From assembly GCA_009912575.1 (NCBI GenBank), contig WNDP01000003.1, positions 1 through 64,000 on the forward strand: a stretch of DNA of 64,000 bases, written 5' to 3'. The DNA comes from Acinetobacter bereziniae. Lineage in GTDB: Bacteria > Pseudomonadota > Gammaproteobacteria > Pseudomonadales > Moraxellaceae. This document shows, piece after piece, positions 1-64,000 of the stretch. Position numbers and translations under genes: made by a program. Each line of letters opens with the position of its first letter. The first letter of the stretch is position 1. The notes beneath the pieces were generated by a model. That model saw only the letters and a program-made list of their open reading frames with translations. It was not told where the DNA came from and searched no databases.

Positions 1-98
1 AATTGAGTAAGGAGGCTGATTCATAGTTTTTGATATGTTTAAGTAAATTGCCCTATAGAATCTATTTAAAATTAAACTCAGTCTATTACATTAATGTA

Positions 99-359
99 TC
101 AGTCTATATTATCAATGTAATTGTCATCAGTTCCCACATCCAACGATGAATCACCATCAATAAAACAATACGGAACATTATGACAAGCATCGGCAATATC
201 ATAAATAGCTTTCAAAGTATCTTCCGCTTTTTGGGGATCATTTTTAGCGTTTCGAGCCATTGAACGAATAGTAACTAAACCACGCTGCAACCAATAAAGA
301 GCTTCCTTTTCAACATCGTTTAAATCTTTAGGACTTGTTTGAACACTAGAATCGACCAT
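99..359 (-). CDS. Hypothetical protein, 86 aa
   Basis: I do not recognise this small soluble protein. It is polar, begins with an ATG, and has an acidic C-terminal end rich in Asp. It has no signal peptide or membrane segment. It is the last of six closely spaced minus-strand genes apparently transcribed from the promoter near 2.57 kb. The Shine-Dalgarno sequence is weak, and coding status rests mainly on the operon context and uninterrupted frame. No function can be assigned. Confidence 0.6.
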   Translation of the reverse strand: MVDSSVQTSPKDLNDVEKEALYWLQRGLVTIRSMARNAKNDPQKAEDTLKAIYDIADACHNVPYCFIDGDSSLDVGTDDNYIDNID

Positions 360-371
360 AATATTTTCTCA

Positions 372-695
372 CTACCAAGTTAATTGTTTAATAAGCACCA
401 AAAGAATTAATAACATAAACACTTCAAATAATTTATTTAATGCTTTTGCTTTAAAACCCAAATGCCACTCGATACCACTCAATATAGCGGATGAAGCACA
501 ACTTATTGACATTAATATAATTGGTGCATCCCCCATTGGAAAGAGAAATACAGCAGACAAAGCAGCAATAGCACTACAGAATGTCAATAAGATTAAGAAA
601 GTTCTAATTCTACTTCCTGAATAATCGTCTTTTAGATTATCCTCACTCTCATCAAACGGCTTTAAAGCCAGTATTTTTTTTGGATCAAATTTCAA
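372..695 (-). CDS. Small membrane protein, TTG start
   Basis: A 107-aa protein with a polar N-terminus (about 30 residues) followed by hydrophobic segments around residues 31-50, 57-75 and 88-105, so probably an inner-membrane protein. The start chosen is TTG because a good Shine-Dalgarno GGAG lies 7 nt upstream and no ATG fits. It lies between two other genes of the same minus-strand operon. Family not recognised. Confidence 0.6.
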   Translation of the reverse strand: MKFDPKKILALKPFDESEDNLKDDYSGSRIRTFLILLTFCSAIAALSAVFLFPMGDAPIILMSISCASSAILSGIEWHLGFKAKALNKLFEVFMLLILLVLIKQLTW

Positions 696-728
696 TTATT
701 TACTCCACTGTTAGGATAAGGAACAATA

Positions 729-1457
729 TTATTGTTCCCCCTCTTTCAAATAGCTTTCTTTACTTTTCCGACCAAAAAAACCACAACCCAGCAAAGCAAA
801 ACCAAGTCCAGCAAAGCCAACACCCCAAGTAGCAAGATTCAAAAGAAGTTGCCCATGCGGTACATCTTCAACTGTTATGCTCAAAAACAAATTTAAGAAA
901 AAACCACTAAACAAACATAGACATGCCAAAATTAGATAGCTTGTTTGCTCATCTGATCTTCGGGAATCAAGAACAGCATCCTTTTGAGTATTAGATAATG
1001 ATCTTACAAACTTACCATCAATCAAGTTATCCTCTTGCTTGACTTCCAAAACTTGCAAAAGCTCATCCTGATCTACAATCACCCCTAACTTATCACCATT
1101 GGTAAATGTTAAGAGAATACGTGCTTCGGGCTTCTCTACACTTCCGCTTGAAGCATAGCCGAACATCCCACCTAAAATGACACCATCCACAATACTGTCA
1201 TCACCTGATGAAGCATCCATTAAGCCACCAACCAATGCCCAGGTTAAAACATTGTTTTTCCGTTTTCGCTTAAATGCCACTGATTTTCGCTGTCTGTCAT
1301 CATTAATTGAATCCACCACATTAATTGAATCCAATGCTTTTAAATTCCACGATGTGACAGTTCCTTGTAAATTAGTATCACTATCAAGCGCTTCTTGGAT
1401 GGTCGCATAATGCTGACCTAGTTTAATTATCAGTTCCTTACCTTGTGTACTTTTCAT
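729..1457 (-). CDS. Membrane protein of unknown function, 242 aa
   Basis: The N-terminal 150 residues are soluble, with a basic KRKRK stretch near residue 63 followed by a glycine-rich segment. Two hydrophobic helices lie at about residues 172-195 and 203-227, before a short charged C-terminus. The start is ATG with GGTGG upstream. A copy of the recurrent 14-bp palindrome lies 16 bp upstream of the start codon, so this gene and the two after it may respond separately to its binding protein. No family recognised. Confidence 0.65.
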   Translation of the reverse strand: MKSTQGKELIIKLGQHYATIQEALDSDTNLQGTVTSWNLKALDSINVVDSINDDRQRKSVAFKRKRKNNVLTWALVGGLMDASSGDDSIVDGVILGGMFGYASSGSVEKPEARILLTFTNGDKLGVIVDQDELLQVLEVKQEDNLIDGKFVRSLSNTQKDAVLDSRRSDEQTSYLILACLCLFSGFFLNLFLSITVEDVPHGQLLLNLATWGVGFAGLGFALLGCGFFGRKSKESYLKEGEQ

Positions 1458-1472
1458 TATCTTCCACCTTAT

Positions 1473-1486
1473 TTTCGGATCAGAAA
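1473..1486. promoter_or_regulatory. KorB-box-like palindrome, copy 1
   Basis: Exact TTTCGGATCAGAAA between two genes of the left operon, 16 bp upstream of a start codon and 1 bp after a stop codon. Confidence 0.6.
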
Positions 1487-1487
1487 T

Positions 1488-1790
1488 TTATTTAGAAGCA
1501 CTGTACTTCAATTTTATAGTTTCGTACTGCTTTAAGATTGTTTCAGCTTCTTCCTTTGTAATTCGCCCATCTTCAAGATATGGCTTAATTTCTTTATTAA
1601 ATTCTTTAGCAAAAGGCTGTTGTTGAGCCAATTCAACCGTAGCATTTACTTCTTTAAGTTGTTCAGCACTTGCATCGGTTATCCCATATACCCCCATGAC
1701 TACTACACCTATAAAAAAGATTGCAAAAATAATTACAACCCAACCAGCAAAAGTAAAATCACCAATGAAGCCATTTTGAGAATATTTCAT
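1488..1790 (-). CDS. Small membrane-anchored protein, 100 aa
   Basis: One hydrophobic helix near residues 13-36, then a charged helical C-terminal region rich in Lys and Glu. This is the layout of a bitopic inner-membrane protein with about 60 residues outside the bilayer. Start ATG with AAGGTGG upstream; the neighbours on both sides are about 10 bp away in the same direction. Function unknown. Confidence 0.65.
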   Translation of the reverse strand: MKYSQNGFIGDFTFAGWVVIIFAIFFIGVVVMGVYGITDASAEQLKEVNATVELAQQQPFAKEFNKEIKPYLEDGRITKEEAETILKQYETIKLKYSASK

Positions 1791-1799
1791 AAATCCACC

Positions 1800-2216
1800 T
1801 TATTTGTAAAACTGTCTATATTTTTCAATATCATAGGTCAATGTGTACTGAACGCCACCGTCACAAGAATACACATAAGAATCTTCATTAGAGCTAGAGA
1901 TAGCACCAACTACGGGCGACCCTTTTGTAGAAACACCCAATCCTAAACCTGTAGTGTTGTTCGCTTGAACATAATTCACTTGCTTACAATTTTGTGTAAA
2001 CATTTTAGCAGCACGTTTTTCATCATTACTGATATATCGGCTTGATGGATCATTTTCAGTGTTCAAAAATATATACAACAAACAACCACAACCAAGAAGC
2101 ACCCCAACACCCATTATCGGTAATGCCGTTCCTGGTTCACTTCTAAAAAAAATAGATGCTCCACCAGCCATAATAATAAGGAGACTAACAAACAATATAA
2201 TTTGTGAAATTTCCAT
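1800..2216 (-). CDS. Membrane protein of unknown function
   Basis: Two hydrophobic helices (about residues 5-25 and 33-53) precede a soluble C-terminal domain of about 80 residues with two Cys. I chose the ATG at 2216 because it is preceded by GAGAGAGG; an upstream TTG in frame lies directly against the stop codon of the previous gene and is less likely. Family not recognised. Confidence 0.6.
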   Translation of the reverse strand: MEISQIILFVSLLIIMAGGASIFFRSEPGTALPIMGVGVLLGCGCLLYIFLNTENDPSSRYISNDEKRAAKMFTQNCKQVNYVQANNTTGLGLGVSTKGSPVVGAISSSNEDSYVYSCDGGVQYTLTYDIEKYRQFYK

Positions 2217-2231
2217 CTCAACCTCTCTCAA

Positions 2232-2510
2232 TTAATCCACTAAGGCACGTTGTCTGTTGATAATGTTTTGTTTAGAATTTGGATCTTTTGCTTTTTCCAC
2301 TTCTTTCAGACAATCTTTCAAATAAGATTTTAAATTTCTCTTTGTAACGACACTACCACCACTAAAACCGTAATCACTTGTTTTTACTTTTATATCAAGA
2401 GCAACGTCAGGACATTCATTAAGAGCCTTTTTAATGTCTTCTGTAGATGCAGGACTTGAACAAGCAATTAAGCTCATCGGAATTAAGAAAATTATAATTT
2501 TCGCTTTCAC
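2232..2510 (-). CDS. Small lipoprotein, GTG start
   Basis: The N-terminus is a lipoprotein signal with a hydrophobic core ending in LIAC-SS, so the mature protein should be lipidated at Cys17. The remaining 75 residues are charged and contain two further Cys. The start is GTG with GAGGG about 9 nt upstream; an upstream ATG in the leader is out of frame and stops after five codons. It is the first gene of the left operon, directly behind a strong promoter and leader palindrome. In a conjugative plasmid an exclusion or envelope role is possible but not shown. Confidence 0.65.
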   Translation of the reverse strand: MKAKIIIFLIPMSLIACSSPASTEDIKKALNECPDVALDIKVKTSDYGFSGGSVVTKRNLKSYLKDCLKEVEKAKDPNSKQNIINRQRALVD

Positions 2511-2522
2511 GGTAAAACCCTC

Positions 2523-2593
2523 ATGGCTGTTGCCATATCCGTTGTTTGAGTGGTCATTATAATAAAATAAGCGTTATATTGTCAATAACGCTT
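2523..2593 (-). promoter_or_regulatory. Promoter cassette of the left operon
   Basis: On the minus strand: -35 TTGACA (2580-2585), 18-bp spacer, -10 TATAAT (2556-2561), then 19 bp to the leader palindrome ATGGC-AACA-GCCAT (2523-2536). The -35 is embedded in a perfect inverted repeat AAGCGTTAT-N7-ATAACGCTT (2569-2593), an obvious operator. Together with the KorB-like box at 2614-2627 this 105-bp block is identical to the one at 21728-21832. Confidence 0.8.
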
Positions 2594-2613
2594 TACAACA
2601 TAATACAAAATAA

Positions 2614-2627
2614 TTTCGGATCAGAAA
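2614..2627. promoter_or_regulatory. KorB-box-like palindrome, copy 2
   Basis: Exact TTTCGGATCAGAAA, 28 bp upstream of the -35 box of the left operon. It also contains the stop codon of the preceding gene. Confidence 0.65.
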
Positions 2628-3127
2628 TTTACATAAATACCAGCTGCAATACTTACTGCAATTAAAACTGGATACCACTTATAAAAACTCTTTTTCTCAA
2701 AGTAAAATTTAAACATTGAGGATGGCACACCAAAAAGAGCTATTGCAAAAATAGCACCACCAACTAAGGTCACTGACAAGTCTGGCCCATGTGCTTTATG
2801 AGCCAGGATGTTATAAAAATTTGTCAAAAAACTAATCACAAAAAATGGAAGCCACAATACAAACCTATTCTCTACCAAATGACTATTAAAGCTACCAATA
2901 TGGCAATTTATTTGACCATTATCACGGACATTTACAGTAATGTCGTAATCAGCTTTATGTTCTTGAATGTATTTTAAAAATGCTTTTTCATTTTTATTAA
3001 GATTATCCATTTTTTTCTCGCCAACTTCCATTGAAAATAATCTTGCTGTCAATAGATTAGGTTTCTTTTCAGGATTATTAAGTTCATCCATACCAGGAAG
3101 AACATAATCAAAAATTTCGTTGCTCAT
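2621..3127 (-). CDS. Membrane protein of unknown function, 168 aa
   Basis: The N-terminal 90 residues are soluble and charged. Three hydrophobic helices follow at about 90-108, 118-138 and 148-166. The start is ATG; the gene has its own promoter just upstream and its stop codon lies inside a KorB-like box. Not recognised. Confidence 0.6.
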   Translation of the reverse strand: MSNEIFDYVLPGMDELNNPEKKPNLLTARLFSMEVGEKKMDNLNKNEKAFLKYIQEHKADYDITVNVRDNGQINCHIGSFNSHLVENRFVLWLPFFVISFLTNFYNILAHKAHGPDLSVTLVGGAIFAIALFGVPSSMFKFYFEKKSFYKWYPVLIAVSIAAGIYVNF

Positions 3128-3150
3128 AATATACCCTCAATATTTATTTC

Positions 3151-3190
3151 ATCCTAAAAAATAAAGCGCCATTTGTCAATAGCGCTTTAC
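3151..3190 (-). promoter_or_regulatory. Promoter with degenerate operator
   Basis: Minus strand -35 TTGACA (3174-3179), 17-bp spacer, -10 TAGGAT (3151-3156). An imperfect inverted repeat AAAGCGCCA / TAGCGCTTT surrounds the -35, resembling the operator of the other plasmid cassettes. The leader palindrome is missing here. Confidence 0.5.
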
Positions 3191-3213
3191 CAACTACCCC
3201 ATACTGTTAAATA

Positions 3214-5403
3214 TTAAGTGCTTGATGTGTAATTAGGCTTACCTTTATCATCTTTATAGCTTTCTTTGCATTCAGGAAATCCTGAACACCCCCAAAATGC
3301 GTAAGACACCTTTCCTTTTTTCCCTGTACGTCTGATCAACCCTTTACCACAAGTTTTGCATTTATGTTGAGCTGAAACGGCTGGCTTAGGTTTAGGCTTC
3401 CCAGGTAGACCACCAGCATCAGGAGCAGTGTATCCACAGTTATCTCGATCAGAACACGCCCAAAAAGCATCTTTTCCTTTTGGCGTTATTCTTTTCAAAT
3501 AATACATTTTACAGCCTGGGCATTCATGTTGTTTAACCACTGACAAACTTGAGTTTTTTACCGCTTCAATTTCTGTAGATATAAACTCCATCAGGCCACG
3601 AACAAAATTTACCACATCATCTTTATTCTTTAAGGTTTTTTGTTGATCATGCCAAATTGCGGTCATATCAGGGAATTTAGCTGAATCAGGAAGCGCATCA
3701 TACAGTTTTTCACCCACTTCCGATGCAATTAGGTTTTTACCCTCCTCAACGATAAAGCCACGGTTTAAAAGCCCAGCAATAATAGAATCTCGTGTTGCTG
3801 GTGTACCGATCCCACCATTTTCACCCTCTTTACCCTTGTCTTTTTCCACAAGAATTTTTTTAAGTTCAGGATCACGGACATACTTAGCAACCCTGGTTAA
3901 ATCTTTTAAGAGGGTAGCAATGGTATAAAGTGGTTGTGGCTTAGTTGCTTTTTTCTCTGAACTAGCATCAATACAAACACCAAAAGAATTATTTTGAACC
4001 TGTCTCAAGTCAACACTTTCAGCTTCATCATTCTCTTTAATATCGTCATTGTCTGCATCATTTTTATAAAGCTTTTTCCAGCCCAAATCAGTCACAACAT
4101 TTGATACCGTCTTAAACTTATGCTGCTCACACTCTACATAAATTTCCGTTTCATCGTATTTCATGTTCGGGAAAAACTGTGCGATATATGCTCTTGCAAT
4201 TAATAAGTAAATTCGCTGTTCAGCTTCACTTAATCTTGAAAAATCAGCTGTACCCTCTGTAGGGATGATTGCATGGTGGGCGCTCACCTTTGAACTATTG
4301 AATGCACGGCTTTTGATCACTGGATCAGCTTTTTGGATCACCTGGGCAAAAATTGGTGCTGTTTCGAGAATTGCAGCAAGTACGCCTGGCGCATCTTCAT
4401 GCTGTTCGTCTGACAAATATTCACAGTCAGAACGGTTATAAGTGATTAACTGATGCTTTTCACGCAATGCTTGGGTGATTTCTTTGACTTTATCAGGCTT
4501 ATAGCCATATTTTCTTGAAGCATCGGCCTGTAGCTTTAAAAGGTTATATGGCAACACTGGTGGCGTTTCTTTTTGTGTTGTTTTGGCGCTAATCACTTTA
4601 GCTTGTTTGCCTTTTACATCATCAACAATTTTTTGAGCCTGTTCAGCGCTGATCAATCGTTTCTTATCATCCACTTGATCAGTATCAATAATTTGATAGC
4701 GCCCATTAAATTGACAACCTGTAATATCGAACCGAGCCGAAACGTTGTAATAAAATGCTTGTTTATGTGCCTTAAATTCACGGCAACGACGCACAACAAG
4801 ACCCAAGATAGGAGTTTGCACCCTACCTACGCTTAAAACGCCATCAAAGCCACTAGAACGTGCTTTAAGGGTATATCCCCTAGTCATGTTGTATCCGTAC
4901 AACTGATCCCCTACAGATCTAGCTTCCGCAGCAGCAGACATAAATTGAAATTCACTGTTCGGACGGATATTTGCTAATGCCTTTTGAACAAGCTTTAAGT
5001 TGAAATCATTGATCAATACACGATAAACAGGTTTTGTATTTCCACAAAATTCCAGCAATTCATCTACAAGCAATTGGCCCTCATCGTCAGGATCACCAGC
5101 ATTAACCACAGCATCAACTGAATTTACGAGATTAAAGATAATCTTTACTTGTTTTTGCTTATCATCACTGATCATTTTTTGCCATGGAATAAAGCTAAAT
5201 GGAAGATCATCCAAGTTCCATTTGCTATATTTCTGATCGTATTCTTCGGGATCAGAAAGTCTTAGCATGTGACCATAGCACCATGTAACAATGTCATTTC
5301 CGCAAGTGTAATAACCGTCTGACTTTGAACCTGTCTTATTACCCAATCCAGCACAAATTGCTTCTGCTAATTCAGGTTTTTCTGCAATGAATAATCTTCT
5401 CAT
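3214..5403 (-). CDS. topB: Type IA DNA topoisomerase III (TraE/TopB-like)
   Basis: A 729-aa topoisomerase that cuts and rejoins one DNA strand through a 5'-phosphotyrosine. The TOPRIM domain has Glu8 in the IAEKP motif and DPDDEGQ at 104-110, where the usual acidic DxDxE reads D104-D106-E108. The active-site Tyr is Y322 in ITYNRSDC. Two C-terminal zinc-finger modules follow (CPGC...C, and CKTCGKG...CSGFPEC). RP4 carries a homologue, TraE, in its transfer region. It lies after the trb genes, separated from trbI by a terminator-like hairpin and a KorB-like box 15 bp before its ATG, so it is probably expressed and regulated on its own. Confidence 0.93.
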   Translation of the reverse strand: MRRLFIAEKPELAEAICAGLGNKTGSKSDGYYTCGNDIVTWCYGHMLRLSDPEEYDQKYSKWNLDDLPFSFIPWQKMISDDKQKQVKIIFNLVNSVDAVVNAGDPDDEGQLLVDELLEFCGNTKPVYRVLINDFNLKLVQKALANIRPNSEFQFMSAAAEARSVGDQLYGYNMTRGYTLKARSSGFDGVLSVGRVQTPILGLVVRRCREFKAHKQAFYYNVSARFDITGCQFNGRYQIIDTDQVDDKKRLISAEQAQKIVDDVKGKQAKVISAKTTQKETPPVLPYNLLKLQADASRKYGYKPDKVKEITQALREKHQLITYNRSDCEYLSDEQHEDAPGVLAAILETAPIFAQVIQKADPVIKSRAFNSSKVSAHHAIIPTEGTADFSRLSEAEQRIYLLIARAYIAQFFPNMKYDETEIYVECEQHKFKTVSNVVTDLGWKKLYKNDADNDDIKENDEAESVDLRQVQNNSFGVCIDASSEKKATKPQPLYTIATLLKDLTRVAKYVRDPELKKILVEKDKGKEGENGGIGTPATRDSIIAGLLNRGFIVEEGKNLIASEVGEKLYDALPDSAKFPDMTAIWHDQQKTLKNKDDVVNFVRGLMEFISTEIEAVKNSSLSVVKQHECPGCKMYYLKRITPKGKDAFWACSDRDNCGYTAPDAGGLPGKPKPKPAVSAQHKCKTCGKGLIRRTGKKGKVSYAFWGCSGFPECKESYKDDKGKPNYTSST

Positions 5404-5418
5404 CTTCCCACCTATTAT

Positions 5419-5432
5419 TTTCTGATCCGAAA
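5419..5432. promoter_or_regulatory. KorB-box-like palindrome, copy 3
   Basis: TTTCTGATCCGAAA (the reverse complement form), 15 bp upstream of the topoisomerase start codon. Confidence 0.6.
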
Positions 5433-5436
5433 ATTA

Positions 5437-5460
5437 TTAAGGTTGCTTTCGCAACCTTAA
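5437..5460 (-). terminator. Hairpin after trbI
   Basis: Perfect stem TTAAGGTTGC / GCAACCTTAA with a 4-nt loop, followed on the minus strand by an AT-rich run ending in TTTT. It lies 17 bp after the trbI stop codon and probably ends the trb transcript at least partially. Confidence 0.6.
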
Positions 5461-5476
5461 TTTTTTGATCTTTGAC

Positions 5477-6919
5477 TTACTTGTAAGGCTTTAAGATCAT
5501 GTCTTTAGACACCATGACATTTAACTTATAGCCAGGGCGAATTTTAATCGTAGGCGCAATATTCATATTCTTACGAATAAGCTCTTGACCTGTTTGTGAC
5601 CACTGACGACCTAATTCTTCTGACAGTGTTTCACCACTTGATTTGTTATCACTATTGTTATCATCTGTAGCAATTTGCCCAGCAGCGGAGAACATCGAAA
5701 TCAACGCAGCTTGTCCAAAAATACGACCATAATGATTACTCACCTTGTCTTTCAAGCCTGTGTAACCAGCCTGATCAACACCAGCAAAGTTAATGCTAAT
5801 CGAGCTACCATTTGGATAAATCAAACGTTCCCAAGCGACCATTGCACGTTTTTGACCATAAGTAACCGCACTATTATAAGAACCAATCAACTTAGTTCCT
5901 TGAGGGATCAATAAGTATTTACCTGTTGGACTGTCATATACGTTCTGTGAAACCTGGGCAATAATTTGACCTGGTAAATCACTATTCATACCTGTAATCA
6001 AGATACCTGGAATAACCGTACCAGCTTTAACCTCATAGTCAGAGATTTTATCAACCAGTGCTTTGTTTAAGTAAACGTCTTTGTTGCGATCTTGGTCAGC
6101 CCATGATTGCTTTTTCGTTTGACCATTAGCTGTATCAAACGCATCAAGTTCGCCAGGCATACCGCCAACATCACCACCGCCTGAACGTCCACCAGGCAAC
6201 AATCCACTTAAAGAACCACTAGCACCAGTCGGCATAGCCATTGCACCACGCCCACCACCATTAACTGTACTACTAGCATTTAAAACACCAGCTAAAGCAG
6301 ATTGACGGTCATACATAGCTTGCATACGATCAGCCGATTCTTTTGCACGTTGCTGGTCAATTTGTTGCTCACGTTGAAAAGCTAAATCATTTTTTTGGCG
6401 TATTCTGTCAAGCTCAAGCAATCGTCTCTTGTTTTCAAAATCTTCAACTGAACCCTCAACAACTTGAGGCATTTGAGCATTTGGATCGGCTACTTGTGTT
6501 GGATCAGAACAAGGCGCTTGTTTAGGTGTGCCATCAGGATTCATAACAGGTTTACCCTGGTTATCCAAAACAGCTGTTAAGCAGTTATCACCTGGCTTAC
6601 CTGTTTGCTGCTCTTTAAGTGGATCAACAGCCCCACTCTTTTTATCACCAGCAAACAGATCAACAGGCGCACCTTGAGAATCACCAGGGCCACCATCTTG
6701 CATAGCATCTTGTTGTTGAACATCCTTATTACCTGCTTGAATCAGAGTAATAAGAATCAAGCCAATAACAACAATCCCGATTACAAAAGCAATAGCCATA
6801 GGTAGTTTAGTCAATCGACGACCACCGCTTAAAATTGATTTTTTACCCTCTTGGATACCTACTGGTTTTGTCGGATTCAACTTATCGTCAGCTGGAGCAT
6901 TATTTTCATTTTCAGACAT
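5477..6919 (-). CDS. trbI: TrbI/VirB10 mating-pair channel protein
   Basis: VirB10-family protein, 480 aa, that spans both membranes and links the inner-membrane complex to the TrbG outer ring. A cytoplasmic N-terminus of about 40 residues is followed by one membrane helix (about 41-60), a Pro/Gln-rich periplasmic linker, and the conserved C-terminal beta-barrel domain (from about residue 290). The ATG was chosen over an upstream TTG because a G-rich Shine-Dalgarno precedes it; its start overlaps the end of trbH by 8 bp. In RP4 trbI also follows trbH. Confidence 0.93.
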   Translation of the reverse strand: MSENENNAPADDKLNPTKPVGIQEGKKSILSGGRRLTKLPMAIAFVIGIVVIGLILITLIQAGNKDVQQQDAMQDGGPGDSQGAPVDLFAGDKKSGAVDPLKEQQTGKPGDNCLTAVLDNQGKPVMNPDGTPKQAPCSDPTQVADPNAQMPQVVEGSVEDFENKRRLLELDRIRQKNDLAFQREQQIDQQRAKESADRMQAMYDRQSALAGVLNASSTVNGGGRGAMAMPTGASGSLSGLLPGGRSGGGDVGGMPGELDAFDTANGQTKKQSWADQDRNKDVYLNKALVDKISDYEVKAGTVIPGILITGMNSDLPGQIIAQVSQNVYDSPTGKYLLIPQGTKLIGSYNSAVTYGQKRAMVAWERLIYPNGSSISINFAGVDQAGYTGLKDKVSNHYGRIFGQAALISMFSAAGQIATDDNNSDNKSSGETLSEELGRQWSQTGQELIRKNMNIAPTIKIRPGYKLNVMVSKDMILKPYK

Positions 6920-7361
6920 TACGATCCCCCCCAACTGTATATTTACCTAACCAAACCCATTTTTTTTGCCAATACACAGCCATTGTTGATGCACGTTTTT
7001 GGTCAATATAGACATTAACCAAAAGCCCATTAACTAAAGGACTGACTTCATATCGCACAATATGGATAGCTTCCGATTCGCTCTCAGGAACGTTACTAAT
7101 GGCATAACCTTTCGCTTTAAAAGCATCTTCTAGGACAGCATCAAGATTGCGATATTTACTTTGAGCTAAATAAATTGTGCTTTGAGCTGGTGGAAGCTTA
7201 AATGAAACATAATCAACAATTGCTGGTACAACCACTTCCGCAGAATCGCTTGTTACCCCTTTTGCATATGATTTTGTTGCTACTGGTTGGGTAGCACACC
7301 CAACCATTGCAAAAGGAAATATAGCAGCACCAGTAATTAGCAATGCTTTAATCATTTGCAT
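6912..7361 (-). CDS. trbH: TrbH-like outer-membrane lipoprotein
   Basis: A 149-aa lipoprotein with lipobox AMVGC (Cys22). It lies between trbG and trbI, exactly where RP4 has trbH, the VirB7-position lipoprotein that stabilises TrbG. The body is a mixed alpha/beta domain without further Cys. Start is the first ATG, 9 nt after GAGG; a second ATG two codons later is possible. Sequence similarity to TrbH is modest, so the call rests on lipobox, size and position. Confidence 0.8.
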   Translation of the reverse strand: MQMIKALLITGAAIFPFAMVGCATQPVATKSYAKGVTSDSAEVVVPAIVDYVSFKLPPAQSTIYLAQSKYRNLDAVLEDAFKAKGYAISNVPESESEAIHIVRYEVSPLVNGLLVNVYIDQKRASTMAVYWQKKWVWLGKYTVGGDRNV

Positions 7362-7363
7362 TA

Positions 7364-8359
7364 TTAATTACCTCGCTCATCACGAATGATGTCAACTTTT
7401 ACTTGTTTACGGCCTACGCCACTGATCAACATTGCCCGATCAATCACAGAATCGACCACAAAGCGATCACCAACAAGACGATAGTTAATTAACTGCTCTT
7501 TATCATCCGATCCAACAGATAACAATGTTGGTAACTCTTGGTTAGAACTGCTAACTTTTTTGGAGAACTGGATAAAAGTTTTTGCGCCATCAGTGTAAAC
7601 ACGTAAAGGCTTCCAAGATGGATTATCCCCACGCATTTTAAAACCAAAATCAAGACCCGAAACATTACCACCATCACTCATAATAGTTGCATCACGTACA
7701 GCCTTAACTTGTGCCTGATAACGTTCCATAGCACGTTTTTGATCTTCGGGATAATTAAAAGCAACCAAAGGCATCCAGTCATCAATACGGCTAACCAGCT
7801 TAATTACATACAAGCGACGATCAGTAGTAACTGTTAAGTTTGTACTTAAACCGCTATCTGTTGCTTTAACGATTAAGTATGTAGTTGTATTTTCACCTGA
7901 TCCTGTAACGCTAGGTGTAATTTTCCAACGCACAGCATCACCAGCATCCATTTGTGTCATGGTTTCACCTGGTTCAAGGCGAATCGCACAGGCGTACATA
8001 GGCGCACAAACCAAAGCAGGCATTGATGCACCAAACTGAAACATCACAGCACCAGCATCACCACGCCCAGGCATGTCACTTTTATTCATCCACTCATAGG
8101 ACAAAGCAGCACCTTTTGCTTCTTTAGGCTTTAAGTTTGAGTTAATGCCATTTAAATAATTAGTTGGCATATTGTTTGTACTAGAAGCAACCAATGCCCC
8201 ACCATTAGGATTTGTTAGATTAGCCAACTGTGGTTGAAGCTGGTTAAGAATCGCTGCTTGTTGGGCTAACATACCACCATCATTACTAAGATCGGCTGGT
8301 TCAGCTGCAATTGTGGTCATTGAAGCACTTAATGCCAAAAGAGAAATCAGTTTTTTCAT
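7364..8359 (-). CDS. trbG: TrbG/VirB9 outer-membrane ring protein
   Basis: A 331-aa VirB9-family protein of the type IV secretion outer-membrane core complex. It has a Sec signal peptide ending near TIAA-E (residue 19), an N-terminal periplasmic domain with the beta-sandwich typical of VirB9, and a C-terminal domain including the QFSKKV and FVVDSVIDRAMLI segments that match the family. It is separated by 2 bp from trbH, so the two are translationally coupled. Confidence 0.92.
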   Translation of the reverse strand: MKKLISLLALSASMTTIAAEPADLSNDGGMLAQQAAILNQLQPQLANLTNPNGGALVASSTNNMPTNYLNGINSNLKPKEAKGAALSYEWMNKSDMPGRGDAGAVMFQFGASMPALVCAPMYACAIRLEPGETMTQMDAGDAVRWKITPSVTGSGENTTTYLIVKATDSGLSTNLTVTTDRRLYVIKLVSRIDDWMPLVAFNYPEDQKRAMERYQAQVKAVRDATIMSDGGNVSGLDFGFKMRGDNPSWKPLRVYTDGAKTFIQFSKKVSSSNQELPTLLSVGSDDKEQLINYRLVGDRFVVDSVIDRAMLISGVGRKQVKVDIIRDERGN

Positions 8360-8374
8360 TATTCAATTCCTATA

Positions 8375-9067
8375 TTAAAGTTTTGCTGACCAGCTGAAAT
8401 CATCCACATAAACCCCCATTGGGTTCATCATAATTGTGGCTTCATCTTTTGGTGGATTAAGTCCGATGGTTAAAATGGCTTGCATATTTGCTGTACCAAT
8501 GGTCATACCCTCACGATCCGTTTTCGTTTCAATCCACTCGATTTGCCAAGTGTTTGCTGTCATCGGTAATGCAGATTTAAGCTCAATGCTTACTGTCTCT
8601 GTTTGGGCACGTTGGAAAGGATTGTTTTTCTGATAGTAGCTATTCATCTTGTTATATGAAGCACCCTTTGGACGCAACATTGAATAAACAACTTTAATTT
8701 GCTTGTTTTGAGCAGCAGCATCGGTATAAATACTTCGTGAAGCATCAATAAATGACGCAAGCTGTGCCTGAATAACTCGATCATCAGGTCTACGTGCTAC
8801 ATCAGCACGAGCTGTTGCTACCGTTGTACCCAATTTATCAACTTGTACAACATAAGGAACGAGCTTATTTTGTGCGCCAATGTAGACATTTCCACAAACC
8901 GCAACAAGAGCAACGAGCATAGAACCCAAAGCAATTAGTCGCCAATTTTTAGCTTGAGCGATATAACTACCATATCGTTCATTCCACTCTCGACGAGCAT
9001 CCATGTAAGGATTTTTACCAGGGCTATTCTCTACTGGTGTAGATTTAGGGGAACTTTGTTTTTTCAT
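8375..9067 (-). CDS. trbF: TrbF/VirB8 inner-membrane assembly protein
   Basis: VirB8-family protein, 230 aa: short cytoplasmic tail, one membrane helix (about 43-65) and a periplasmic NTF2-like domain that nucleates channel assembly. An upstream in-frame ATG exists, but the frame there runs through the leader palindrome, so I start at the ATG at 9067, which has GAGAG upstream. It opens the second half of the trb cluster (trbF-G-H-I) and has its own promoter, so this half can be expressed separately from trbB-L. Confidence 0.93.
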   Translation of the reverse strand: MKKQSSPKSTPVENSPGKNPYMDARREWNERYGSYIAQAKNWRLIALGSMLVALVAVCGNVYIGAQNKLVPYVVQVDKLGTTVATARADVARRPDDRVIQAQLASFIDASRSIYTDAAAQNKQIKVVYSMLRPKGASYNKMNSYYQKNNPFQRAQTETVSIELKSALPMTANTWQIEWIETKTDREGMTIGTANMQAILTIGLNPPKDEATIMMNPMGVYVDDFSWSAKL

Positions 9068-9079
9068 TTCAAAACTCTC

Positions 9080-9142
9080 ATGGCTGTTGCCATATTGTTT
9101 ATGCACAAGCGTACTATACTAATCGAATAGTACACTTGTCAA
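9080..9142 (-). promoter_or_regulatory. trbF promoter with leader palindrome
   Basis: Minus strand -35 TTGACA (9137-9142), 18-bp spacer, -10 TATAGT (9113-9118), then 19 bp to ATGGC-AACA-GCCAT (9080-9093). The operator differs from the other cassettes: the inverted repeat GTACTAT / ATAGTAC (9111-9117, 9127-9133) overlaps the -10 instead of the -35. Confidence 0.75.
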
Positions 9143-9174
9143 TATGGCTTTACATTATTTAAAAAACGATAATT

Positions 9175-10422
9175 TTAAGAAATTGTGTTGTCGTCATTTC
9201 CAGGTGAACCAGGCGAAGTTTTTGAATCCATCTTGTCATCAGCAGATTTTGCTTCTCTTGATTCTCGACTTTTTTCAGCTTGAGAACTCATAGAATGGCC
9301 CATGCGCCCACCCATTGTTCCATGACCGTGATTTGAACCACTTAATCGACCACCAATATCTTCTTTCATTGATGAGCCTAAATTTTTTGCCATTGATCCC
9401 AGCATAAAAGACCCTTTACCCATAGCGCTTGTTGGCCCTGATCCATTTGCTTGAGCTGTTTTAAGTTGCTCACTAGCTAACGAACCAGCCCCTTTAGCAG
9501 CCATACTTGCACCAACTGCCATACCAGCAGCAGCACCAGCAGCCCCACCTACAGCAGCAGCCGCAGCCGTCAAAGCACTACCATTTCCATAAGAAGAACC
9601 ATTGATAAGACCTTGAGCCAAGTCAGGTAATATTTTTACCAATGCCAAGAAAGTGATTGCAAAGCCAATGACCAAGACAATATCAACGTTGTTTTCAGCA
9701 TCGAGATCCGCAATCCACTTAGCCATGATTTTTGCCCCAATACCAAGCAAAAGAATCAAAACATATAATTTTGCGCCAACAGACATAGCATATTGAAGTG
9801 TTCTGATTGCATAGTCTTTAGTCCAACGACTACCACCAAACCCCATCAACAAAATTCCTGCATAAATAATGATATAGGATTCAACTAAAGCAACTATTGA
9901 AAAGGCTGTAATCAATCCAAAACAAACCATAATTACAATCGCTGCAATTAAAATGCCTAATGAATCAATAGGTGACCATGCACTTACTGCATCCAATAGC
10001 TTTTTAATCAGCTCAACACCAATCTGAAAAACATCGGTTGGTGAAATACCTGAAATTCCAGCTGCTTCCGATCCAGCCTGTTTAAAACTATCTACTACAG
10101 CTAGAGATATACTTGTTGAGTTAACCAACAACCAATAAAAGAAGCCAATAAAGAGGATTTGATTGACAATTGTTGCAGCCCAATCACCCATATCATTAGC
10201 TCGAAACGCCAAGCCAATCATGGCCCAAGCAAATTCGATAAAAGCTAATATCCAAAACAAAGTAGTGGCATGGGAAAGTAAAGTGCCTGCCCAGCCTGAT
10301 GAAGCATTACGATATTCTTCAATAATGCTATCTACACTTGTTGCCATCGAAGCATTTGCTATATCACTAAATAGTAAGCCAACAGCAAAGACACATAGCA
10401 AACAACTTATTCTTTTCCACAT
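9175..10422 (-). CDS. trbL: TrbL/VirB6 polytopic channel protein
   Basis: A 415-aa TrbL-family protein: Sec-type N-terminus, at least six hydrophobic helices between about residues 40 and 270, then an Ala/Gly-rich stretch and a long polar, Ser/Lys-rich tail. This matches VirB6/TrbL, which form the inner-membrane part of the channel. An in-frame ATG 12 nt further upstream overlaps the trbK stop codon. I prefer the ATG at 10422 because GAGG lies 6 nt before it and gives a cleaner signal sequence (MWKRIS). Confidence 0.92.
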   Translation of the reverse strand: MWKRISCLLCVFAVGLLFSDIANASMATSVDSIIEEYRNASSGWAGTLLSHATTLFWILAFIEFAWAMIGLAFRANDMGDWAATIVNQILFIGFFYWLLVNSTSISLAVVDSFKQAGSEAAGISGISPTDVFQIGVELIKKLLDAVSAWSPIDSLGILIAAIVIMVCFGLITAFSIVALVESYIIIYAGILLMGFGGSRWTKDYAIRTLQYAMSVGAKLYVLILLLGIGAKIMAKWIADLDAENNVDIVLVIGFAITFLALVKILPDLAQGLINGSSYGNGSALTAAAAAVGGAAGAAAGMAVGASMAAKGAGSLASEQLKTAQANGSGPTSAMGKGSFMLGSMAKNLGSSMKEDIGGRLSGSNHGHGTMGGRMGHSMSSQAEKSRESREAKSADDKMDSKTSPGSPGNDDNTIS

Positions 10423-10433
10423 GCCAAACCTCA

Positions 10434-10580
10434 TTAATAGCTCTTATTCTTGCCAATATCCGTAGGATGATTAGACGTATCGTTACGCTTCATATTTTCT
10501 TCTTTTGTATGTTCTTTATCATTTGAACATGCAGTTAAAGCCATAGAAGCAACCACCACAGCGATAAGTAAAGCTTTCAT
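10434..10580 (-). CDS. trbK: TrbK-like entry-exclusion lipoprotein
   Basis: A 48-aa lipoprotein with the lipobox ALTAC (Cys18) and a short, very polar mature part. It lies between trbJ and trbL, the position of trbK in RP4, where this small lipoprotein mediates entry exclusion against cells carrying the same plasmid. Start ATG with AAGGATTCTT upstream. The assignment rests on size, lipobox and position, not on detectable sequence identity. Confidence 0.75.
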   Translation of the reverse strand: MKALLIAVVVASMALTACSNDKEHTKEENMKRNDTSNHPTDIGKNKSY

Positions 10581-10589
10581 AAGAATCCT

Positions 10590-11342
10590 TTAAAATTTCT
10601 TATTGCCACCAACATTTGTTGAATAGCTTGTTCCATCATTACGAACTTTCCAAGTCTGACGCATAGCATCTTTTTCCGCTTGGGCCATAGCTTGAGCTTC
10701 TGTAGCAGAACGAGCCGATGAAGCCATTACAGTATGTAAATCGTTCATTTGTTGAGCTAAAACACCCAGCATTTGGTTAGATGACTGTAATTGAGCCACT
10801 TGAGAAGCCCCACCAGTACCAGCACTTTCACTCAAAATTGAAGAAATACGATTATTACGATCCTTAATGTTATTAATCGTAGATTGAGCTTGCATAGCTG
10901 CTTTATTGGCATCTTGAAGCTGATCAGACCACTTCCCAAACTGTTGATACATTTGTTCAGGAGAGCGATTTTTCATGTTTTGAAAGTTTGGGTACAGTTG
11001 TTGGTATTGACTTTGAATCTCACCAACGGATGCACTCAAAGCTTTAGATGCCGTCATGATCTTATTCAAGTCTTGATACTGTGCGCTCATTTGACTTACA
11101 AGACCGCTATAGTTGCCTAGACCTAACTGGCGCAATGCTTGTTCAGATAAAGCGTTACCACGCAACAAGCTATTAATTTGCGAAACCTGGTTAGAAATTT
11201 GCGTAGCCTGGTTAGTAGCATTAATAATCATGTTGGCGAAGTTACCGCCATCAAAAACAGGAATACCTGTCGCCATTGTTGAAGTTGAAGTAGCTGTACC
11301 AATTGTTAATAAAACAGCTAGGCTTATTGCTTTAATTTTCAT
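10590..11342 (-). CDS. trbJ: TrbJ/VirB5-like pilus-associated protein
   Basis: A 250-aa secreted protein with a signal peptide ending near MATG (residue 25) and a long alpha-helical, Gln/Asn/Ala-rich body, as in the TrbJ family. VirB5/TrbJ proteins sit at the pilus tip or in the periplasm and aid contact with the recipient. It is followed immediately by trbK and trbL, as in RP4. Confidence 0.9.
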   Translation of the reverse strand: MKIKAISLAVLLTIGTATSTSTMATGIPVFDGGNFANMIINATNQATQISNQVSQINSLLRGNALSEQALRQLGLGNYSGLVSQMSAQYQDLNKIMTASKALSASVGEIQSQYQQLYPNFQNMKNRSPEQMYQQFGKWSDQLQDANKAAMQAQSTINNIKDRNNRISSILSESAGTGGASQVAQLQSSNQMLGVLAQQMNDLHTVMASSARSATEAQAMAQAEKDAMRQTWKVRNDGTSYSTNVGGNKKF

Positions 11343-11357
11343 AAGAACACCTTTTAA

Positions 11358-11756
11358 TTAGTAGTTAAAATATTGGCGTTGATGAGACTGATCACTAGCA
11401 ATACTTGGATCAATATTGATCTCAATAGTCTTGCAGTAATAGCCACCTATTGATCGAGTAGCTCTTGTTTCACCATCTCGACAAATACGGTTATTCCAAC
11501 GCTCAGTAAACAACCGAGTGCGAACTAAGTTGTCACTTGAGCCTGAATTACCGCTAGGCCCTGAAAAAGAACAATGTGGAAAGCCCTTGCCTTTTGCCAA
11601 GTCTTTAAGCACACGCTTAATGGTTGGCTTGCATTCGCTGACGTTTTTACCGCCAGCGAAACACAAGAGAGCTTCACACCCATAATCACTTGCAGAAGCA
11701 TAAGAACAACCACCAGCTGCAAGGGCAAACAAAACTACTTTAGGAAGCTTTGTCAT
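11358..11756 (-). CDS. trbM: TrbM-like secreted Cys-rich protein
   Basis: A 132-aa exported protein with six Cys in the mature part, including the CEALLCFAG and FPHCSF segments characteristic of TrbM. RP4 trbM lies downstream of the essential trb genes, whereas here it is inserted between trbE and trbJ. Its start overlaps trbE by 17 bp. The exact role of TrbM in transfer is not well defined; the Cys pattern suggests a disulfide-bonded periplasmic protein. Confidence 0.85.
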   Translation of the reverse strand: MTKLPKVVLFALAAGGCSYASASDYGCEALLCFAGGKNVSECKPTIKRVLKDLAKGKGFPHCSFSGPSGNSGSSDNLVRTRLFTERWNNRICRDGETRATRSIGGYYCKTIEINIDPSIASDQSHQRQYFNY

Positions 11757-14217
11757 AAGTTACTCCTTTTGAATCAAGCCATTTATACGGCCAGTTTTCA
11801 CCATGCTCATCCATTAATCTTTTGATTGCCAAACCATCTGTTTTATAGTTGATTGCAGCAAAAGAAAGGGTGAGTTTATCCAAGCCAAGTTGGAACAATC
11901 TTTTGCCTTCAGGTTGCATGAAATAGTAATCACGCTTCTTGGTAGCATTCTTCAGCATGTAAATTTCTGTCTCATTGAGACCCATCGACACATAGAAGTC
12001 CTGTGGCCCAGGAAGATTGTCCGTACCTGGCTTATCCGCTTCGGGATTAGGTAATAAAATTTTTGTTGGGCAAGATTCTAAAAGAACATCCAATAAGCCT
12101 GAACGATACATATCAGATAAACTTTGTGTAGCCATCACAACTGAACAGTTAGCTTTACGAAGTACCTTTAACCATTCACGGATTTTTTCTCTAAACACTG
12201 GATGACCAAGCATTAACCATGCTTCATCCAACACCAGTAATGTAGGACGACCATCTAAAGATTTTTCAATACGTCTAAATAGATATAGAAGCACTGGAAG
12301 AAGATTCTTTTCACCTAAATTCATCAGTGATTCAATTTCAAAAGCAACCCACCAGCTATCGCTATTTTCACCTGATAAACCATCTACTTCGGCATCGAGT
12401 AACGATCCAAGTGTTCCACTCAATGTATAGTGAGAAATAGCATCACGAATTGCCTGATCCTGAACCGTTGCATTAAATGCAGTTAGAGTACGACCAGATT
12501 TAGGTTGAGTTTTCAGCAACTCTAATGCACGAACAATTTGTTTTTTCTGCTCAGGCGTTAAAATTGTTTCTGTTTGGAGCTGATACAACGTTTCAAGCCA
12601 GTTTTGAGCAAACATGAAATCTTCTGTTGTATCTAGTTCAGATAATGGAGCAAAGTTCAGATCAGAGCTTTCGCCAGCAATGTCAAAAAATTTACCACCA
12701 CTGGCCTGATTGATCCCCCATGAAGCACGACCTTTATCAAATGAGTAGATACGTGCATGTTGATAACGTAAAAACTGAATATCAAGCATGTTGAGCAACA
12801 CAGACTTACCAGCACCAGTCGGCCCAAAAATCAAAGTATGGCCCAAGTCATCAACATGCAAATTGATACGGAAAGGTGTACCACCATTGGTTAGTGCATA
12901 CATCAATGGGGGAGATTGTGGCGGTAGATAAGGGTTAGGCGATTCTGCACGACCAGCCCAAATACTAGACAATGGAATAAGGTCAGCTTGATTTAAAGTA
13001 TGGATCAAAGGACGACGAACGTTTTGAATCGCATGTCCAGGTAGTGTACCTAACCAAGCTTCTAAAGCATTGATTGTCTCAACACGACACTGGAAACCTA
13101 AACGCTGAATTTCACGAATTGTAAAACGTGCATTCTCTTGTAATTCTTCATAGTCTTGCCCGATGATGACAACAACACTGGTAAAGAAACCATAAGTCAC
13201 TAAGCCACTTTGGGCATCAGTTAAGGCATTATCAACGTCATTAGACATTAACAACGCATCTTCATTAATTTGTCCGTTTTGAGTTTTGAAAATTTGAGAG
13301 AAGAAGCCACGTACTTTCTGCTTCCATTTCCGCTTAATTTTCATTAATTCATTAACAGCTTCTTGTTGATCCAGGTAAATCATTCTTGATGACCAGCGAT
13401 AAGCCAAAGGCAATGCTTCTAGTACATGCAAGATATTTGGATAACTTTCAGGCGGAAGACCCTCAATTACGATTGGACAGATATAGTTATCTGCAATTTT
13501 TGGAGTATCACCATTAATGACAGGATACGCACCTAAGCACACATCAAGATATGCTCCATAATGCGGAATATTCATTTCTTGCACACGGTTTGTAATGCAA
13601 TACCCTAAATAATTAAAAAGTTCATCACGTAAATGCTGTTTACCAAAATCATCAGTTACTTGGTAACTTTTCATTCGCTGTAATGTGATGACATTACCTA
13701 CCATGTCTTCAAATGTCACAAGTTCCTTGTAGAACCATTCTAGGACTTGATCAGCAATACTTTTCTTTGCTACGCCCTCTTGCTCTTGCCAAAGCATATC
13801 ATTCAGCTTTGAAGAAGCACGTAAAGGAGGCATATAGCTAATAACTAATACATACTCAGTGACAAAATGCGAATCCTCAGATTGAAAGCGCTTACGTCTT
13901 TCATCGTCAATCAATTTAGACACTGGATCAGGAAAATAGTTTTTATCCGCACTTGGATAGTAGTTATCAGGAATCCTTACTGCATCATGCCAAGTAACAA
14001 AACCATTTCCCAATCTTGCTAAGGCTGCATTGATACGTGCAGTCAAATAATTACGTTCATCTTCTGTTGAGCTAGTAATATCGTTTGAACGATAAAAATA
14101 ACCCACCATGATAGAACCGTCTTTATTCTGCACTACACCTGAATCAATCAACGCTGCATAGTTTAAGAGATCACTTAAACCTTGCGCCTGACTTTGAAAT
14201 TCTTTTAATGCTTGCAT
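11740..14217 (-). CDS. trbE: TrbE/VirB4 secretion ATPase
   Basis: An 825-aa VirB4-family ATPase that energises pilus biogenesis and substrate transfer at the inner membrane. The N-terminal CagE/TrbE/VirB domain is followed by Walker A GPTGAGKS near residue 465 and Walker B LLVLDEAW near residue 658. Length is normal for the family. Start ATG is 10 bp downstream of trbD. It was the most easily recognised member of the cluster. Confidence 0.96.
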   Translation of the reverse strand: MQALKEFQSQAQGLSDLLNYAALIDSGVVQNKDGSIMVGYFYRSNDITSSTEDERNYLTARINAALARLGNGFVTWHDAVRIPDNYYPSADKNYFPDPVSKLIDDERRKRFQSEDSHFVTEYVLVISYMPPLRASSKLNDMLWQEQEGVAKKSIADQVLEWFYKELVTFEDMVGNVITLQRMKSYQVTDDFGKQHLRDELFNYLGYCITNRVQEMNIPHYGAYLDVCLGAYPVINGDTPKIADNYICPIVIEGLPPESYPNILHVLEALPLAYRWSSRMIYLDQQEAVNELMKIKRKWKQKVRGFFSQIFKTQNGQINEDALLMSNDVDNALTDAQSGLVTYGFFTSVVVIIGQDYEELQENARFTIREIQRLGFQCRVETINALEAWLGTLPGHAIQNVRRPLIHTLNQADLIPLSSIWAGRAESPNPYLPPQSPPLMYALTNGGTPFRINLHVDDLGHTLIFGPTGAGKSVLLNMLDIQFLRYQHARIYSFDKGRASWGINQASGGKFFDIAGESSDLNFAPLSELDTTEDFMFAQNWLETLYQLQTETILTPEQKKQIVRALELLKTQPKSGRTLTAFNATVQDQAIRDAISHYTLSGTLGSLLDAEVDGLSGENSDSWWVAFEIESLMNLGEKNLLPVLLYLFRRIEKSLDGRPTLLVLDEAWLMLGHPVFREKIREWLKVLRKANCSVVMATQSLSDMYRSGLLDVLLESCPTKILLPNPEADKPGTDNLPGPQDFYVSMGLNETEIYMLKNATKKRDYYFMQPEGKRLFQLGLDKLTLSFAAINYKTDGLAIKRLMDEHGENWPYKWLDSKGVTYDKAS

Positions 14218-14226
14218 TGTTATCTC

Positions 14227-14523
14227 TTACATTTTTCTAAAAGGTGTCGATTTCGGTAAATACAGTTTTTGTTGCTTGATATGACGGATATAAACTTTTG
14301 ATGCCAGCTGATCGGCTTTACCCATCTTTCTCAAAAGAAACAATGAGATGAACCACAAAACCACCCCAATGATGATTGACGGTACTGTCTTTAATGAAAA
14401 GATCAATGCAAAAGCAACTAACCCAGCCATTAAAATCCACTCACGTTCACACCCAAGCAGCAAATTTGGTCTGTTCAGTGATCTGTTAATTACAGATCGT
14501 CTTAAAGAAGATCCACTAGCCAT
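14227..14523 (-). CDS. trbD: TrbD/VirB3 inner-membrane protein
   Basis: A 98-aa protein with the basic N-terminus, two adjacent membrane helices (about 31-48 and 51-66) and basic C-terminus of TrbD/VirB3. It lies between the pilin gene and the VirB4 ATPase, as in RP4. The ATG is used rather than a TTG two codons upstream because AGG lies at a proper distance. Confidence 0.9.
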   Translation of the reverse strand: MASGSSLRRSVINRSLNRPNLLLGCEREWILMAGLVAFALIFSLKTVPSIIIGVVLWFISLFLLRKMGKADQLASKVYIRHIKQQKLYLPKSTPFRKM

Positions 14524-14530
14524 GAGCAAC

Positions 14531-14938
14531 CTACCCTTTATGTTGAATAGTGTTGTTTGTTGCTTCTGTAGTTTGCTGATCTTCCACTGGAACAGTTGCA
14601 GATTTACCAGTTAATGAAGACAAGACTTGTGCAGCGAATACAATTACGGCAATAACAAGAACGACCATGATCATACGACGACCAAATTCATTGATTTCAC
14701 CACCAAAGATCAACATTGCACCTGATACAGTGATTGCAATCAAAGAAATACCAATTGCCACAGGGCCAGTGATACTGTCTTTTAATTTTTCAAGTGGGCT
14801 TTCCCACGGAAGACCGCCACCAGCAGCCGAAGCAGCATGAGCAAAGTCTGGAATAAGCATTAAAGCTACTACAGCGACCATAGCAATCATGTACATTGCT
14901 TGACGGACGGTAAATTGTGATTTTAAAGTTGCCAACAT
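14531..14938 (-). CDS. trbC: TrbC/VirB2 conjugative pilin precursor
   Basis: A 135-aa prepilin. A long signal sequence ends at AHA-ASAA (about residue 35). It is followed by a Gly-rich start, the conserved block with PWES and ITGPVA, and two hydrophobic helices, closely matching RP4 TrbC. In RP4 TraF removes a C-terminal tetrapeptide and cyclises the pilin. The presence of a TraF homologue at 30.1 kb suggests the same maturation here. Confidence 0.93.
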   Translation of the reverse strand: MLATLKSQFTVRQAMYMIAMVAVVALMLIPDFAHAASAAGGGLPWESPLEKLKDSITGPVAIGISLIAITVSGAMLIFGGEINEFGRRMIMVVLVIAVIVFAAQVLSSLTGKSATVPVEDQQTTEATNNTIQHKG

Positions 14939-14953
14939 GAGCTATCCTCTTAT

Positions 14954-15904
14954 TTAAGCTATTTGTTGATATTGATATTGACCATTTTCATAGCCAGTGA
15001 CAGAAATAATTTCACGGATAACACGGCTGCCGTTATGCTTTGCAATACAGACAACCACATCAACCGCTTCTGCAATCAAACTCGCCATTGGCGTAGTCGA
15101 TGCTTCCGAAATTAGCTGTTCAACCCTCGTTAAACCTGCTAAAGCGTTGTTTGCATGGACAGTAGCAACACCGCCAGGGTGACCAGTGTTCCATGCTTTT
15201 AATAGACTTAGTGCTTCTCCTCCCCTCACCTCACCAACAATGATACGATCAGGGCGCAAACGCATCGTAGCTTTAAGCAACCCAAGCATCGTGACTTCTT
15301 GACTTGTACGCATTACAACAACATTCTTATTTTTCGGCTGTAATTCAGCGGTATCTTCAATCAAAATACAGCGGTGATCAGGTGTGTATTCAGCAATTGC
15401 ATGTAAAATTGCGTTAGACAACGTTGTCTTACCTGTACCAGTACCACCAACAACAAGAATATTTTTACGCTCTTTCACAGCGTTAATAAGCGTTTCTTTC
15501 TGTGCAGCGGACATAATTCCGCTTTCAACATAATCATCTAAAGTAAAGATTTTTTGAGCCTTTTTACGAATAGTGAATGTTGGTGCAGAAACCACTGGAG
15601 GGATAAGAGCTTCAAAACGAGATCCATCAAATGGTAATTCGCACTCTAAAATTGGATTCTGTGCAGTCATCACGGTTTTTAATGTACTTGCAACAGTTGT
15701 CATTAATGCTTCGGCTTGATTGGCTGGCATCTTCCCAACCACTTCCATTTCTTGGCCTAATCTTTCTACCCACAAGCTATGATCAGGGTTTAAAAGAATC
15801 TCGACCACATCAGGCTCTTGCAGCAGACCGCTAACAATTGGCCCCATTTCACGCATTAATTTTTCTTTAACCCGACGATCAATCTCTTGCGTATTTGACA
15901 ACAC
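14954..15904 (-). CDS. trbB: TrbB/VirB11 traffic ATPase
   Basis: A 316-aa hexameric ATPase of the VirB11 family with Walker A GGTGTGKT near residue 153, an Asp-box (ILIEDTAE), Walker B (RIIVGEVRGGEA) and a His box (GHPGGVATVHAN). The start is GTG, preceded by AGGAAG, three bases after the stop of the upstream gene. It is the first recognisable gene of the mating-pair operon, as trbB is in RP4. Confidence 0.95.
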   Translation of the reverse strand: MLSNTQEIDRRVKEKLMREMGPIVSGLLQEPDVVEILLNPDHSLWVERLGQEMEVVGKMPANQAEALMTTVASTLKTVMTAQNPILECELPFDGSRFEALIPPVVSAPTFTIRKKAQKIFTLDDYVESGIMSAAQKETLINAVKERKNILVVGGTGTGKTTLSNAILHAIAEYTPDHRCILIEDTAELQPKNKNVVVMRTSQEVTMLGLLKATMRLRPDRIIVGEVRGGEALSLLKAWNTGHPGGVATVHANNALAGLTRVEQLISEASTTPMASLIAEAVDVVVCIAKHNGSRVIREIISVTGYENGQYQYQQIA

Positions 15905-15907
15905 TTT

Positions 15908-16237
15908 TTAATCTTCCTGTTTATGTTTGGAAAAAAACACGTTTATAGACGCAACATTTCCGTACTTACTTGATATATGGGCATATAAACGATCCAAACT
16001 GACCCATAACCGAGGTTGCTTTCTATGTGTAACCAAAATCATTTCATCTGCCTTCCATGTCAGCACCACATATACGAAAAATCCTTTGTTGTCTTGTGAG
16101 GGTGCAATCTTCACAACCTCAACAGCGCCATTTCGGGCATTGTCTATCAATACCGCTTCGGTAATTGTGTTCATCTCGTTCAAGCGTTCCAAGTCCACAG
16201 TGGGATAGTAGCCATATCTTAAATCAGTTTTACACAT
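15908..16237 (-). CDS. Conserved-looking hypothetical, first gene of trb operon
   Basis: A 109-aa soluble protein without recognisable motif or signal sequence; it has a central WKADEM segment and a basic C-terminus. It is translationally coupled to trbB (3 bp apart) and is the promoter-proximal gene of the transfer operon, the place where RP4 has the regulator trbA, but I see no helix-turn-helix. The start is uncertain: the first ATG has a poor Shine-Dalgarno, and an in-frame ATG lies 63 bp downstream. Confidence 0.6.
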   Translation of the reverse strand: MCKTDLRYGYYPTVDLERLNEMNTITEAVLIDNARNGAVEVVKIAPSQDNKGFFVYVVLTWKADEMILVTHRKQPRLWVSLDRLYAHISSKYGNVASINVFFSKHKQED

Positions 16238-16309
16238 TCACACGCTATTTTTTAAATATTGCAGACAGTTTATTCTTACATCAACATAGCAATACACGCA
16301 ATATCAATA

Positions 16310-16332
16310 TTGCAAAATTATATATTTTGCAA
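16310..16332. promoter_or_regulatory. 23-bp palindrome TTGCAAAA-N7-TTTTGCAA
   Basis: A perfect dyad with 8-bp arms TTGCAAAA / TTTTGCAA in the roughly 300-bp space between the trb operon and the divergent regulator gene. Closely related dyads occur at 19910-19932 and 54245-54264. No other feature was seen in this intergenic stretch besides general AT-richness. Confidence 0.55.
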
Positions 16333-16537
16333 AAACAAAATTAATAGTTTTGCATTTAATAGGCGTAAAAAGACCTAAACTTAATTTTAAAAAATATTTA
16401 AAATCAGCGACTAAACCACAACCAATGTTTAAAACTCCAAAAGAAATAAAATTAATATCCAAATAATTACTTTTTGGCGTAAAATTAATACCACACACTT
16501 TTAATCTCTACATTTTTTCAATTTATTAGAACTTAAT

Positions 16538-16987
16538 ATGAATCAAGATTTTACAGTTATTGGTCAATTACTGACCCTGGTCAATTATTTGAGACAGGAC
16601 AATGTTCCTGAAATACCCAATTTGTCTGATTTAGCCCATATCCCAGCCCTTTTAAATTCAGTTAGTGCAGCTGATGATCTCCCCTACAAGGAAAAAGTTA
16701 TCCGAAATAGGATCAAACAGATTGCAAAACAGACAGACCTTTCTACTATAAAAATACTTGGCGCAGAAATGTACCACAATCAGCAATCTTTCTCAAAAAT
16801 TGTTATCGGGTACTCAAAAGAAAGAAGTGACTTATTAAACGGCTTACACTTGAAAAACTATCGGGCGCAACACAATTGGACAATTATCGAAATGGCTAAA
16901 ATATTGAATGTTAATGTTAAAAACGTTCAAGCTTGGGAAGCCCATAAAAGAAATATTCCTGAAAACATAATGAAGAAATTAAATTAA
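16538..16987 (+). CDS. Helix-turn-helix transcriptional regulator (XRE-like)
   Basis: A 149-aa protein whose C-terminal 45 residues form an XRE/YiaG-like helix-turn-helix (pattern WTIIEMAKILNV followed by VQAWEAHKRNIP). The N-terminal part is unrelated to anything I recognise. The gene is divergent from the trb operon and upstream of the korA homologue, so it is a candidate regulator of transfer, possibly through the palindrome at 16310. The Shine-Dalgarno is weak. Confidence 0.75.
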   Translation: MNQDFTVIGQLLTLVNYLRQDNVPEIPNLSDLAHIPALLNSVSAADDLPYKEKVIRNRIKQIAKQTDLSTIKILGAEMYHNQQSFSKIVIGYSKERSDLLNGLHLKNYRAQHNWTIIEMAKILNVNVKNVQAWEAHKRNIPENIMKKLN

Positions 16988-16989
16988 AT

Positions 16990-17003
16990 TTTCGGATCAG
17001 AAA
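16990..17003. promoter_or_regulatory. KorB-box-like palindrome, copy 4
   Basis: Exact TTTCGGATCAGAAA, 22 bp upstream of the -35 of the korA-like promoter, immediately after the preceding stop codon. Confidence 0.65.
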
Positions 17004-17025
17004 TAAATACTATTGTAAAGTTTGA

Positions 17026-17055
17026 TTGACAATTAATTACCATCATCCCTATAAT
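17026..17055 (+). promoter_or_regulatory. Promoter of korA-like gene
   Basis: -35 TTGACA (17026-17031), 18-bp spacer, -10 TATAAT (17050-17055), 30 bp before the ATG. It has neither the AAGCGTTAT inverted repeat nor the leader palindrome of the other cassettes. Confidence 0.7.
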
Positions 17056-17085
17056 CATTCAAACCATGTTTATCAGGTAACAATA

Positions 17086-17424
17086 ATGGCAGGCAAATCA
17101 AAATATAAATCAGTCTATTCGCTAGAAGAATGGAACAAGCATGTAAATCAACTATCAGAGTTCACAAAGGAACGAGTTGAAGCATGTAAGCGAGTAATAG
17201 TTTTAGGGGAATCACCTACGGACGTTGCCAAAAGCACTGGGCACTCAAGACAGTGGCTTACAGAAGCACTAAGCAAGGTTTATGCAAAAATTAGTGCATC
17301 TGTTCCCTCAGACTGGATTACGGTTACTGTTGTTGTACCGCAATCCCTGGGAACTCAGATCAGGAAAATGGCTGAAAAAGCTTTAGAACATGCAAATCAG
17401 GACTTACCCAAAATCGAAGATTAA
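17086..17424 (+). CDS. korA: KorA/TrfB-family transcriptional repressor
   Basis: A 112-aa protein that aligns along most of its length with RK2 KorA: the helix-turn-helix region (GESPTDVAKSTGHSRQWLTEA) corresponds to the KorA segment with TFATSLGLTRGAVSQA. A VTVVVP motif then corresponds to the dimerisation strand VTAVLP. In RK2 KorA represses replication, transfer and partition promoters. An upstream TTG in frame lies within the -35 box and is rejected; the ATG has AGG 8 nt upstream. It precedes incC and korB homologues, the same order as the RK2 central control operon. Which operator it binds here cannot be read from sequence alone. Confidence 0.85.
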   Translation: MAGKSKYKSVYSLEEWNKHVNQLSEFTKERVEACKRVIVLGESPTDVAKSTGHSRQWLTEALSKVYAKISASVPSDWITVTVVVPQSLGTQIRKMAEKALEHANQDLPKIED

Positions 17425-17448
17425 TTGAGGTTTTATTGTAAAGTGTTA

Positions 17449-17510
17449 TTGACAATAAAGCTTATTTTTTTTATAATTGCTTCATTAGTAAACGATATGG
17501 CAATAGCCAT
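17449..17510 (+). promoter_or_regulatory. parA/incC promoter with leader palindrome
   Basis: -35 TTGACA (17449-17454), 17-bp spacer, -10 TATAAT (17472-17477), then 19 bp to ATGGC-AATA-GCCAT (17497-17510). The Shine-Dalgarno GGAG lies between the palindrome and the start codon. The inverted repeat around the -35 is degenerate here. Confidence 0.78.
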
Positions 17511-17524
17511 CATGGAGTGTAAGA

Positions 17525-18265
17525 ATGAAAACTATTGTAGTGGCAAACCAAAAAGGTGGCGTTGGTAAAAGCATCGTAAGCATTCATTTGGCGTATTTTT
17601 TTAAAGAATTAGGCTTTAATGTCAATGTTGTGGATCTCGATCCACAAGGTAATACCAGCAGCATTCTTTCAAGTGAATTTCAAAACTTCAAAGCCAGCGA
17701 ATTGTTCACTCAAGAAATTGGTAGCCTAAAACATAATGACCGTATTTTCATTGGGGATATTGGTCTTTCAAATTGCCAGGACAATATTGATATTAGTCTT
17801 TTTAAAAAAAATATGGCTCAGTTGGCTTCACTCAAATCAGATGATCAAAAGGCTATTTGCATCATTGATACAGCCCCTACTGCCAGCACAATTCAAATTG
17901 CCCCTTTAGTTGTTGCGGATTTTGTTGTAAGTCCTATTGAAATTGATGAGTTCAGTTTTCAGGGTATTAAAAACATTACCTCAACCATCAACAATGTAAA
18001 AAAACAACACAACCCAAAGTTAAACTTTTTGGGCATAATCCCGAATCGAGTACACGGCACAAGTCCACGACAAAAGCAACTTTTAGCACAATTACAGTCA
18101 AACTATGGACACCTACTATTAAGCAAAGAAATATCGTTAGGTGAACGCCAAGCTGTACGTGATGCCATTGGTAAACGTCAACCAGTTTGGAAGTTAAAAA
18201 GTAAGTCAAAAGCTAAAAGTGAATTTTTAGATATGGTTAAACTTGTTGCTGAAAAGGTCAACTAA
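17525..18265 (+). CDS. incC: ParA/IncC plasmid partition ATPase
   Basis: A 246-aa ParA-family ATPase with the deviant Walker A KGGVGKS at residues 10-16, Walker A' VDLDPQGN and Walker B IIDTAP. It has no N-terminal DNA-binding extension, like the short form of IncC. It would position plasmid copies by cycling on the nucleoid, stimulated by the KorB/ParB homologue encoded next. Start ATG has GGAG upstream. Confidence 0.93.
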   Translation: MKTIVVANQKGGVGKSIVSIHLAYFFKELGFNVNVVDLDPQGNTSSILSSEFQNFKASELFTQEIGSLKHNDRIFIGDIGLSNCQDNIDISLFKKNMAQLASLKSDDQKAICIIDTAPTASTIQIAPLVVADFVVSPIEIDEFSFQGIKNITSTINNVKKQHNPKLNFLGIIPNRVHGTSPRQKQLLAQLQSNYGHLLLSKEISLGERQAVRDAIGKRQPVWKLKSKSKAKSEFLDMVKLVAEKVN

Positions 18266-18300
18266 TTAAGCATCAAAACTAATTGAATTATACGGAGAAT

Positions 18301-19317
18301 ATGAACATGGGCGGATTAGAAAGTTTAGACGTAATAGGCTTAGTCGCTGGTGAAACAGGAACAACTAAAGATAGCTTAGTGCTTCCTTTAGATAAAATTA
18401 ATGAAGACGAGCTGAACGTTCGCACCATCTTTAATGACCTAGAAATTAAAGAGTTGGCAGATAGTATTGAAGCTAACGGTTTAAAAACGCCTATCAGTGT
18501 TCGTAAAGATTTAGATAACCCAGGCTTTTACATTGTAAATAACGGTGCAAGAAGAAGACGTGCATATTTATTGTTAGGCCGTAAAGATATTCCAGCATTC
18601 ATTGATGATAATCATGATGAAGTCGATCAGATTATTGACAACTTACACCGTGTCGATCTAACCCCTTTAGAGATTGCCGTTAAATTAGATACATTGCTTA
18701 AAGTTGAAAATGCACCAAAAAAAGAAGAATTGGCACAGCGTTTAGCAAAGTCAAAAACATGGGTATCGAAACACTTGTCATTATTGAAAATGCCTGAACC
18801 TGTAAAATTTCTATATGAACTTGGTCGGGTAACAAGTTTGGATGCTCTATACCTTTTGACTTCAAAATGGTCTAAGCATGGAACAGAATTAGCTAAATGG
18901 TTAGAACAGTACAAAACCAAAGATGAAATTATTTCTCAGATTACAGTGCAGAACTTCATTAATACGCTTGAGAACAAAAACAAAGATAAAGATAAGCCGA
19001 AGCCAGCTGCAAATGAAACATCGTCAGTGAGTGATCCAATTGCTTCTCACGGCAATGAAAGTGATTCAAGTGGTGAAGACCAAGATTCATCATCAGAAGC
19101 TCATACGGAAGCAACCACAGCTGTTAATAACGATGATCAGCCGTCATCAGATGAGTTCACATTAACGCCATCAGAAAACAAAACTACAGATGGTCTACTG
19201 TTTGTAAATTTATCAGTTGTTGCAGATGATGAGACTAAAGAAATCTTTGAACGTGATTTAAAGGACTGGATCTCAATTATGGAATCTCAATATCAGTTGA
19301 AAGTAGAACGTATTTAG
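18301..19317 (+). CDS. korB: KorB/ParB-family partition protein and global repressor
   Basis: A 338-aa ParB-family protein whose N-terminal half matches RK2 KorB closely: PISVR...PGFYIVNNGARRRRA, IPAFIDDN and DQIIDNLHR..LTPLEIA, followed by the KorB helix-turn-helix (about residues 135-160). An acidic Ser-rich linker precedes a C-terminal dimerisation domain. RK2 KorB binds 12 operators and represses transfer and replication genes as well as acting in partition. The 14-bp palindrome scattered over this plasmid is its likely operator (inference). A second ATG two codons on has a better-spaced Shine-Dalgarno. Confidence 0.88.
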   Translation: MNMGGLESLDVIGLVAGETGTTKDSLVLPLDKINEDELNVRTIFNDLEIKELADSIEANGLKTPISVRKDLDNPGFYIVNNGARRRRAYLLLGRKDIPAFIDDNHDEVDQIIDNLHRVDLTPLEIAVKLDTLLKVENAPKKEELAQRLAKSKTWVSKHLSLLKMPEPVKFLYELGRVTSLDALYLLTSKWSKHGTELAKWLEQYKTKDEIISQITVQNFINTLENKNKDKDKPKPAANETSSVSDPIASHGNESDSSGEDQDSSSEAHTEATTAVNNDDQPSSDEFTLTPSENKTTDGLLFVNLSVVADDETKEIFERDLKDWISIMESQYQLKVERI

Positions 19318-19336
19318 AATAGTATAAAAAAACACC

Positions 19337-19369
19337 AAAAAAAGTGATCCCGTTAGGGATTGCTTTTTT
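19337..19369 (+). terminator. Terminator after korB
   Basis: Stem AAGTGATCCC / GGGATTGCTT (with two G-U pairs), 4-nt loop, followed by TTTTTT, 20 bp after the korB stop codon. Confidence 0.75.
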
Positions 19370-19480
19370 GCTTTTAAATCCCCTCTTAAATCAAAAAAAT
19401 CTTTTATTCTTTTAATTCCTTTTCCTTTTCTTTTTGTATATTTTTTTTGTACTTTAAATTCAATCATTTATTAAAAATAA

Positions 19481-19538
19481 CGAGAAAGATTTTTTCTAAA
19501 ACGAGACAAATTTTTTCTAAAACGAGAAAGATTTTTTC
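19481..19538 (+). repeat. Iteron cluster 1 (3 copies)
   Basis: Copies start at 19481, 19502 and 19523, exactly 21 bp apart. Confidence 0.88.
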
Positions 19539-19618
19539 TAATTTTGTATTTTTTGCATTATCTAAAACACCTATAACCAATAAAATCATATAAATATGTA
19601 ATTTTAAAAAAAATAAAA

Positions 19619-19673
19619 CGAGACAAATTTTTTCAGCGAGAAAGATTTTTTCCGAAGCGAGAAAGATTTTTTC
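19619..19673 (+). repeat. Iteron cluster 2 (3 copies)
   Basis: Copies start at 19619, 19637 and 19658; the 18-bp step follows the GACAAAT variant. Confidence 0.88.
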
Positions 19674-19746
19674 TGATCAACCGATTAAATTGTATAAATT
19701 ATATCCATAGAATTGAATTTAACTCTTTTTAATCAGCAATTAGAAG

Positions 19747-19844
19747 CGAGAAAGATTTTTTCCGAAAACGAGAAAGATTTTTTCTAAAACGAGACAAATT
19801 TTTTCAGCGAGAAAGATTTTTTCCGAAGCGAGAAAGATTTTTTC
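19747..19844 (+). repeat. Iteron cluster 3 (5 copies)
   Basis: Copies start at 19747, 19769, 19790, 19808 and 19829. The last three repeat the order of cluster 2 (GACAAAT variant first), suggesting block duplication. Confidence 0.88.
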
Positions 19845-19909
19845 TAATTGATAAATTTTTATAATCGAGAAAAACGATTTATGAAAAAATATTATAGGTA
19901 ACTTTGCAA

Positions 19910-19932
19910 TTGCAAAATTATATACTTTGCAA
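19910..19932. promoter_or_regulatory. Palindrome TTGCAAAA / TTTGCAA inside origin
   Basis: Related to the perfect dyad at 16310; here one arm has a single change (ACTTTGCAA). It lies between iteron clusters 3 and 4. Confidence 0.5.
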
Positions 19933-20011
19933 AGTGACAAAGACATGAGTTTATGTACTGTCTAAAAGACAAGCATCATTTTTGGCGCTTAAAAAATTAC
20001 TGGTGATAAGC

Positions 20012-20069
20012 CGAGACAATTTTTTCCGAAAACGAGAAAGATTTTTTCCCAAGCGAGACAAATTTTTTC
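20012..20069 (+). repeat. Iteron cluster 4 (3 copies)
   Basis: Copies start at 20012 (one A short), 20033 and 20054, 21 bp apart. Confidence 0.85.
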
Positions 20070-20147
20070 TAATTTTTGGATTAAAGTTTAAAGGCACAAG
20101 TAAAAGGTAAAATTGTATTAAGGTGCTGTTTTTAGGAGGTTTCATAA

Positions 20148-20237
20148 ATGAAAGTTTATATTGAAAAATGTTTTTTGATCCTCCAGCTCTTATGCTTATC
20201 TACGTTTACGAGAGAGTTTTTTTCTAAGCAAAGATAG
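20148..20237 (+). CDS. Putative 29-aa leader peptide upstream of rep
   Basis: A short open frame beginning MKVYIEKC and ending FSKQR, preceded by a perfect AGGAGG 8 nt upstream of its ATG. A CCTCC sequence 45 nt downstream inside the frame could pair with that Shine-Dalgarno. The frame also covers the last degenerate iteron. It lies 170 bp before the Rep start. It could be a regulatory leader or chance; no clear promoter is seen for it. Confidence 0.35.
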   Translation: MKVYIEKCFLILQLLCLSTFTREFFSKQR

Positions 20238-20319
20238 GTTAAACTTACAAAAACAAAAAAATATTAAATGCTAAATAAACTTATATGTATGTTTTTTAAA
20301 CAATATTATTTTTTATATG

Positions 20320-20395
20320 CGAGAAAATAAAAATTGTTATTTTCTCGTTGATGTATCATAATAGCTGCAACCAGCAAATATATGGCAATAGCCAT
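20320..20395 (+). promoter_or_regulatory. rep promoter, Rep-type inverted repeat and leader palindrome
   Basis: -35 TTGTTA (20334-20339), 17-bp spacer, -10 CATAAT (20357-20362), 19 bp, then ATGGC-AATA-GCCAT (20382-20395). A perfect inverted repeat CGAGAAAATAA / TTATTTTCTCG (20320-20330, 20337-20347) covers the -35; its arms share CGAGAAA with the iterons. This is the usual arrangement by which a Rep dimer represses its own gene. Confidence 0.78.
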
Positions 20396-20409
20396 CATGG
20401 AGCATCAAG

Positions 20410-21705
20410 ATGACTACTAATAACAATGAAGCACTTTCCAAAATGGTTGAGATTGACCATAAAAACTTAGTCTCAATGTCAAACCAGGCGATTGAAAACC
20501 GTATTCTTGAAAACTATGGTGCTTATGGCATGAAGATCGTTATGATCGGTGTGGTCGGTGCTTATGCCATTGGTAAGAAAAATTATGATCACCGTTTTTT
20601 CATCAAATTTTCCGTTGATAATTTTGCAAAGTTAATCGGCCGAGAAGAAAAATATGCCATATCAATTTTTAAAAAGACTTGCTCACTTCTAAGAAGTAAA
20701 GAAGTTGTTTTGCAGGGGTATCTTGATGGTGAAGAAACTGAATTTGTTACTGGCCTGTTAGATACTTATGCTTACTCGAAAAATGAAAAATCATTAGCCG
20801 TTAAATTCAACTCTGAATTTGTTCCTTACTTTATGGAAATGTCAGGCAATTTCACCCAGTATGAACTTAGTTATGCTTTAGGACTGGATAAGATCGAAAG
20901 TATTAGTTTTTACTGCTTCATTAAAATGAAAATTGGTAAAGAGTTTAAGAATATTATTGAAAATAAAGAGTATTACTTTGATATTGAGGAAAAAATATTA
21001 AGACAATTTTTTAATGTTGAGAACTCATATACTCAGCAGCGTGATTTAAAAAATAAAGTCCTGGCGAAAGTTGCCAAAGAAATCAATGAAAATACAGATT
21101 TAATAATTAACTTTGAAGTTAGTCAGCAATCAAGCTTTTTTACAATGACATTCAAGTATAAAACCGATGCAGACAAACCAAAGAAAATATCATTAGAGGA
21201 CTTTAAATTAACTAAAGACAAAAAAACGAAGCCAGCTCGAAAAGTAAATGACAAGAAAAAAGAAGAAGAAAAGCCAACTGGACAAAGTGAAACTCCCCCA
21301 GCACAACCAAAAGCTAAAGAGACTGATCCAAACAACGTAGATGGTGATAAAAAGGCAGCTGGCAAACCTAAGTCGCTTTCTGACATTTTAGGGCAATCTA
21401 AGACATTGGAAGTCAAAAAGCTAACAGCAGAAGAAATACAAAATATTAGCTCAACATATATTAAGGATCACCCTCAAGAATACGACTATATTTCTTGGAT
21501 GGTTGATAAACAAATCATCACATTTAAAAAACATCCAGCAGATTTTATTTTATATATTTTGACGACTTATCATTCTAGGTTCGGTGGTAATACGCTTGAA
21601 GATTATGTAAGAAAGGAATTTTCTTTAAAGTTACAAGCTTATTACGAAGAATACAAAAATAGTGAAGTAGCAGCATTGAGTACCCTCAATATGTTCTATG
21701 TTTAA
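20410..21705 (+). CDS. Iteron-binding replication initiator (Rep_3/RepB family)
   Basis: A 431-aa initiator. The N-terminal 250 residues show the two winged-helix layout of Rep_3 proteins, including FVTGLLDTYAYS and the SGNFTQYELSYALGL segment that corresponds to the conserved FTxYxL motif. A long Lys/Glu/Pro linker (about 265-320) and an additional C-terminal region of about 110 residues make it longer than the usual 300 aa. The promoter, operator and iterons directly upstream support its role. GGAG lies 8 nt before the ATG. Confidence 0.9.
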   Translation: MTTNNNEALSKMVEIDHKNLVSMSNQAIENRILENYGAYGMKIVMIGVVGAYAIGKKNYDHRFFIKFSVDNFAKLIGREEKYAISIFKKTCSLLRSKEVVLQGYLDGEETEFVTGLLDTYAYSKNEKSLAVKFNSEFVPYFMEMSGNFTQYELSYALGLDKIESISFYCFIKMKIGKEFKNIIENKEYYFDIEEKILRQFFNVENSYTQQRDLKNKVLAKVAKEINENTDLIINFEVSQQSSFFTMTFKYKTDADKPKKISLEDFKLTKDKKTKPARKVNDKKKEEEKPTGQSETPPAQPKAKETDPNNVDGDKKAAGKPKSLSDILGQSKTLEVKKLTAEEIQNISSTYIKDHPQEYDYISWMVDKQIITFKKHPADFILYILTTYHSRFGGNTLEDYVRKEFSLKLQAYYEEYKNSEVAALSTLNMFYV

Positions 21706-21727
21706 CGCCAAAAAAGAAAATTTTAAA

Positions 21728-21741
21728 TTTCTGATCCGAAA
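21728..21741. promoter_or_regulatory. KorB-box-like palindrome, copy 5
   Basis: TTTCTGATCCGAAA, 28 bp upstream of the -35 of the following cassette. Confidence 0.65.
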
Positions 21742-21761
21742 TTATTTTGTATTATGTTGTA

Positions 21762-21832
21762 AAGCGTTATTGACAATATAACGCTTATTTTATTATAATG
21801 ACCACTCAAACAACGGATATGGCAACAGCCAT
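21762..21832 (+). promoter_or_regulatory. Promoter cassette upstream of 21.8-kb operon
   Basis: -35 TTGACA (21770-21775), 18-bp spacer, -10 TATAAT (21794-21799), 19 bp, then ATGGC-AACA-GCCAT (21819-21832). Perfect inverted repeat AAGCGTTAT / ATAACGCTT around the -35 (21762-21786). Identical to the 2.5-kb cassette. Confidence 0.8.
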
Positions 21833-21841
21833 GAGGTTTAC

Positions 21842-22228
21842 ATGATTGCAAATATTGATAACTATGCCCTTTTTGCTGGTGTACCTGAACTGTGTGAATT
21901 GCATGGTAATAATCAACAGGTATCAGCTTTAAAGATTGGAATTAGCCTAAGTGTGTTAAATAATGTCGAAATCGCATTAACAGCGTTACAAGGCGTATTA
22001 AAGTTTGAAAGCTTTGATCAATCACCAAAGATAACTTTTAATCTGTCAGCCCTGCCTAGTGCTATTGCGGAGCTGGAAATTACGTTAGAGGATGGTAGTC
22101 TCTTAATGGTTGATCATGTAGAGCTTATTGCTACAAGTAATGGGGAGCATAGTTGTCTTGTTCTTGCATTTGTTGATAGCTATACAAATACTTCACGTTG
22201 GGAAATTTTATTAAGCCGTATTAATTAA
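21842..22228 (+). CDS. Hypothetical soluble protein, 128 aa
   Basis: First gene of a three-gene operon. It is a soluble protein without signal sequence, probably alpha/beta from the alternating hydrophobic pattern, with no motif I recognise. Start ATG with GAGG 5 nt upstream, just behind the leader palindrome. Its partners encode two small membrane proteins, so it may act at the inner membrane. Confidence 0.65.
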   Translation: MIANIDNYALFAGVPELCELHGNNQQVSALKIGISLSVLNNVEIALTALQGVLKFESFDQSPKITFNLSALPSAIAELEITLEDGSLLMVDHVELIATSNGEHSCLVLAFVDSYTNTSRWEILLSRIN

Positions 22229-22242
22229 GAGGGACTTATCTT

Positions 22243-22623
22243 ATGTTTTATTTACTTGCATTTATTTTGGCGTTATTAGATCCAACAGCTTTTGCTTTTG
22301 GGTTAATGTTTTCGGTTGTTTGTACAATGCTGGCATTTGGCTTTTTTTATGTGAATGCCAGAGTTGTTTTTATGGTGTTTCTAATCGCAATCATGCGATT
22401 GGTGATACAGACCTTTATTCTACCTGACTTTGGATTGCCAGCTGAATCTATGCCTATTTTTACAAACATCAATTCAGTGTTTAAATGGCTCGATATAATT
22501 ATGGGCGTTGCTTATGGGTTGTTAATACTGCTAGGTATGGTGAATGGCAGACCGCTTACAGGGCCTAGTATGTATGAAATAATCCAGCATAGAACTAAAA
22601 AAAGTAAGGAGAAAGGTAAATGA
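22243..22623 (+). CDS. Small polytopic membrane protein, 126 aa
   Basis: About four hydrophobic helices spanning most of its length and a short basic C-terminus (KKSKEKGK). Start ATG with GAGGG upstream. It overlaps the next gene by 4 bp (ATGA), so both are co-translated. Not recognised. Confidence 0.65.
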   Translation: MFYLLAFILALLDPTAFAFGLMFSVVCTMLAFGFFYVNARVVFMVFLIAIMRLVIQTFILPDFGLPAESMPIFTNINSVFKWLDIIMGVAYGLLILLGMVNGRPLTGPSMYEIIQHRTKKSKEKGK

Positions 22624-22865
22624 GTGATGGAAAATTAATGACACTAATATTTATTTTGGCTGCCGTAGTAGCTGTAATCATGGCTAGAGGTTTAACAAGA
22701 GCAGATAATGAACAAGAATTAAAATTAGTCAATGAGTTAAGAACTGAAAAGTGCGAATTAATTGAAACGATTGCGCCTAACAATGTGTTGTTTGGAACTA
22801 AGCAATATCGTTACAAATGCAGAAATGGGCAATACCGTACTGAAAACATCAAAGCAATTTTCTGA
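22620..22865 (+). CDS. Small single-pass membrane protein, 81 aa
   Basis: One N-terminal helix (about residues 7-23), then a polar domain with two Cys (in KCELIE and YKCRN). Its stop codon TGA lies within a KorB-like box. Unknown function. Confidence 0.6.
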   Translation: MSDGKLMTLIFILAAVVAVIMARGLTRADNEQELKLVNELRTEKCELIETIAPNNVLFGTKQYRYKCRNGQYRTENIKAIF

Positions 22866-22872
22866 TCCGAAA
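22859..22872. promoter_or_regulatory. KorB-box-like palindrome, copy 6
   Basis: TTTCTGATCCGAAA, 28 bp upstream of the next -35; overlaps the stop codon of the preceding gene. Confidence 0.65.
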
Positions 22873-22892
22873 TTATTTTGTATTATGTTGTA

Positions 22893-22963
22893 AAGCGTTA
22901 TTGACAAGATAACGCTTGTTTTATTATAATGACCACTCAAACAACGGATATGGCAACAGCCAT
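22893..22963 (+). promoter_or_regulatory. Promoter cassette upstream of Ser-rich protein
   Basis: -35 TTGACA (22901-22906), -10 TATAAT (22925-22930), leader palindrome 22950-22963, perfect inverted repeat 22893-22917. With the KorB-like box it differs from the 21.7-kb cassette at only two positions. Confidence 0.8.
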
Positions 22964-22975
22964 AAGGATTGAAAA

Positions 22976-23572
22976 ATGTTAAAAAGTATCGCAAAGAAAA
23001 CTGTATTAACTATCATGATTGGTGCGAATATTGTGTCAATGACGACAGTTGCATACGCTGGCTCAAAATCAAGTAGTCGTAGTTCATATTCTTCCAGTTC
23101 TTCAAAAAGCAGCTCATATTCATCGAGTAGCCGTAGCTCTTATTCGTCAACGCCCTCTAGCAGCTCATATTCATCGAGTAGCCGTAGCTCTTACTCAGCA
23201 AGCACACCATCAAAAACAGCAGTATATACGCCTGTAACGAAAGCCACAGCACCAAAACCAGCGCCATATAAGCAAGATACTAAAAAAACAACTACAACGC
23301 CTAAAAGTAGCACCAGTAGCAATAAAGTTGCAGGGCAAAGCTATAGCACTCTTAAAAAATCAAAATCCAAAAGTTCTAGTAACTTTTTGACTTGGGTGTT
23401 GCTGGCGTGGATTTTATCTGATTCAAATAAATCCAGCGCTTCAACAAGTACAACAAAAGAGGTTGTTGTTGACTGCAAACAGTGGCTAAAAGATAACGTA
23501 AAAAAACCAAGTGATTTATCAAGCGATGAATATCAAAAAATCAAAAAATATTGTGAAAGCGTAACTAAATAA
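22976..23572 (+). CDS. Secreted Ser-rich low-complexity protein
   Basis: A 198-aa protein with a signal peptide ending VAYA-GS (residue 28), a Ser/Tyr/Arg-rich low-complexity tract (about 29-78), a Lys/Thr/Pro linker, a hydrophobic segment (FLTWVLLAWIL) and a C-terminal part with two Cys. It is probably located in the envelope, but the family is not recognised. The Ser tract is encoded by DNA repeats. Confidence 0.65.
   Translation: MLKSIAKKTVLTIMIGANIVSMTTVAYAGSKSSSRSSYSSSSSKSSSYSSSSRSSYSSTPSSSSYSSSSRSSYSASTPSKTAVYTPVTKATAPKPAPYKQDTKKTTTTPKSSTSSNKVAGQSYSTLKKSKSKSSSNFLTWVLLAWILSDSNKSSASTSTTKEVVVDCKQWLKDNVKKPSDLSSDEYQKIKKYCESVTK
23110..23193 (+). repeat. Direct repeat in Ser-rich gene
   Basis: A 33-bp sequence (23110-23142) recurs 51 bp later (23161-23193), encoding the repeated SSYSSSSRSSY stretch. 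Slippage or recombination here would change the length by 17 residues without a frameshift. Confidence 0.7.
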
Positions 23573-23629
23573 TTTTCGATTGAGCTGCATTCATGTGTGG
23601 ATGTGGCTCGATACTATGAGGGTGAGGAT

Positions 23630-23905
23630 ATGCGAAATATAGTTTTATTATTTCCTTTTATAATGATCTTGGCAGCAGGAATGGCACACAAATACAAGGA
23701 TGATCCAGAAGCGCCTTTTAATGCGTTTATTACGTTTAGTTGGTGGTGTTTTGGTGCAACCCTATTGCTTACTGTTATCGTTGCTGTAATGTCAAATAAA
23801 GAGCGTCCAGGCTATCATGGTCGTGTAGCTCAAATGGCTGGTATGCCTATCATTACTTTGATTGCTATCGGCTTTATTTATCTGTTTAAAAGCACCTTGA
23901 ATTGA
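23630..23905 (+). CDS. Small membrane protein, 91 aa
   Basis: Three hydrophobic helices (about 2-17, 33-52 and 70-86). I start at the ATG preceded by two overlapping GAGG motifs and not at the upstream GTG. It ends just before a strong terminator. Unknown function. Confidence 0.6.
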   Translation: MRNIVLLFPFIMILAAGMAHKYKDDPEAPFNAFITFSWWCFGATLLLTVIVAVMSNKERPGYHGRVAQMAGMPIITLIAIGFIYLFKSTLN

Positions 23906-23917
23906 TTGTGACCAATC

Positions 23918-23948
23918 AAAAAAAAGCACCTAATGGGTGCTTTTTTTT
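23918..23948. terminator. Bidirectional terminator
   Basis: GCACC / GGTGC stem flanked by A8 on one side and T8 on the other. It separates two convergent transcription units (the membrane protein and traM). Confidence 0.85.
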
Positions 23949-23955
23949 TAGCCTG

Positions 23956-24393
23956 TTACTTGAGCGTCAGCTGAATGCAAATAATTATATTGATGATTAC
24001 AGACGCAAGTAACAGGTAAAGCAAATACTTGTTTGTTGTCTTTAATTCATTAAATTGCTCCGTATGATTATCACTTTTTTCGTTAGCAATAATTTTTACT
24101 TCGCTCACTTTATTGATGAGTTCATTTGCAGCCTTTTCAAAATTTTCATGTAGGTACTTTGCCCCATTGGTGACAATTTGTTCGGCTACAGTTTTTGAAT
24201 CTTGTATAGTCTTCGCTTGCATTTCATAGATCGTTTGTTCAGATTCACTTAGCTTCATTTCAACTTGGGCCAAGTAATCTTTTAGGATCAGTTCATTTAG
24301 CGTAACCGTTATAAATATGGGATCATCAGGACTAAGCAAAACATGGTGCTGTTTTGCTACTTCCTGAATAAGCAAATCTTTGTCCATGCTCAT
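23956..24393 (-). CDS. traM: TraM-like conjugation protein
   Basis: A 145-aa protein with a PDDPIFITVTLNE segment near the N-terminus, a long coiled-coil-like middle, and a C-terminal membrane helix (about 125-143). Size, topology and position after traK-traL match TraM of RP4, where TraKLM form the operon leftward of oriT. The precise role of IncP TraM is not established. Start ATG with AGGTATTAAGC upstream. Confidence 0.75.
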   Translation of the reverse strand: MSMDKDLLIQEVAKQHHVLLSPDDPIFITVTLNELILKDYLAQVEMKLSESEQTIYEMQAKTIQDSKTVAEQIVTNGAKYLHENFEKAANELINKVSEVKIIANEKSDNHTEQFNELKTTNKYLLYLLLASVIINIIICIQLTLK

Positions 24394-24402
24394 GCTTAAT
24401 AC

Positions 24403-25158
24403 CTATGCTTTTTCCTTAATTTCGGATTCAAAGATAATAGCGTTGTCCAGCTGTTGATATACATTGCGCTGGTAAAGCTTGATTCGTTGCTTTTCCATCA
24501 CTTTGAAATCCGCTGAAGCTATTGCTTCGCTCAAGGTAATTTTTAGACTTAATGCTTTGCGTAGGTCTAAAAGTTGATCTTGGCTCGGTTTTGGCAGATG
24601 GATAACTGACTTAATTCGAGCCTTGTTTTTGGTGTAAATGGTCGATTTTTCAAAACCTAAATTTGGATCTGAATTGTGGGCAATATCTCCATCTTTTTCA
24701 TTAAGCCAAACAATGAAATTCACGTAAGGCGGTAAATGTTGCAACATTTGATCAAGGTTGACCATCGTGTCAGCTAAAGCTTGTCCACCAGCGATAATTG
24801 AATGAATGTTGATGATATGACCACTATCTTTTAGGACTTCAAAACATTCATTTTCTAGGAGATATGAAACAAGGGGAAGAAAAGAGCTTGCACCGTTATC
24901 AATGACTACAGTTTTATTTGTCTCTATCAATAACTCCATCAGGTCATCAAACGCTTTGGGTTTAATGGCGTTATTCTCAACAATTTTTAACGGTTGAGCC
25001 GAAAGAGAGCTATACGCTGAAAAGCTGTTATTGACTGGATCGGTATCAATATTTGTACTGTCCACTCCTTTGTCTTGTAGATATTGTGCAATCATAATTG
25101 AAGTAAAAGTTTTACCAACACCACCTTTACCTTGTATGACTATGTTGATCGTTGCCAT
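24403..25158 (-). CDS. traL: TraL-like ParA-superfamily ATPase
   Basis: A 251-aa deviant Walker ATPase: QGKGGVGKT at residues 8-16, IDTDPVN and VIDNGASSFLPL, all of which align well with RP4 TraL. In RP4 TraL is needed for transfer and is encoded with traK and traM on the side of oriT away from the relaxase. It is 14 bp downstream of traK. Confidence 0.88.
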   Translation of the reverse strand: MATINIVIQGKGGVGKTFTSIMIAQYLQDKGVDSTNIDTDPVNNSFSAYSSLSAQPLKIVENNAIKPKAFDDLMELLIETNKTVVIDNGASSFLPLVSYLLENECFEVLKDSGHIINIHSIIAGGQALADTMVNLDQMLQHLPPYVNFIVWLNEKDGDIAHNSDPNLGFEKSTIYTKNKARIKSVIHLPKPSQDQLLDLRKALSLKITLSEAIASADFKVMEKQRIKLYQRNVYQQLDNAIIFESEIKEKA

Positions 25159-25172
25159 GTTTTATTCCTCTG

Positions 25173-25523
25173 TTATTTTTTAGTCCAAAAGCTATCTGCA
25201 CTAGGCGCTGATGGATTGTACTCAAATGGTTTAGCTTTTGTTCCGCTATTAGTTTGTGCTGGGGGAGTGTTGCTATCAACTGTGTCTGATTCATCTCCAT
25301 TAGAATGAGTTGTTTCAAGGTACTGGCCTAAATTTGACGTATCAAATTTTAGGTGTCTTCTACACGTTTTCCGAAGCTGATCGTAACTAATCTCACCACC
25401 TTGATCTTTGAGATAGTTGTGAATGTCACGCATTGAACAACACTCAGCCCACATTTCAATTACCCTGGCCTTGTGTTTAGTCACGAGCTGTAAAGCAGTC
25501 ATCTTTTTTGGTGTATCACTCAT
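25173..25523 (-). CDS. traK: TraK-like oriT-binding protein
   Basis: A 116-aa basic protein. The central block EISYDQLRKTCRRHLK matches the RP4 TraK motif with FSYETFRSHARRHIK, and the C-terminus FEYNPSAP resembles FTFNPTPD of TraK. RP4 TraK wraps and bends oriT DNA to expose nic. The gene reads away from oriT, with direct repeats at its promoter that may be its binding sites. Confidence 0.85.
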   Translation of the reverse strand: MSDTPKKMTALQLVTKHKARVIEMWAECCSMRDIHNYLKDQGGEISYDQLRKTCRRHLKFDTSNLGQYLETTHSNGDESDTVDSNTPPAQTNSGTKAKPFEYNPSAPSADSFWTKK

Positions 25524-25540
25524 AATTTAGTCAAATATAA

Positions 25541-25648
25541 GCAAATAAAAGCAAATACTAGCAAATAAAAGCAAACTGAAAAAGCAAATTAACGCAATTA
25601 CTATCAACTATTATCAAATAAAGTCAATTTTTAGCAAATAAAAGCAAA
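25541..25648. repeat. Direct repeats beside oriT
   Basis: Three exact copies of GCAAATAAAAGCAAA (starting at 25541, 25561 and 25634), with several shorter GCAAAT elements between them. They lie between traK and the nic region and are plausible TraK-binding or bending sequences. Confidence 0.6.
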
Positions 25649-25700
25649 TTCGTGCCACGATCAGCTATCAACTTTTGGCGTATTTTATCAAACTAAAAAA

Positions 25701-25800
25701 CGGTAGATGAGGCAAGATGTGTATTGTAATATTACATGCAAGCAAGTAATATCACAATACCAACAACATTCGCTATCGCTCAAGTTGTTCATCTTGCCCT
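25701..25800. other. oriT: Origin of transfer (oriT), MOBP/RP4 type
   Basis: Located between divergent traK and traJ as in RP4. The minus strand carries an inverted repeat (15-bp arms 25721-25735 and 25746-25760, one mismatch) followed 8 nt later by ACATCTTG^CC. This corresponds to the RP4 arrangement of a TraJ-bound repeat followed by TATCCTG^CC; the predicted nick is between 25713 and 25712 on the minus strand. A second CATCTTG^CC on the plus strand (25790-25798) has its own weaker inverted repeat (25762-25789). The strand choice is by analogy with RP4. Confidence 0.8.
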
Positions 25801-25860
25801 ACGGGGATGTGTCCTACGGACGTTTGATTTAAAATCGTTTCTTTTTTCTAGGTATCGGTA

Positions 25861-26223
25861 ATGACTGAAAGTGAAAACAAGAAACCTAAAAGACCACGTA
25901 TTCATATACCGTCTTATTGGCTTCCTGATCAAAAACTAATACTTGAGGAAAAGGCTAAGGAATGTGGTTTAAGCGTTTCGAGTTATTTAGTAAGTGTTGG
26001 ATTGGGATATACGCCAAAATCAAAATTTGATGCAGAGATTGGGATTCAATTAATGCAAGTTAAGGCGGATCAGGCAAGGCTAGGGAATTTGTTAAAAAGT
26101 TTTATGAGTAGTGATTTTAAACATTTGAATAATGTTGACCACCGAAAGGAGATCAACAAAATTTTGTCAGACATTACAGTTGCAGAGATTGAAATTGTGA
26201 AACTATTGAGGACATTAAAATAG
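25861..26223 (+). CDS. traJ: TraJ-like oriT recognition protein
   Basis: A 120-aa relaxosome accessory protein that aligns with RP4 TraJ: WLPDQKLILEEKAKECGLSVSSYL versus the TraJ segment with CLPDERRAIEEKAAAAGMSLSAYL, then SVGLGY and RLGNLLK. It has a ribbon-helix-helix-like N-terminus. In RP4 TraJ binds the inverted repeat next to nic and recruits TraI. The start is ATG, and it is joined directly to traI (stop codon immediately followed by the traI ATG). Confidence 0.9.
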   Translation: MTESENKKPKRPRIHIPSYWLPDQKLILEEKAKECGLSVSSYLVSVGLGYTPKSKFDAEIGIQLMQVKADQARLGNLLKSFMSSDFKHLNNVDHRKEINKILSDITVAEIEIVKLLRTLK

Positions 26224-28155
26224 ATGATTGCCAAGCGAGCAAAAAAGAGTTCCAACAGAAGTTTGGTAAACACTTTTTGCTATGTTGTCGATACTCGTAA
26301 ATCTGAATTGGATAATGATATTCATACAGAGGGTAAGGCAGAGCAGATCAGGATTTCTAATATGGGCGCACTTAATTTAAGTGATGCCCTTTTAGAGATG
26401 CAATTGCTTCAAAGTCTAAATACACGTTCTAAATCGGATAAGAATTATCATTTAATTGTTTCTTTTCCTCCCGATGAAAAACCATCAAAGGAAATTTTAG
26501 AGAAAATTGAAGATGAGCTGATAGAAAGCATTGGCCTGGCGGATCACCAGCGAGTATCCGCAGTCCATAATGATACAGATCACTATCACTTGCATGTTCT
26601 GATTAATAAAGTTCACCCTGTTTCTTATAACAACGTTGAGCCTTATTACGATAAAAAATCGTTAATGAAAAAGTGTGATGAGCTGGAAACTAAGTTTGGG
26701 TTGACGGCTACAAATCATGGCTTAGATAAAAATAATAAATCGCCAAAAACGGAACAGGAAATTTACCAGGAAGAAGCAACGTTAAAAAATTTCGTATCCG
26801 AAAATTTAGAAACGCAAATTAAGACTGCTTCAAACTGGCAAGAGGTGCATGAGCTTTTAGCCGATTACAACATTGAGCTAAATAGAAAAGGTCAAGGCTT
26901 AGTGTTTAAAAGTAACGATATTGCTGTTAAGGCTTCAACAGTAAATCGTGATTTTTCATTGAGTAAATTAAAAGCCAAATTAGGTGATTTTGAGGAAAGA
27001 AGTAATGAGCGATCAAATAGAGACAGTGACGATAGATCAGGATCAGGACAGCAGCCTGGACATGATAGACCAGGTTCAAAGCCACAGCACGGAAACGGAA
27101 CAAAGCCTAGTGGAAATGGTCGAGGATCAAAGCCTAGAGCCAGCGTATATGAGCAAGACAGTGGCAGCACTGGCACAGGCACAGAGACCATCGACAGTGT
27201 GCGTAACCTGTCCAGGGTCGATGTGGTTACTAACCCCATCGGAGTTGAAGTGTTTTTGTCGGATCATGAGATTGGTCACATACAGCAAAGCAGAGCCAAC
27301 GCAGTTGAAAGATTGCGACGGAATCGAAATAGCGTGGGCGGAAATGCAGGGGGATTAAAATATAACAAGAATGCAATGCGTCAAAGCAGCCCATTGTTTG
27401 AAGCATTTTCAAAAGAACGAGCTATGTGTAGCCAACAACGAAAAACGATCACAGCGAAGCTACAGCATGAAAGAACAGTGTTTAAACAAACACTAGGCCA
27501 ATGGTATCAGGAACGTTCAGCTGCAATAAAGGCATCTAAACAGTTATCTAAAGATAAAAAACTAGAATGGCAAAAACTGTTTGCAGCTAAACGCAAATTC
27601 CAAACGCAGTTTAATGAAAAGCAACGCAAGCAGAGAGAACAAATACCAAAAGTCATGAATTGGCATGACTACTTGCAAAAAGAAGCTACCAACGGCAATA
27701 CAGAAGCCTTAAAGCAGTTGCGTAAGAAAACGATCAAAGAGTTAAAAATATTTGATCAGCAAATTGGATCAACAGGATCAGAACGTAATTTATTTATTTA
27801 TAAAAATCTTGATCCAGCTGTTCGTACAAATGGATCAGTGGCTTATGAGTTTAAAGACGGTGGAAAAGTATTAGACCGTAAAGACGATATTAAAGTTGAA
27901 AATACAACCCAGGCTGGTGCGTACATGGCACTTGTTATGGCAAAGGAAAAGTTTGGTTACAGACCGCTAAAAGTTGGTGGAACAGACGAATTTAAACAAA
28001 TGCTTATTGATACCGCTATTAAGCACAATATTGATATTAAATTTGAGGACAAGGCTATGGAAATTAAAAGGCAAAGCTTGGTGTCAGTTGATGACCTGGA
28101 TAAACCTAAAAATTCATCAATTTCGGATCAGAAAAAAGAGGGCAAAAGCAGATGA
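26224..28155 (+). CDS. traI: TraI-like MOBP relaxase
   Basis: A 643-aa relaxase that nicks oriT and pilots the strand into the recipient. The N-terminal 180 residues align well with RP4 TraI: likely catalytic Tyr20, the KNYHLIVSF strand, and the metal-binding motif H115-x4-HYHLH (H120, H122, H124). A Ser/Gly/Arg-rich low-complexity stretch (about 260-330) coincides with an overlapping frame (probable traH). A Lys-rich helical segment and a C-terminal LPD7-like domain (about 525-620) follow. The basic tail ends KKEGKSR. The stop overlaps the traG start (ATGA). Confidence 0.94.
   Translation: MIAKRAKKSSNRSLVNTFCYVVDTRKSELDNDIHTEGKAEQIRISNMGALNLSDALLEMQLLQSLNTRSKSDKNYHLIVSFPPDEKPSKEILEKIEDELIESIGLADHQRVSAVHNDTDHYHLHVLINKVHPVSYNNVEPYYDKKSLMKKCDELETKFGLTATNHGLDKNNKSPKTEQEIYQEEATLKNFVSENLETQIKTASNWQEVHELLADYNIELNRKGQGLVFKSNDIAVKASTVNRDFSLSKLKAKLGDFEERSNERSNRDSDDRSGSGQQPGHDRPGSKPQHGNGTKPSGNGRGSKPRASVYEQDSGSTGTGTETIDSVRNLSRVDVVTNPIGVEVFLSDHEIGHIQQSRANAVERLRRNRNSVGGNAGGLKYNKNAMRQSSPLFEAFSKERAMCSQQRKTITAKLQHERTVFKQTLGQWYQERSAAIKASKQLSKDKKLEWQKLFAAKRKFQTQFNEKQRKQREQIPKVMNWHDYLQKEATNGNTEALKQLRKKTIKELKIFDQQIGSTGSERNLFIYKNLDPAVRTNGSVAYEFKDGGKVLDRKDDIKVENTTQAGAYMALVMAKEKFGYRPLKVGGTDEFKQMLIDTAIKHNIDIKFEDKAMEIKRQSLVSVDDLDKPKNSSISDQKKEGKSR
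26790..26803. promoter_or_regulatory. KorB-box-like variant inside traI
   Basis: TTTCGTATCCGAAA, the same variant as at 48567; intragenic. Confidence 0.4.
27005..27358 (+). CDS. traH: TraH-like acidic protein overlapping traI (+1 frame)
   Basis: A 117-aa open frame lying wholly inside traI. Its ATG is preceded by GAGGAAAG at good spacing. The first 60 residues are strongly acidic and Gln-rich (MSDQIETVTIDQ). RP4 traH is likewise an acidic protein of about 119 aa nested in traI in another frame; it stabilises the relaxosome. In the same stretch the TraI frame becomes low-complexity, as expected where two frames constrain each other. Direct sequence similarity to TraH was not verified. Confidence 0.55.
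   Translation: MSDQIETVTIDQDQDSSLDMIDQVQSHSTETEQSLVEMVEDQSLEPAYMSKTVAALAQAQRPSTVCVTCPGSMWLLTPSELKCFCRIMRLVTYSKAEPTQLKDCDGIEIAWAEMQGD
28121..28134. promoter_or_regulatory. KorB-box-like palindrome, intragenic (traI end)
   Basis: Exact TTTCGGATCAGAAA, about 20 bp before the traG start; encodes SDQK in TraI. Confidence 0.55.
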
Positions 28156-30077
28156 AAGATATAGAAAAGCAAAATGCACGGCTGCATAGCGGAATCGTTT
28201 ATACGATTGCAATTGGCATCATGGTTGTTGCCATCACCGCAGCTGCATCATTTACCACACAAAAAATGGCAAAGATATTTCAATATCATCCAGCATTAGG
28301 TGAGCCGATTTTTAGCCACTTTTATCAGCCATATAGTTTTATTGTGTGGTATCTCAAATATCAACAGCCAGTAGGTACTGCTTTACGCCCTCAGCTTGAT
28401 CAGACGTTCATTCTTTTCTTAGTGGCTTTAATTGTTATTTTCTTTGCTACAGCTTTAACTGCTGGTTTTATTACAAAATCAAGCCGTAAAAATAAGGATG
28501 TTCATGGTAGTGCGAAATGGGCAGAATTTGAAGAATTGCCTGATATGGGCCTTTTACCTAAAGGGAAAAGTGAAAGTGCTGGTGTTTTTGTTGGTGGTTA
28601 TCGTGACAAAAAAGATCAGTTGCACTATCTACGTCATGACGGCCCTGAACACGTTATTGCAATTGCACCAACTCGAAGCGGTAAGGGTGTTGGCTTGGTT
28701 TTACCAACGATGCTTACATGGCAGCATTCAATGCTCATTAGTGACATTAAAGGCGAACTATGGAATATGACAAGTGGGTGGAGAAGTAAATACGCAAATA
28801 ACAAATGTATTAAGTTTGACCCTGCTTCACCTGATGAATCAGCTGGTTTTAATCCGATTTCAGAGGTTCGTTTAAATACGCCTTATGAGGTGTCAGACGT
28901 TCAGAATATTGTATCTATCTTAGTTGATCCAGAGGGTAAGGGCCTTGATGATCACTGGGCGAAAACTGGTTTCGCTTTACTCGTTGGAATTATTTTGTAT
29001 GCACTCTATAAATTTAATGAGAAAGGAGATGAAGCCAGTCTATACGATGTAGGTATGCTAATTTCTGATCCTAGTCAGCCGATTGATGAGCTATGGAATG
29101 ACATGCTTTTAAATAAATATGGGCCATTAGACGCAAATGGTGAGCCTACAGCGCATCCAAACATAGCAGCACCAGCTATGGATATGAAAAATACGCCCGA
29201 AGAAGAACGTGGTTCTATTATTTCAACAGCTCGAAGCTTTCTTACTTTATATCGAGATCCAATCGTTGCTAAGAACACCAAAAATAGTGACTTTAAAATT
29301 GATGACTTGATGAATTTTGATCAACCTGTATCACTATTCCTTGTTGTTAAGCCAAGTGATAAAAACCGTTTAAAGCCTTTAATCCGCTTAATGCTTACTC
29401 AGATTTTACAAACTTTGATCCGTAAAGATATGAAAGCCGATCCTAAAGGCGGATCAGCGAAAATTGAATATAAACATAAGCTGTGTTTAATGCTGGATGA
29501 GTTCCCAAGCTTTGGTCGATTGAAAGTATTTGAAGATGCTTTACCGTATATCGCTGGTTATGGGATTAAAGCTTATTTGATTTGCCAAGATATTGAGCAA
29601 TTACGTTCAGCTGATGCTTATGGTCGAGAAGAAACAATTTCGGCTAACTGTCATGTCCGTGTAGCTTACGCACCCAACAAATTAGAGACAGCTGAATGGT
29701 TGTCTAAGATGACAGGTCAAAAAACGCAGTACGCAGAAGAAATTTCTACCAGTGGTAATCGCTTTGGTGCAGTTATGGGCAATGTAAACCGATCAATTCA
29801 AGCATTTGCACGACCATTACTTACACCTGATGAGTGTTTACGACTAAAAGCCCCTAAGAAATCGGAAGACGGCTTAAAAATTGTTGAATCGGGTGATCTA
29901 ATTGTTTTCGTAGCTGGTAACAATCCTGTTTATGGTGAACAAAGCCTATTTTTCATGGATGAAACGCTTTTAGCTCGTTCAAAAGTAATTCCATTGGAAG
30001 CAACAGACCGCCTTTATAACCACAAATTAAAAGGGCCTGTAGTGACAAATATTAATGTTGAACCTTTTACAATTTAG
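28152..30077 (+). CDS. traG: TraG/VirD4 coupling protein
   Basis: A 641-aa type IV coupling ATPase that brings the relaxosome to the Trb channel. Two N-terminal membrane helices (about 12-34 and 75-98) precede the KDVHGSAKWAEF motif, Walker A PTRSGKGVG near residue 173 and Walker B LMLDEFPSFGRL near residue 446, followed by the VirD4-family CQDIEQL. Length equals RP4 TraG. It is translationally coupled to traI. Confidence 0.96.
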   Translation: MKDIEKQNARLHSGIVYTIAIGIMVVAITAAASFTTQKMAKIFQYHPALGEPIFSHFYQPYSFIVWYLKYQQPVGTALRPQLDQTFILFLVALIVIFFATALTAGFITKSSRKNKDVHGSAKWAEFEELPDMGLLPKGKSESAGVFVGGYRDKKDQLHYLRHDGPEHVIAIAPTRSGKGVGLVLPTMLTWQHSMLISDIKGELWNMTSGWRSKYANNKCIKFDPASPDESAGFNPISEVRLNTPYEVSDVQNIVSILVDPEGKGLDDHWAKTGFALLVGIILYALYKFNEKGDEASLYDVGMLISDPSQPIDELWNDMLLNKYGPLDANGEPTAHPNIAAPAMDMKNTPEEERGSIISTARSFLTLYRDPIVAKNTKNSDFKIDDLMNFDQPVSLFLVVKPSDKNRLKPLIRLMLTQILQTLIRKDMKADPKGGSAKIEYKHKLCLMLDEFPSFGRLKVFEDALPYIAGYGIKAYLICQDIEQLRSADAYGREETISANCHVRVAYAPNKLETAEWLSKMTGQKTQYAEEISTSGNRFGAVMGNVNRSIQAFARPLLTPDECLRLKAPKKSEDGLKIVESGDLIVFVAGNNPVYGEQSLFFMDETLLARSKVIPLEATDRLYNHKLKGPVVTNINVEPFTI

Positions 30078-30089
30078 GATGAAAAAAGC

Positions 30090-30656
30090 ATGAAAAAAAT
30101 TGCACTGTATGGCCTTATTACATTAGCTGGACTTTCAAGTGTTGCTGTTTTGGCTAGACAGAATTTCGTAATTAACATTACAGACAGTTTGCCACCAGGC
30201 TTATATAGCCTAAGCAGCAATAAAACACTGATGAGAGATAATCTTATTGTGTTTTGTCCAAATATTAGTGATCAGACAGTGCAATATTTAGGTGTCGGTG
30301 ATCCAGCAACACGTTTTTTAAGACGTTGTGAGCAAAAAGTGGTTTCTTTTACTAAGCCAATTGGTGCAGTAGAGGGTGACACTGTAAAAGTTACTGATAA
30401 AAGTATTTTCATTAACGGTCAACACGCTGTAGATTTTTTGCCGAATAAAAAACTACCACACGTTGCACCAGGCACGTACACGGTTAAGCCAGGTACAGTG
30501 TGGGTAATTTCTAAATACAATTCTCTTAGCTTTGATAGCAGATACTTTGGTGCAATTTCTGTAGATCAGATCATAGGCAATGCCAAACCATTATGGGTAT
30601 CGCATAAGAAAGAATTTTGTTACGCAGTTTCTAATGATTATAAATGTATTAATTGA
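30090..30656 (+). CDS. traF: TraF-like pilin-maturation serine peptidase
   Basis: A 188-aa S26-family peptidase with an N-terminal membrane anchor or signal, Ser33 in the DSLPPGLY motif and Lys89 in FTKPIGAVEGD as the predicted Ser/Lys dyad, plus the C-terminal SFDSRYFG box. In RP4 TraF cleaves the TrbC C-terminus and cyclises the pilin. It follows traG directly, as in RP4. Confidence 0.92.
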   Translation: MKKIALYGLITLAGLSSVAVLARQNFVINITDSLPPGLYSLSSNKTLMRDNLIVFCPNISDQTVQYLGVGDPATRFLRRCEQKVVSFTKPIGAVEGDTVKVTDKSIFINGQHAVDFLPNKKLPHVAPGTYTVKPGTVWVISKYNSLSFDSRYFGAISVDQIIGNAKPLWVSHKKEFCYAVSNDYKCIN

Positions 30657-30663
30657 GGTTTAA

Positions 30664-31359
30664 ATGAAATCCAAAATATTGCTTAGGCTATTTTTAGTAT
30701 CAAATATCAGTTTTTTTTCAGGTGCTTTATATGCAGCACCTTATGATGATTTGATTGTAAAGCACTCTTATGATCAAGGACTTGATCCAAATCTTGTTCG
30801 TTCCGTTATCTATCGTGAAAGCGCTTTTAATCCTAATGCTCGATCAAATAAAAATGCTCAAGGCTTAATGCAAGTTATTCCAAGTACAGCAAGACTTATG
30901 GGCGTAAATCCAAGCAGCTTATATGATCCTGAAATGAATATTATCGCTGGCACTCGTTACCTAGCGTTTTTAAGTAAACGATTCAATGGTGATCTAACCA
31001 AAATCATTGCTGGCTACAACGCTGGTCATGGTGCAGTTGATAAGTTTGGTGGCGTTCCACCATACAGAGAAACTAGGAATTATGTTCGAACTGTTTCAGA
31101 CAAATATATCGCTTTAAGCAATGGTGGTTATATTCCAGCTCGAAGCTATAACTATGCAAATTACACCTACACCGCAAAACCTGTTAGCTATAAACAAGGA
31201 GATTCACGCCTAGTTATGCAACAGGTTATGAACTCAGATACCACAATTTACAACCGCAATGCTGTGATTGCAGCGCAGTTGGCAGCACAACAAGCACAGG
31301 CCAAACAAGCGCAGCAAGCGCAACAACAGAATGAGGGAAATACTTATGCAAACTTCTAA
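30664..31359 (+). CDS. Lytic transglycosylase (TrbN/VirB1-like)
   Basis: A 231-aa exported SLT-family enzyme that opens peptidoglycan for the transfer channel. The signal peptide ends at ALYA (residue 24). The catalytic Glu52 is in YRESAFNPNA, followed by GLMQVIPSTA and AGYNAG motifs. The C-terminal part is Gln/Ala-rich and disordered-looking. It overlaps the next gene by 14 bp. Confidence 0.92.
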   Translation: MKSKILLRLFLVSNISFFSGALYAAPYDDLIVKHSYDQGLDPNLVRSVIYRESAFNPNARSNKNAQGLMQVIPSTARLMGVNPSSLYDPEMNIIAGTRYLAFLSKRFNGDLTKIIAGYNAGHGAVDKFGGVPPYRETRNYVRTVSDKYIALSNGGYIPARSYNYANYTYTAKPVSYKQGDSRLVMQQVMNSDTTIYNRNAVIAAQLAAQQAQAKQAQQAQQQNEGNTYANF

Positions 31360-31552
31360 ACAAACAGCTATGACAGACGAAGCTTTAGAAGCAGTTGTAC
31401 CTGTCATTACTGACGATGTGAATCTTTTAGGTGTACCTGGCGTACTTGTTGAAATGTCGCCTGATGAAGCGGATTCATGGGGAGCATATCACAGTGATCC
31501 AATTGAGGTTGAAGAAGCCTGGAAAGACAGCTTATTGCAGTCTAAAGAATAA
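31346..31552 (+). CDS. traD: TraD-like small acidic protein
   Basis: A 68-aa acidic protein with a VPGVLVEMSPDEADSWGAY core followed by an acidic helix. This resembles the small TraD of IncP-type transfer regions, which lies next to the TraC primase. The start codon lies inside the end of the transglycosylase gene, with GAGGG upstream. The name rests on remembered similarity and context. Confidence 0.6.
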   Translation: MQTSKQTAMTDEALEAVVPVITDDVNLLGVPGVLVEMSPDEADSWGAYHSDPIEVEEAWKDSLLQSKE

Positions 31553-31571
31553 ATAATTAGGAGTAGAGGGC

Positions 31572-34500
31572 ATGAAAAAAGAATATGTAGAAGAATTATC
31601 AGCACGGTTAATTGAGCAAATTAAATCAAATACAGCACCGTGGCAAAAACCCTGGAAGCCAGGTGAAATTAATACAGCATTGCCAAGAAACGTAATCACA
31701 GGTAAGCCTTATCGTGGTATGAACCTGATCAATTTGATGTCTAAAGCTTATGTGCAAGGCTATGATGATCCACGTTGGTTAAGTGCTAAACAAGGAAATG
31801 ACAAATTTGATGCTTATGTGCGAAAAGGCGAAAAAGGCACTCTAATCCATTACTGGAAGTTTACAGATGAACGCCAAAAGAAAGATGAAAACGGCAAACC
31901 TGTAATAGATGAAAATGGTAAACCTGTAAAAGAAGTTGTTAGATTAGATAAGCCACAAGTCTTTTTTAGTGTCGTATTCAATGCACAGCAGTTTGAGGGA
32001 ATGCCCCCAATTGAGAAAACCATCAAGCCGATTGAAGAATGGGAACGTCACCAACTGGCAGAAAATATTTTAAATAATTCAGGTGTACCAATACGCAATG
32101 TAAACGGTGATCGAGCTTACTATAATGTAGGTACAGATCAAATCACGATGCCTGAACGCTCACAGTTCGATAGTAGCGATAAATACTATGCAACAGCACT
32201 ACATGAGCTTGGACACGCTACAGGCCATCCTAGCCGTTTAAAACGTGATTTAACAGGCGGTTTCGGATCAGAAAATTACGCTAAAGAAGAATTAAGAGCT
32301 GAAATTGCATCTATGATGCTAGGACAGGAATTACAGATTGGTCATGATCCTAGTCAGCATGTAGCTTATTTACAATCTTGGGTAAAAGTGTTGGAAGAAG
32401 ATCCAAAAGAGATTTTCAGAGCCACAAGAGATGCTGATAAAATTATGGACTACGTTTTGGAGCTAAACCGCCAAAAGACCATAGAAAATACGCAAGAATT
32501 TTTACAAAAACTGGATCAAAACAAACAAACGGAACTTACACCGTCACTGGCTTATGAATCACTACAACAATTGGCTAAAGATGAAAATTTAGAGATACAG
32601 CCAATAACTATGCCAGGTAAATTGATTGTTAAACTCACCGTTGATACGGCTAAAAATCTGTCAGTTAATGCCGTCTTTGGTGAAGATGGTCATATTGCTT
32701 TGCATGACCTTGAAGATAAGCCATTAATCACAGCATTTAATTCAAATGACGATTTCAAGGTTTTTTCAACTCAAATTATCCGTGGTATTAAAGACACTAT
32801 CATAGAAAGAGAAAATCGTACTGAAATAGTCCAAGACCCTGATGTAATAGCTCATTTACAGCAATTACATGAAAAAATTAAAGCGACTTCGGGAAATAAA
32901 ACAGCTTTTGATATGTACGAGATTGTATCAAAACATGCTGAAAATATGGGTTATACCCCCATTATCACCGAACGCCCACTAAGAAATGAAGAAGATAGTC
33001 ATAATGGCTACCGTGTAAATCTTTATGATGGAAACCGTAAAACAGATGTTGGTGCAGATATTATGGGCGCTAATACTTTAGTCTGTTTAGGTGAAAAATC
33101 AGTACATGGAAGCTGGATTAATGATAAAGCCTGGATAGAAGAAAACTTATCTAAAGCTCTATTCCAAGACTTTGTAGATCAAGTTGCTTTAACGGTCGAT
33201 AAACCAACCCAAGAAAATAAAGATTCACTGTTAGTTACCTCAGCCCATAAAATTGCATTGTTTAATGCCAAGACTGACTATTTCCAGTTTGAAGCTGGGC
33301 CAACGTTTAAAGAACAGATCGTAAATTCACTCAAAGAGCAAAATTTAGCTGATGAAGAATTTATCGGCATTGCCTTACCATTTAATAGTAACGGTGGGCA
33401 TGTTGTTGTATCGCAGTCGGCAAAAGAAGTGGGGAAATTTCAGGTCACTGTCATAGGTGCAGATAATCAGCCTTTAAGTGATTTTGGGCAGCAAACTAAA
33501 GAAGAAGCATTAGAAACTTTCTTTAATAATGTCGATTTTACAGAGACATACAACCGCTTCAATGAAAAGCCTAAAAAGGTGTACCTGGATGTTCCTTATC
33601 ACGAAAAAGAGCAAGTCAAGGAGACTGGTGCTAAGTGGGATAAGAAAGAAAAAGCCTGGTATGTGATGAGTGATCAACTCGATATTGTTCACAATAAATG
33701 GATACGCAAGGATCAGCCTGAACAAGCCCAAGAACAGGTTAAAGACGCTGTACAAGATCAGTCTAAATCAGCTGAAAAAATATTTCTTACAGTCGATTAC
33801 AAGGACAAAAACGAAGTTAAAAAGCTAGGCGCTAAGTGGGATAAAAACGAAAAGTCTTGGTATGTTCCAGCAGGTCAAGATACAGCCCCTTTTGCAAAGT
33901 GGATTCCTGAAAGTGCAATTGCATTGGATCAAACCAAAGTAGGTGTGAACATGGAGAAAGTATTAGAAAAGGCGAAGATCAGCCTTACGGTTGATAATCA
34001 GCCTGTTGTGGCAGCTGGACAGGACTATGAAGCCGAAGTTGCAAAAAAAACTATGCTCACTGTAAGTTTTGCCGAAAAGGATGAAGTCAAAAAACTAGGT
34101 GCAAAATGGGATACCAAAGCAAAATCTTGGTACGTGCCAGCTGGTCAAGATACAGGCCCTTTTGAAAAATGGATTCCTGATCAAGTAGCCGTGGTCGATG
34201 TACAGAGCATAGCCCAAGATGAAGTAGCAAAAACCAATATGATTGAAAAAGAAAAATCAGTTGCTATTGAGCCTTTCGTAAGTGACGAAAAAATTTATTT
34301 AGCGGTCGCTTACGAGGATAGAGCCGAAGCAAAAGATGCTGGTGCAATGTGGGATGCAGAAGTTAAATGTTGGTATGCTCCAGCTGGCGTAGATATACAA
34401 CCGTTTGAGAAATTCTTACCTGAAAATCAGCCAAATGTTGAATCAAATGCTCATTTTACCAATTTACCTGATTTTCAGATGAATACTGATCCTGTACAGC

Positions 34501-35660
34501 AATTTGCACTGGCATTAAGGGATGCTGGCCTTATGGTTGATAAGCCTAAAATGGATGGTCAATTATATCGAGTACCTGTTAAGGGTGATGAGGGCGGTAA
34601 ATTAAGCGGTGCGTATAAAGCACATTTAAATGGCATTATGCCAGCTGGATTTATTCAAAATTACAAGACTGGTGATAAGTTTAACTGGAAAGCCGAGGGT
34701 AACTTCCAGGGCGCAGTTAATACGGCAAAAATGATTGCAGAAGCAGCGCAAAGAAAACAGAAGCAACAACAAAAACAAGAACAGCTATATGAAGAAGTAG
34801 CGGATCGGGCCGTAGCATTGATTGAACACGCCCAGCCAGTCAGTGAGCAAAATAAATACTTACAAGCTAAACAAGTTGAAAGCTATGGATTACTTGCTGT
34901 ACCTGGCCCAAGTCCTGAATTTGAAGCAATGGGTATCTATATTGGAAACACTTATAGCGAAACAAAGGCATTACGTGAAAAACATGCTGCTATGGATGAT
35001 AAGGATCAATACAAAGTCTTTATGACCAAAAACGACATTATGATTCCTGTTTCGGATCAGAAAGGCAAAGTCTGGACAGTTCAGACCATTGCAGAAAATG
35101 GATTTAAATCCTGGTTAAAAGGTGGCAAGAAACACGGTAATTTCTTCATACTTGGTCAGCCCGAAAATGGTAAACCAATTTTGGAAGCAGAGGGATACGC
35201 AACAGGCGCAACCTTGCATAAACTCACCAATAGACCTGTAGCTTTGGCCTTTGATAGCGGAAACCTGTTATCAGTCGCTATTGCCGTTAAGCAAATGTTT
35301 GATGCAAGCACAATATACGTGGCTGGTGACAATGACCGTGCAGCTTTTGAAGCTGGTAAAATGAAAGTGAATGTCGGTTTAGAAAAAGCCCTGGAAGCAG
35401 CTCAACAAGTCGGTGGACATACAATCATTCCAAACATTCAGAAAGGTGAAAAGCTAAGTGATTGGAATGATATTGCCGTTACTAAAGGCCCAGCCATAGC
35501 CAAAGATCAAATTAAGACGGCTCTTGAAAGTATTAAACATGAGCAGTCAAAGGTAAATGAGATTAAAAAAACACCTACTAGAGAGGAAAACATACCAGTT
35601 AAAGATAAGGCACAAACGCCCTGGAACACAGAACAGAAAGTAAGACATAGAAGCATGTAA
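31572..35660 (+). CDS. traC: TraC-like ArdC antirestriction / primase, 1362 aa
   Basis: The N-terminal part is an ArdC-type ssDNA-binding domain (WQKPWKPG, NLINL) followed by a zincin-like site H211-E212-x2-H215 (LHELGH). After a long middle region, four copies of a DUF5710-like motif (pattern VKKLGAKWDKNEKSWYVPAG) start at about residues 669, 736, 826 and 906. A C-terminal primase domain has TOPRIM motifs LEAEGYATG (about 1203) and VAGDND (about 1251). RP4 TraC is a primase delivered into the recipient. ArdC domains protect incoming DNA from restriction. The DUF5710 array makes this version longer than RP4 TraC. The basic tail ends KVRHRSM. Confidence 0.88.
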   Translation: MKKEYVEELSARLIEQIKSNTAPWQKPWKPGEINTALPRNVITGKPYRGMNLINLMSKAYVQGYDDPRWLSAKQGNDKFDAYVRKGEKGTLIHYWKFTDERQKKDENGKPVIDENGKPVKEVVRLDKPQVFFSVVFNAQQFEGMPPIEKTIKPIEEWERHQLAENILNNSGVPIRNVNGDRAYYNVGTDQITMPERSQFDSSDKYYATALHELGHATGHPSRLKRDLTGGFGSENYAKEELRAEIASMMLGQELQIGHDPSQHVAYLQSWVKVLEEDPKEIFRATRDADKIMDYVLELNRQKTIENTQEFLQKLDQNKQTELTPSLAYESLQQLAKDENLEIQPITMPGKLIVKLTVDTAKNLSVNAVFGEDGHIALHDLEDKPLITAFNSNDDFKVFSTQIIRGIKDTIIERENRTEIVQDPDVIAHLQQLHEKIKATSGNKTAFDMYEIVSKHAENMGYTPIITERPLRNEEDSHNGYRVNLYDGNRKTDVGADIMGANTLVCLGEKSVHGSWINDKAWIEENLSKALFQDFVDQVALTVDKPTQENKDSLLVTSAHKIALFNAKTDYFQFEAGPTFKEQIVNSLKEQNLADEEFIGIALPFNSNGGHVVVSQSAKEVGKFQVTVIGADNQPLSDFGQQTKEEALETFFNNVDFTETYNRFNEKPKKVYLDVPYHEKEQVKETGAKWDKKEKAWYVMSDQLDIVHNKWIRKDQPEQAQEQVKDAVQDQSKSAEKIFLTVDYKDKNEVKKLGAKWDKNEKSWYVPAGQDTAPFAKWIPESAIALDQTKVGVNMEKVLEKAKISLTVDNQPVVAAGQDYEAEVAKKTMLTVSFAEKDEVKKLGAKWDTKAKSWYVPAGQDTGPFEKWIPDQVAVVDVQSIAQDEVAKTNMIEKEKSVAIEPFVSDEKIYLAVAYEDRAEAKDAGAMWDAEVKCWYAPAGVDIQPFEKFLPENQPNVESNAHFTNLPDFQMNTDPVQQFALALRDAGLMVDKPKMDGQLYRVPVKGDEGGKLSGAYKAHLNGIMPAGFIQNYKTGDKFNWKAEGNFQGAVNTAKMIAEAAQRKQKQQQKQEQLYEEVADRAVALIEHAQPVSEQNKYLQAKQVESYGLLAVPGPSPEFEAMGIYIGNTYSETKALREKHAAMDDKDQYKVFMTKNDIMIPVSDQKGKVWTVQTIAENGFKSWLKGGKKHGNFFILGQPENGKPILEAEGYATGATLHKLTNRPVALAFDSGNLLSVAIAVKQMFDASTIYVAGDNDRAAFEAGKMKVNVGLEKALEAAQQVGGHTIIPNIQKGEKLSDWNDIAVTKGPAIAKDQIKTALESIKHEQSKVNEIKKTPTREENIPVKDKAQTPWNTEQKVRHRSM
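32261..32274. promoter_or_regulatory. KorB-box-like palindrome, intragenic (traC, 5' part)
   Basis: Exact TTTCGGATCAGAAA; encodes part of GFGSEN. Confidence 0.5.
35050..35063. promoter_or_regulatory. KorB-box-like palindrome, intragenic (traC, 3' part)
   Basis: Exact TTTCGGATCAGAAA; encodes SDQK in a different frame from the 32261 copy. Confidence 0.5.
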
Positions 35661-35683
35661 GTATTAAAGCGCTATACGTGTGT

Positions 35684-35717
35684 AAAAATAGGACAAAATA
35701 TTTGTCCTATTTTTTTA
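35684..35717. terminator. Bidirectional terminator after traC
   Basis: Perfect stem ATAGGACAAA / TTTGTCCTAT flanked by A- and T-runs, between convergent traC and the next minus-strand gene. Confidence 0.85.
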
Positions 35718-36258
35718 TATCTAATGAACCATTCTCTTTAACAATATATGTAGTGATACGTGTACCAATGGCGCTTAAATCAGTGATCGTAAAAATTGAG
35801 CCGAAAGATTTTGCAGTCTTATTTTGCTGTTCTTGAAGCTTCCTGATAGCTTCAACCATATTGGACGCTTCAAAATAATATTCAGATCCATTAAATTCAA
35901 TTTTGTAGCTTTTTAAGGTCAAAACTTCCTTGCAGTAGAAGCATTTTCCATATTCCTGTGCGTAACGATCCGATTCAAATTTACTCGTTTTTCCGAAATG
36001 CAGACCACGTTTACAGTTCAATTTAAACCCTAATCGAATTAGATAAGAGCTTAAAATTATTTTAGTAAAATAAATCAATAAACCTAGAAAAATAGACACT
36101 AGGCCAACGGTCATAAAAACATTGCCCATATAATTGTAGTGAAAACTAAAATTTTCAACACCTACAAGCAAAGCACTTATACCTACACACCAGGACAACC
36201 CAATCAAGATATTCAAGATTTTTTCAAGGTTACTTTTAGGAATATCGCTAGTGTTCAT
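35707..36258 (-). CDS. Membrane protein of unknown function, 183 aa
   Basis: Two or three hydrophobic helices in the first 75 residues, then a basic soluble domain with a CFYC pair and a beta-rich C-terminus. Its promoter region and first four codons lie inside the left 159-bp inverted repeat; the right repeat carries the same ATG and four codons followed at once by TAA. This gene may therefore be the original source of the repeated sequence. Function unknown. Confidence 0.65.
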   Translation of the reverse strand: MNTSDIPKSNLEKILNILIGLSWCVGISALLVGVENFSFHYNYMGNVFMTVGLVSIFLGLLIYFTKIILSSYLIRLGFKLNCKRGLHFGKTSKFESDRYAQEYGKCFYCKEVLTLKSYKIEFNGSEYYFEASNMVEAIRKLQEQQNKTAKSFGSIFTITDLSAIGTRITTYIVKENGSLDIKK

Positions 36259-36405
36259 AGGCCCTTAAACCTGTAATAAAATGCCAATCAAGAAAACTGA
36301 TCCTTTTTTGGTGTACTAAGAAAAAACAAGCACTTATCAAATTCAGGATTAAGCCGGTGCGATCGCTGCAGAAAGTGTGGCCGTGGAATATTTTGCCACT
36401 CATTT
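36247..36405. repeat. Left copy of 159-bp inverted repeat
   Basis: Identical, in inverse orientation, to 44560-44718 by base-by-base reading. It contains a start region (ATGAACACTAGC) at the outer end and the stop codon of the recombinase at the inner end. Confidence 0.95.
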
Positions 36406-37005
36406 GCTGCTAGGGCTTAATTGTTTTTGTACTCGATACACGGTTGCTTCCCCTACGCCTACAGCTAATGCAATTTCTTCTTTGGTCATAGCTCCTTGAG
36501 CCAGTAACACTTTAATCCGTTCATGTTTTTTGAGATTAGGTTTTTTCCCTGTTGGTTTATAGCCAGCTCGTTCTAGGCCCTGCTTAATTCGCTCTTTCCT
36601 TTTTTCATTGTCCAGTCGGGCCATTGTCGCTAGTAAGTCGATAAGCATTGAGTTAATGACATTTAATATTTCGCTTGTCATCTTATCGCTGGTCGCATTA
36701 TTGATATGTGTGGTTGGTAGATCATGAATGATTAACTTGAGACCTTTTGATTTAATCTTTTCCTTGAGTATGGAAAAATCGTCCTGGCTTAATCTTGAGA
36801 GCCGATCTACAGATTCAACAAGTAGGATATCCCCTTGATTGGATTCTTCTAATAATTTATTCAGGATAGGCCGATTTAATTTTGTACCAGTATAATTTTC
36901 GATGTAGGTTGAAAATTCACCAGTGGTAAAGTCTTTTAGCATTTGTAAAGCACGTTCTGCATCTTGATCTTTTGTACTAGCTCTAACATAAATTCTAGTT
37001 ACCAT
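36400..37005 (-). CDS. Serine site-specific recombinase (resolvase/invertase)
   Basis: A 201-aa small serine recombinase. The catalytic domain has YVRASTKDQ with the nucleophile Ser at residue 10, SVDRLSRL and the ARLDNEKRKERI long-helix region, then a C-terminal helix-turn-helix (MTKEEIALAVGVGEATVYR). It could act as a resolvase or as an invertase. Its stop codon lies in the inner end of the left inverted repeat, so inversion of the 8.15-kb segment would leave the gene intact. Upstream is a dyad TTGCGTA / TACGCAA that may be part of its site. Confidence 0.9.
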   Translation of the reverse strand: MVTRIYVRASTKDQDAERALQMLKDFTTGEFSTYIENYTGTKLNRPILNKLLEESNQGDILLVESVDRLSRLSQDDFSILKEKIKSKGLKLIIHDLPTTHINNATSDKMTSEILNVINSMLIDLLATMARLDNEKRKERIKQGLERAGYKPTGKKPNLKKHERIKVLLAQGAMTKEEIALAVGVGEATVYRVQKQLSPSSK

Positions 37006-37032
37006 TTAACAGTGTTCCTCTTTGTGTATATT

Positions 37033-37052
37033 TATTGCGTAAAAAATACGCA
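37033..37052. promoter_or_regulatory. Dyad upstream of recombinase
   Basis: TTGCGTA-N5-TACGCAA about 30 bp before the recombinase start; candidate res subsite or operator. The surrounding gene-free stretch (37006-37428) also holds a hairpin terminator and AT-rich TATCATT repeats. Confidence 0.4.
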
Positions 37053-37122
37053 AACTTGACTTTTGGCTTTGTGTGGAGAATACTGAGGATTCTCACGTCT
37101 CTGTATCTTTCCGTATAGAATC

Positions 37123-37148
37123 AACGGATCTGAAAAGATCCGTTTTTA
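37123..37148 (+). terminator. Hairpin terminator
   Basis: AACGGATC / GATCCGTT stem with a 6-nt loop and following T-rich run, in a gene-free region. Confidence 0.6.
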
Positions 37149-37159
37149 TTTGCGTTAAA

Positions 37160-37320
37160 CTCTATCATTAAGCATTAATAATTTAAGTTCTATGATAAAT
37201 GAATCATTTAGCTATTATAAATACTTAAATGATAGAAAAATCTATCATTAAATAGGATTTTCATTTAGGTATAGTCTATTGATAGATTTTTTATTTAGAA
37301 GTATAATTATATCGTACGAT
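37160..37320. repeat. AT-rich repeats of CTATCATTAA type
   Basis: Several direct and inverted copies of CTATCATT / AATGATAG, including AATGATAGA-N4-TCTATCATT. Located between the recombinase and the following plus-strand operon; a binding region or recombination site is possible. Confidence 0.45.
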
Positions 37321-37428
37321 ATAACTAAAATTAAATTATGCGACATGCCCTGTCACATTGTTCAATAAAGAGGGTTGTTTAGTTTTATCAATATCGTAAT
37401 GTTAATAATTCCAAAAAGGAGAATTGAT

Positions 37429-37824
37429 ATGACTGGCCCAAAACTATTTGAACCAACACAGCAAGACCTGGACGCAATGAAAGACAAATTGTTCCAGCAA
37501 TTGAACCAGGAAGAATCGTTTAAACAAGATGCCCAAGCAAAGGGTGTACCGATCCTCAAACGATTAGTTGAAGTAGCAAAATCTGATACAGGGCAAAGCC
37601 TAGTAGTTCGTAAATTTCTGCTTGGCTGCTATGACGGTCAAAGATTTCCATTTGACTTAACTGATTTTCGTCAACTTGACTTGAATCTGTTTCAAGACTG
37701 CATGGCTATCCTAGCTATGGATCGCTCTCCAACAAAAGAAGTGCATGAGTATTTAGATGGGCCTGAATATAAGGGTTTGGTGAATGGTGGCGCATTGTTT
37801 GAACAATGGGCTAAAACAATATAG
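37429..37824 (+). CDS. Hypothetical protein, DUF7673-like
   Basis: A 131-aa soluble protein with the pattern TGQSxxVxKFLLGCYDG...FDLTDFRQLD, which resembles a small family of plasmid and mobile-element proteins (DUF7673 in my recollection). The family has no assigned function. The ATG is chosen over an upstream TTG because AGGAG lies 7 nt before it. It opens a plus-strand run of eight genes in the inverted-repeat segment. Confidence 0.65.
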   Translation: MTGPKLFEPTQQDLDAMKDKLFQQLNQEESFKQDAQAKGVPILKRLVEVAKSDTGQSLVVRKFLLGCYDGQRFPFDLTDFRQLDLNLFQDCMAILAMDRSPTKEVHEYLDGPEYKGLVNGGALFEQWAKTI

Positions 37825-37866
37825 TAATTTCACCGATATTCAAAAAAAATTAATAGGATAACTTCA

Positions 37867-38109
37867 ATGGCACTGGTTATAGATAATGGTCATTTACTTT
37901 ATGACGAAAATGATGATCGCTGTAAAGTTTTTGTAAAACAATCTCAAGGAATGCTTTTCGGTTTTGGGGTTTTTATTGATAAAGGCTGTCCTAGTGAAAC
38001 AAAAAAATATTGGGGTAAATGGGATTGGAATAACCAAGAAAAATCACTACTAAATATTATGGAAAGTGGTGGTAAATGGGATGGTTGGGAAGTTAATAAT
38101 GTTAATTAA
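37867..38109 (+). CDS. Hypothetical protein, 80 aa
   Basis: A small soluble, Gly/Trp/Lys-rich protein, with several Trp in its C-terminal half (KKYWGKWDW, KWDGWEV). No signal, membrane helix or known motif. Start ATG with AGG upstream. In line with its neighbours, spaced 42 bp. Confidence 0.55.
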   Translation: MALVIDNGHLLYDENDDRCKVFVKQSQGMLFGFGVFIDKGCPSETKKYWGKWDWNNQEKSLLNIMESGGKWDGWEVNNVN

Positions 38110-38131
38110 TTAGCTTTATTGGGGGTTAAAA

Positions 38132-38311
38132 ATGGAACATCGTAAAGCGCTTAAACTTATGGGTAAGAAAATATCATTCATTTTTAACAATGAAACACGT
38201 ATAGGATTAGTTGTTGCTGTACTAAAAAAAATGGATGGAAAAGAGGAAATTCAAATTAATGAAATTACATACTCATTAAGTGAAATTGAATTAGATTCTA
38301 TCGTTAATTAA
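38132..38311 (+). CDS. Hypothetical protein, 59 aa
   Basis: A short frame beginning MEHRKAL and ending SIVN, with GGGGG upstream of the ATG and neighbours in the same direction on either side (22 bp and 14 bp). Mixed charged and hydrophobic, alpha/beta in appearance. Likely a real gene because of spacing and Shine-Dalgarno; unknown function. Confidence 0.55.
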   Translation: MEHRKALKLMGKKISFIFNNETRIGLVVAVLKKMDGKEEIQINEITYSLSEIELDSIVN

Positions 38312-38325
38312 TTTGGAGTTGAAAA

Positions 38326-38745
38326 ATGAAATTAGCAACTGGAAATGTTCCCAAAAAATTTGCACTTGAAAATACAAGTGAAGCAGCTGAACAAATTGTC
38401 CAGTTTGCTGATAGCTTGGGTGCAAATATCTTATTGGTGGGTAAGATTCAAACAGGTAAATCCTTAATTTGTAATAAGATAACAGATCAACATTTTGAGC
38501 ATAAACCAGCACTTCTTGATAAGCCTTTTGAGTTTAATGTTAGCTCCCAACAGCAAGAAAATGGCTTTGTAGCTCTCGATGATACCTTTAGTTTTTCTGA
38601 TGATCGTATCAAAGAGTTTTTAGAATATATAGCCAAGAATAAACTAAGATTTATATTTACTGCTATTGGTTTTGATAATATTCGTGAATCAATCTTTGAG
38701 TATATTGATAAACATCATAATTATATTATTGTTGAAATAGAATAG
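38326..38745 (+). CDS. Small P-loop NTPase-like protein, 139 aa
   Basis: Walker A GKIQTGKS at residues 39-46 and a likely Walker B (GFVALDD) near residue 86. The protein is about half the size of typical P-loop domains and lacks other recognisable parts. Start ATG with GGAG upstream. The partner genes around it are unknown, so no role can be assigned; a minimal AAA-like or ATP-gated switch is possible. Confidence 0.65.
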   Translation: MKLATGNVPKKFALENTSEAAEQIVQFADSLGANILLVGKIQTGKSLICNKITDQHFEHKPALLDKPFEFNVSSQQQENGFVALDDTFSFSDDRIKEFLEYIAKNKLRFIFTAIGFDNIRESIFEYIDKHHNYIIVEIE

Positions 38746-38756
38746 GTTTTAAAAAT

Positions 38757-39116
38757 ATGGATTTAAATGAATTGATTTATTTTAAGGAAAGATTTGAAGA
38801 TTTAAAGCTAAAGTCTTATGAATCTGATCGCTTAATAAGTATTGTTAATGCTGCTATCTCAAGCTTTGAAAAAATTGAATATAAAGATGATATTCATCAT
38901 TCATTTTATTGGGAGGTATGGGGGTTGCTTTCCGAAATTGGTGATCATGTCGTCAGTAATGAGGATTTAATAAAAATAAAAGCAATGAATGCTGAATTTG
39001 CTGGGCATACCTTAACTTTTAGATTGTCAAAAGGCTGGTTGCAACGAGTAGATAATGCACCAACTGAATTTAAAAATTTCAGTTCATATTTACATAATGA
39101 TGAATTTATTGGTTAA
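38757..39116 (+). CDS. Hypothetical protein, 119 aa
   Basis: A soluble helical protein, acidic in the first half. No motif recognised. It follows the P-loop gene by 11 bp and probably shares its transcript. Confidence 0.55.
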   Translation: MDLNELIYFKERFEDLKLKSYESDRLISIVNAAISSFEKIEYKDDIHHSFYWEVWGLLSEIGDHVVSNEDLIKIKAMNAEFAGHTLTFRLSKGWLQRVDNAPTEFKNFSSYLHNDEFIG

Positions 39117-39131
39117 AAGGGTATTCGATTT

Positions 39132-39891
39132 ATGAATAAACCTACACCACAAGTTTATGAAGCTTTATAGCTTAATCACACTTCAACGAAAGGCAAATTC
39201 ATTCGGTTATATGTCTTACAACCGATTTATTTCTATTGATGACAAGAATCAATTTGCTCATGAACTAGCTCTAAATCCTGAATTTTTTGGTGTAAAACCC
39301 TTAATTGAGTTATTCCAAACGATATGCCATGAAATGGTGCATCTGTATCAAATGAGCTATGGCAAGCCGTCACAAAAGGGCTATCACAATAAAGAATTTG
39401 CAGCCATGATGAAAGAACGTGGTTTGATGGCAAGTTCTACTGGTCGTCCAGGTGGGAACGATACAGGCCAGCACATGGCTGATTACCCGATCCCAGGTGG
39501 TCAGTTTTTGGAAGTAAGTAATGATCTTTTCAATGAGGGGATTATTGTTGCTTGGTACGATAGATTCATGCCTAAGAACACATCAATTCACACCATGCTT
39601 GAAGATCAGCAAATCGCAACAGATTTAACCCAGGGAATAAGTGAAAGTCTGCTTGTGATCCCTCATTTACCAACTGAAATTGATTTAAGTGGTGATCTTG
39701 ATAGTATCCCTCTCGGTGCGCCTGAGCCAGTTATACAATTCGTAAATAGACCGTTAAAACCGCCAAAAAGTAAATTCAAGTTTACGTGTCCAAAATGTAA
39801 AAACAACCTTTGGGGCAAAGAATCGCTAAATGTAATTTGTGGTGATTGTTCCATTTCTTTTGAGCTGCAAATAAATGAATATGAGGATTAA
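39132..39891 (+). pseudogene. SprT-like zinc metalloprotease, disrupted near 5' end
   Basis: The first reading frame begins with a good Shine-Dalgarno and encodes MNKPTPQVYEAL, then stops. A second frame starting at an ATG at 39157 continues with ITLQRKANSFGYMSYNRF, the SprT-like zinc site CHEMVHLYQ and a C-terminal four-Cys zinc ribbon (CPKCKN...CGDC). Related plasmid proteins join these two parts through about 20 residues, so an out-of-frame deletion removed that link. The ATG at 39157 could still give an N-terminally shortened protein of 244 aa with an intact active-site motif. Confidence 0.75.
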
Positions 39892-39895
39892 AACA

Positions 39896-40417
39896 ATGCA
39901 ATATAATTTCACACATGAGCTAAGTGAATTGCTTCATTTTACTGCTGGTGTAGGAACAGCTGCACGGCTATTTAGTGCTTACAGTAGTGAATTTGCCCAT
40001 CCGCAAGCAAGACCGATAGATAAGGTATATCATTTAAAGAAACAGAGTTTTTTAAGTAGAGTTTTTAATAAACCACAATATTTACCACAACCTACTCCTG
40101 ATCAAAAAGTATTTGATCGAGTAGTTATGAGTATGGAGTCCAGTCAGGATTTAATGTGGATCACTGATACAATCCATAACTTTAATTCACTAGCGGAAGC
40201 TATCAATTCAGGAAATCCTGAACATATCAATAAAACTTGTGACCGTTTTATTTCTTATTTTAAAGAGTTAATGGATCATGACCAACACATGCAAAAAGGT
40301 TCAAAGGGTAATCCAGCGGAAACCTTTTCTAAAGACAGATTTAGAGGTTTGATAGAGATAGATAGAGCCATTAATGCCATAAATTCGATTAAATCTAAGA
40401 TTTTGATAACAGAGTGA
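39896..40417 (+). CDS. Hypothetical protein, 173 aa
   Basis: A soluble, mostly helical protein with no recognised motif. The start is the ATG with GAGG 8 nt upstream, 4 bp after the SprT-like stop. The amino-acid pattern (His- and Phe-rich) gives no hint of function. Confidence 0.55.
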   Translation: MQYNFTHELSELLHFTAGVGTAARLFSAYSSEFAHPQARPIDKVYHLKKQSFLSRVFNKPQYLPQPTPDQKVFDRVVMSMESSQDLMWITDTIHNFNSLAEAINSGNPEHINKTCDRFISYFKELMDHDQHMQKGSKGNPAETFSKDRFRGLIEIDRAINAINSIKSKILITE

Positions 40418-40430
40418 AAGGAGGGGGTTA

Positions 40431-40988
40431 ATGAATATTCAACATACAGATAACTTCTACATCAAGCCTGAAATGCAATCAGAATCATCTAAGAAAGTAG
40501 ATAAATATCTGAAATATATTTTAATTTCTTATGTGGCAGCAACATTATTTATTTGTTTAGATCATGCTTTCTTTCATTTAGGAATTGGAAAATTAATATT
40601 AGTTGGCCCAGCTTTTATTTTATGGGCTATGGTTGCTTTATTAATATATTTGATTGCTTATTTTAATGGCACATTTTCTCGTAGGCATCTTCCTGAAAAA
40701 TTTGTATTTGACTTAATTTCAGCTTTGAAATCAAAAAAAGTTAAGGAAAATATTTTGGCTATCATAAAGTTAAATAATGGGATAAGTCTCCGTGATTTAC
40801 GCTTAATTTATAGAAAAATGGAAATCGAATTAAGTGAGTATTATAGAAATGGTTATAAAGAAATGTTGAATCTAAATGACCAGTTGCCAGCTGAAAAGCA
40901 AAAACCTATTACAGATTTACAGCATGACGTAAACAATATGAAAGAGTTTATTGTATATATCCAGCGTTCAGCTGGGAGGTATAAATAA
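40431..40988 (+). CDS. Membrane protein of unknown function, 185 aa
   Basis: Two membrane helices (about 28-47 and 52-78) preceded by a polar N-terminus and followed by a charged helical domain of about 100 residues. The Shine-Dalgarno is strong (AAGGAGG). Its stop overlaps the start of the TetR gene (TAATG), so they are co-translated. Confidence 0.6.
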   Translation: MNIQHTDNFYIKPEMQSESSKKVDKYLKYILISYVAATLFICLDHAFFHLGIGKLILVGPAFILWAMVALLIYLIAYFNGTFSRRHLPEKFVFDLISALKSKKVKENILAIIKLNNGISLRDLRLIYRKMEIELSEYYRNGYKEMLNLNDQLPAEKQKPITDLQHDVNNMKEFIVYIQRSAGRYK

Positions 40989-41521
40989 TGAACGCACAAA
41001 TGACCTATGTTCCTAAAAAATATCATGTGCTTAATGTTGCACATGATTTATTTAAGAAATATGGCTTTCACACTGTTGGAGTGGATAGAATTATTGCAGA
41101 TTCTAAAGTTGCTAAGATGACGTTTTACAATAATTTTCGCTCTAAAAATAATCTTATTCTTGCTATAGTTGAACGTGAAATTTCGGATCAGAAAAATTCT
41201 TTAGAAGATGCTTCAATTAACAGTGAGGAATGTGAGAGCGTAGGGCAATTAAAGGCTTTGTATGACTGGCATTTGTCATTTATAGAACAGAAAAATTATA
41301 ATGGTTGTTTACTCAATAAGGCATTAGTAGAGCTTTGGAGCAATTCAGAGATCATTAGACTGATAGAAGATTTTAATAACTGGAAGTTTGAACTTGTACT
41401 AAGAAATTTTGATAAAAATAATAAGTCAAAAGCAACACTATTTTTTAATTTATTAAATGGAATGTTGTTGCCAGCAAATAAAAATATAATTGAATGGTCT
41501 GATTTAGAAAAAATAATTTAA
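40988..41521 (+). CDS. TetR/AcrR-family regulator
   Basis: A 177-aa repressor with the TetR helix-turn-helix near residues 30-55 (TVGVDRIIADSKVAKMTFYNNFRSKNNLI) and a helical ligand-binding domain. It is the last gene of the plus-strand run in this segment and could control that run or the divergent genes. An exact KorB-like box lies inside the coding sequence. Its 3' end overlaps the convergent membrane-protein gene by 4 bp. Confidence 0.85.
   Translation: MNAQMTYVPKKYHVLNVAHDLFKKYGFHTVGVDRIIADSKVAKMTFYNNFRSKNNLILAIVEREISDQKNSLEDASINSEECESVGQLKALYDWHLSFIEQKNYNGCLLNKALVELWSNSEIIRLIEDFNNWKFELVLRNFDKNNKSKATLFFNLLNGMLLPANKNIIEWSDLEKII
41181..41194. promoter_or_regulatory. KorB-box-like palindrome, intragenic (tetR)
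   Basis: Exact TTTCGGATCAGAAA; encodes SDQK. The only copy inside the inverted-repeat segment. Confidence 0.5.
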
Positions 41522-41988
41522 CTAAATAGCCATTCAATAGAAGAATAAACCATTAAAAGAATAGCTGGGGAAAGTATAATTAAGAATCTATACTTTTTAT
41601 AACCCACATTTTTAAGAAAACTTACATATTTCAGATAAACACAAAATAATCCAAAATAATAAAGAATTACAAAGGCCCACTTAATAACAAAGTTTAAATT
41701 ATCAAAAGGGGTGAGGGTATTTACAATTAAAAAATCATTTATAGTTTTTCCAAATGCTAAAGGCTCATAAATCATATAGTGATAAATGAAAAGCACATAT
41801 TTAGCTGGGGCTTCATATAGCTGCCAGTTTTCAATAGCATTCCAAACTTGAGAAATGAGATAACAGACACCAAAAAAGAGGATTAGTCCGAATGTTCCTG
41901 GTATCCCAAGACTAGAACTATGCTGGTTATTATCCTGGCGTTTGATGTGAATTATATCGTTATGATCATGACAATCATTATCTATCAT
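41518..41988 (-). CDS. Membrane protein of unknown function, 156 aa
   Basis: A His/Asp-rich polar N-terminus of about 30 residues, then hydrophobic helices near 32-48, 65-85, 97-120 and 135-152. I start at the ATG preceded by GGAG; in-frame ATGs upstream fall within the leader palindrome. Unknown family. Confidence 0.6.
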   Translation of the reverse strand: MIDNDCHDHNDIIHIKRQDNNQHSSSLGIPGTFGLILFFGVCYLISQVWNAIENWQLYEAPAKYVLFIYHYMIYEPLAFGKTINDFLIVNTLTPFDNLNFVIKWAFVILYYFGLFCVYLKYVSFLKNVGYKKYRFLIILSPAILLMVYSSIEWLFS

Positions 41989-42004
41989 GGCGTTTCTCCG
42001 CTTC

Positions 42005-42058
42005 ATGGCTGCTGCCATATTAATACTATAATTTTACCACTACTCAAAAAATAGGCAA
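42005..42058 (-). promoter_or_regulatory. Promoter with leader palindrome (atypical spacing)
   Basis: Minus strand leader palindrome ATGGC-AGCA-GCCAT (42005-42018). Upstream a candidate -10 TAAAAT (42031-42036) and -35 TTGCCT (42053-42058), 16-bp spacer. The distance from -10 to palindrome is 12 bp, unlike the 18-19 bp elsewhere. Confidence 0.5.
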
Positions 42059-42083
42059 TAGCACTTTACTATTGGTTACTTAT

Positions 42084-42137
42084 AAACACTATATATAGTG
42101 GTTCACACAGCTCCGACCGATACTATATATAGTGTTT
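42084..42137. repeat. Inverted pair of ACTATATATAGT dodecamers
   Basis: AAACACTATATATAGT (42084-42099) is repeated in perfect inversion at 42122-42137. Each half holds the self-complementary 12-mer. It lies downstream of the KfrB-domain gene and upstream of the promoter of the membrane protein; it could be a terminator or an operator. Confidence 0.55.
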
Positions 42138-42144
42138 GGTGGGG

Positions 42145-42726
42145 TTATCGACTTTTTGAAATTGTTTGGCTGTTGTCTAGGGATTTCACAACTTTTGTTT
42201 TGGCGTTTTGATCATTAGGCACTGTGATCGTTACTTTTGCGCCCACTGGTGGTACTTGATCCAATGATGCTTTTGAATGGAACATAACATATTTACTATT
42301 TTCGCCCAGGCGGTGAGCCACAAAATCTTTATTTTCAGCAATGATGATACCGTCCTGTTTTCCTGGTTGTTGTTTGACTACAACCGCATTGCTTCCAATC
42401 TTGCTCGTTGCTTCATTTTCAAAAGTTTTGTCCACTTTAGGGCTTTGTTTCTGTCTAACGATATTATCTAAATGACCATTAATTTCCTTGATGATTTCAT
42501 CAGCTTTGGCCATAGCACCTTTCATATCTACCTGGTTCTTTATTTCGATACCTTTTTGGTGTTCACCGTTATGCCATACCTCGATTCGTTCATTTTGGAA
42601 TTGAACGTAAATCTGTTCCTTATCCTTTTTTAAATACGAACTGTCGGCTTCATGCTTTACATGATTTTCTTGTGATGTGATGGTGTTCTTCACCATATTT
42701 ATTACTACTCTAGGCGTTATACTCAT
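42145..42726 (-). CDS. KfrB-domain protein, 193 aa
   Basis: The N-terminal half is polar with short KxxxV repeats and no recognised domain. The C-terminal part (about 115-175) matches a KfrB-like domain: GIIIAENKDFVAHRLG, YVMFHSKASLDQVPPVGAKV. Nearly the same block ends the Fic protein (47.3 kb) and the split lipase (50.5 kb). The last residues are basic (TISKSR), like the relaxase end. KfrB is an IncP protein of the kfrABC operon linked to stable inheritance. Start ATG with GAGG upstream. Confidence 0.7.
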   Translation of the reverse strand: MSITPRVVINMVKNTITSQENHVKHEADSSYLKKDKEQIYVQFQNERIEVWHNGEHQKGIEIKNQVDMKGAMAKADEIIKEINGHLDNIVRQKQSPKVDKTFENEATSKIGSNAVVVKQQPGKQDGIIIAENKDFVAHRLGENSKYVMFHSKASLDQVPPVGAKVTITVPNDQNAKTKVVKSLDNSQTISKSR

Positions 42727-42830
42727 TACTAAAATCCTCTTACATAATCGCTAATTCTTTGTTATCTTACACAATTCGTAAGAATTAATGTTTTGATTTT
42801 TGTACTTTTTTTATCAATTAGGTTGTAATT

Positions 42831-43997
42831 ATGGCTAATGTACCAGCGGAATTTTTAATACCTTTAAAAGTGGTAGCGGTACGCTTAAACCACATGAAAA
42901 CGCACTTACCTGGCTTGATGAAAAAGATCGAGAAACGAGCAATTCATAATCAAAAAAATCGTGCTGATGAAAAAGAATCAGACCTTTTATTAACTTGGGA
43001 TGACTGGATTTATTCTGCGCTCGATGCGGATCATGAGCGTGAACATGGAAGCGCTCAAGCACAGACTTTACCTGTGGCAATGCAAAACCTAAAAAATGGC
43101 TCTGTCTACGAACAGGCGCTTAAAAATGTGATGGGCCATTACGGTGTTAAAGCCAAAATGCCTGCTTGGGCCACAAATTTGAAAGTAGGGGAACACATCC
43201 CTAAAGAGTTGTTAGATCGCCTACCTGTAACGCAAGGTGAGCTGGTGACGCTTGGTAACTGGATGCTCACCAAGAACGTTTATCGTTTTGAAAGTATAGT
43301 GATCAACGAAATTTTAAAAACTGGTTTTGATGGTGTAATCCCGAACTACATCATCAATCTTCCTGATCTGTGTGTGTATATACAGACTGATAATGCTGTG
43401 GATCTCAAATTTGAAAATTGTCAAATTGTGGGTGTTCTTTTCTGCGTTACTGAACTGTGTGGCGACAAGCTTTTAGTCTCTACTATGTACCTGGATAATG
43501 GTTTGCCTAGAACCATTGCTATCATGCTCAATGAAGATCAGGATATTGAGTCAAGCTTGACTGATTTTGTTGATCAATTCCAACAAGATTATGAACCTGA
43601 AACAATGGGTGAAGAATTAAACGACCGTTTAGAGATTCAGAAAAAAATAATTAACCTGGTTTTATGGTTTAGCCAGCAAAAACCTGAAATTACGCCTTTA
43701 TCTCCTGAAAGCAACAATAAACCTGTTCAATTTGTCCAGGTGAAAAAGGAAAAGCGATTATTTGAAGCTTCAAAATATAAACCTTATAAAATCGGCACAG
43801 AAACCGCTGAAAAATTTAAGAAAATTTATGAAGAATTGGAAGATGCAAAAAAACATGCCAAAAGTGGAGGGAAACGTATGCCACATTTGCGTAAATCTCA
43901 TTGGCATTTGTATTGGTATGGCCCAAAAGGGAAAAATGAAAGTTATGATTTTAAGTTACTTCCAATCACAATGGTTGGCGGTATTCCCAAGACGTAA
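42831..43997 (+). CDS. AcrVA2-like anti-CRISPR family protein, 388 aa
   Basis: This resembles AcrVA2, the Cas12a inhibitor first described in Moraxella bovoculi. Shared landmarks in the same order are NLPDLCVYIQT (AcrVA2 has LPDWCVYVDI), a hydrophobic VLWFSQQKPEIT segment, and the C-terminal MPHLRKSHWHLYWYGPKG block (AcrVA2 has PHIRRGHWHGYWQGTG). It is longer at the N-terminus than the founding member. AcrVA2 lowers Cas12a levels by acting on its translation or mRNA. Many homologues occur on mobile elements without proven activity, so function is inferred. Start ATG with AGG upstream. Confidence 0.75.
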   Translation: MANVPAEFLIPLKVVAVRLNHMKTHLPGLMKKIEKRAIHNQKNRADEKESDLLLTWDDWIYSALDADHEREHGSAQAQTLPVAMQNLKNGSVYEQALKNVMGHYGVKAKMPAWATNLKVGEHIPKELLDRLPVTQGELVTLGNWMLTKNVYRFESIVINEILKTGFDGVIPNYIINLPDLCVYIQTDNAVDLKFENCQIVGVLFCVTELCGDKLLVSTMYLDNGLPRTIAIMLNEDQDIESSLTDFVDQFQQDYEPETMGEELNDRLEIQKKIINLVLWFSQQKPEITPLSPESNNKPVQFVQVKKEKRLFEASKYKPYKIGTETAEKFKKIYEELEDAKKHAKSGGKRMPHLRKSHWHLYWYGPKGKNESYDFKLLPITMVGGIPKT

Positions 43998-44045
43998 GAT
44001 AGATAAATTTGATATAATTAATTACAAAATTATGGGCGCTATGGA

Positions 44046-44558
44046 ATGTTAATTGCTATTTTAGATTTCCTATATTTGGGAAGTTTTTTTTCAATAGTTT
44101 GTATTTTTATCTCGATGTATTTGTTGGGATTTGCATTATTTTCACTGTTAAAAAAGCCTACGAATAACGCCTTTGCTTTTGCTATACCTATGACATTAAT
44201 TTCTTGGTTGGCGCTTAATGCAGCACCTATCCCACCAGTGGCCCAAGAGAACCTAAAAAAGATGCTGATCCAGCAAGCTAAATATGGTATTGGCTCAAAT
44301 GCCCTTGTGAATAATATAATTATGCCTTGCCGTGATAATGGATATTTAAGGGGGCATGACTATAATTGGGCGCTTAATGCCTATCAAAGAGACATACAGG
44401 GCCATGTAGACAAGACAGAAGTTTTTAAGGTGTCTCCAAAACCCAATTTAAATATAGATAAAAATTTAAAGCTCTGTGAGTTCACCGATAAATTCAACGA
44501 AATTAAATTTAATGAAGTACGCAAAAATGAATCGACCAATTCGACTAAGAATAGTTAA
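44046..44558 (+). CDS. Membrane protein of unknown function, 170 aa
   Basis: Two helices at about 7-34 and 41-58 followed by a polar domain with two Cys and an Asn/Ser-rich tail. It ends one base before the right inverted repeat. The start is uncertain because the Shine-Dalgarno is weak. Not recognised. Confidence 0.55.
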   Translation: MLIAILDFLYLGSFFSIVCIFISMYLLGFALFSLLKKPTNNAFAFAIPMTLISWLALNAAPIPPVAQENLKKMLIQQAKYGIGSNALVNNIIMPCRDNGYLRGHDYNWALNAYQRDIQGHVDKTEVFKVSPKPNLNIDKNLKLCEFTDKFNEIKFNEVRKNESTNSTKNS

Positions 44559-44559
44559 A

Positions 44560-44718
44560 AAATGAGTGGCAAAATATTCCACGGCCACACTTTCTGCAGC
44601 GATCGCACCGGCTTAATCCTGAATTTGATAAGTGCTTGTTTTTTCTTAGTACACCAAAAAAGGATCAGTTTTCTTGATTGGCATTTTATTACAGGTTTAA
44701 GGGCCTATGAACACTAGC
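44560..44718. repeat. Right copy of 159-bp inverted repeat
   Basis: Inverse identical copy of 36247-36405. Its outer end supplies the stop codon of the adjacent minus-strand gene. Confidence 0.95.
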
Positions 44719-45040
44719 TAAAGGTTAAAGCCTTTGAATCTGCAATTTTAATTTGCAACTTCCCTTTATGATTAGTTAAAACCCCAGTACCACAAACAGT
44801 TTTAAAAAGGTTATTTGAACTAATATTCTGATTATTTAGGTAAAAATAAAACTTTTGATATGGATGTGGACTATCCAGGTTAATAAAAGTATCACTCTTG
44901 ATAGTAGCAATTTCAGCAACCTTTCCACAAACAGTAACCTTTTTGCCAACAAACCCCGATAACTGCTCAGGTGCAAGCTTGTTAGCAGCATATACACCAA
45001 AAGGCATAGAAAGTAATAACGACAAGACCAAATATCTCAA
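44714..45040 (-). CDS. Secreted OB-fold-like protein, TTG start
   Basis: A 108-aa protein with a signal peptide ending GVYA-AN and a beta-rich domain with VGKKVTVCGKVAEI, typical of bacterial OB-fold nucleic-acid-binding-like or periplasmic proteins. I choose TTG at 45040 because AGGAG lies 7 nt upstream and the signal peptide then starts properly; a GTG upstream overlaps the previous gene. The last two codons come from the inverted repeat, so the original C-terminus may have been altered. Confidence 0.6.
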   Translation of the reverse strand: MRYLVLSLLLSMPFGVYAANKLAPEQLSGFVGKKVTVCGKVAEIATIKSDTFINLDSPHPYQKFYFYLNNQNISSNNLFKTVCGTGVLTNHKGKLQIKIADSKALTFS

Positions 45041-45051
45041 TTTAAAACTCC

Positions 45052-45234
45052 TTATTTCCACTTCCACATAATCTTATATTCATGTGTAAATTCTTCATCA
45101 CTATCAGGATACTTTCCTTTAAGCTCTTTGTAGATTTCTACTGGATCAGTCAGCTCTACATGCTCAGATAATGGATAATCATAGCAATCATAAGTTTCTT
45201 CACCATCAATAAATAGAACAAGATATAAGGACAT
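45052..45234 (-). CDS. Hypothetical protein, 60 aa
   Basis: A small acidic protein beginning MSLYLVLFIDGEE, with no recognised motif. Start ATG has GGAG upstream. It overlaps no other gene and lies in line with its neighbours. Confidence 0.5.
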   Translation of the reverse strand: MSLYLVLFIDGEETYDCYDYPLSEHVELTDPVEIYKELKGKYPDSDEEFTHEYKIMWKWK

Positions 45235-45254
45235 ATATGCTCCTTTCGCTATTA

Positions 45255-45548
45255 TTAAATATTTTTAACTTTAAAGTGCTTGAACTTTTCCCAATAGATT
45301 GTTTTTTTCAATTCCTCTATAAATTCTTCTTTTGGGATTGAGTTAAATAACTTCTGTCGAAGAACATCTAATTCAATACTAGCATCTACAGTTAATGGAA
45401 TTTCAAAAAGATAATTATATTTAGTTCTAATATAATTGTTTTGCCAAACAGCAGATAAGTATTGAGATCTTTGCGCTGGCTGTAATTTCAGGGCTGTTTC
45501 TAATTCATTTTTTGTAGACTTACTTTGATTAATACGAATCTTAACCAT
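45255..45548 (-). CDS. Hypothetical protein, 97 aa
   Basis: A basic, soluble protein without known motif. The ATG at 45548 has AAGGG 7 nt upstream and is preferred to a TTG two codons further. It is downstream of the H-NS gene, from which it is separated by a terminator hairpin. Confidence 0.5.
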   Translation of the reverse strand: MVKIRINQSKSTKNELETALKLQPAQRSQYLSAVWQNNYIRTKYNYLFEIPLTVDASIELDVLRQKLFNSIPKEEFIEELKKTIYWEKFKHFKVKNI

Positions 45549-45641
45549 AACCAAACCCTTAAATTGATTTATTTACCCAATCCAGTTGAAATTGTTTTAA
45601 ACCAAGAATAATCATTGGTTTCCTCTTTTAATCTATGAAAT

Positions 45642-45673
45642 TAAAATAAGGTCAGATAAACCTATCTGACCCT
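45642..45673 (-). terminator. Terminator after hns
   Basis: GGTCAGAT / ATCTGACC stem with 6-nt loop followed on the minus strand by TTATTTTAATTT. Confidence 0.7.
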
Positions 45674-45684
45674 TTGCAAAGCTA

Positions 45685-46014
45685 TTAAGAAATTAAGAAG
45701 TCCTCTAAATTTGCACCAGCTTCGATTTCAGCCACTAACCAACGTGGTTGCTTCCCTCTACCTGTCCAAGTATCAGCAGCATTGGTTTTGCTTCGGTAAC
45801 GTGGCTCTACAGGCTTGCGTGTTGCTTTTTTATTGCGCTTTGCACCCATTTCTAATAGCTCAGAAATAGAGTAGCCAACATTATCAGCAATTGCCAAAAC
45901 TTGATCATAAGCATCAATAATGGCTTGCTCAGTTTTTTCCTCAATCAGTTTATCAGCTTTGACTTGAAGATTTTTTAATTCCTCAACACTTAGGTTTTCA
46001 ATATTAATACTCAT
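45685..46014 (-). CDS. hns: H-NS-family nucleoid protein
   Basis: A 109-aa H-NS-like protein: N-terminal coiled-coil oligomerisation region (SVEELKNLQVKADKLIEEK), basic linker, and C-terminal AT-hook-like domain with PRYRSK followed by TWTGRGKQPRWL, the H-NS DNA-binding signature. Plasmid H-NS proteins silence AT-rich foreign genes and reduce the cost of carriage. An upstream ATG in frame lies within the -10 box and cannot be used; the chosen ATG has GAGG upstream. It is driven by the plasmid cassette promoter. Confidence 0.92.
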   Translation of the reverse strand: MSINIENLSVEELKNLQVKADKLIEEKTEQAIIDAYDQVLAIADNVGYSISELLEMGAKRNKKATRKPVEPRYRSKTNAADTWTGRGKQPRWLVAEIEAGANLEDFLIS

Positions 46015-46042
46015 AATGTCCTCTTGGTTTTCTAACTTCAAC

Positions 46043-46113
46043 ATGGCTGTTGCCATATCCGTTGTTTGAGTGGTCATTATAATAAAATAAGCGCTATATT
46101 GTCAATAACGCTT
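46043..46113 (-). promoter_or_regulatory. hns promoter cassette
   Basis: Minus strand -35 TTGACA (46100-46105), 18-bp spacer, -10 TATAAT (46076-46081), 19 bp, ATGGC-AACA-GCCAT (46043-46056). Inverted repeat AAGCGCTAT / ATAACGCTT (46089-46113) has one mismatch. Confidence 0.8.
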
Positions 46114-46132
46114 TACATTAGAATACTAATTT

Positions 46133-46146
46133 TTTCGGATCGGAAA
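46133..46146. promoter_or_regulatory. KorB-box-like palindrome, copy upstream of hns
   Basis: TTTCGGATCGGAAA, keeping TTTC-N-GATC-N-GAAA; 27 bp upstream of the hns -35. Confidence 0.6.
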
Positions 46147-46554
46147 TCATATTTCATTAAGGTATATTGAATATTCTTTGCTTTTTTCCTTTGGTTTTAA
46201 GACAAGCAATGTGCCTAAAATCTTTATGTTTTCCTCCTCTCGAATATCCACGGTCACAAAGTTTTTATTGCCAGCAATATAGTAAAAATCATTAATACTG
46301 TTAGAAACCTGGATAAACTCTTGTGCTTTTTTCTTACTACACTCTTTCACATTAAAGCTTTCATGGTTAATAAAAATCCCTACTTCCGTTGGCCTAGCAT
46401 AATCACAAATTCGGCTCTTTACAGCATCATGTAATGTCGCTGTTTTCTTCATATCAATGTCATTTAACTTATCAAGAAGTTTGCTATTCAGAAAATAGCG
46501 AGCAGCTTTAAATGACAAAACGACCCAAACACAGAAAAAGATAAGATTTAGCAT
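46147..46554 (-). CDS. Membrane-anchored protein, 135 aa
   Basis: One N-terminal helix (about 3-22), the rest soluble with mixed charge and three Cys. It follows a related-looking larger protein (next entry) by a 7-bp overlap, so the pair is probably co-translated. Unknown function. Confidence 0.55.
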   Translation of the reverse strand: MLNLIFFCVWVVLSFKAARYFLNSKLLDKLNDIDMKKTATLHDAVKSRICDYARPTEVGIFINHESFNVKECSKKKAQEFIQVSNSINDFYYIAGNKNFVTVDIREEENIKILGTLLVLKPKEKSKEYSIYLNEI

Positions 46555-47015
46555 TTTTCACTTCCAATCTTTTCAACAAGTTTTGCTGAAAAATATTTAG
46601 TTTGATATTTCCGCCCAATCATTAAAATAAAGCTTCCATATACTTCCATTGTTTCAGGATTAAAATATATGAAAGGTGCATTCTGCTTGTTTACAAGGCT
46701 ATCATCTTGCAATTGCAAAGGGTTCTCTATCGCATCTTTAAACCAGCCTTTATCTTCCAGTTTAATAGCATCGGTAAGATTCATGTTTTTATTATCAACT
46801 ACAGGGGAATAGAAAAAAACAGGTGCAAGTTTAATCATGCGCTTGAAATATATCCCCTTAAATGGATATTCAATAATTTTCAAACTGAATTTTGACTGAA
46901 TAATTACCACAAATATAATCTTTATTAAAATAAGGATAATTGCCAAACATACACCAACAGCTACCCCTGAAAAAATACTTCTAAAAAGACCCAAATTTTC
47001 AAAAAACTCAATCAC
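46548..47015 (-). CDS. Membrane-anchored protein, 155 aa, GTG start
   Basis: One long hydrophobic helix (about 13-40) and a soluble C-terminal domain. The downstream gene has a similar plan. A GTG at 47015 with GGGAAAG upstream overlaps the end of the previous gene by 8 bp; longer in-frame starts would overlap it by 68 bp. Not recognised. Confidence 0.5.
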   Translation of the reverse strand: MIEFFENLGLFRSIFSGVAVGVCLAIILILIKIIFVVIIQSKFSLKIIEYPFKGIYFKRMIKLAPVFFYSPVVDNKNMNLTDAIKLEDKGWFKDAIENPLQLQDDSLVNKQNAPFIYFNPETMEVYGSFILMIGRKYQTKYFSAKLVEKIGSEKC

Positions 47016-47265
47016 TTGTACTTTCCCACTTTGTACCGCCAACCTGCTCTTTAGGAAGATAAATATCCTTACCATCCACTGTAATAATATAATCCTGTTT
47101 AATGAATGTTTGTTTCAACTTACCTTTGTAAACCGTACAATCCTTTTTTGGCGTTTCAAAACAATTATTTAACCAAACTTCTGCATTATCATGACGGTTT
47201 ATAAAAAATGCAGCGATATGGAAGATCACATATAGCGCCAATAGAGTAAGAATTATACTTTTCAT
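47008..47265 (-). CDS. Small membrane protein, 85 aa
   Basis: An N-terminal helix (about 5-21) then a charged, beta-rich domain with two Cys (NNCF, KDCTVYKG). Start ATG. It is first in a three-gene set following the Fic gene by 14 bp; an immunity-like or envelope role is possible but unsupported. Confidence 0.55.
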   Translation of the reverse strand: MKSIILTLLALYVIFHIAAFFINRHDNAEVWLNNCFETPKKDCTVYKGKLKQTFIKQDYIITVDGKDIYLPKEQVGGTKWESTSD

Positions 47266-47279
47266 TTATAGCACCAAAA

Positions 47280-48263
47280 TTAACGTTTAATTTCTTTAGA
47301 TTTAGATAGCTCTTTATTCTGCATATTTTCTACCTTTGCAGTATTAGTATCAGCCTTATGCGTAATTGAAACCACTTCATTAACTTTAGGTGGTTGATCA
47401 AAGCTTTTCTTTTCATGGACGACAAAGTGTTTACTGTAATCCCCCAGCCTTTGGGCGACAAAGTTTTCTGTTTCAGCAACTATACGCCCCTCATATCTTC
47501 CAGGACTTGCTTTGTGTACCTGGGCGTTAGGCGCTAAATCAAGTGCTGTTTTTTTTAATGTTTCTTTCTCATCAATTACGTTGTCTTGTTTTATTTGTAA
47601 GGAATGAACAATTTTATTCATTACATCCTTTAGCAACTGAATATCCTTTGGCATTGTAATCTGATCCGAGCCATGAAACCGTGTTTGATCACTCAAAGCT
47701 CGTTTACACGCATAGTTCCACTCACGCTTTTCCACCTGATCAAAATTGACCTGATACCCAGCTTCATTCGCCAGCTGCTTCATCATCAATTTAGTTGCCC
47801 GACCGTTCCCCTCCTCAAAAGGGTGAATCTCATTTATGTTGGCGTACAAGTTTGTAAATTTATCAACGAATTGTTCTTTATTCAGCCCCTTTAAGGAATT
47901 GCTATCTTTAATTTCCTTTGTAAAGTCTTCAAAAGAAAAATGAATATCTTTGGCCTTTAGGAAGTACCCGACTTCCTTTTTCCCCTCTGGTGAGGGTATT
48001 GCTTTATAAATATCAAAGTGTCTTTGCTTTCCAGCAAAATCTTGAATCCCATCAAATAGCTTATGATGTATTTGCGCCAAATGATTAAAATCGTAATTTC
48101 CCTTGATTGGGTTAATTTCAAGGGCCTCAGTACGGTTTTTTGTAATTCGATATTCTAGTTGAGTATTACTATCTGCCTGTTCTCTCGATGTAACAGGTTC
48201 ATTTAATATTTCTTTTACTTTTGCGTAAAATTCTTGTCGTTCTTGATCTGAATACTCGCTCAC
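47280..48263 (-). CDS. Fic-domain AMPylase-type toxin with C-terminal KfrB-like domain
   Basis: A 327-aa protein. The Fic core has the motif H147-PFEEGNGR (residues 147-155), which transfers AMP or another nucleotide moiety to a target protein. The last conserved Arg of the motif is replaced by Lys158. There is a linker rich in Lys/Asp, then a KfrB-like domain (about 250-305: GRIVAETENFVAQRLG, VVHEKKSFDQPPKV). The tail is basic (KSKEIKR). Start GTG with GGAGAGG upstream. A probable antitoxin is encoded just upstream. VbhT of Bartonella, a plasmid Fic toxin with a type IV secretion signal and antitoxin VbhA, is the closest known parallel in design. Confidence 0.85.
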   Translation of the reverse strand: MSEYSDQERQEFYAKVKEILNEPVTSREQADSNTQLEYRITKNRTEALEINPIKGNYDFNHLAQIHHKLFDGIQDFAGKQRHFDIYKAIPSPEGKKEVGYFLKAKDIHFSFEDFTKEIKDSNSLKGLNKEQFVDKFTNLYANINEIHPFEEGNGRATKLMMKQLANEAGYQVNFDQVEKREWNYACKRALSDQTRFHGSDQITMPKDIQLLKDVMNKIVHSLQIKQDNVIDEKETLKKTALDLAPNAQVHKASPGRYEGRIVAETENFVAQRLGDYSKHFVVHEKKSFDQPPKVNEVVSITHKADTNTAKVENMQNKELSKSKEIKR

Positions 48264-48283
48264 TTTCCTCTCCTAATAAAAAA

Positions 48284-48305
48284 ATCAGCATAATTGCTGA
48301 CTTTT
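48284..48305 (-). terminator. Attenuator-like hairpin between antitoxin and Fic genes
   Basis: TCAGCA / TGCTGA stem followed on the minus strand by a T-run, in the 54-bp gap. It would lower toxin expression relative to antitoxin. Confidence 0.65.
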
Positions 48306-48317
48306 TAATCATTCTTA

Positions 48318-48518
48318 CTACTTGGAAGCATTAAGTCTTTTCCATTCCGCCATTAATGCAGCATCTTCCTGTTCAAATGTTGTTTCGCCATTCAAAATAC
48401 GTTGCTGTCTTGCCTGATCCGCAGCCTGGCAAGCATCAATAACATCCTGGGAAAATTCGTGATCTACGATACCTTTAGCACTTCGGAAAGCTTCTTCTAA
48501 CTTAACTGCACTATTCAT
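48318..48518 (-). CDS. Probable antitoxin for the Fic protein (VbhA-like)
   Basis: A 66-aa, helical, acidic protein encoded immediately before the Fic gene. The second half (ILNGETTFEQEDAALMAEWKRL) resembles the end of VbhA-type antitoxins. I cannot find the exact inhibitory S/TxxxE(G/N) helix motif, so the assignment depends on size and context. Start ATG with GAGG upstream. Confidence 0.6.
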   Translation of the reverse strand: MNSAVKLEEAFRSAKGIVDHEFSQDVIDACQAADQARQQRILNGETTFEQEDAALMAEWKRLNASK

Positions 48519-48566
48519 AGACAAACATCCTCTTGGTTATACCGATATTATACTTGATTTTTTATT

Positions 48567-48580
48567 TTTCGTATCCGAAA
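48567..48580. promoter_or_regulatory. KorB-box-like variant upstream of 48.7-kb operon
   Basis: TTTCGTATCCGAAA, 25 bp upstream of the -35; centre GATC replaced by TATC, outer arms intact. Confidence 0.5.
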
Positions 48581-48605
48581 ATTTGTATGTAATTGTAAAG
48601 TGTTA

Positions 48606-48667
48606 TTGTAAATATTTCAGCTCATTTTATATACTTATAAACACACTGGAATTATGGAAACATCCAT
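48606..48667 (+). promoter_or_regulatory. Promoter of propeller-lipase-peptidase operon
   Basis: -35 TTGTAA (48606-48611), 18-bp spacer, -10 TATACT (48630-48635), 18 bp, then ATGGA-AACA-TCCAT (48654-48667). Both arms of the leader palindrome changed together (C to A and G to T), so pairing is preserved. Confidence 0.7.
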
Positions 48668-48709
48668 AAATAAGGCATAATTAGCACAACTTCAAAGCAG
48701 TAGCTTAAT

Positions 48710-49651
48710 ATGAACAGCATTAGAGAAGAATTTGCAGTCACGTCCCTGGCGATGGACTTGACCAAAGATTTAATAGCCACTGGCTGCTATTCCGAAAACA
48801 AGATTAATTTTTGGAATGTAAGCAACCGTACAAAAGTCAAAACAATCCGCTTTGATAAAGCATTTAACCCTATTAATTCAATACTTTTCTTTAAGAACAA
48901 TATTGCTTTCATTGCCAATTCAGCTGCAAATGCGGTGATCCTACACGGTGAAAATTTCAGCGAAATACAAAAGTTAAATCGTAAAGAAAACCGTGAAATT
49001 GTTGCCATTTCGCACTCTAAAGATAATTTCATGGTGGCCTGTCAACGACCACTACTTCAAACATTAAACGGAAAAATTGCGGAAGATATTTTTATTTACG
49101 ATTCTAATGACTGGACATTAAAACAGACCGTTTCTAGTAACTCTCTTATCCTTGATGCAAAAGTATCTAATCAATTACTGTTTACAATCGCATTAGATGA
49201 CCAAGACGGCCTTTTTAAGCTTACCGTGATGGACTTGACCAGCTCACAGGTGAACACGCTAGAATTGGGCAATGACGCTTATACAGCGCAACTAGCAACA
49301 AACGATCAAAGCCACATCGTTTCTGTTATTTTAAGAATAAACAATGATGAAGATGGATCAATGTTAAATACATTATTCATTATCGACTTAAACACGAAAG
49401 AAATTATTTATAAAAATACTGTTACCAATGGCGACGACTATTTAAATTGCCAGGTAATCAATAACAATAAGCTGATTATTGATTTCTATGATCATGCTGC
49501 ACAAACATCCTATTTGAAATTAATAAATAGCCAGGGAATGGAATTATCTAAGCGCAAAGTCAATGGCATCACAACCTACGGTATAGCTACAACAGAAAAC
49601 CTAATTGCTTTGGCTGTAAATAACTATGTTGAATTTATGGAGCTAGGCTAA
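48710..49651 (+). CDS. Predicted beta-propeller protein, 313 aa
   Basis: No signal peptide or membrane segment. Repeated blocks of about 40-45 residues with hydrophobic strands and Asp/Asn turns (LIATGCYSENKINFWNV, DIFIYDSNDWTL, LFIIDLNTKEIIY) look like WD40-type blades. It is the first gene of a four-frame operon. Its stop overlaps the next start (ATGGC...TAATG). Propellers usually act as interaction scaffolds; the partner here may be the lipase-like protein encoded next. Confidence 0.6.
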   Translation: MNSIREEFAVTSLAMDLTKDLIATGCYSENKINFWNVSNRTKVKTIRFDKAFNPINSILFFKNNIAFIANSAANAVILHGENFSEIQKLNRKENREIVAISHSKDNFMVACQRPLLQTLNGKIAEDIFIYDSNDWTLKQTVSSNSLILDAKVSNQLLFTIALDDQDGLFKLTVMDLTSSQVNTLELGNDAYTAQLATNDQSHIVSVILRINNDEDGSMLNTLFIIDLNTKEIIYKNTVTNGDDYLNCQVINNNKLIIDFYDHAAQTSYLKLINSQGMELSKRKVNGITTYGIATTENLIALAVNNYVEFMELG

Positions 49652-50010
49652 TGGCTGATATTCGGGATTTAGTACAAATTACTCAAAATACCTATCAACG
49701 CTTAACCGATCCAACAGGAAGCAAAGATTTAAAGATCAGTGGCAACTTAGATTTTGTCGGCTATGCAAAGGATGAACGTTCAGATCATGGTGGTATTGCT
49801 TATTATGATAAAGCAAAAAAAGAGGTTGTTATTGGTAATCGTGGAAGCGCCACAGCAAGAGACTGGTTAGTGACTGACCCTCAGATTGTAGTAGGTGTAC
49901 GTGAGACATTGGCAGATATAGCAGCAAAACGTTTTGCTGACAAAGTTATCAATGACCTAGATCGGAAGAACCAAAAGATTGAAACAATACGTGTGTGGGC
50001 CATAGCTTAG
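49651..50010 (+). CDS. N-terminal part of a frameshifted lipase-like protein
   Basis: A 119-aa fragment with an alpha/beta-hydrolase N-terminal region (FVGYAKDERSDHGGIAYYD, VVIGNRGSATARDWLVTDP). It stops just before the nucleophile elbow. The following frame, shifted, begins with the missing GHSLGG. The intact gene would encode a lipase-like protein of about 350 aa. One lost G in the GGG run near 49998, or a gained GT, explains the break. Confidence 0.65.
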   Translation: MADIRDLVQITQNTYQRLTDPTGSKDLKISGNLDFVGYAKDERSDHGGIAYYDKAKKEVVIGNRGSATARDWLVTDPQIVVGVRETLADIAAKRFADKVINDLDRKNQKIETIRVWAIA

Positions 50011-50705
50011 GTGGACACCAAAGCCAAATGGTTTTAGCTCACCTAACCGACATTGCTATTCCTAATGTTGAGTGCCAAAGCGTAACGTTCAATAGTCTTG
50101 GCGTACACAAAAGTCTTAAACAGGAAAATACAGAATACAACCATGTCAACTTACAAGTTACAGGTAACGGAAAAATTGCATTTGCTTCAACAGACCTTGT
50201 AAGCGAAATCAGAACACAGTTAGGCCAAAATTTTAATGTTCCCCTAAATGTTGGTAATCCAATATCAGCCCATAAAATGACTACAGCAGCAAAGATGCTG
50301 GATGAATATCCTGAAACCAGCAAACTTACAGCAAAAGAAATGCTCAAACTAATTCAACAAGGCATGGACATAAAAACGATTGAACAACACCAAAATAAAA
50401 ATCAGGTTTATGCTGGCAACCAAACCCTACAAACCACTGTAGCAACCGCCACCCTTTCCAACGTAACACTTATTCCAGCCACACCAGGACTACACACAGG
50501 CAACATCATATCTGAAAACAAAACACAGGTATTTCAGCAGCTAGAGAACTCTCAGAAGTACGTCATTGTCCATGAAAAAGATAAGTTAGACCACGTTCCA
50601 AAAGTTGGTGAAAAAGTAAGTATTAGACACAATGCAAATAACCAAGCTAAATCCAAAGTCGAAAAAATTGAAGCCAATGAAAATAAAAAAACTAGAGGGC
50701 GGTAA
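49995..50705 (+). CDS. C-terminal part of lipase-like protein with KfrB-like domain
   Basis: Contains the lipase nucleophile elbow GHSLGGHQ (GxSxG) and the remaining alpha/beta-hydrolase core, a linker, and a KfrB-like domain (GNIISENKTQVFQQL, YVIVHEKDKLDHVPKVGEKV). The tail is basic (ENKKTRGR). Independent translation would need the GTG at 49995 and would lack the N-terminal strands, so this is most likely the second half of a broken gene or of a recoding site. Overlaps the next gene by TAATG. Confidence 0.7.
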   Translation: MGHSLGGHQSQMVLAHLTDIAIPNVECQSVTFNSLGVHKSLKQENTEYNHVNLQVTGNGKIAFASTDLVSEIRTQLGQNFNVPLNVGNPISAHKMTTAAKMLDEYPETSKLTAKEMLKLIQQGMDIKTIEQHQNKNQVYAGNQTLQTTVATATLSNVTLIPATPGLHTGNIISENKTQVFQQLENSQKYVIVHEKDKLDHVPKVGEKVSIRHNANNQAKSKVEKIEANENKKTRGR

Positions 50706-51733
50706 TGAAAAACAGTAGTCAAATAATTTTAGTATTTACTGCAATTACAGCATTAGTTATTTCTTCAATATTATTTGTAATGATGACGCTATATATTCAG
50801 CCTAGCTTTTATATGCTTGGCTTGAATATGGCAATAATAGCAATATCCTTTCTATATATTGCCCACTTTATTTACAAATCACTAGGAGAAACAGTTAGCG
50901 ATAAAAATAGCACACCTTATGCGGTATATTGCATCATGACTGTACTTGCTGGATTCCTTGTATTTTCAGCATTATTTTTTGGTGATTTATATAATTTAAG
51001 AGATCAAAAGAAGTTTGAAGCTTCAAACTTTAATGAGCTTCAAAGCAAAGAATTGAACACCATAAAAGAATTAGGTAAAGAAAATAATGTATATGTCCGT
51101 TATGGAAACAAGAACACTTCATGGGCCAACACAAGGCTGATTATTCCAAATAGCTCAGGCGCATCGTTATATATCATGAATGGGTATTGCGCCCTAAACT
51201 ATACAGACGATTCAATTAAAGACATGAAATCAAAGCTTGTTAAGAATATACCGAAAGCAGATTTAATGGCTCAACAAATTGATATAGCAAAAATTACGAT
51301 CCAGGCACATGAGCTTGCTCATTGTCTCGATATAAAAAGAGACTTTGCTACTTTCAACTTAGATAAAATTAAAGACCCTAAATCACCCATTATAGGAAAT
51401 CAGGCCATTGCACCCAAATTAAGAAAGAACATTACAGATATGGAAGCTTATCTTGATGCAAGTGCTACATCAGAATCAACTTTATGGAAAGAAACTTTCG
51501 CTGATCTTTACGCTATAGGTTACTTATACATACACCACCCTCTTATTGCGGATCAGGTAACACATAATTTAGACATTTATAGAGATAAACAAGAAGAAGA
51601 CCCTGAACACGCTTCAAGCTGCTGGTTAAAACTAGCCCAGCAAAGTAAAAAACCAACAAACAACGAACAACTTATAGAATGGGCTGACAACATAAGGGCA
51701 AGTAAAGGCTGCCAAAACAATTTTTATTCTTAA
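50705..51733 (+). CDS. Membrane metallopeptidase-like protein, 342 aa
   Basis: Three N-terminal helices (about 5-27, 35-57 and 72-95) and a soluble domain with a zincin motif HELAHCLD near residue 203 and a downstream ETFADLYAIGY that could give the third metal ligand (Glu). This resembles gluzincin-type peptidases, but no known family was recognised. It is the last gene of the propeller-lipase operon, tightly coupled. Confidence 0.65.
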   Translation: MKNSSQIILVFTAITALVISSILFVMMTLYIQPSFYMLGLNMAIIAISFLYIAHFIYKSLGETVSDKNSTPYAVYCIMTVLAGFLVFSALFFGDLYNLRDQKKFEASNFNELQSKELNTIKELGKENNVYVRYGNKNTSWANTRLIIPNSSGASLYIMNGYCALNYTDDSIKDMKSKLVKNIPKADLMAQQIDIAKITIQAHELAHCLDIKRDFATFNLDKIKDPKSPIIGNQAIAPKLRKNITDMEAYLDASATSESTLWKETFADLYAIGYLYIHHPLIADQVTHNLDIYRDKQEEDPEHASSCWLKLAQQSKKPTNNEQLIEWADNIRASKGCQNNFYS

Positions 51734-51743
51734 TAGTTAAAAT

Positions 51744-51778
51744 AAATAAAGCGCTATTTTATTATTAGCGCTTTATTT
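51744..51778. terminator. Bidirectional terminator
   Basis: Perfect 13-bp arms AAATAAAGCGCTA / TAGCGCTTTATTT between convergent genes. Confidence 0.8.
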
Positions 51779-51792
51779 AACAACTTAAAAAA

Positions 51793-51806
51793 TTTCGGAT
51801 CAGAAA
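51793..51806. promoter_or_regulatory. KorB-box-like palindrome, rightmost copy
   Basis: Exact TTTCGGATCAGAAA between the terminator and the adhesin stop codon; no promoter adjacent. Confidence 0.55.
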
Positions 51807-51818
51807 CTAGCCCATTGT

Positions 51819-53057
51819 TTAGAACTCATAACCAAAACCAAGTGAAGCACCAGTATTATTTTTACTGTCAGTAGTAGCGCCCATTTTGAGAATAAAACCA
51901 CTTTCAAATGCTAAACTACCACCTACAGCAATGGCTGTTTCGCCTCTATACGAAGCACCACCGAGAGTAAACATCCCCTTACCACCCGTTGTAGCTTGAG
52001 GCATAGAAGCCATTGCCATTGCGCCAGCAATACCAGCTTTTAGTTCTGAAGATTCCTTTCTAAACTCTTTTTCAAGACTGTTTACACGATAATCAGTATA
52101 CGAATTGGCCTCTTTCAAGACATTAGAACCCAAATTTTGTACATAAGTAATATTTGCTTTTGTATCATCCAGACGCTTTATTTCACTATCTTGTGATGTG
52201 TCTTTGACCAGCTGATCGGCCTTGTTTTGATCAATGTTGTCTTTAAGACCTTTGTCACGATCAAGTGAATCGCTGTTGTTCTTAGCAATCAAATCATCTT
52301 GTGATGTGTCTTTCACCAGCTGATCAGCCTTGTTTTGATCAATGTTGTCTTTAAGACCTTTATCACGATCAAGTGAATCGCTGTTGTTCTTAGCGATCAA
52401 ATCATCTTGTGATGTGTCTTTCACCAGCTGATCGGCCTTGTTTTGAGTTACTGTTGCATTAGTATTATCAATGCGACCACCCAATGCAGCATCACGATTT
52501 TCAGAATCAGTTTTATTCTGTGCTATCTGATTGTCCTGGCTTGTATCTTTCACCAGCTGATCGGCCTTGTTTTGAGTTACCGCTGCATTAGTATTATCAA
52601 TACGACCACCCAACGCAGCATCACGATTTTCAGAATCAGTTTTATTCTGTTCAATAACCTGATTTTGTGTACTATTTTCACTGTTTACATAAGTTGTATC
52701 AGCTTTTCCTGAAATATCAACTGGTGTACCTGAACCACCGATTTCATTGCCTAGCGAGATTGTCGTATCTTGTAGATTTTTAATTTGTCCACTTAATACA
52801 TCATCTAAGCATTTAAATGATAGTTCAGGATTAAACCAATCATTCCCCCCTTCTTGTGGGCTATATTTATAACATTGTGTATTTGCAGCAGACGCAATAT
52901 TAGACATTGCACATGCAGAAAAGGTCACAGCAGTAATGGATAGGAGCTTAACAATATTGCTTTTTACAGTTGACTTGCCACGCGATTTAGTATTTTCACT
53001 AGCAACAACAAGTTGCCCTGTTGATTTACATAAAATAACTTTGAAAAACTTGTTCAT
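51819..53057 (-). CDS. Trimeric autotransporter adhesin (YadA-like)
   Basis: A 412-aa surface protein. The N-terminus is an extended signal peptide (MNKFFKVILCKSTGQLVVASE) ending near ASA-AN. A short head region is followed by a coiled-coil stalk of repeats with the core NKADQLVKDTSQD, and a C-terminal YadA-type anchor (AGIAGAMAMASMPQ to GFGYEF, terminal Phe). It should form trimeric fibres in the outer membrane. Stalk repeats are nearly identical at DNA level. It is short for the family. Confidence 0.92.
   Translation of the reverse strand: MNKFFKVILCKSTGQLVVASENTKSRGKSTVKSNIVKLLSITAVTFSACAMSNIASAANTQCYKYSPQEGGNDWFNPELSFKCLDDVLSGQIKNLQDTTISLGNEIGGSGTPVDISGKADTTYVNSENSTQNQVIEQNKTDSENRDAALGGRIDNTNAAVTQNKADQLVKDTSQDNQIAQNKTDSENRDAALGGRIDNTNATVTQNKADQLVKDTSQDDLIAKNNSDSLDRDKGLKDNIDQNKADQLVKDTSQDDLIAKNNSDSLDRDKGLKDNIDQNKADQLVKDTSQDSEIKRLDDTKANITYVQNLGSNVLKEANSYTDYRVNSLEKEFRKESSELKAGIAGAMAMASMPQATTGGKGMFTLGGASYRGETAIAVGGSLAFESGFILKMGATTDSKNNTGASLGFGYEF
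52188..52511. repeat. 108-bp tandem repeats in adhesin stalk
   Basis: Units begin at 52188, 52296 and 52404, exactly 108 bp apart (36 codons); the first two are nearly identical full units and the third diverges in its second half. Further related but longer units follow to about 52640. Confidence 0.8.
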
Positions 53058-53118
53058 TTAGAGCCTCAATTTTTAAAAAAAATAAACAGATATCTTTCAA
53101 TATCCGTAATACAATTGA

Positions 53119-53145
53119 GGCGTTTATACGACATGTATAAACGCC
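53119..53145. promoter_or_regulatory. Palindrome GGCGTTTATAC / GTATAAACGCC
   Basis: Perfect 11-bp arms with 5-bp spacer, 60 bp upstream of the adhesin start. Candidate operator of the adhesin gene or a recombinase core site. Confidence 0.5.
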
Positions 53146-53150
53146 AAAAG

Positions 53151-53206
53151 CAGCTCTTTTTAGTTGTCAATTACGATGCCAGTCCTAACGAGACTAAAAA
53201 GAGCTG
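53151..53206. terminator. Long hairpin between adhesin and CAP gene
   Basis: Perfect 14-bp arms CAGCTCTTTTTAGT / ACTAAAAAGAGCTG with a 28-nt loop. It lies between the CAP-lipoprotein stop and the adhesin promoter; a terminator or a binding site are both possible. Confidence 0.45.
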
Positions 53207-53252
53207 TATCTATCACACTTCTTGCAGCGCCACACCCTCCCTTTTTAAATCT

Positions 53253-54197
53253 CTATTTAAGTGAAAACTGATAATCATATTCACGTTGCACACTGTTCAC
53301 GGAAACATTAGAAACATGAACATCATATAAAGTATTCTGTTTTAGACCTGTAACTTTAAATTCAAAATTATTAGGCAAGCCTATATTTCGATTATCGAAA
53401 TTAATGTCTGTTAAACCTATTTCATTTCCTGTATTACGCTCTTTAACAGTAACTACAGCATTTGAATAATCAATATTCTTGTTTAGCCAAAAATCTAATT
53501 GATTATCAAAAATTGAAAATGAAAGCTTTGAATCTTTATCAAATAAAGACATTGGATAATCTTGATTCATTGGATAAGCAATTATGCCTGTGCTGTTATT
53601 TGCATTCTTCAAATCATCTAAATAAATAACTTTTAATGCAGCAGCCACAACTTTACGTCCACCAATGTTATTCTCCGAATAACCAAAAGCTATTTTTTTC
53701 AAGAATGGATTAAGCAACCAACGTCTATGCGCCAAATCAGGAGAATCCTTTTCATTCATCCAGCCTGTAATATGCGAAAGAGGATCAACCGAAGAATCAA
53801 CACTTTTTAATGATAAATTACCATTTGCCGATCCTGCTTTTGCCAATTCTGTATAACACTTACCATTAGAATTAATATTGTGAGAAATAGAACGATTAGC
53901 CACCATAAAAAGTGCCGTCTGCATTACTTCATTGTCACTAGAATAATCATAAGTAACTTCTGACAAATTATGTAATGCACGAATTTCATTAATTCGCTTT
54001 AACGCATCTTGTTTCAATTGCTCAGTAACAGAGCCAGGAAAGCAACTTTCTAGTTTTGGTGTTTCAGTGAAATAATTTGTACTTATATTTGTACTTTCAT
54101 TATTTTTACTGTCAGTAGCAGAAGAACTTGACCCCCCAGCCCCTCCGCCACAACCCACAAGAAAACCACACAAAGAAATCAAAAATAATTTTTTCAT
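53253..54197 (-). CDS. CAP/SCP-domain lipoprotein
   Basis: A 314-aa lipoprotein with lipobox LVGC (Cys16) followed by a Gly/Ser-rich linker. A CAP-type domain lies at about 65-205, beginning ALKRINEIRALHNL and including the ISHNINSNGK and DSPDLAHRRWLLNPF segments; a beta-rich C-terminal domain follows. Bacterial CAP proteins are exported and of diverse or unknown activity. Start ATG; palindromes related to the 16.3-kb dyad lie just upstream. Confidence 0.8.
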   Translation of the reverse strand: MKKLFLISLCGFLVGCGGGAGGSSSSATDSKNNESTNISTNYFTETPKLESCFPGSVTEQLKQDALKRINEIRALHNLSEVTYDYSSDNEVMQTALFMVANRSISHNINSNGKCYTELAKAGSANGNLSLKSVDSSVDPLSHITGWMNEKDSPDLAHRRWLLNPFLKKIAFGYSENNIGGRKVVAAALKVIYLDDLKNANNSTGIIAYPMNQDYPMSLFDKDSKLSFSIFDNQLDFWLNKNIDYSNAVVTVKERNTGNEIGLTDINFDNRNIGLPNNFEFKVTGLKQNTLYDVHVSNVSVNSVQREYDYQFSLK

Positions 54198-54244
54198 AAC
54201 ACACCCCTATGTACAATTATAATGCAAAATTATATATATCGAAA

Positions 54245-54264
54245 TGCAAAATATACTATTTTGC
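54245..54264. promoter_or_regulatory. Palindrome TGCAAAAT / ATTTTGCA
   Basis: Related to the dyads at 16310 and 19910, about 50 bp upstream of the CAP lipoprotein start; a half-site TGCAAAATTATATA lies at 54223. Confidence 0.5.
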
Positions 54265-54333
54265 AATTTATTATATATTATTTGAATATTATTTTTTTGT
54301 AAAGTGTATATAGCAATATATTTAAAAACATAT

Positions 54334-54361
54334 AAAAAACCGCATCGAAATGCGGTTTTTT
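54334..54361. terminator. Bidirectional terminator
   Basis: AAAAAACCGCAT / ATGCGGTTTTTT with a 4-nt loop, downstream of the minus-strand membrane protein gene. Confidence 0.85.
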
Positions 54362-54373
54362 CATCATATTTTT

Positions 54374-54835
54374 TTAATTTAACTTTGATTGCATATCACA
54401 CAACTTATTTTCAGAGTATTTCTTATAATCTTCCATACCACCCATAGAAACCATCTTTTTAGCGTTTAGAGTTATATCAAAATCTGCTCTAAAAGCAGTT
54501 ATCATCAAAAAGTATTGATAAGCCTTTAAATAACTTGACCCGCATTCATTTTCCATCACTCTTTCCAGGTTAAATAATGCAGGACTTTCATTTTCTGATT
54601 GAAAATTTTTAATAAATCCAATTTCTCTTTGTTGAACAGTATCAGGTACAGGAATAATAAAATAAAAAAACACCAAAACCGTCAACAAACCACCAAACAA
54701 CCAAGAAAAAAACACTTTAGGCGTTTGAATTGTTGAGCGCAAATAGATCAAAGGTGATATTGCAAGAAACAGAAAAAATAGAAGAATAAACCATTCACTA
54801 TAGATCATTCCTACAAATATTCTCAAACTATCCAA
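54374..54835 (-). CDS. Membrane protein of unknown function, TTG start
   Basis: A 153-aa protein with two hydrophobic helices (about 13-31 and 42-62) and a soluble C-terminal region with two Cys. TTG is chosen because GAGG lies 5 nt upstream; the first ATG is 27 bp further and has no good Shine-Dalgarno. Not recognised. Confidence 0.5.
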   Translation of the reverse strand: MDSLRIFVGMIYSEWFILLFFLFLAISPLIYLRSTIQTPKVFFSWLFGGLLTVLVFFYFIIPVPDTVQQREIGFIKNFQSENESPALFNLERVMENECGSSYLKAYQYFLMITAFRADFDITLNAKKMVSMGGMEDYKKYSENKLCDMQSKLN

Positions 54836-54852
54836 AAGAACCTCACAATTTC

Positions 54853-54957
54853 TTAGTTACGGTTATCGTCTTTTCTTGCCGAATCAATATAATCCTGAAA
54901 CTCTTGGCTATCACGGATTTTTTGGCTTTCATCACCAGGTAAAAGAACAGCTTTCAT
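54853..54957 (-). CDS. Putative 34-aa peptide
   Basis: A short frame beginning MKAVLLPGDES and ending KDDNRN, highly charged, upstream of and in line with the membrane-protein gene. No good Shine-Dalgarno; kept only as a possible small gene. Confidence 0.35.
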   Translation of the reverse strand: MKAVLLPGDESQKIRDSQEFQDYIDSARKDDNRN

Positions 54958-55042
54958 AATTTTCAATTCAGTTGACAATAACAAAAATAAAGTGTATCAA
55001 ATAGGCATAAAACTCAATTTTTACAAAATTAATGGAGATTTT

Positions 55043-55744
55043 ATGCCAGCACTATTAGAGACTGAATCGGGATTTACATTGTTTGGAGAGACTGGTTTGG
55101 AAATTCGAAAATCAGTTAGGATTATTCCTAAAAATTACAGAAGTGTTACAGGCATTATTGCGTCAAAAAAATCCACAGATGAAGCACGTTATGAATCTTC
55201 ATTGGAGCGTGATCTACTAACCTCACTAGAATTTAGTGTACAAGTGAAATCATATACAGTTCAACCAATAATGCTCGAATGGGTAGATGATAGTGGTCAA
55301 AAAAGAACTTATACTCCAGATGTTTTTATTGAATATAAAGGAGCAGCTGAAAAACCAAAATTAGTGGAAGTAAAATATAGGGAAGATCTTAAAAAGAATT
55401 GGGCTGAGCTCAAACCAAAATTAAAACAAGCAAAAAAATTTGCTAAAGAGCAAGGTTGGATTTTCAAAATTTTAACAGAGAACGAAATTCGTAATGACTT
55501 TAATGAAAACGCACGTTTTTTATTAGGATACCGCTATCCAATTCCAAAGATTGAGTTAATTACGACCTTAGATGATGAATTACAAAAGTTAAAATATACT
55601 ACCCCGAAACAATTATTGGCAACTATTTCACAAGATCAATGGGAACAGGCACAATATTTAACAGCATTATGGTTCTTAATTTCAACATTTCAGGTACGCA
55701 CAAATTTGATGTATCCCTTAACTATGGATAGTGAGATATGGTGA
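55043..55744 (+). CDS. tnsA: TnsA-like transposon endonuclease
   Basis: A 233-aa TnsA-family protein that cleaves the 5' ends of a Tn7-like element. The endonuclease core shows YESSLERDLL (Glu), YTPDVFIEY (Asp) and LVEVKYREDL (Glu-x-Lys), the residues of the restriction-enzyme-like fold. A short C-terminal domain follows, as usual for interacting with TnsC. The ATG has GGAG 5 nt upstream and is preferred to an upstream GTG. Overlaps tnsB by 7 bp. Confidence 0.93.
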   Translation: MPALLETESGFTLFGETGLEIRKSVRIIPKNYRSVTGIIASKKSTDEARYESSLERDLLTSLEFSVQVKSYTVQPIMLEWVDDSGQKRTYTPDVFIEYKGAAEKPKLVEVKYREDLKKNWAELKPKLKQAKKFAKEQGWIFKILTENEIRNDFNENARFLLGYRYPIPKIELITTLDDELQKLKYTTPKQLLATISQDQWEQAQYLTALWFLISTFQVRTNLMYPLTMDSEIW

Positions 55745-57657
55745 CAACAATGCAAAATCTGAATGAAATTGTGCTTAAAGTTGGTGCAGAAATTTATTTT
55801 CAAAATAAGAAATTTTTGATTAAAGCTATCTTAAACTTTGAGGAGTTATTACTTTTAGATGTTGATAAAAATGAAAAAAAGATTATCAATATTTCACAGT
55901 TAAGTTATAAACCTAAAACCGCAATTGAAAATATTTCTTTTGATCATGATATTCAACGTGTCAGTGATGATAACTGGGCAAAAGCATTAAAAAAATATGA
56001 AGTAATTAAGCCCTTACTGGAATCGCCAAATAGAACTAGAGCTGATGTAATAAAAAGAGCTGAAGAATATAGTTTTAATGTCTCAGCCTTGTATAAATGG
56101 ATCAAAGCTTATGAAGCTGAAGGTGTAGTGACTTCATTACTACCAAAAGAACGTGTTGATAAAGGTGGGAAGCGGTTAGATGATAATGTTGAATTGATAA
56201 TTACTCAGGTCATAAATCAACACTATTTAACTCCACAAAGAAAATCAATATCTTATATACAGACTGAAATTAAAAGAATTTGTAAGAATTCAGAGTTAGG
56301 AATTCCTCATCACAATACGATAAGGAATCGAATTAAAGAACTTTCAGAATATTCTATGATTTCACATAGATTTGGTAAAAAAGCAGCAGAAGATAAGTTT
56401 AAACCAAAAACAGGGCATTTCCCCAATGCTGACTATCCTCAGGCAGTTTGGCAAATTGACCATACTCAATTGGATATAATTTTAGTAGATGATATTTATA
56501 GGAGACCAATTGGTCGTCCATGGATTACAGTCGCAATTGATGTGTACAGTCGTATGACGGTTGGCTTTTATATTTCATTTGATCCGCCAAGTGCCTTATC
56601 TGTTGGTTTATGTTTAACGCAAGCCATATTACCTAAAGATACATATACACAAAGTTATGAATTGAAGCAAAAATGGCCAGTTTGGGGTTTGCCTAAAAAG
56701 GTACACGCTGATAATGCTAAGGAATTTAGAGGTGCAATGCTTACTCGAGCATGTCAACAATATGGTATTAATTTAGAGTGGAGACCTGTTGCTCGTCCAA
56801 ACTTTGGTGGTCATATTGAAAGATTACAAGGTACTTTTCTAAGAAAAATTCATGACTTAGCTGGAACAACTTTTTCAAATATTGCCCAAAGGAAAGGTTA
56901 TGATTCTGAAAAGTATGCTGATAAAACTCTATCTGAACTTGAAGAATGGTTTGCGATTTTAGTTGTAGACACTTACCACATACAAAAGCATAGTGTGATT
57001 GGCATGCCTCCACTTGCCAAATTCACAGAAGGAATTCTAGGGACTGATCAGAAAAAAGGAACTGGCTTACCTTCAAGGATTTTAGATGAAAATAAATTAA
57101 AGTTAGATTTCATGCCCTTTATTTCTCGAAGTGTTCAGGATTACGGAGTAGTTATTGATAATATTCATTATTATCATGACGTACTCAGACGCTGGATTAA
57201 TTTTAAAGATCCGAACAATCCTAGACAAAAGAAGAAATTTACCTTTCGACGTGATTCTCGTGATATTAGCCAAATTTGGTTTTTTGACCCAGAAGTCAAT
57301 ACATACTATCCAATCCCATATAGAAATATTTCGAATCCTAAAATGAGTATATGGGATCTTCGTGAAGCGAAAAAGAAAGCGAAAACAGATCATTTGGATA
57401 ACAAATCTGAGAAAGATATTATCGATGCATTCAATAGGCTTAGAAAGATTGAGGAAATATCCTCAGAAAAGACAAAGGCTGCAAGAAAATCTTATCAAAG
57501 AAGAAATTCGGGCTTTAATAAGGCGAAAAATCATATTCAATCAGCAAATGAAAGTGATGAGCTAAATAGTGATCAACAGTTAACAGAAGATTTTCAAGAA
57601 ATCAAAACAACGCAAATTTTACCTTTTGATGAGCTGGATGATTTTATTAATGAATAG
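55738..57657 (+). CDS. tnsB: TnsB/TniA-like DDE transposase
   Basis: A 639-aa transposase of the Tn7/Mu type. A helix-turn-helix region precedes the catalytic RNase-H fold with predicted DDE residues D241 (WQIDHTQLD), D325 (VHADNAKEF) and E361 (FGGHIERLQGT). A C-terminal beta-barrel and a Lys-rich tail follow. It joins 3' ends to target DNA and binds repeats at the element's ends. Confidence 0.95.
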   Translation: MVTTMQNLNEIVLKVGAEIYFQNKKFLIKAILNFEELLLLDVDKNEKKIINISQLSYKPKTAIENISFDHDIQRVSDDNWAKALKKYEVIKPLLESPNRTRADVIKRAEEYSFNVSALYKWIKAYEAEGVVTSLLPKERVDKGGKRLDDNVELIITQVINQHYLTPQRKSISYIQTEIKRICKNSELGIPHHNTIRNRIKELSEYSMISHRFGKKAAEDKFKPKTGHFPNADYPQAVWQIDHTQLDIILVDDIYRRPIGRPWITVAIDVYSRMTVGFYISFDPPSALSVGLCLTQAILPKDTYTQSYELKQKWPVWGLPKKVHADNAKEFRGAMLTRACQQYGINLEWRPVARPNFGGHIERLQGTFLRKIHDLAGTTFSNIAQRKGYDSEKYADKTLSELEEWFAILVVDTYHIQKHSVIGMPPLAKFTEGILGTDQKKGTGLPSRILDENKLKLDFMPFISRSVQDYGVVIDNIHYYHDVLRRWINFKDPNNPRQKKKFTFRRDSRDISQIWFFDPEVNTYYPIPYRNISNPKMSIWDLREAKKKAKTDHLDNKSEKDIIDAFNRLRKIEEISSEKTKAARKSYQRRNSGFNKAKNHIQSANESDELNSDQQLTEDFQEIKTTQILPFDELDDFINE

Positions 57658-58528
57658 TGAATATATGCATTTAAATGAATCATCAAGGAGTCATATAGAT
57701 TTACCTTTATATGAGCGAATATACAAAATACGATCTCCTCGATGGATTGGATACCCACAATCACAATTCGTATTAAAAGAACTGAATAAGTTAATGATAA
57801 TGCCTAAAACGCATCGCATGCCAAATCTTCTGATTCATGGTGAGACAAATAATGGCAAAACTATGCTGATTAAGCGATTCGAAAAAATGTATCCATCAAG
57901 TGAAAATGTTAATGGAGAAGGTGTCCACATTCCTGTCATGGTTATACAGGCTCCTCCAAAACCTGATGAAACTCGGTTATATAATATTATTTTAGATTCT
58001 CTATTTGCACACTATAAGCAAAGTGATCGAGTAGATAAAAAGTTATTTCAAGTTATTCATTTGCTTAAATATGTGCAGTTAAAAGTCTTAGTTATTGATG
58101 AAATTCATCATTTACTAGCAGGAAGTACAGAAAAACAACGTGGTTTTTTAAATGTGATTAAATATTTAGGGAATGAGTTACAAATTCCAATAGTTGCTGT
58201 TGGAACTGAAGCAGCCAAAAGAAGTATTGCAACAGATCCTCAATTATCAAACCGATTTAAAAGAGTTGAATTGCCACTTTGGAAAAATGATGATGATTTT
58301 TTACGCTTACTAGTCAGTTTTGAAAGATTATTACCACTAAAAAAACCATCTGATTTAATCACTCCTCAAATTGCGAACAAATTATTTCTTTTGTCTGAAG
58401 GCTATCTAGGAGAAGTATCTCAAATTCTTGTTGAAGCGGCTGTCTTAGCAATCGAAAAAGGTACTGAAAAAATAGATTTAACTATATTAAATGAATTGAA
58501 GTGGGAAGCCCCTTCTCGTAGAAGATAA
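57650..58528 (+). CDS. tnsC: TnsC/TniB-like AAA+ ATPase
   Basis: A 292-aa transposition regulator with Walker A HGETNNGKT near residue 65 and Walker B LKVLVIDEIHHLL near residue 145, followed by sensor and arginine regions (GTEAAKRSI, NRFKRVELP). The start is the ATG overlapping the tnsB stop; another ATG lies 15 bp later. Connects TnsAB with the TniQ target selector. Confidence 0.93.
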   Translation: MNSEYMHLNESSRSHIDLPLYERIYKIRSPRWIGYPQSQFVLKELNKLMIMPKTHRMPNLLIHGETNNGKTMLIKRFEKMYPSSENVNGEGVHIPVMVIQAPPKPDETRLYNIILDSLFAHYKQSDRVDKKLFQVIHLLKYVQLKVLVIDEIHHLLAGSTEKQRGFLNVIKYLGNELQIPIVAVGTEAAKRSIATDPQLSNRFKRVELPLWKNDDDFLRLLVSFERLLPLKKPSDLITPQIANKLFLLSEGYLGEVSQILVEAAVLAIEKGTEKIDLTILNELKWEAPSRRR

Positions 58529-58551
58529 TTCAAGTATATAGTGGGGTTATC

Positions 58552-59598
58552 ATGGAAACTTTCAAGATTTTACCAGCACACCCTCACCCATTAGGTGGTG
58601 AATTGTTTTCATCCTGGTTTGCTCGATTAGCCTTTGATAATGTGTCAAAAGTACATTCTTTTGCAATTGAAATATTTGGGGAACAATATGGTCATAGTTT
58701 TTGGACTCGTGATATTGATTGTTTTATTGATCAAAATCATTTAAGTCAAATATCATACCGTACAGGAGTAAATGAGAGTGAAATATTTCAGACTACAATT
58801 AGAAGTTATGAAGGGGTTCTTTTTAGTCAATTGAATTCTGGTTTTAACAGATGGGTATTGCCATGTGGGATTTATCATAGAACTAGAAAAAGTAATTGGC
58901 TTGTATTTTGTCCTCTATGTTTAGCAGCAGATAAAATCCCATATTATAGGAAAAGTTGGCGTTTATCATTTTATCTTGTTTGCCCAATTCATCAGATATA
59001 TATGCTTGATAGATGCCCCAAGTGTGGTCAGCCGATCAACTTTTTTAGGCAAGAGTTAGGCCAAAGGTCAAAATATTTAGTGAATTCAATTACAGATTGT
59101 AGTTACTGTGAATTCGATTTACGAAATTCAAATATCAAATTAATAGAATTAAGTGATTCAAAGATAATTCAGAGCCTCTTTGATTTGATTATTAAACACG
59201 ATGAAGGATGGTGGTATTTAAAACAATCTAATCGAATATTGCCACTTAGCCTGTCATATTATGACGTAATCCATTATTTAAGTTCATTTTTAAATTCTAA
59301 AATAGGTACACCACTATATAGAGAGGCATTGATAAGTCTTAATTTGGATTTTTTTACTCTTTTTCAGGGCAGAAAGAATCAAGTTTTTGAAATTCGTAAT
59401 TTTGAAGAGAGATTTAGCTTATTAATTAGTACTCTCTGGTTGCTAGAGAACTGGCCGACACGAATATTAGATATATGTAAAAAAAATGCAATAACAGCAT
59501 CAAAAATTACTCGATCTGAAACTTTACCGTTTTGGTTCTCAAATGAAATCGATTTAAATTTAAAGGGAATAGATGTTATTGCTAGAAATTTTAATTAA
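58552..59598 (+). CDS. tniQ: TniQ/TnsD-family target-site selector
   Basis: A 348-aa TniQ protein: N-terminal PHPLGGELFSSWFARLA, then two zinc-binding modules (CPLC...CPIH and CPKC...CSYC). A C-terminal region of about 150 residues contains no obvious long DNA-binding extension, so the target type is unknown. It closes the tnsABC-tniQ operon. Confidence 0.92.
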   Translation: METFKILPAHPHPLGGELFSSWFARLAFDNVSKVHSFAIEIFGEQYGHSFWTRDIDCFIDQNHLSQISYRTGVNESEIFQTTIRSYEGVLFSQLNSGFNRWVLPCGIYHRTRKSNWLVFCPLCLAADKIPYYRKSWRLSFYLVCPIHQIYMLDRCPKCGQPINFFRQELGQRSKYLVNSITDCSYCEFDLRNSNIKLIELSDSKIIQSLFDLIIKHDEGWWYLKQSNRILPLSLSYYDVIHYLSSFLNSKIGTPLYREALISLNLDFFTLFQGRKNQVFEIRNFEERFSLLISTLWLLENWPTRILDICKKNAITASKITRSETLPFWFSNEIDLNLKGIDVIARNFN

Positions 59599-59602
59599 TT
59601 TA

Positions 59603-59697
59603 TCATCTATTTCTATTCGTTGCATATTCTTGTATTAATGTACCACCTATTCCTGTTCGTATCGTACCATCCATTCCTACTCCTAACGTACCACTAC
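59603..59697. repeat. Candidate transposon end with TnsB-type repeats
   Basis: Imperfect direct repeats of about 22 bp: ATCATCTATTTCTATTCG (59603), ACCACCTATTCCTGTTCG (59642), ACCATCCATTCCTACTCC (about 59666) and a partial GTACCACTACA. Read from the right, the block starts TGTAGTGGTAC, matching the TGT...ACA ends of Tn7-like elements. The rest of the gap to 59942 shows nothing else beyond AT-rich sequence. Confidence 0.5.
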
Positions 59698-59942
59698 AAT
59701 TATTAATAAAAAATTTAACCATGATTGGGAGTAAATAAAAAATTTTTCAACCTAAGAAAAGTCAATACTTTTAATGTTGCTAATTAGTCTTTTTTTCTAT
59801 TAATTATTGAAAACTTATATTTTAAATCACCATAATTATGAAGAAATTGTGATTAAATTATCTACAATTGAAATACATTAAAAACTAAACACATGATTTT
59901 ATTGTATTTTTAAACTTATATGAAAATAAAAGGAAAGCAATA

Positions 59943-62900
59943 ATGTATATTTTTTTAAGAAAATACCTCTCATCCTATTTATGTCTTTTATTATCAACTT
60001 TCATGATTTACTTATTATTAAGTATAAGTTCAGTTTATGCAAATCCATTTTTGGATGATCTTACAGCAAGTCCAGATCGAATTAATTCTTGTATTAGTGA
60101 TTCAGGTATAAATCCAATTTCTAAGCAGGTTGAACTGTCTAAAGTAGACATAAAAGGTCCATTACCATTTATAAGGTCATATTCCACACTGATTCAATTG
60201 ACATCAAAAGAATATAATCAAACTTATCAAAACCCTATGGATAGAGACCTAAGAGAAATGGGAATAGGTTGGACTCATAACTATGCATATAAGCTTGAAG
60301 AAGGTGCTGCTATTCCTTTCAATGGAGTTCTCCCTGCAATGCGCTTATTTTTGCCTGAAGAAGGAAAATTTATTACTTTTTTATACAATAATAATGATAG
60401 GACATTTACTAGGTCCTCTGGAGCTCCTTATTGGGGAACTGTATCTGATGGTGAAACAAAATTAATTGCAGGAAGCCAAAAGGGAGAAGCTATTGCACAA
60501 TATAAAGGCACTGAAATTGTTTTCCAATATCAATCAAATAACAAATCATATACAGCAACCAAAGTAACCTATCCTAATGGTAAAGTTATATCATTAAGCT
60601 ACACTTATGCTTCTGGATATAATAGATGGTTGCTTACAACAGTATCTGATAATCTGGGTAATACCTTACAATTAAATCATTATGATGGCACCACAAATCC
60701 TGATTTAAAAGGGGTTATTTCAAGTGTAACTTCAAATAATACTTTAAATCCACAGGTTGCTAACTATAATTATGATATCCGTTCAGTAACTTGGCCTAAA
60801 CCATTTTTCATGTTTAGTGGCAAGCCAGATAATGTTTATACTTTTAACAATTTACCAAACTTAATTAGTGTTGAATCTACTGCAAATCCTAGAGAAGATT
60901 ATACATATTTAGATTATTCTAAAAATTCTTTATTTAATTCTCAGGTAAAAATTCCTATATTATCAGAATATAAGCAAGCGAATGTGGTCCGTAGAACTTG
61001 GGCCTATACTGACACATCCATTTTGAGTCAAGTACCAGGATTAGCAAATGATGTAAAAATTGAAACCGATGCCAACATTTTATCAATTTATCGTCAATTT
61101 AGTGCAAACTTAAGTAAGACAGATCGTTATGCCAATGATATAAATCTTACTAATAGTGATGTGGGTAATGTGCCTGATACTTCGTATGGTGCTGATGAAA
61201 GATTTTCTAGAATACAAGCAGAAGGTGCCGCAAATTGTTTAACTTATAACAGTAAACCTATTAAAAACTTCATAACGGCAAATGGAATTCGACAAATTTC
61301 TTCAATTATCGATCAAAATGGTACTCGAACTGATTTTAAATATGATGCAAATGCGCGCTTATTAGAAATGATTGAGGCAAAAGGAACACCATTAGAACGT
61401 CTTTCCACACTGACTTATGAAACAAAATACTGGATTCCCAATACAATCAAGCGAGGGAACTTAACTCAAACGAATGTAATCAATGAGCTGGGGCAAATCA
61501 CCACAACTACCCAAAATTCAATACAACCAGGTAGTGTTGATAAAGTCACCCAGTATGAATATTTGGCTAATGGACTACTAGCTTCTATAAATGGCCCAAG
61601 AAATGGCGATATTGATAATATCAAATATGCCTATGATAATTTTGGAAATCTTGCATCTATAACAAAAAATATAAATGGTATAGATCGTATAACCAGCTTC
61701 ACAAATTACAATTCTTTTGGCTTTCCTCAACAGTTGAGTTATCCATCAGGGATTATAGATAATTTCGTTTATAATAATGATGGAACTATTGCAAGTAAAA
61801 CAACAGTAAGTGGAGAAAAATCAGATGTGACCACTTACCTTTATGATGATTTTAAACGGCTGGTTTCAGAAACAGATTCAAATGGTGAAATTAGGTCATT
61901 TGCTTATGATCTCAATAATCAGTTGATTAAAACGACCTTATCTGATGGGAGTCAAATCAATAGGAGCTATTTTAGTAATGGATTAGTTGCTTCTGAGAAT
62001 GTGTCGGATAGTGAAGGCAACGCTGCTACCGAGAATTCAATAACACTTGATGAAAATGGTCGTCCACTTGTGATTCAACAAGGGAATGTTTCTGATAGAA
62101 ATAAAACAACAAATAGCTATGATGCAAATGGTAATTTAGTACAAACCACATCAGCTTTAGGTATCACCGAGAAATGGGGCTATGATGCTTTAAGTCGTGT
62201 TGTTTCACATACAGACGGCTTAGGAAATGCATATAATTTTAATTACGACATAAACGATAATCTTATTCAAGCAAAAGACCCTCTTAACGCTGGTTCACAG
62301 CCATTTAATTATCGTAATGGTGGAGTTTTAACGCAAGAAGTTAACACAGATTATGGCAATAAAAACTATGGCTACGATGAAAGTGATTTATTAACTCAAT
62401 TTATATTTGGTACACGGAAATGTGATTATTTGAATATTGATGCGGCAGAAAGAGTTGGTCAAACAACTTGTTCAAATACGGCTTCAAGTGTTGACCCTAC
62501 TCTCATTCATAGTTTTGGGTATACATATGATCAAAGTCGTTTCAATAACCTAGATTCTGTCATATCTAATGATGCTGAATATGGTGCTAGCGATTCCTAT
62601 GTATATGATGAATTTGGACGTATGATTGGTAAATCTCAGACCAATAAATCAGTTGCAACATGGGGTGCTACAACACCAATTTTATCTGTTGGCTATGGTT
62701 ATACGCCAAATGATAAGCCACAAGTACTTCGTCTAGCATCTGGTCGAATAGTTACATTCAATTATGATCAAATAAAAAAGAATCAGCTCAAAAGCATAAG
62801 TCTTAATGACACTGTGATTATCAATAACGTAAATTACAATAGTGCTGGATTCTTAACAGGTTGGAACTGGGGAGCTGGTTCTGCATCATATGGTATATCT

Positions 62901-64000
62901 TATGATGCAAGTAAGAATGGGACTATAAAATCCATTACCAATCAAGATAATGCAGGTGCGGTAAACTTCAGTTTACTTTATGAGACGGATCAAGATGGAC
63001 GAATAACACAGATCACGCGTAATAATGGAACATATGATAAATTCTCATATGATGCTGGGAGTAGATTAATATCAGAGTCACGTAATAATGGTGAAGTTAA
63101 TGTCTTTGGTATTCAATACACTTATGATCAAAATGGAAATAGAACGTCTTTAGCCGCAACAGGTGCACATCAACAACCACAAGCTAATGTCACGTATACT
63201 TATACAGGAAATAAATTATCAGCTATTAATGGAAATGCAACTCAACACAATGAAAATGCTGAATTGATTTATGGAGCCTTTACTCCAACTTATGATAATG
63301 CTGGAAATCGTCGAAGAGATCAAACGGTTGGGGATGGATCTGCTTCACAATTTTATATGGCATATAATGACAAAAATCAACGAACATTAAGAGCGCATAT
63401 TGCAAATGGTTCTGAGTGGAAAGCTGATACTATACAATATGTGTATGATGAAGAAGGTCATCTCATCGGTGAGTATAATAGTAATGGAGTCCCTATAGTT
63501 GAGTACATTTGGTACAGAAATAAACCTATAGCGGCAATATATGGTGAAAGTGCAACGATTTATTGGATCGTAACAGACTTAAACAATACCCCAAGAAGAT
63601 TAATCAATAGTTCAGATGGCTCTTCAATTGTTTGGTCTTGGGATTCAACAGCATTCGGTGTTGGTGCCCCAGAAATTGAAACCATTAAATTCCATTTACG
63701 CTTCCCTGGACAAGTTTATGATGAGTTAACTAAGCAATTTTACAATCATAATCGTTATTACAATCCAGAGCTGGGCCGTTATATGGAGCCTGATCCTGCT
63801 GGTCTAGAGTTTAATCCTAACCCATATGCATATGCTAATAACAACCCAATTATGTATGTTGATCCTACTGGAAAAAATCCTGTATTAATTGCAATGGGGG
63901 TTGGTGCTGGGCTTAGTAGTGCTATTTATATTGGAAAAACGGGTTTAAATTCATACCTCGATGCTACAAGTAAGGGGCTTGATTTTAAAGCCACAGTAAA
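59943..64000 (+). CDS. RHS/YD-repeat protein, C-terminus beyond the window
   Basis: At least 1352 residues, open to the window edge. It has a Sec-type signal peptide ending SVYA-NP (residue 35), then a GPLPFIRSYS segment typical of the start of YD-repeat proteins. Long arrays of YD repeats (YDANGN, YDALSR, YDEFGR types) follow. The RHS core-associated region is near 63.7-63.86 kb (YYNPELGRYMEPDPAGL, NPIMYVDPTGKNP). The variable C-terminal domain starts just before the edge (hydrophobic GVGAGLSSAIYIG). RHS proteins cage and deliver toxic C-terminal domains. No VgrG or PAAR domain is seen, so it is probably exported through Sec. Confidence 0.9.
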   Translation, partial: MYIFLRKYLSSYLCLLLSTFMIYLLLSISSVYANPFLDDLTASPDRINSCISDSGINPISKQVELSKVDIKGPLPFIRSYSTLIQLTSKEYNQTYQNPMDRDLREMGIGWTHNYAYKLEEGAAIPFNGVLPAMRLFLPEEGKFITFLYNNNDRTFTRSSGAPYWGTVSDGETKLIAGSQKGEAIAQYKGTEIVFQYQSNNKSYTATKVTYPNGKVISLSYTYASGYNRWLLTTVSDNLGNTLQLNHYDGTTNPDLKGVISSVTSNNTLNPQVANYNYDIRSVTWPKPFFMFSGKPDNVYTFNNLPNLISVESTANPREDYTYLDYSKNSLFNSQVKIPILSEYKQANVVRRTWAYTDTSILSQVPGLANDVKIETDANILSIYRQFSANLSKTDRYANDINLTNSDVGNVPDTSYGADERFSRIQAEGAANCLTYNSKPIKNFITANGIRQISSIIDQNGTRTDFKYDANARLLEMIEAKGTPLERLSTLTYETKYWIPNTIKRGNLTQTNVINELGQITTTTQNSIQPGSVDKVTQYEYLANGLLASINGPRNGDIDNIKYAYDNFGNLASITKNINGIDRITSFTNYNSFGFPQQLSYPSGIIDNFVYNNDGTIASKTTVSGEKSDVTTYLYDDFKRLVSETDSNGEIRSFAYDLNNQLIKTTLSDGSQINRSYFSNGLVASENVSDSEGNAATENSITLDENGRPLVIQQGNVSDRNKTTNSYDANGNLVQTTSALGITEKWGYDALSRVVSHTDGLGNAYNFNYDINDNLIQAKDPLNAGSQPFNYRNGGVLTQEVNTDYGNKNYGYDESDLLTQFIFGTRKCDYLNIDAAERVGQTTCSNTASSVDPTLIHSFGYTYDQSRFNNLDSVISNDAEYGASDSYVYDEFGRMIGKSQTNKSVATWGATTPILSVGYGYTPNDKPQVLRLASGRIVTFNYDQIKKNQLKSISLNDTVIINNVNYNSAGFLTGWNWGAGSASYGISYDASKNGTIKSITNQDNAGAVNFSLLYETDQDGRITQITRNNGTYDKFSYDAGSRLISESRNNGEVNVFGIQYTYDQNGNRTSLAATGAHQQPQANVTYTYTGNKLSAINGNATQHNENAELIYGAFTPTYDNAGNRRRDQTVGDGSASQFYMAYNDKNQRTLRAHIANGSEWKADTIQYVYDEEGHLIGEYNSNGVPIVEYIWYRNKPIAAIYGESATIYWIVTDLNNTPRRLINSSDGSSIVWSWDSTAFGVGAPEIETIKFHLRFPGQVYDELTKQFYNHNRYYNPELGRYMEPDPAGLEFNPNPYAYANNNPIMYVDPTGKNPVLIAMGVGAGLSSAIYIGKTGLNSYLDATSKGLDFKATV

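Follow-up and report, generated by a model that had tools for sequence, protein, structure and literature searches.

A KfrB domain with an arginine-ended tail as a candidate C-terminal delivery module of IncP/Trb-type conjugation in Acinetobacter bereziniae

The window, by which we mean the whole stretch of 64,000 nucleotides of Acinetobacter bereziniae contig WNDP01000003.1 that was analysed, encodes three proteins with a KfrB domain on the same contig as relaxase, coupling protein and mating-pair genes. Domains are from Pfam and tails from the translations.

5477..15904, − strand: Trb-type type IV secretion system (T4SS) genes for TrbB, C, D, E, F, G, I and L (tblastn with R751 proteins, 33–56 % identity)
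26224..28155, + strand: MOBP relaxase with TraI_middle and LPD7; tail KKEGKSR at 28132–28152
28152..30077, + strand: T4SS coupling protein (T4CP) TraG/VirD4, 357.9 bits; 47 % identical to R751 TraG
31572..35660, + strand: TraC-like polyvalent protein (ArdC_N, MPTase, four DUF5710, Toprim), no KfrB
42145..42726, − strand: OrfA-KfrB, 193 aa; KfrB at 42223–42354, 26.1 bits
42148..42165, − strand: OrfA-KfrB tail TISKSR
47280..48263, − strand: Fic-KfrB, 327 aa, GTG start; KfrB at 47352–47498, 45.2 bits; Fic PF02661, 42.9 bits
47283..47306, − strand: Fic-KfrB tail SKSKEIKR
48318..48524, − strand: 68-aa ORF, candidate antitoxin, 54 bases upstream of Fic
48710..49651, + strand: beta-propeller-like protein, 313 aa, candidate partner or immunity protein, overlapping the lipase start; weak WD40 matches below the cut-off
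49651..50010, + strand: N-terminal piece of a frameshifted lipase (ORF list and sequence)
49995..50705, + strand: C-terminal lipase piece, containing GHSLGG; KfrB at 50493–50651, 43.4 bits
50682..50702, + strand: lipase tail NKKTRGR
50705..51733, + strand: membrane protein with an HExxH motif, overlapping the lipase stop

An earlier note on this DNA had proposed that the three proteins end in the same KfrB-like domain, and Pfam and BLASTP agreed on this. All three scored over Pfam's gathering cut-off for PF18790 (KfrB), and their C-terminal regions were 30–36 % identical across about 90–125 aa (E of about 2e-12 to 7e-14). At the DNA level the three genes matched one another at best at 72 % over 50 bases; together with the protein identity, this places the resemblance beyond chance and rules out recent duplication. 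The three proteins accounted for every KfrB match in the whole 5.16 Mb assembly. All three tails were basic with Arg as the last residue, and the endings that had been reported (SKSR, EIKR and TRGR, with KKEGKSR on the relaxase) were present in the translations. The motifs AE-x-F-V-x-RLG and PPVGxxV partly fitted the alignment for OrfA-KfrB and Fic-KfrB and had no literal fit in the lipase. What had been read as one protein at 49651–50705 proved to be two ORFs in different frames; the window copy of the lipase is therefore frameshifted, and its interruption counts against delivery. Also against a delivery module, no KfrB was found in the window relaxase in the Pfam scan. The N-terminal part of OrfA-KfrB was assigned to no family, and the protein had no NCBIfam, PHROG or PADLOC match.

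For Fic-KfrB, Pfam gave Fic and KfrB only, with no BID domain, and the score for the NCBIfam VbhT equivalog was 91.3 bits against a cut-off of 800. The protein is not VbhT itself and may have a similar mode of working. Its Fic motif, HPFEEGNGRATK at residue 147, follows the consensus HxFx(D/E)GNGRxxR with the last R replaced by K, as in 3/3 KfrB-less Acinetobacter relatives. A single-sequence fold was unusable (mean pLDDT 47). The 68-aa ORF upstream had no NCBIfam, PHROG or PADLOC match and only a sub-threshold Pfam match; in loci L008, L009 and L010, similar small ORFs, compared by eye, precede KfrB-less Fic genes by 1, 1 and 69 bases. FicTA antitoxins carry the inhibitory motif S/T-x-x-x-E-G/N. 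An exact copy of this motif is absent from the 68-aa ORF, and small upstream ORFs with S-x-x-x-E-G were found in L011 and L063. L064 has neither such an ORF nor a Fic motif nor a terminal Arg, and its genome has no T4CP, all of which counts against delivery. In a tree of KfrB domains, those from Fic fusions were scattered over separate parts, and KfrB has been joined to Fic more than once.

Intact lipase homologues, single ORFs of 351 aa, were found in L006 and L022, the latter matching the DUF676 serine esterase family at 24.6 bits (cut-off 20.3). An intact lipase-KfrB was also found on a plasmid bearing a DotL gene, which counts against Trb-type delivery. In L018, L019, L020 and L022 the gene immediately preceding the lipase encodes a homologue of the beta-propeller-like protein, in which a crude hydropathy scan found no membrane segment. 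The HExxH membrane protein had no Pfam family over the cut-off, and its homologue adjoins the lipase in L006 and L022.

Among the relatives, the Pfam partners of C-terminal KfrB were Fic (four), zeta toxin (five, including L005, whose KfrB scores under the cut-off), two types of phospholipase/esterase (Tle1 and DUF676), nucleotidyltransferases (AbiEii and NTP_transf_8) and T4CP (two). The fetched relatives also carried KfrB on DNA methylases, polyvalent proteins and MOBP relaxases; proteins annotated as LPD7, DUF5710, MPTase or methylase were among the bearers, as was the annotated TraI relaxase in five examined plasmids. A single fetched plasmid stretch held nine KfrB ORFs. The domain lay no more than 110 residues from the C-terminus in 67/68 non-redundant ORFs and within 30 residues in 51 of 56 fusions, and both KfrB-bearing coupling proteins stop at the domain, without a tail. 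Three weak matches (L033, L065 and L070) were rejected: they resemble a different protein family, with the match some 175 residues before the end, and the non-redundant count sets one case of this sort apart. IMG/VR scans found no relatives. Against a delivery module, R751 TraC was absent from the KfrB matches and ends in Gly, and transfer has been reported for TraC1, its counterpart in RP4 (PMC5512222).

Terminal Arg was present in 45/56 non-redundant KfrB fusions versus 129/1016 de-duplicated other ORFs (Fisher p 5e-28), or versus 140 of 1170 raw ORFs (p 3e-29), where the background ORFs were picked greedily, longest first, from both strands and are not curated genes, the KfrB HMM had been iterated using some of the loci that it then served to count, and related elements are still not independent after 60 % clustering. 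By locus set, 41/50 of the fusions up to L042 ended in Arg and 4/6 in later loci. A hand count of L059–L064, L068 and L069 gave six of eight, a figure weakened because L060 and L062 are close relatives, L059 is classed as short and L068 misses the E-value limit. Short or stand-alone KfrB proteins ended in Arg in only 4/11 cases, which counts against a delivery module. Nine of the 11 Arg-less fusions were other than coupling proteins, and some methylases and one DUF5710 protein among them count against delivery because the model expects them as cargo. The relaxases ended in Arg in 16/18 cases on KfrB-bearing elements versus 4/12 elsewhere, leaving out those of G639 and G667 (internal stop) and G237 (ending VSR, far from the KfrB gene). 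That a terminal Arg is universal in MOBP relaxases was rejected on the 4/12 from contigs without KfrB, and a hidden KfrB at the end of IncP TraI was rejected on a profile comparison probability of 0.2 % for three TraI sequences, a result that also counts against a delivery module.

The earlier note had read KfrB with the basic tail as a possible translocation or tethering signal for toxins carried by conjugation, with VbhT as its analogy, and this reading gains partial, indirect support. A survey of KfrB fusions near T4SS genes, which the earlier note had put forward as a check, was run in part and its outcome favours delivery. A T4CP gene lay within 33 kb of the KfrB gene in 12 of 22 KfrB-positive genomes; for comparison, any T4CP was present in 24/175 Acinetobacter genomes. 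Six of the 22 had no T4CP, which counts against delivery and led us to reject an occurrence of KfrB solely alongside T4SS. Likewise against it, G006 holds close relatives of Fic-KfrB and the lipase without a T4CP and with only TrbJ/TrbL matches nearby. In G237 a phospholipase-KfrB lies within an IncP-like Trb/TraG cluster, in the gene row TrbL, SLT, two paralogues, Tle1-KfrB and TraG. Also against delivery, MOB-suite assigned the non-mobilizable type to 9/15 plasmids that match the window domain; in the two of these nine that were examined, an annotated TraI and a coupling protein were both present.

These sequence patterns suggest that KfrB with its Arg-ended tail is probably a C-terminal delivery module of IncP/Trb-type (TrbB–I plus TraG) conjugative T4SS. 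We infer that the relaxosome or coupling protein would recognise such proteins, which would then enter the recipient along with the plasmid. Many cargoes (methylases, anti-restriction and polyvalent proteins) would ready the recipient, and others would be phospholipases or toxins recruited from toxin–antitoxin modules. Fic-KfrB would act as toxin in a FicTA-like pair; the lipase would be paired with the beta-propeller protein encoded upstream. The partners carry no module and so would remain in the donor, and among recipients only those in which the plasmid establishes would make them. The predicted benefit is immediate addiction of recipients or an advantage over them.

Among the closest known systems is VbhT/VbhA of the Bartonella schoenbuchensis plasmid pVbh, in which VbhT is described as a Fic–BID toxin delivered by conjugation, with other toxin–antitoxin toxins also proposed as T4SS substrates (PMC5675462). 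The two cases share a Fic toxin whose C-terminal domain also occurs on conjugative relaxases, a small antitoxin (a candidate in the window) and a conjugative plasmid. They differ in that the window has KfrB rather than BID and an IncP/Trb-type rather than VirB/Vbh-type system, with transfer predicted from sequence, and its relaxase has the Arg tail in common rather than the domain. In the Xanthomonadales killing T4SS, one C-terminal domain (XVIPCD) likewise caps many X-Tfe enzymes, DUF2235/PF09994 included, and immunity genes are described as usually upstream (PMC6536674). XVIPCD, some 120 residues long, is glutamine-rich at its end, whereas KfrB spans about 55–70 residues, often has an Arg end and occurs on conjugative plasmids and relaxases. 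The window proteins are not XVIPCD proteins: their C-terminal domain is KfrB by Pfam, and their tails are basic with no Gln-rich end. Polyvalent proteins are likewise encoded on plasmids and predicted to accompany the DNA in transfer (Iyer et al. 2017, PMC5512222), but they are large and multidomain where the window toxins are short; words starting 'Kfr', 'Fic' or 'LPD7' are absent from the main text of that paper. In searches of open-licence papers we found none on KfrB fusions of this kind, nor the phrase "KfrB domain".

It is less probable that KfrB is a tether to KfrA/KfrC or the segrosome, holding toxins, methylases and relaxases at plasmid DNA with no export while the basic tail contributes DNA affinity. 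R751 KfrB (upf54.8 in IncP plasmids; PMC9499019) has the same Pfam domain, and R751 TraI ends SKGRSR; unlike the window proteins, R751 KfrB is short, ends RGRSM and belongs to a kfrA-kfrB-kfrC operon whose postulated role is in supporting maintenance of the plasmid (PMC7783346), which keeps tethering in consideration at a low probability. In R751 kfrB adjoins the ParA/ParB genes, and in L027 (2194–2694) KfrB is fused to a TrfB-related DNA-binding protein. Pfam scans of 28 window proteins, a subset of the ORFs, found no KfrA-like family, and tethering leaves unexplained both the terminal Arg on KfrB-less relaxases and the phospholipase beside two exported-looking neighbours. We consider it slightly less likely again that these are ordinary intracellular toxin–antitoxin or anti-phage modules, with KfrB regulatory or dimerising, the tail binding nucleic acid and proximity to T4SS reflecting a plasmid habitat. 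The small ORFs that precede Fic and zeta, as they would in toxin–antitoxin operons, would fit this, as would the match of the Fic part to the PADLOC candidate defence family PDC-S04 (142 bits) and the spread of KfrB proteins over plasmids of several lineages; yet one module caps unrelated proteins, relaxases and coupling proteins included, and the KfrB-less Fic relatives on other plasmids have very different tails. A last reading, in which the tail signals proteolysis or processing and KfrB, as an accessory fold in polyvalent proteins, plays no part in delivery, fits tails that are short and variable apart from their last residues, but is very improbable given the frequent Arg end of relaxases, a class delivered in known systems.

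The delivery reading can be widened, more tentatively and at somewhat under even chances, to a general, unnamed cargo module of IncP/Trb conjugation that is read by the coupling protein and defines a plasmid secretome. Relaxases, proteins that condition the recipient and toxins of several classes would share the module, and coupling proteins with their own KfrB may use like-with-like docking in some plasmids. If so, the best-known broad-host-range conjugation type would routinely inject toxins with DNA. If the delivery module is real, a domain recognisable from sequence would forecast the proteins sent to recipients by IncP/Trb-type plasmids, conjugative toxin delivery would widen from the Bartonella case to many plasmids, there would be a hint as to why plasmid toxin–antitoxin toxins gain extra C-terminal domains, and IncP kfrB would receive a testable role.

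The window lies on a contig of 65,975 bases, probably from Acinetobacter, the genus of its nearest plasmid matches, and contains a MOBP relaxase with LPD7, a TraG/VirD4 coupling protein (T4CP), a KorA-like gene and a Rep3 initiator in addition to Trb-type type IV secretion system (T4SS) genes; a similar transfer-gene order was found on Acinetobacter plasmids of approximately 50 kb. The KfrB domain (PF18790) was found in three proteins, the only matches in this assembly, and in 0 of 14 control genomes.

5477–15904, minus strand: TrbB, C, D, E, F, G, I and L (tblastn with proteins of the IncP reference plasmid R751, 33–56 % identity)
42145–42726, minus strand: OrfA, KfrB above the curated cut-off
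47280–48263, minus strand: Fic, KfrB above the curated cut-off
49995–50705, plus strand: C-terminal ORF of the lipase, KfrB above the curated cut-off

The C-terminal region common to all three proteins was 30–36 % identical, with E values down to 7e-14, which upholds the claim of the earlier note that they share one domain; at the DNA level the best match between the three regions was 72 % identity over 50 bases. The basic tails that it had described (SKSR, EIKR and TRGR, with KKEGKSR for the relaxase) were present in the translations. The lipase, previously taken as a single protein at 49651–50705, is instead broken into 49651–50010 and 49995–50705 in different frames, and these pieces were searched separately; intact lipase-KfrB homologues were found in the fetched loci L006 and L022. 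Beyond these genes, the window contains a lipoprotein-like ORF with a CAP domain (53253–54197; Pfam 47 bits). Judged by sequence alone, it also holds a repeat-containing ORF whose anchor-like end resembles that of a trimeric autotransporter adhesin (51819–53057), an apparent Tn7-type transposition module with TnsA/TnsB/TnsC/TniQ-like genes (54992–59598) and the first part of a large RHS-repeat-like protein, which continues past the window end (59943–63998).

To identify the fusion partners of KfrB, an HMM was seeded with the three window domains and iterated on the fetched loci (L-numbers), giving 71 ORFs at E < 1e-5 and, after further loci were added, 101 raw or 68 non-redundant ORFs. Partners identified by Pfam were Fic (window, L011, L063, L064), zeta toxin (L005, L031, L036, L040, L041, with KfrB of L005 under the cut-off at 20 versus 25 bits), a Tle1-like phospholipase (L013), a DUF676 esterase (L022), AbiEii (L034), NTP_transf_8 (L039) and the T4SS coupling protein (L034, L037). 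The domain was also present on relaxases annotated as TraI (L023, L024, L034, L037, L042; on a TraI in 7 of 15 plasmid records of one search), on a relaxase fragment (L069) and, in betaproteobacterial plasmids, on proteins annotated as DNA methylase, LPD7, LPD1 or DUF5710. One fetched stretch (L038) held nine KfrB ORFs.

L034 44904–47444: TraG/VirD4 coupling protein, KfrB at the very C-terminus, no Arg tail
L037 5614–8157: TraG/VirD4 coupling protein, KfrB at the very C-terminus, no Arg tail

In a FastTree phylogeny of 40 KfrB domains, whose shortness makes single branches weak, the four Fic fusions were scattered. The window domain fell among other Acinetobacter domains (the two enclosing groups have support of 0.72 and 0.87), that of genome G341 grouped with IncP KfrB (0.88) and that of G1189 with a zeta fusion (0.89), while that of G1283 fell elsewhere. 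The simplest reading of the tree is that KfrB was joined to Fic more than once.

A terminal Arg was found in 45 of 56 non-redundant KfrB fusions versus 140 of 1170 other ORFs of the fetched loci (Fisher 2.8e-29), or versus 129 of 1016 when the other ORFs were likewise de-duplicated (5e-28). A smaller earlier set gave 51/65 versus 84/705 (non-redundant, 35/47 versus 78/626), and by fetching time the Arg end was present in 41 of 50 earlier and 4 of 6 later fusions. Common endings were hydrophobic-x-Arg (DLGR, GIER, ELTR, EIAR) or basic-small-Arg (SKSR, TRGR), and over their final 20 residues the fusions averaged a net charge of +2.1, versus +0.8 for other ORFs. Since the stretch between the domain and the C-terminus varies in length and sequence, mere inheritance seems an unlikely cause of the conserved last residue. 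The 11 fusions without Arg included both KfrB coupling proteins, which end directly at the domain and should not be cargo; also among the 11 were methylase, DUF5710 and zeta proteins, and these speak against a strict Arg rule. Short or stand-alone KfrB proteins ended in Arg in 4 of 11 cases. Stand-alone KfrB proteins of one genus (L056, L057, L058, L066, L067, L071, G277), up to three per genome, lack the Arg end; in G277 they end LSH, IKS and LKI, and the relaxase, ending RSL, is likewise without Arg.

Among relaxases readable to their end, Arg was terminal in 16 of 18 on KfrB-bearing elements, a set in which several are related, six bear KfrB themselves and two (L035, L036) were counted by DUF3363 annotation. 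Where the contig had no KfrB match, 4 of 12 relaxases ended in Arg, two of the 12 (L090, L091) being under the Pfam cut-off. The R751 relaxase TraI ends SKGRSR and had no detectable KfrB domain.

Relaxase endings by element
KfrB, Arg: window, L018, L019, L023, L024, L026, R751, L034, L035, L036, L037, L042, L045, L046, L047, L079
KfrB, no Arg: L050, L069
No KfrB, Arg: L081, L084, L085, L091
No KfrB, no Arg: L077, L078, L082, L083, L086, L088, L089, L090

KfrB was rare: samples of the genus, the phylum and the class gave matches in 3 of 176, 5 of 398 and 8 of 369 genomes, respectively (the window's own genome counted in each), and there were matches in 1/295, 12/280 and 1/2 genomes of three orders, these samples being overlapping draws. 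The survey of KfrB fusions suggested in the earlier note, carried out for part of its scope, favoured the delivery idea: toxins, relaxases and coupling proteins were recovered as partners and a T4CP gene lay within 33 kb of KfrB in 12 of 22 matching genomes, but 6 of 22 had none. Any T4CP was found in 24 of 175 genomes of the window's genus.

T4CP genes in KfrB-matching genomes
Within 33 kb: G000, G008, G194, G237, G277, G341, G731, G809, G1213, G1254, G1283, G1326
Elsewhere in the assembly (four genomes): G664, G1355, G1411, G1388
None: G006, G694, G821, G1189, G1266, G1390 (G821 and G1266 being weak KfrB matches)

Both the window Fic and the lipase have close relatives in G006, where TrbJ and TrbL matches adjoin the lipase. 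Of 20 KfrB-bearing plasmid stretches retrieved through the search for Fic or KfrB, 12 had Trb, TraG or MOBP relaxase genes in the fetched part by tblastn; R751, a 21st stretch, served as reference. Some KfrB plasmids are labelled non-mobilizable by MOB-suite in PLSDB despite annotated relaxase, TraG or Trb genes. In G237, a chromosomal IncP-like cluster (L043 9288–19999; TrbE 82 % and TraG 68 % identical to R751) carries TrbI, TrbJ, TrbL, an SLT transglycosylase, two tandem paralogues, a Tle1 phospholipase-KfrB and TraG in a row. The N-terminus of the paralogues resembles a signal peptide by eye, and the gene order is the layout that would be expected of effector and immunity genes within a secretion operon. 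The only PF03432 relaxase match of G237 is far from this cluster (0.55 Mb versus 5.57 Mb).

The window Fic is preceded by a 68-aa ORF at a distance of 54 bases, and KfrB-less Fic genes in L008, L009 and L010 have similar ORFs ahead of them at 1, 1 and 69 bases. A small ORF with S-x-x-x-E-G, the VbhA-type motif, precedes Fic-KfrB in L011 and L063 and was not found upstream of that in L064. Overlapping ORFs of 70–141 aa precede zeta fusions in L005, L036, L040 and L041, and the lipase-KfrB start is overlapped by a beta-propeller-like gene in the window, L018, L019, L020 and L022 (homologues 24–95 % identical to the window protein). No KfrB match was found in these upstream candidate partners, as expected if they are bound to stay in the donor.

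On other Acinetobacter plasmids, the Fic relatives that lack KfrB have very dissimilar, Asp-containing ends (DDDSNTPSFF in L008, DDDSNTPTFF in L009, NDDDSPSYG in L010). A DotG/IcmE-type gene is present on one of these plasmids, pFA267, which also encodes a T4SS DNA-binding protein. A Glu-rich block at the C-terminus has been described as a Dot/Icm signal (PMC10025392). One toxin may thus carry different tails for different machines, judging from three proteins of which two are close. A strict tail-machine rule does not fit, because the L022 plasmid with intact lipase-KfrB bears DotL. An A. baumannii plasmid with Dot/Icm-type T4SS genes (CP101888.1; L007 20001–20980) carries a 95 % identical Fic-KfrB whose Fic and KfrB parts are in two frames.

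The main alternative is that KfrB tethers its partners to plasmid maintenance proteins, as the IncP kfrA-kfrB-kfrC operon (PMC7783346) would favour. Secondly, the fusions could act within the cell as ordinary toxins or in defence; the window Fic part (47280–48263) matches PDC-S04, a candidate defence family of PADLOC, at 142 bits. Precedents for delivery include VbhT, a Fic toxin that carries a BID domain of relaxase origin and passes into recipients during conjugation, with further toxin-antitoxin toxins proposed to be transferred too (PMC5675462). A C-terminal Arg motif is common to Agrobacterium VirB/D4 substrates and Bartonella effectors combine BID with a positively charged tail (PMC10025392), while Xanthomonadales effectors, with DUF2235 among their domains, share a C-terminal XVIPCD (PMC6536674). 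No tail counts as proof, since signals of F-type substrates may be C-terminal, internal or mixed (PMC11288057). No description of KfrB as a delivery domain was found in the open-licence papers searched; this is not a new kind of system, because T4SS substrates with C-terminal delivery domains have been described before. On the best reading the fusions would be delivered by way of the coupling protein: KfrB would act as a docking fold, the Arg tail would serve as a short signal and the partner proteins would remain in the donor.
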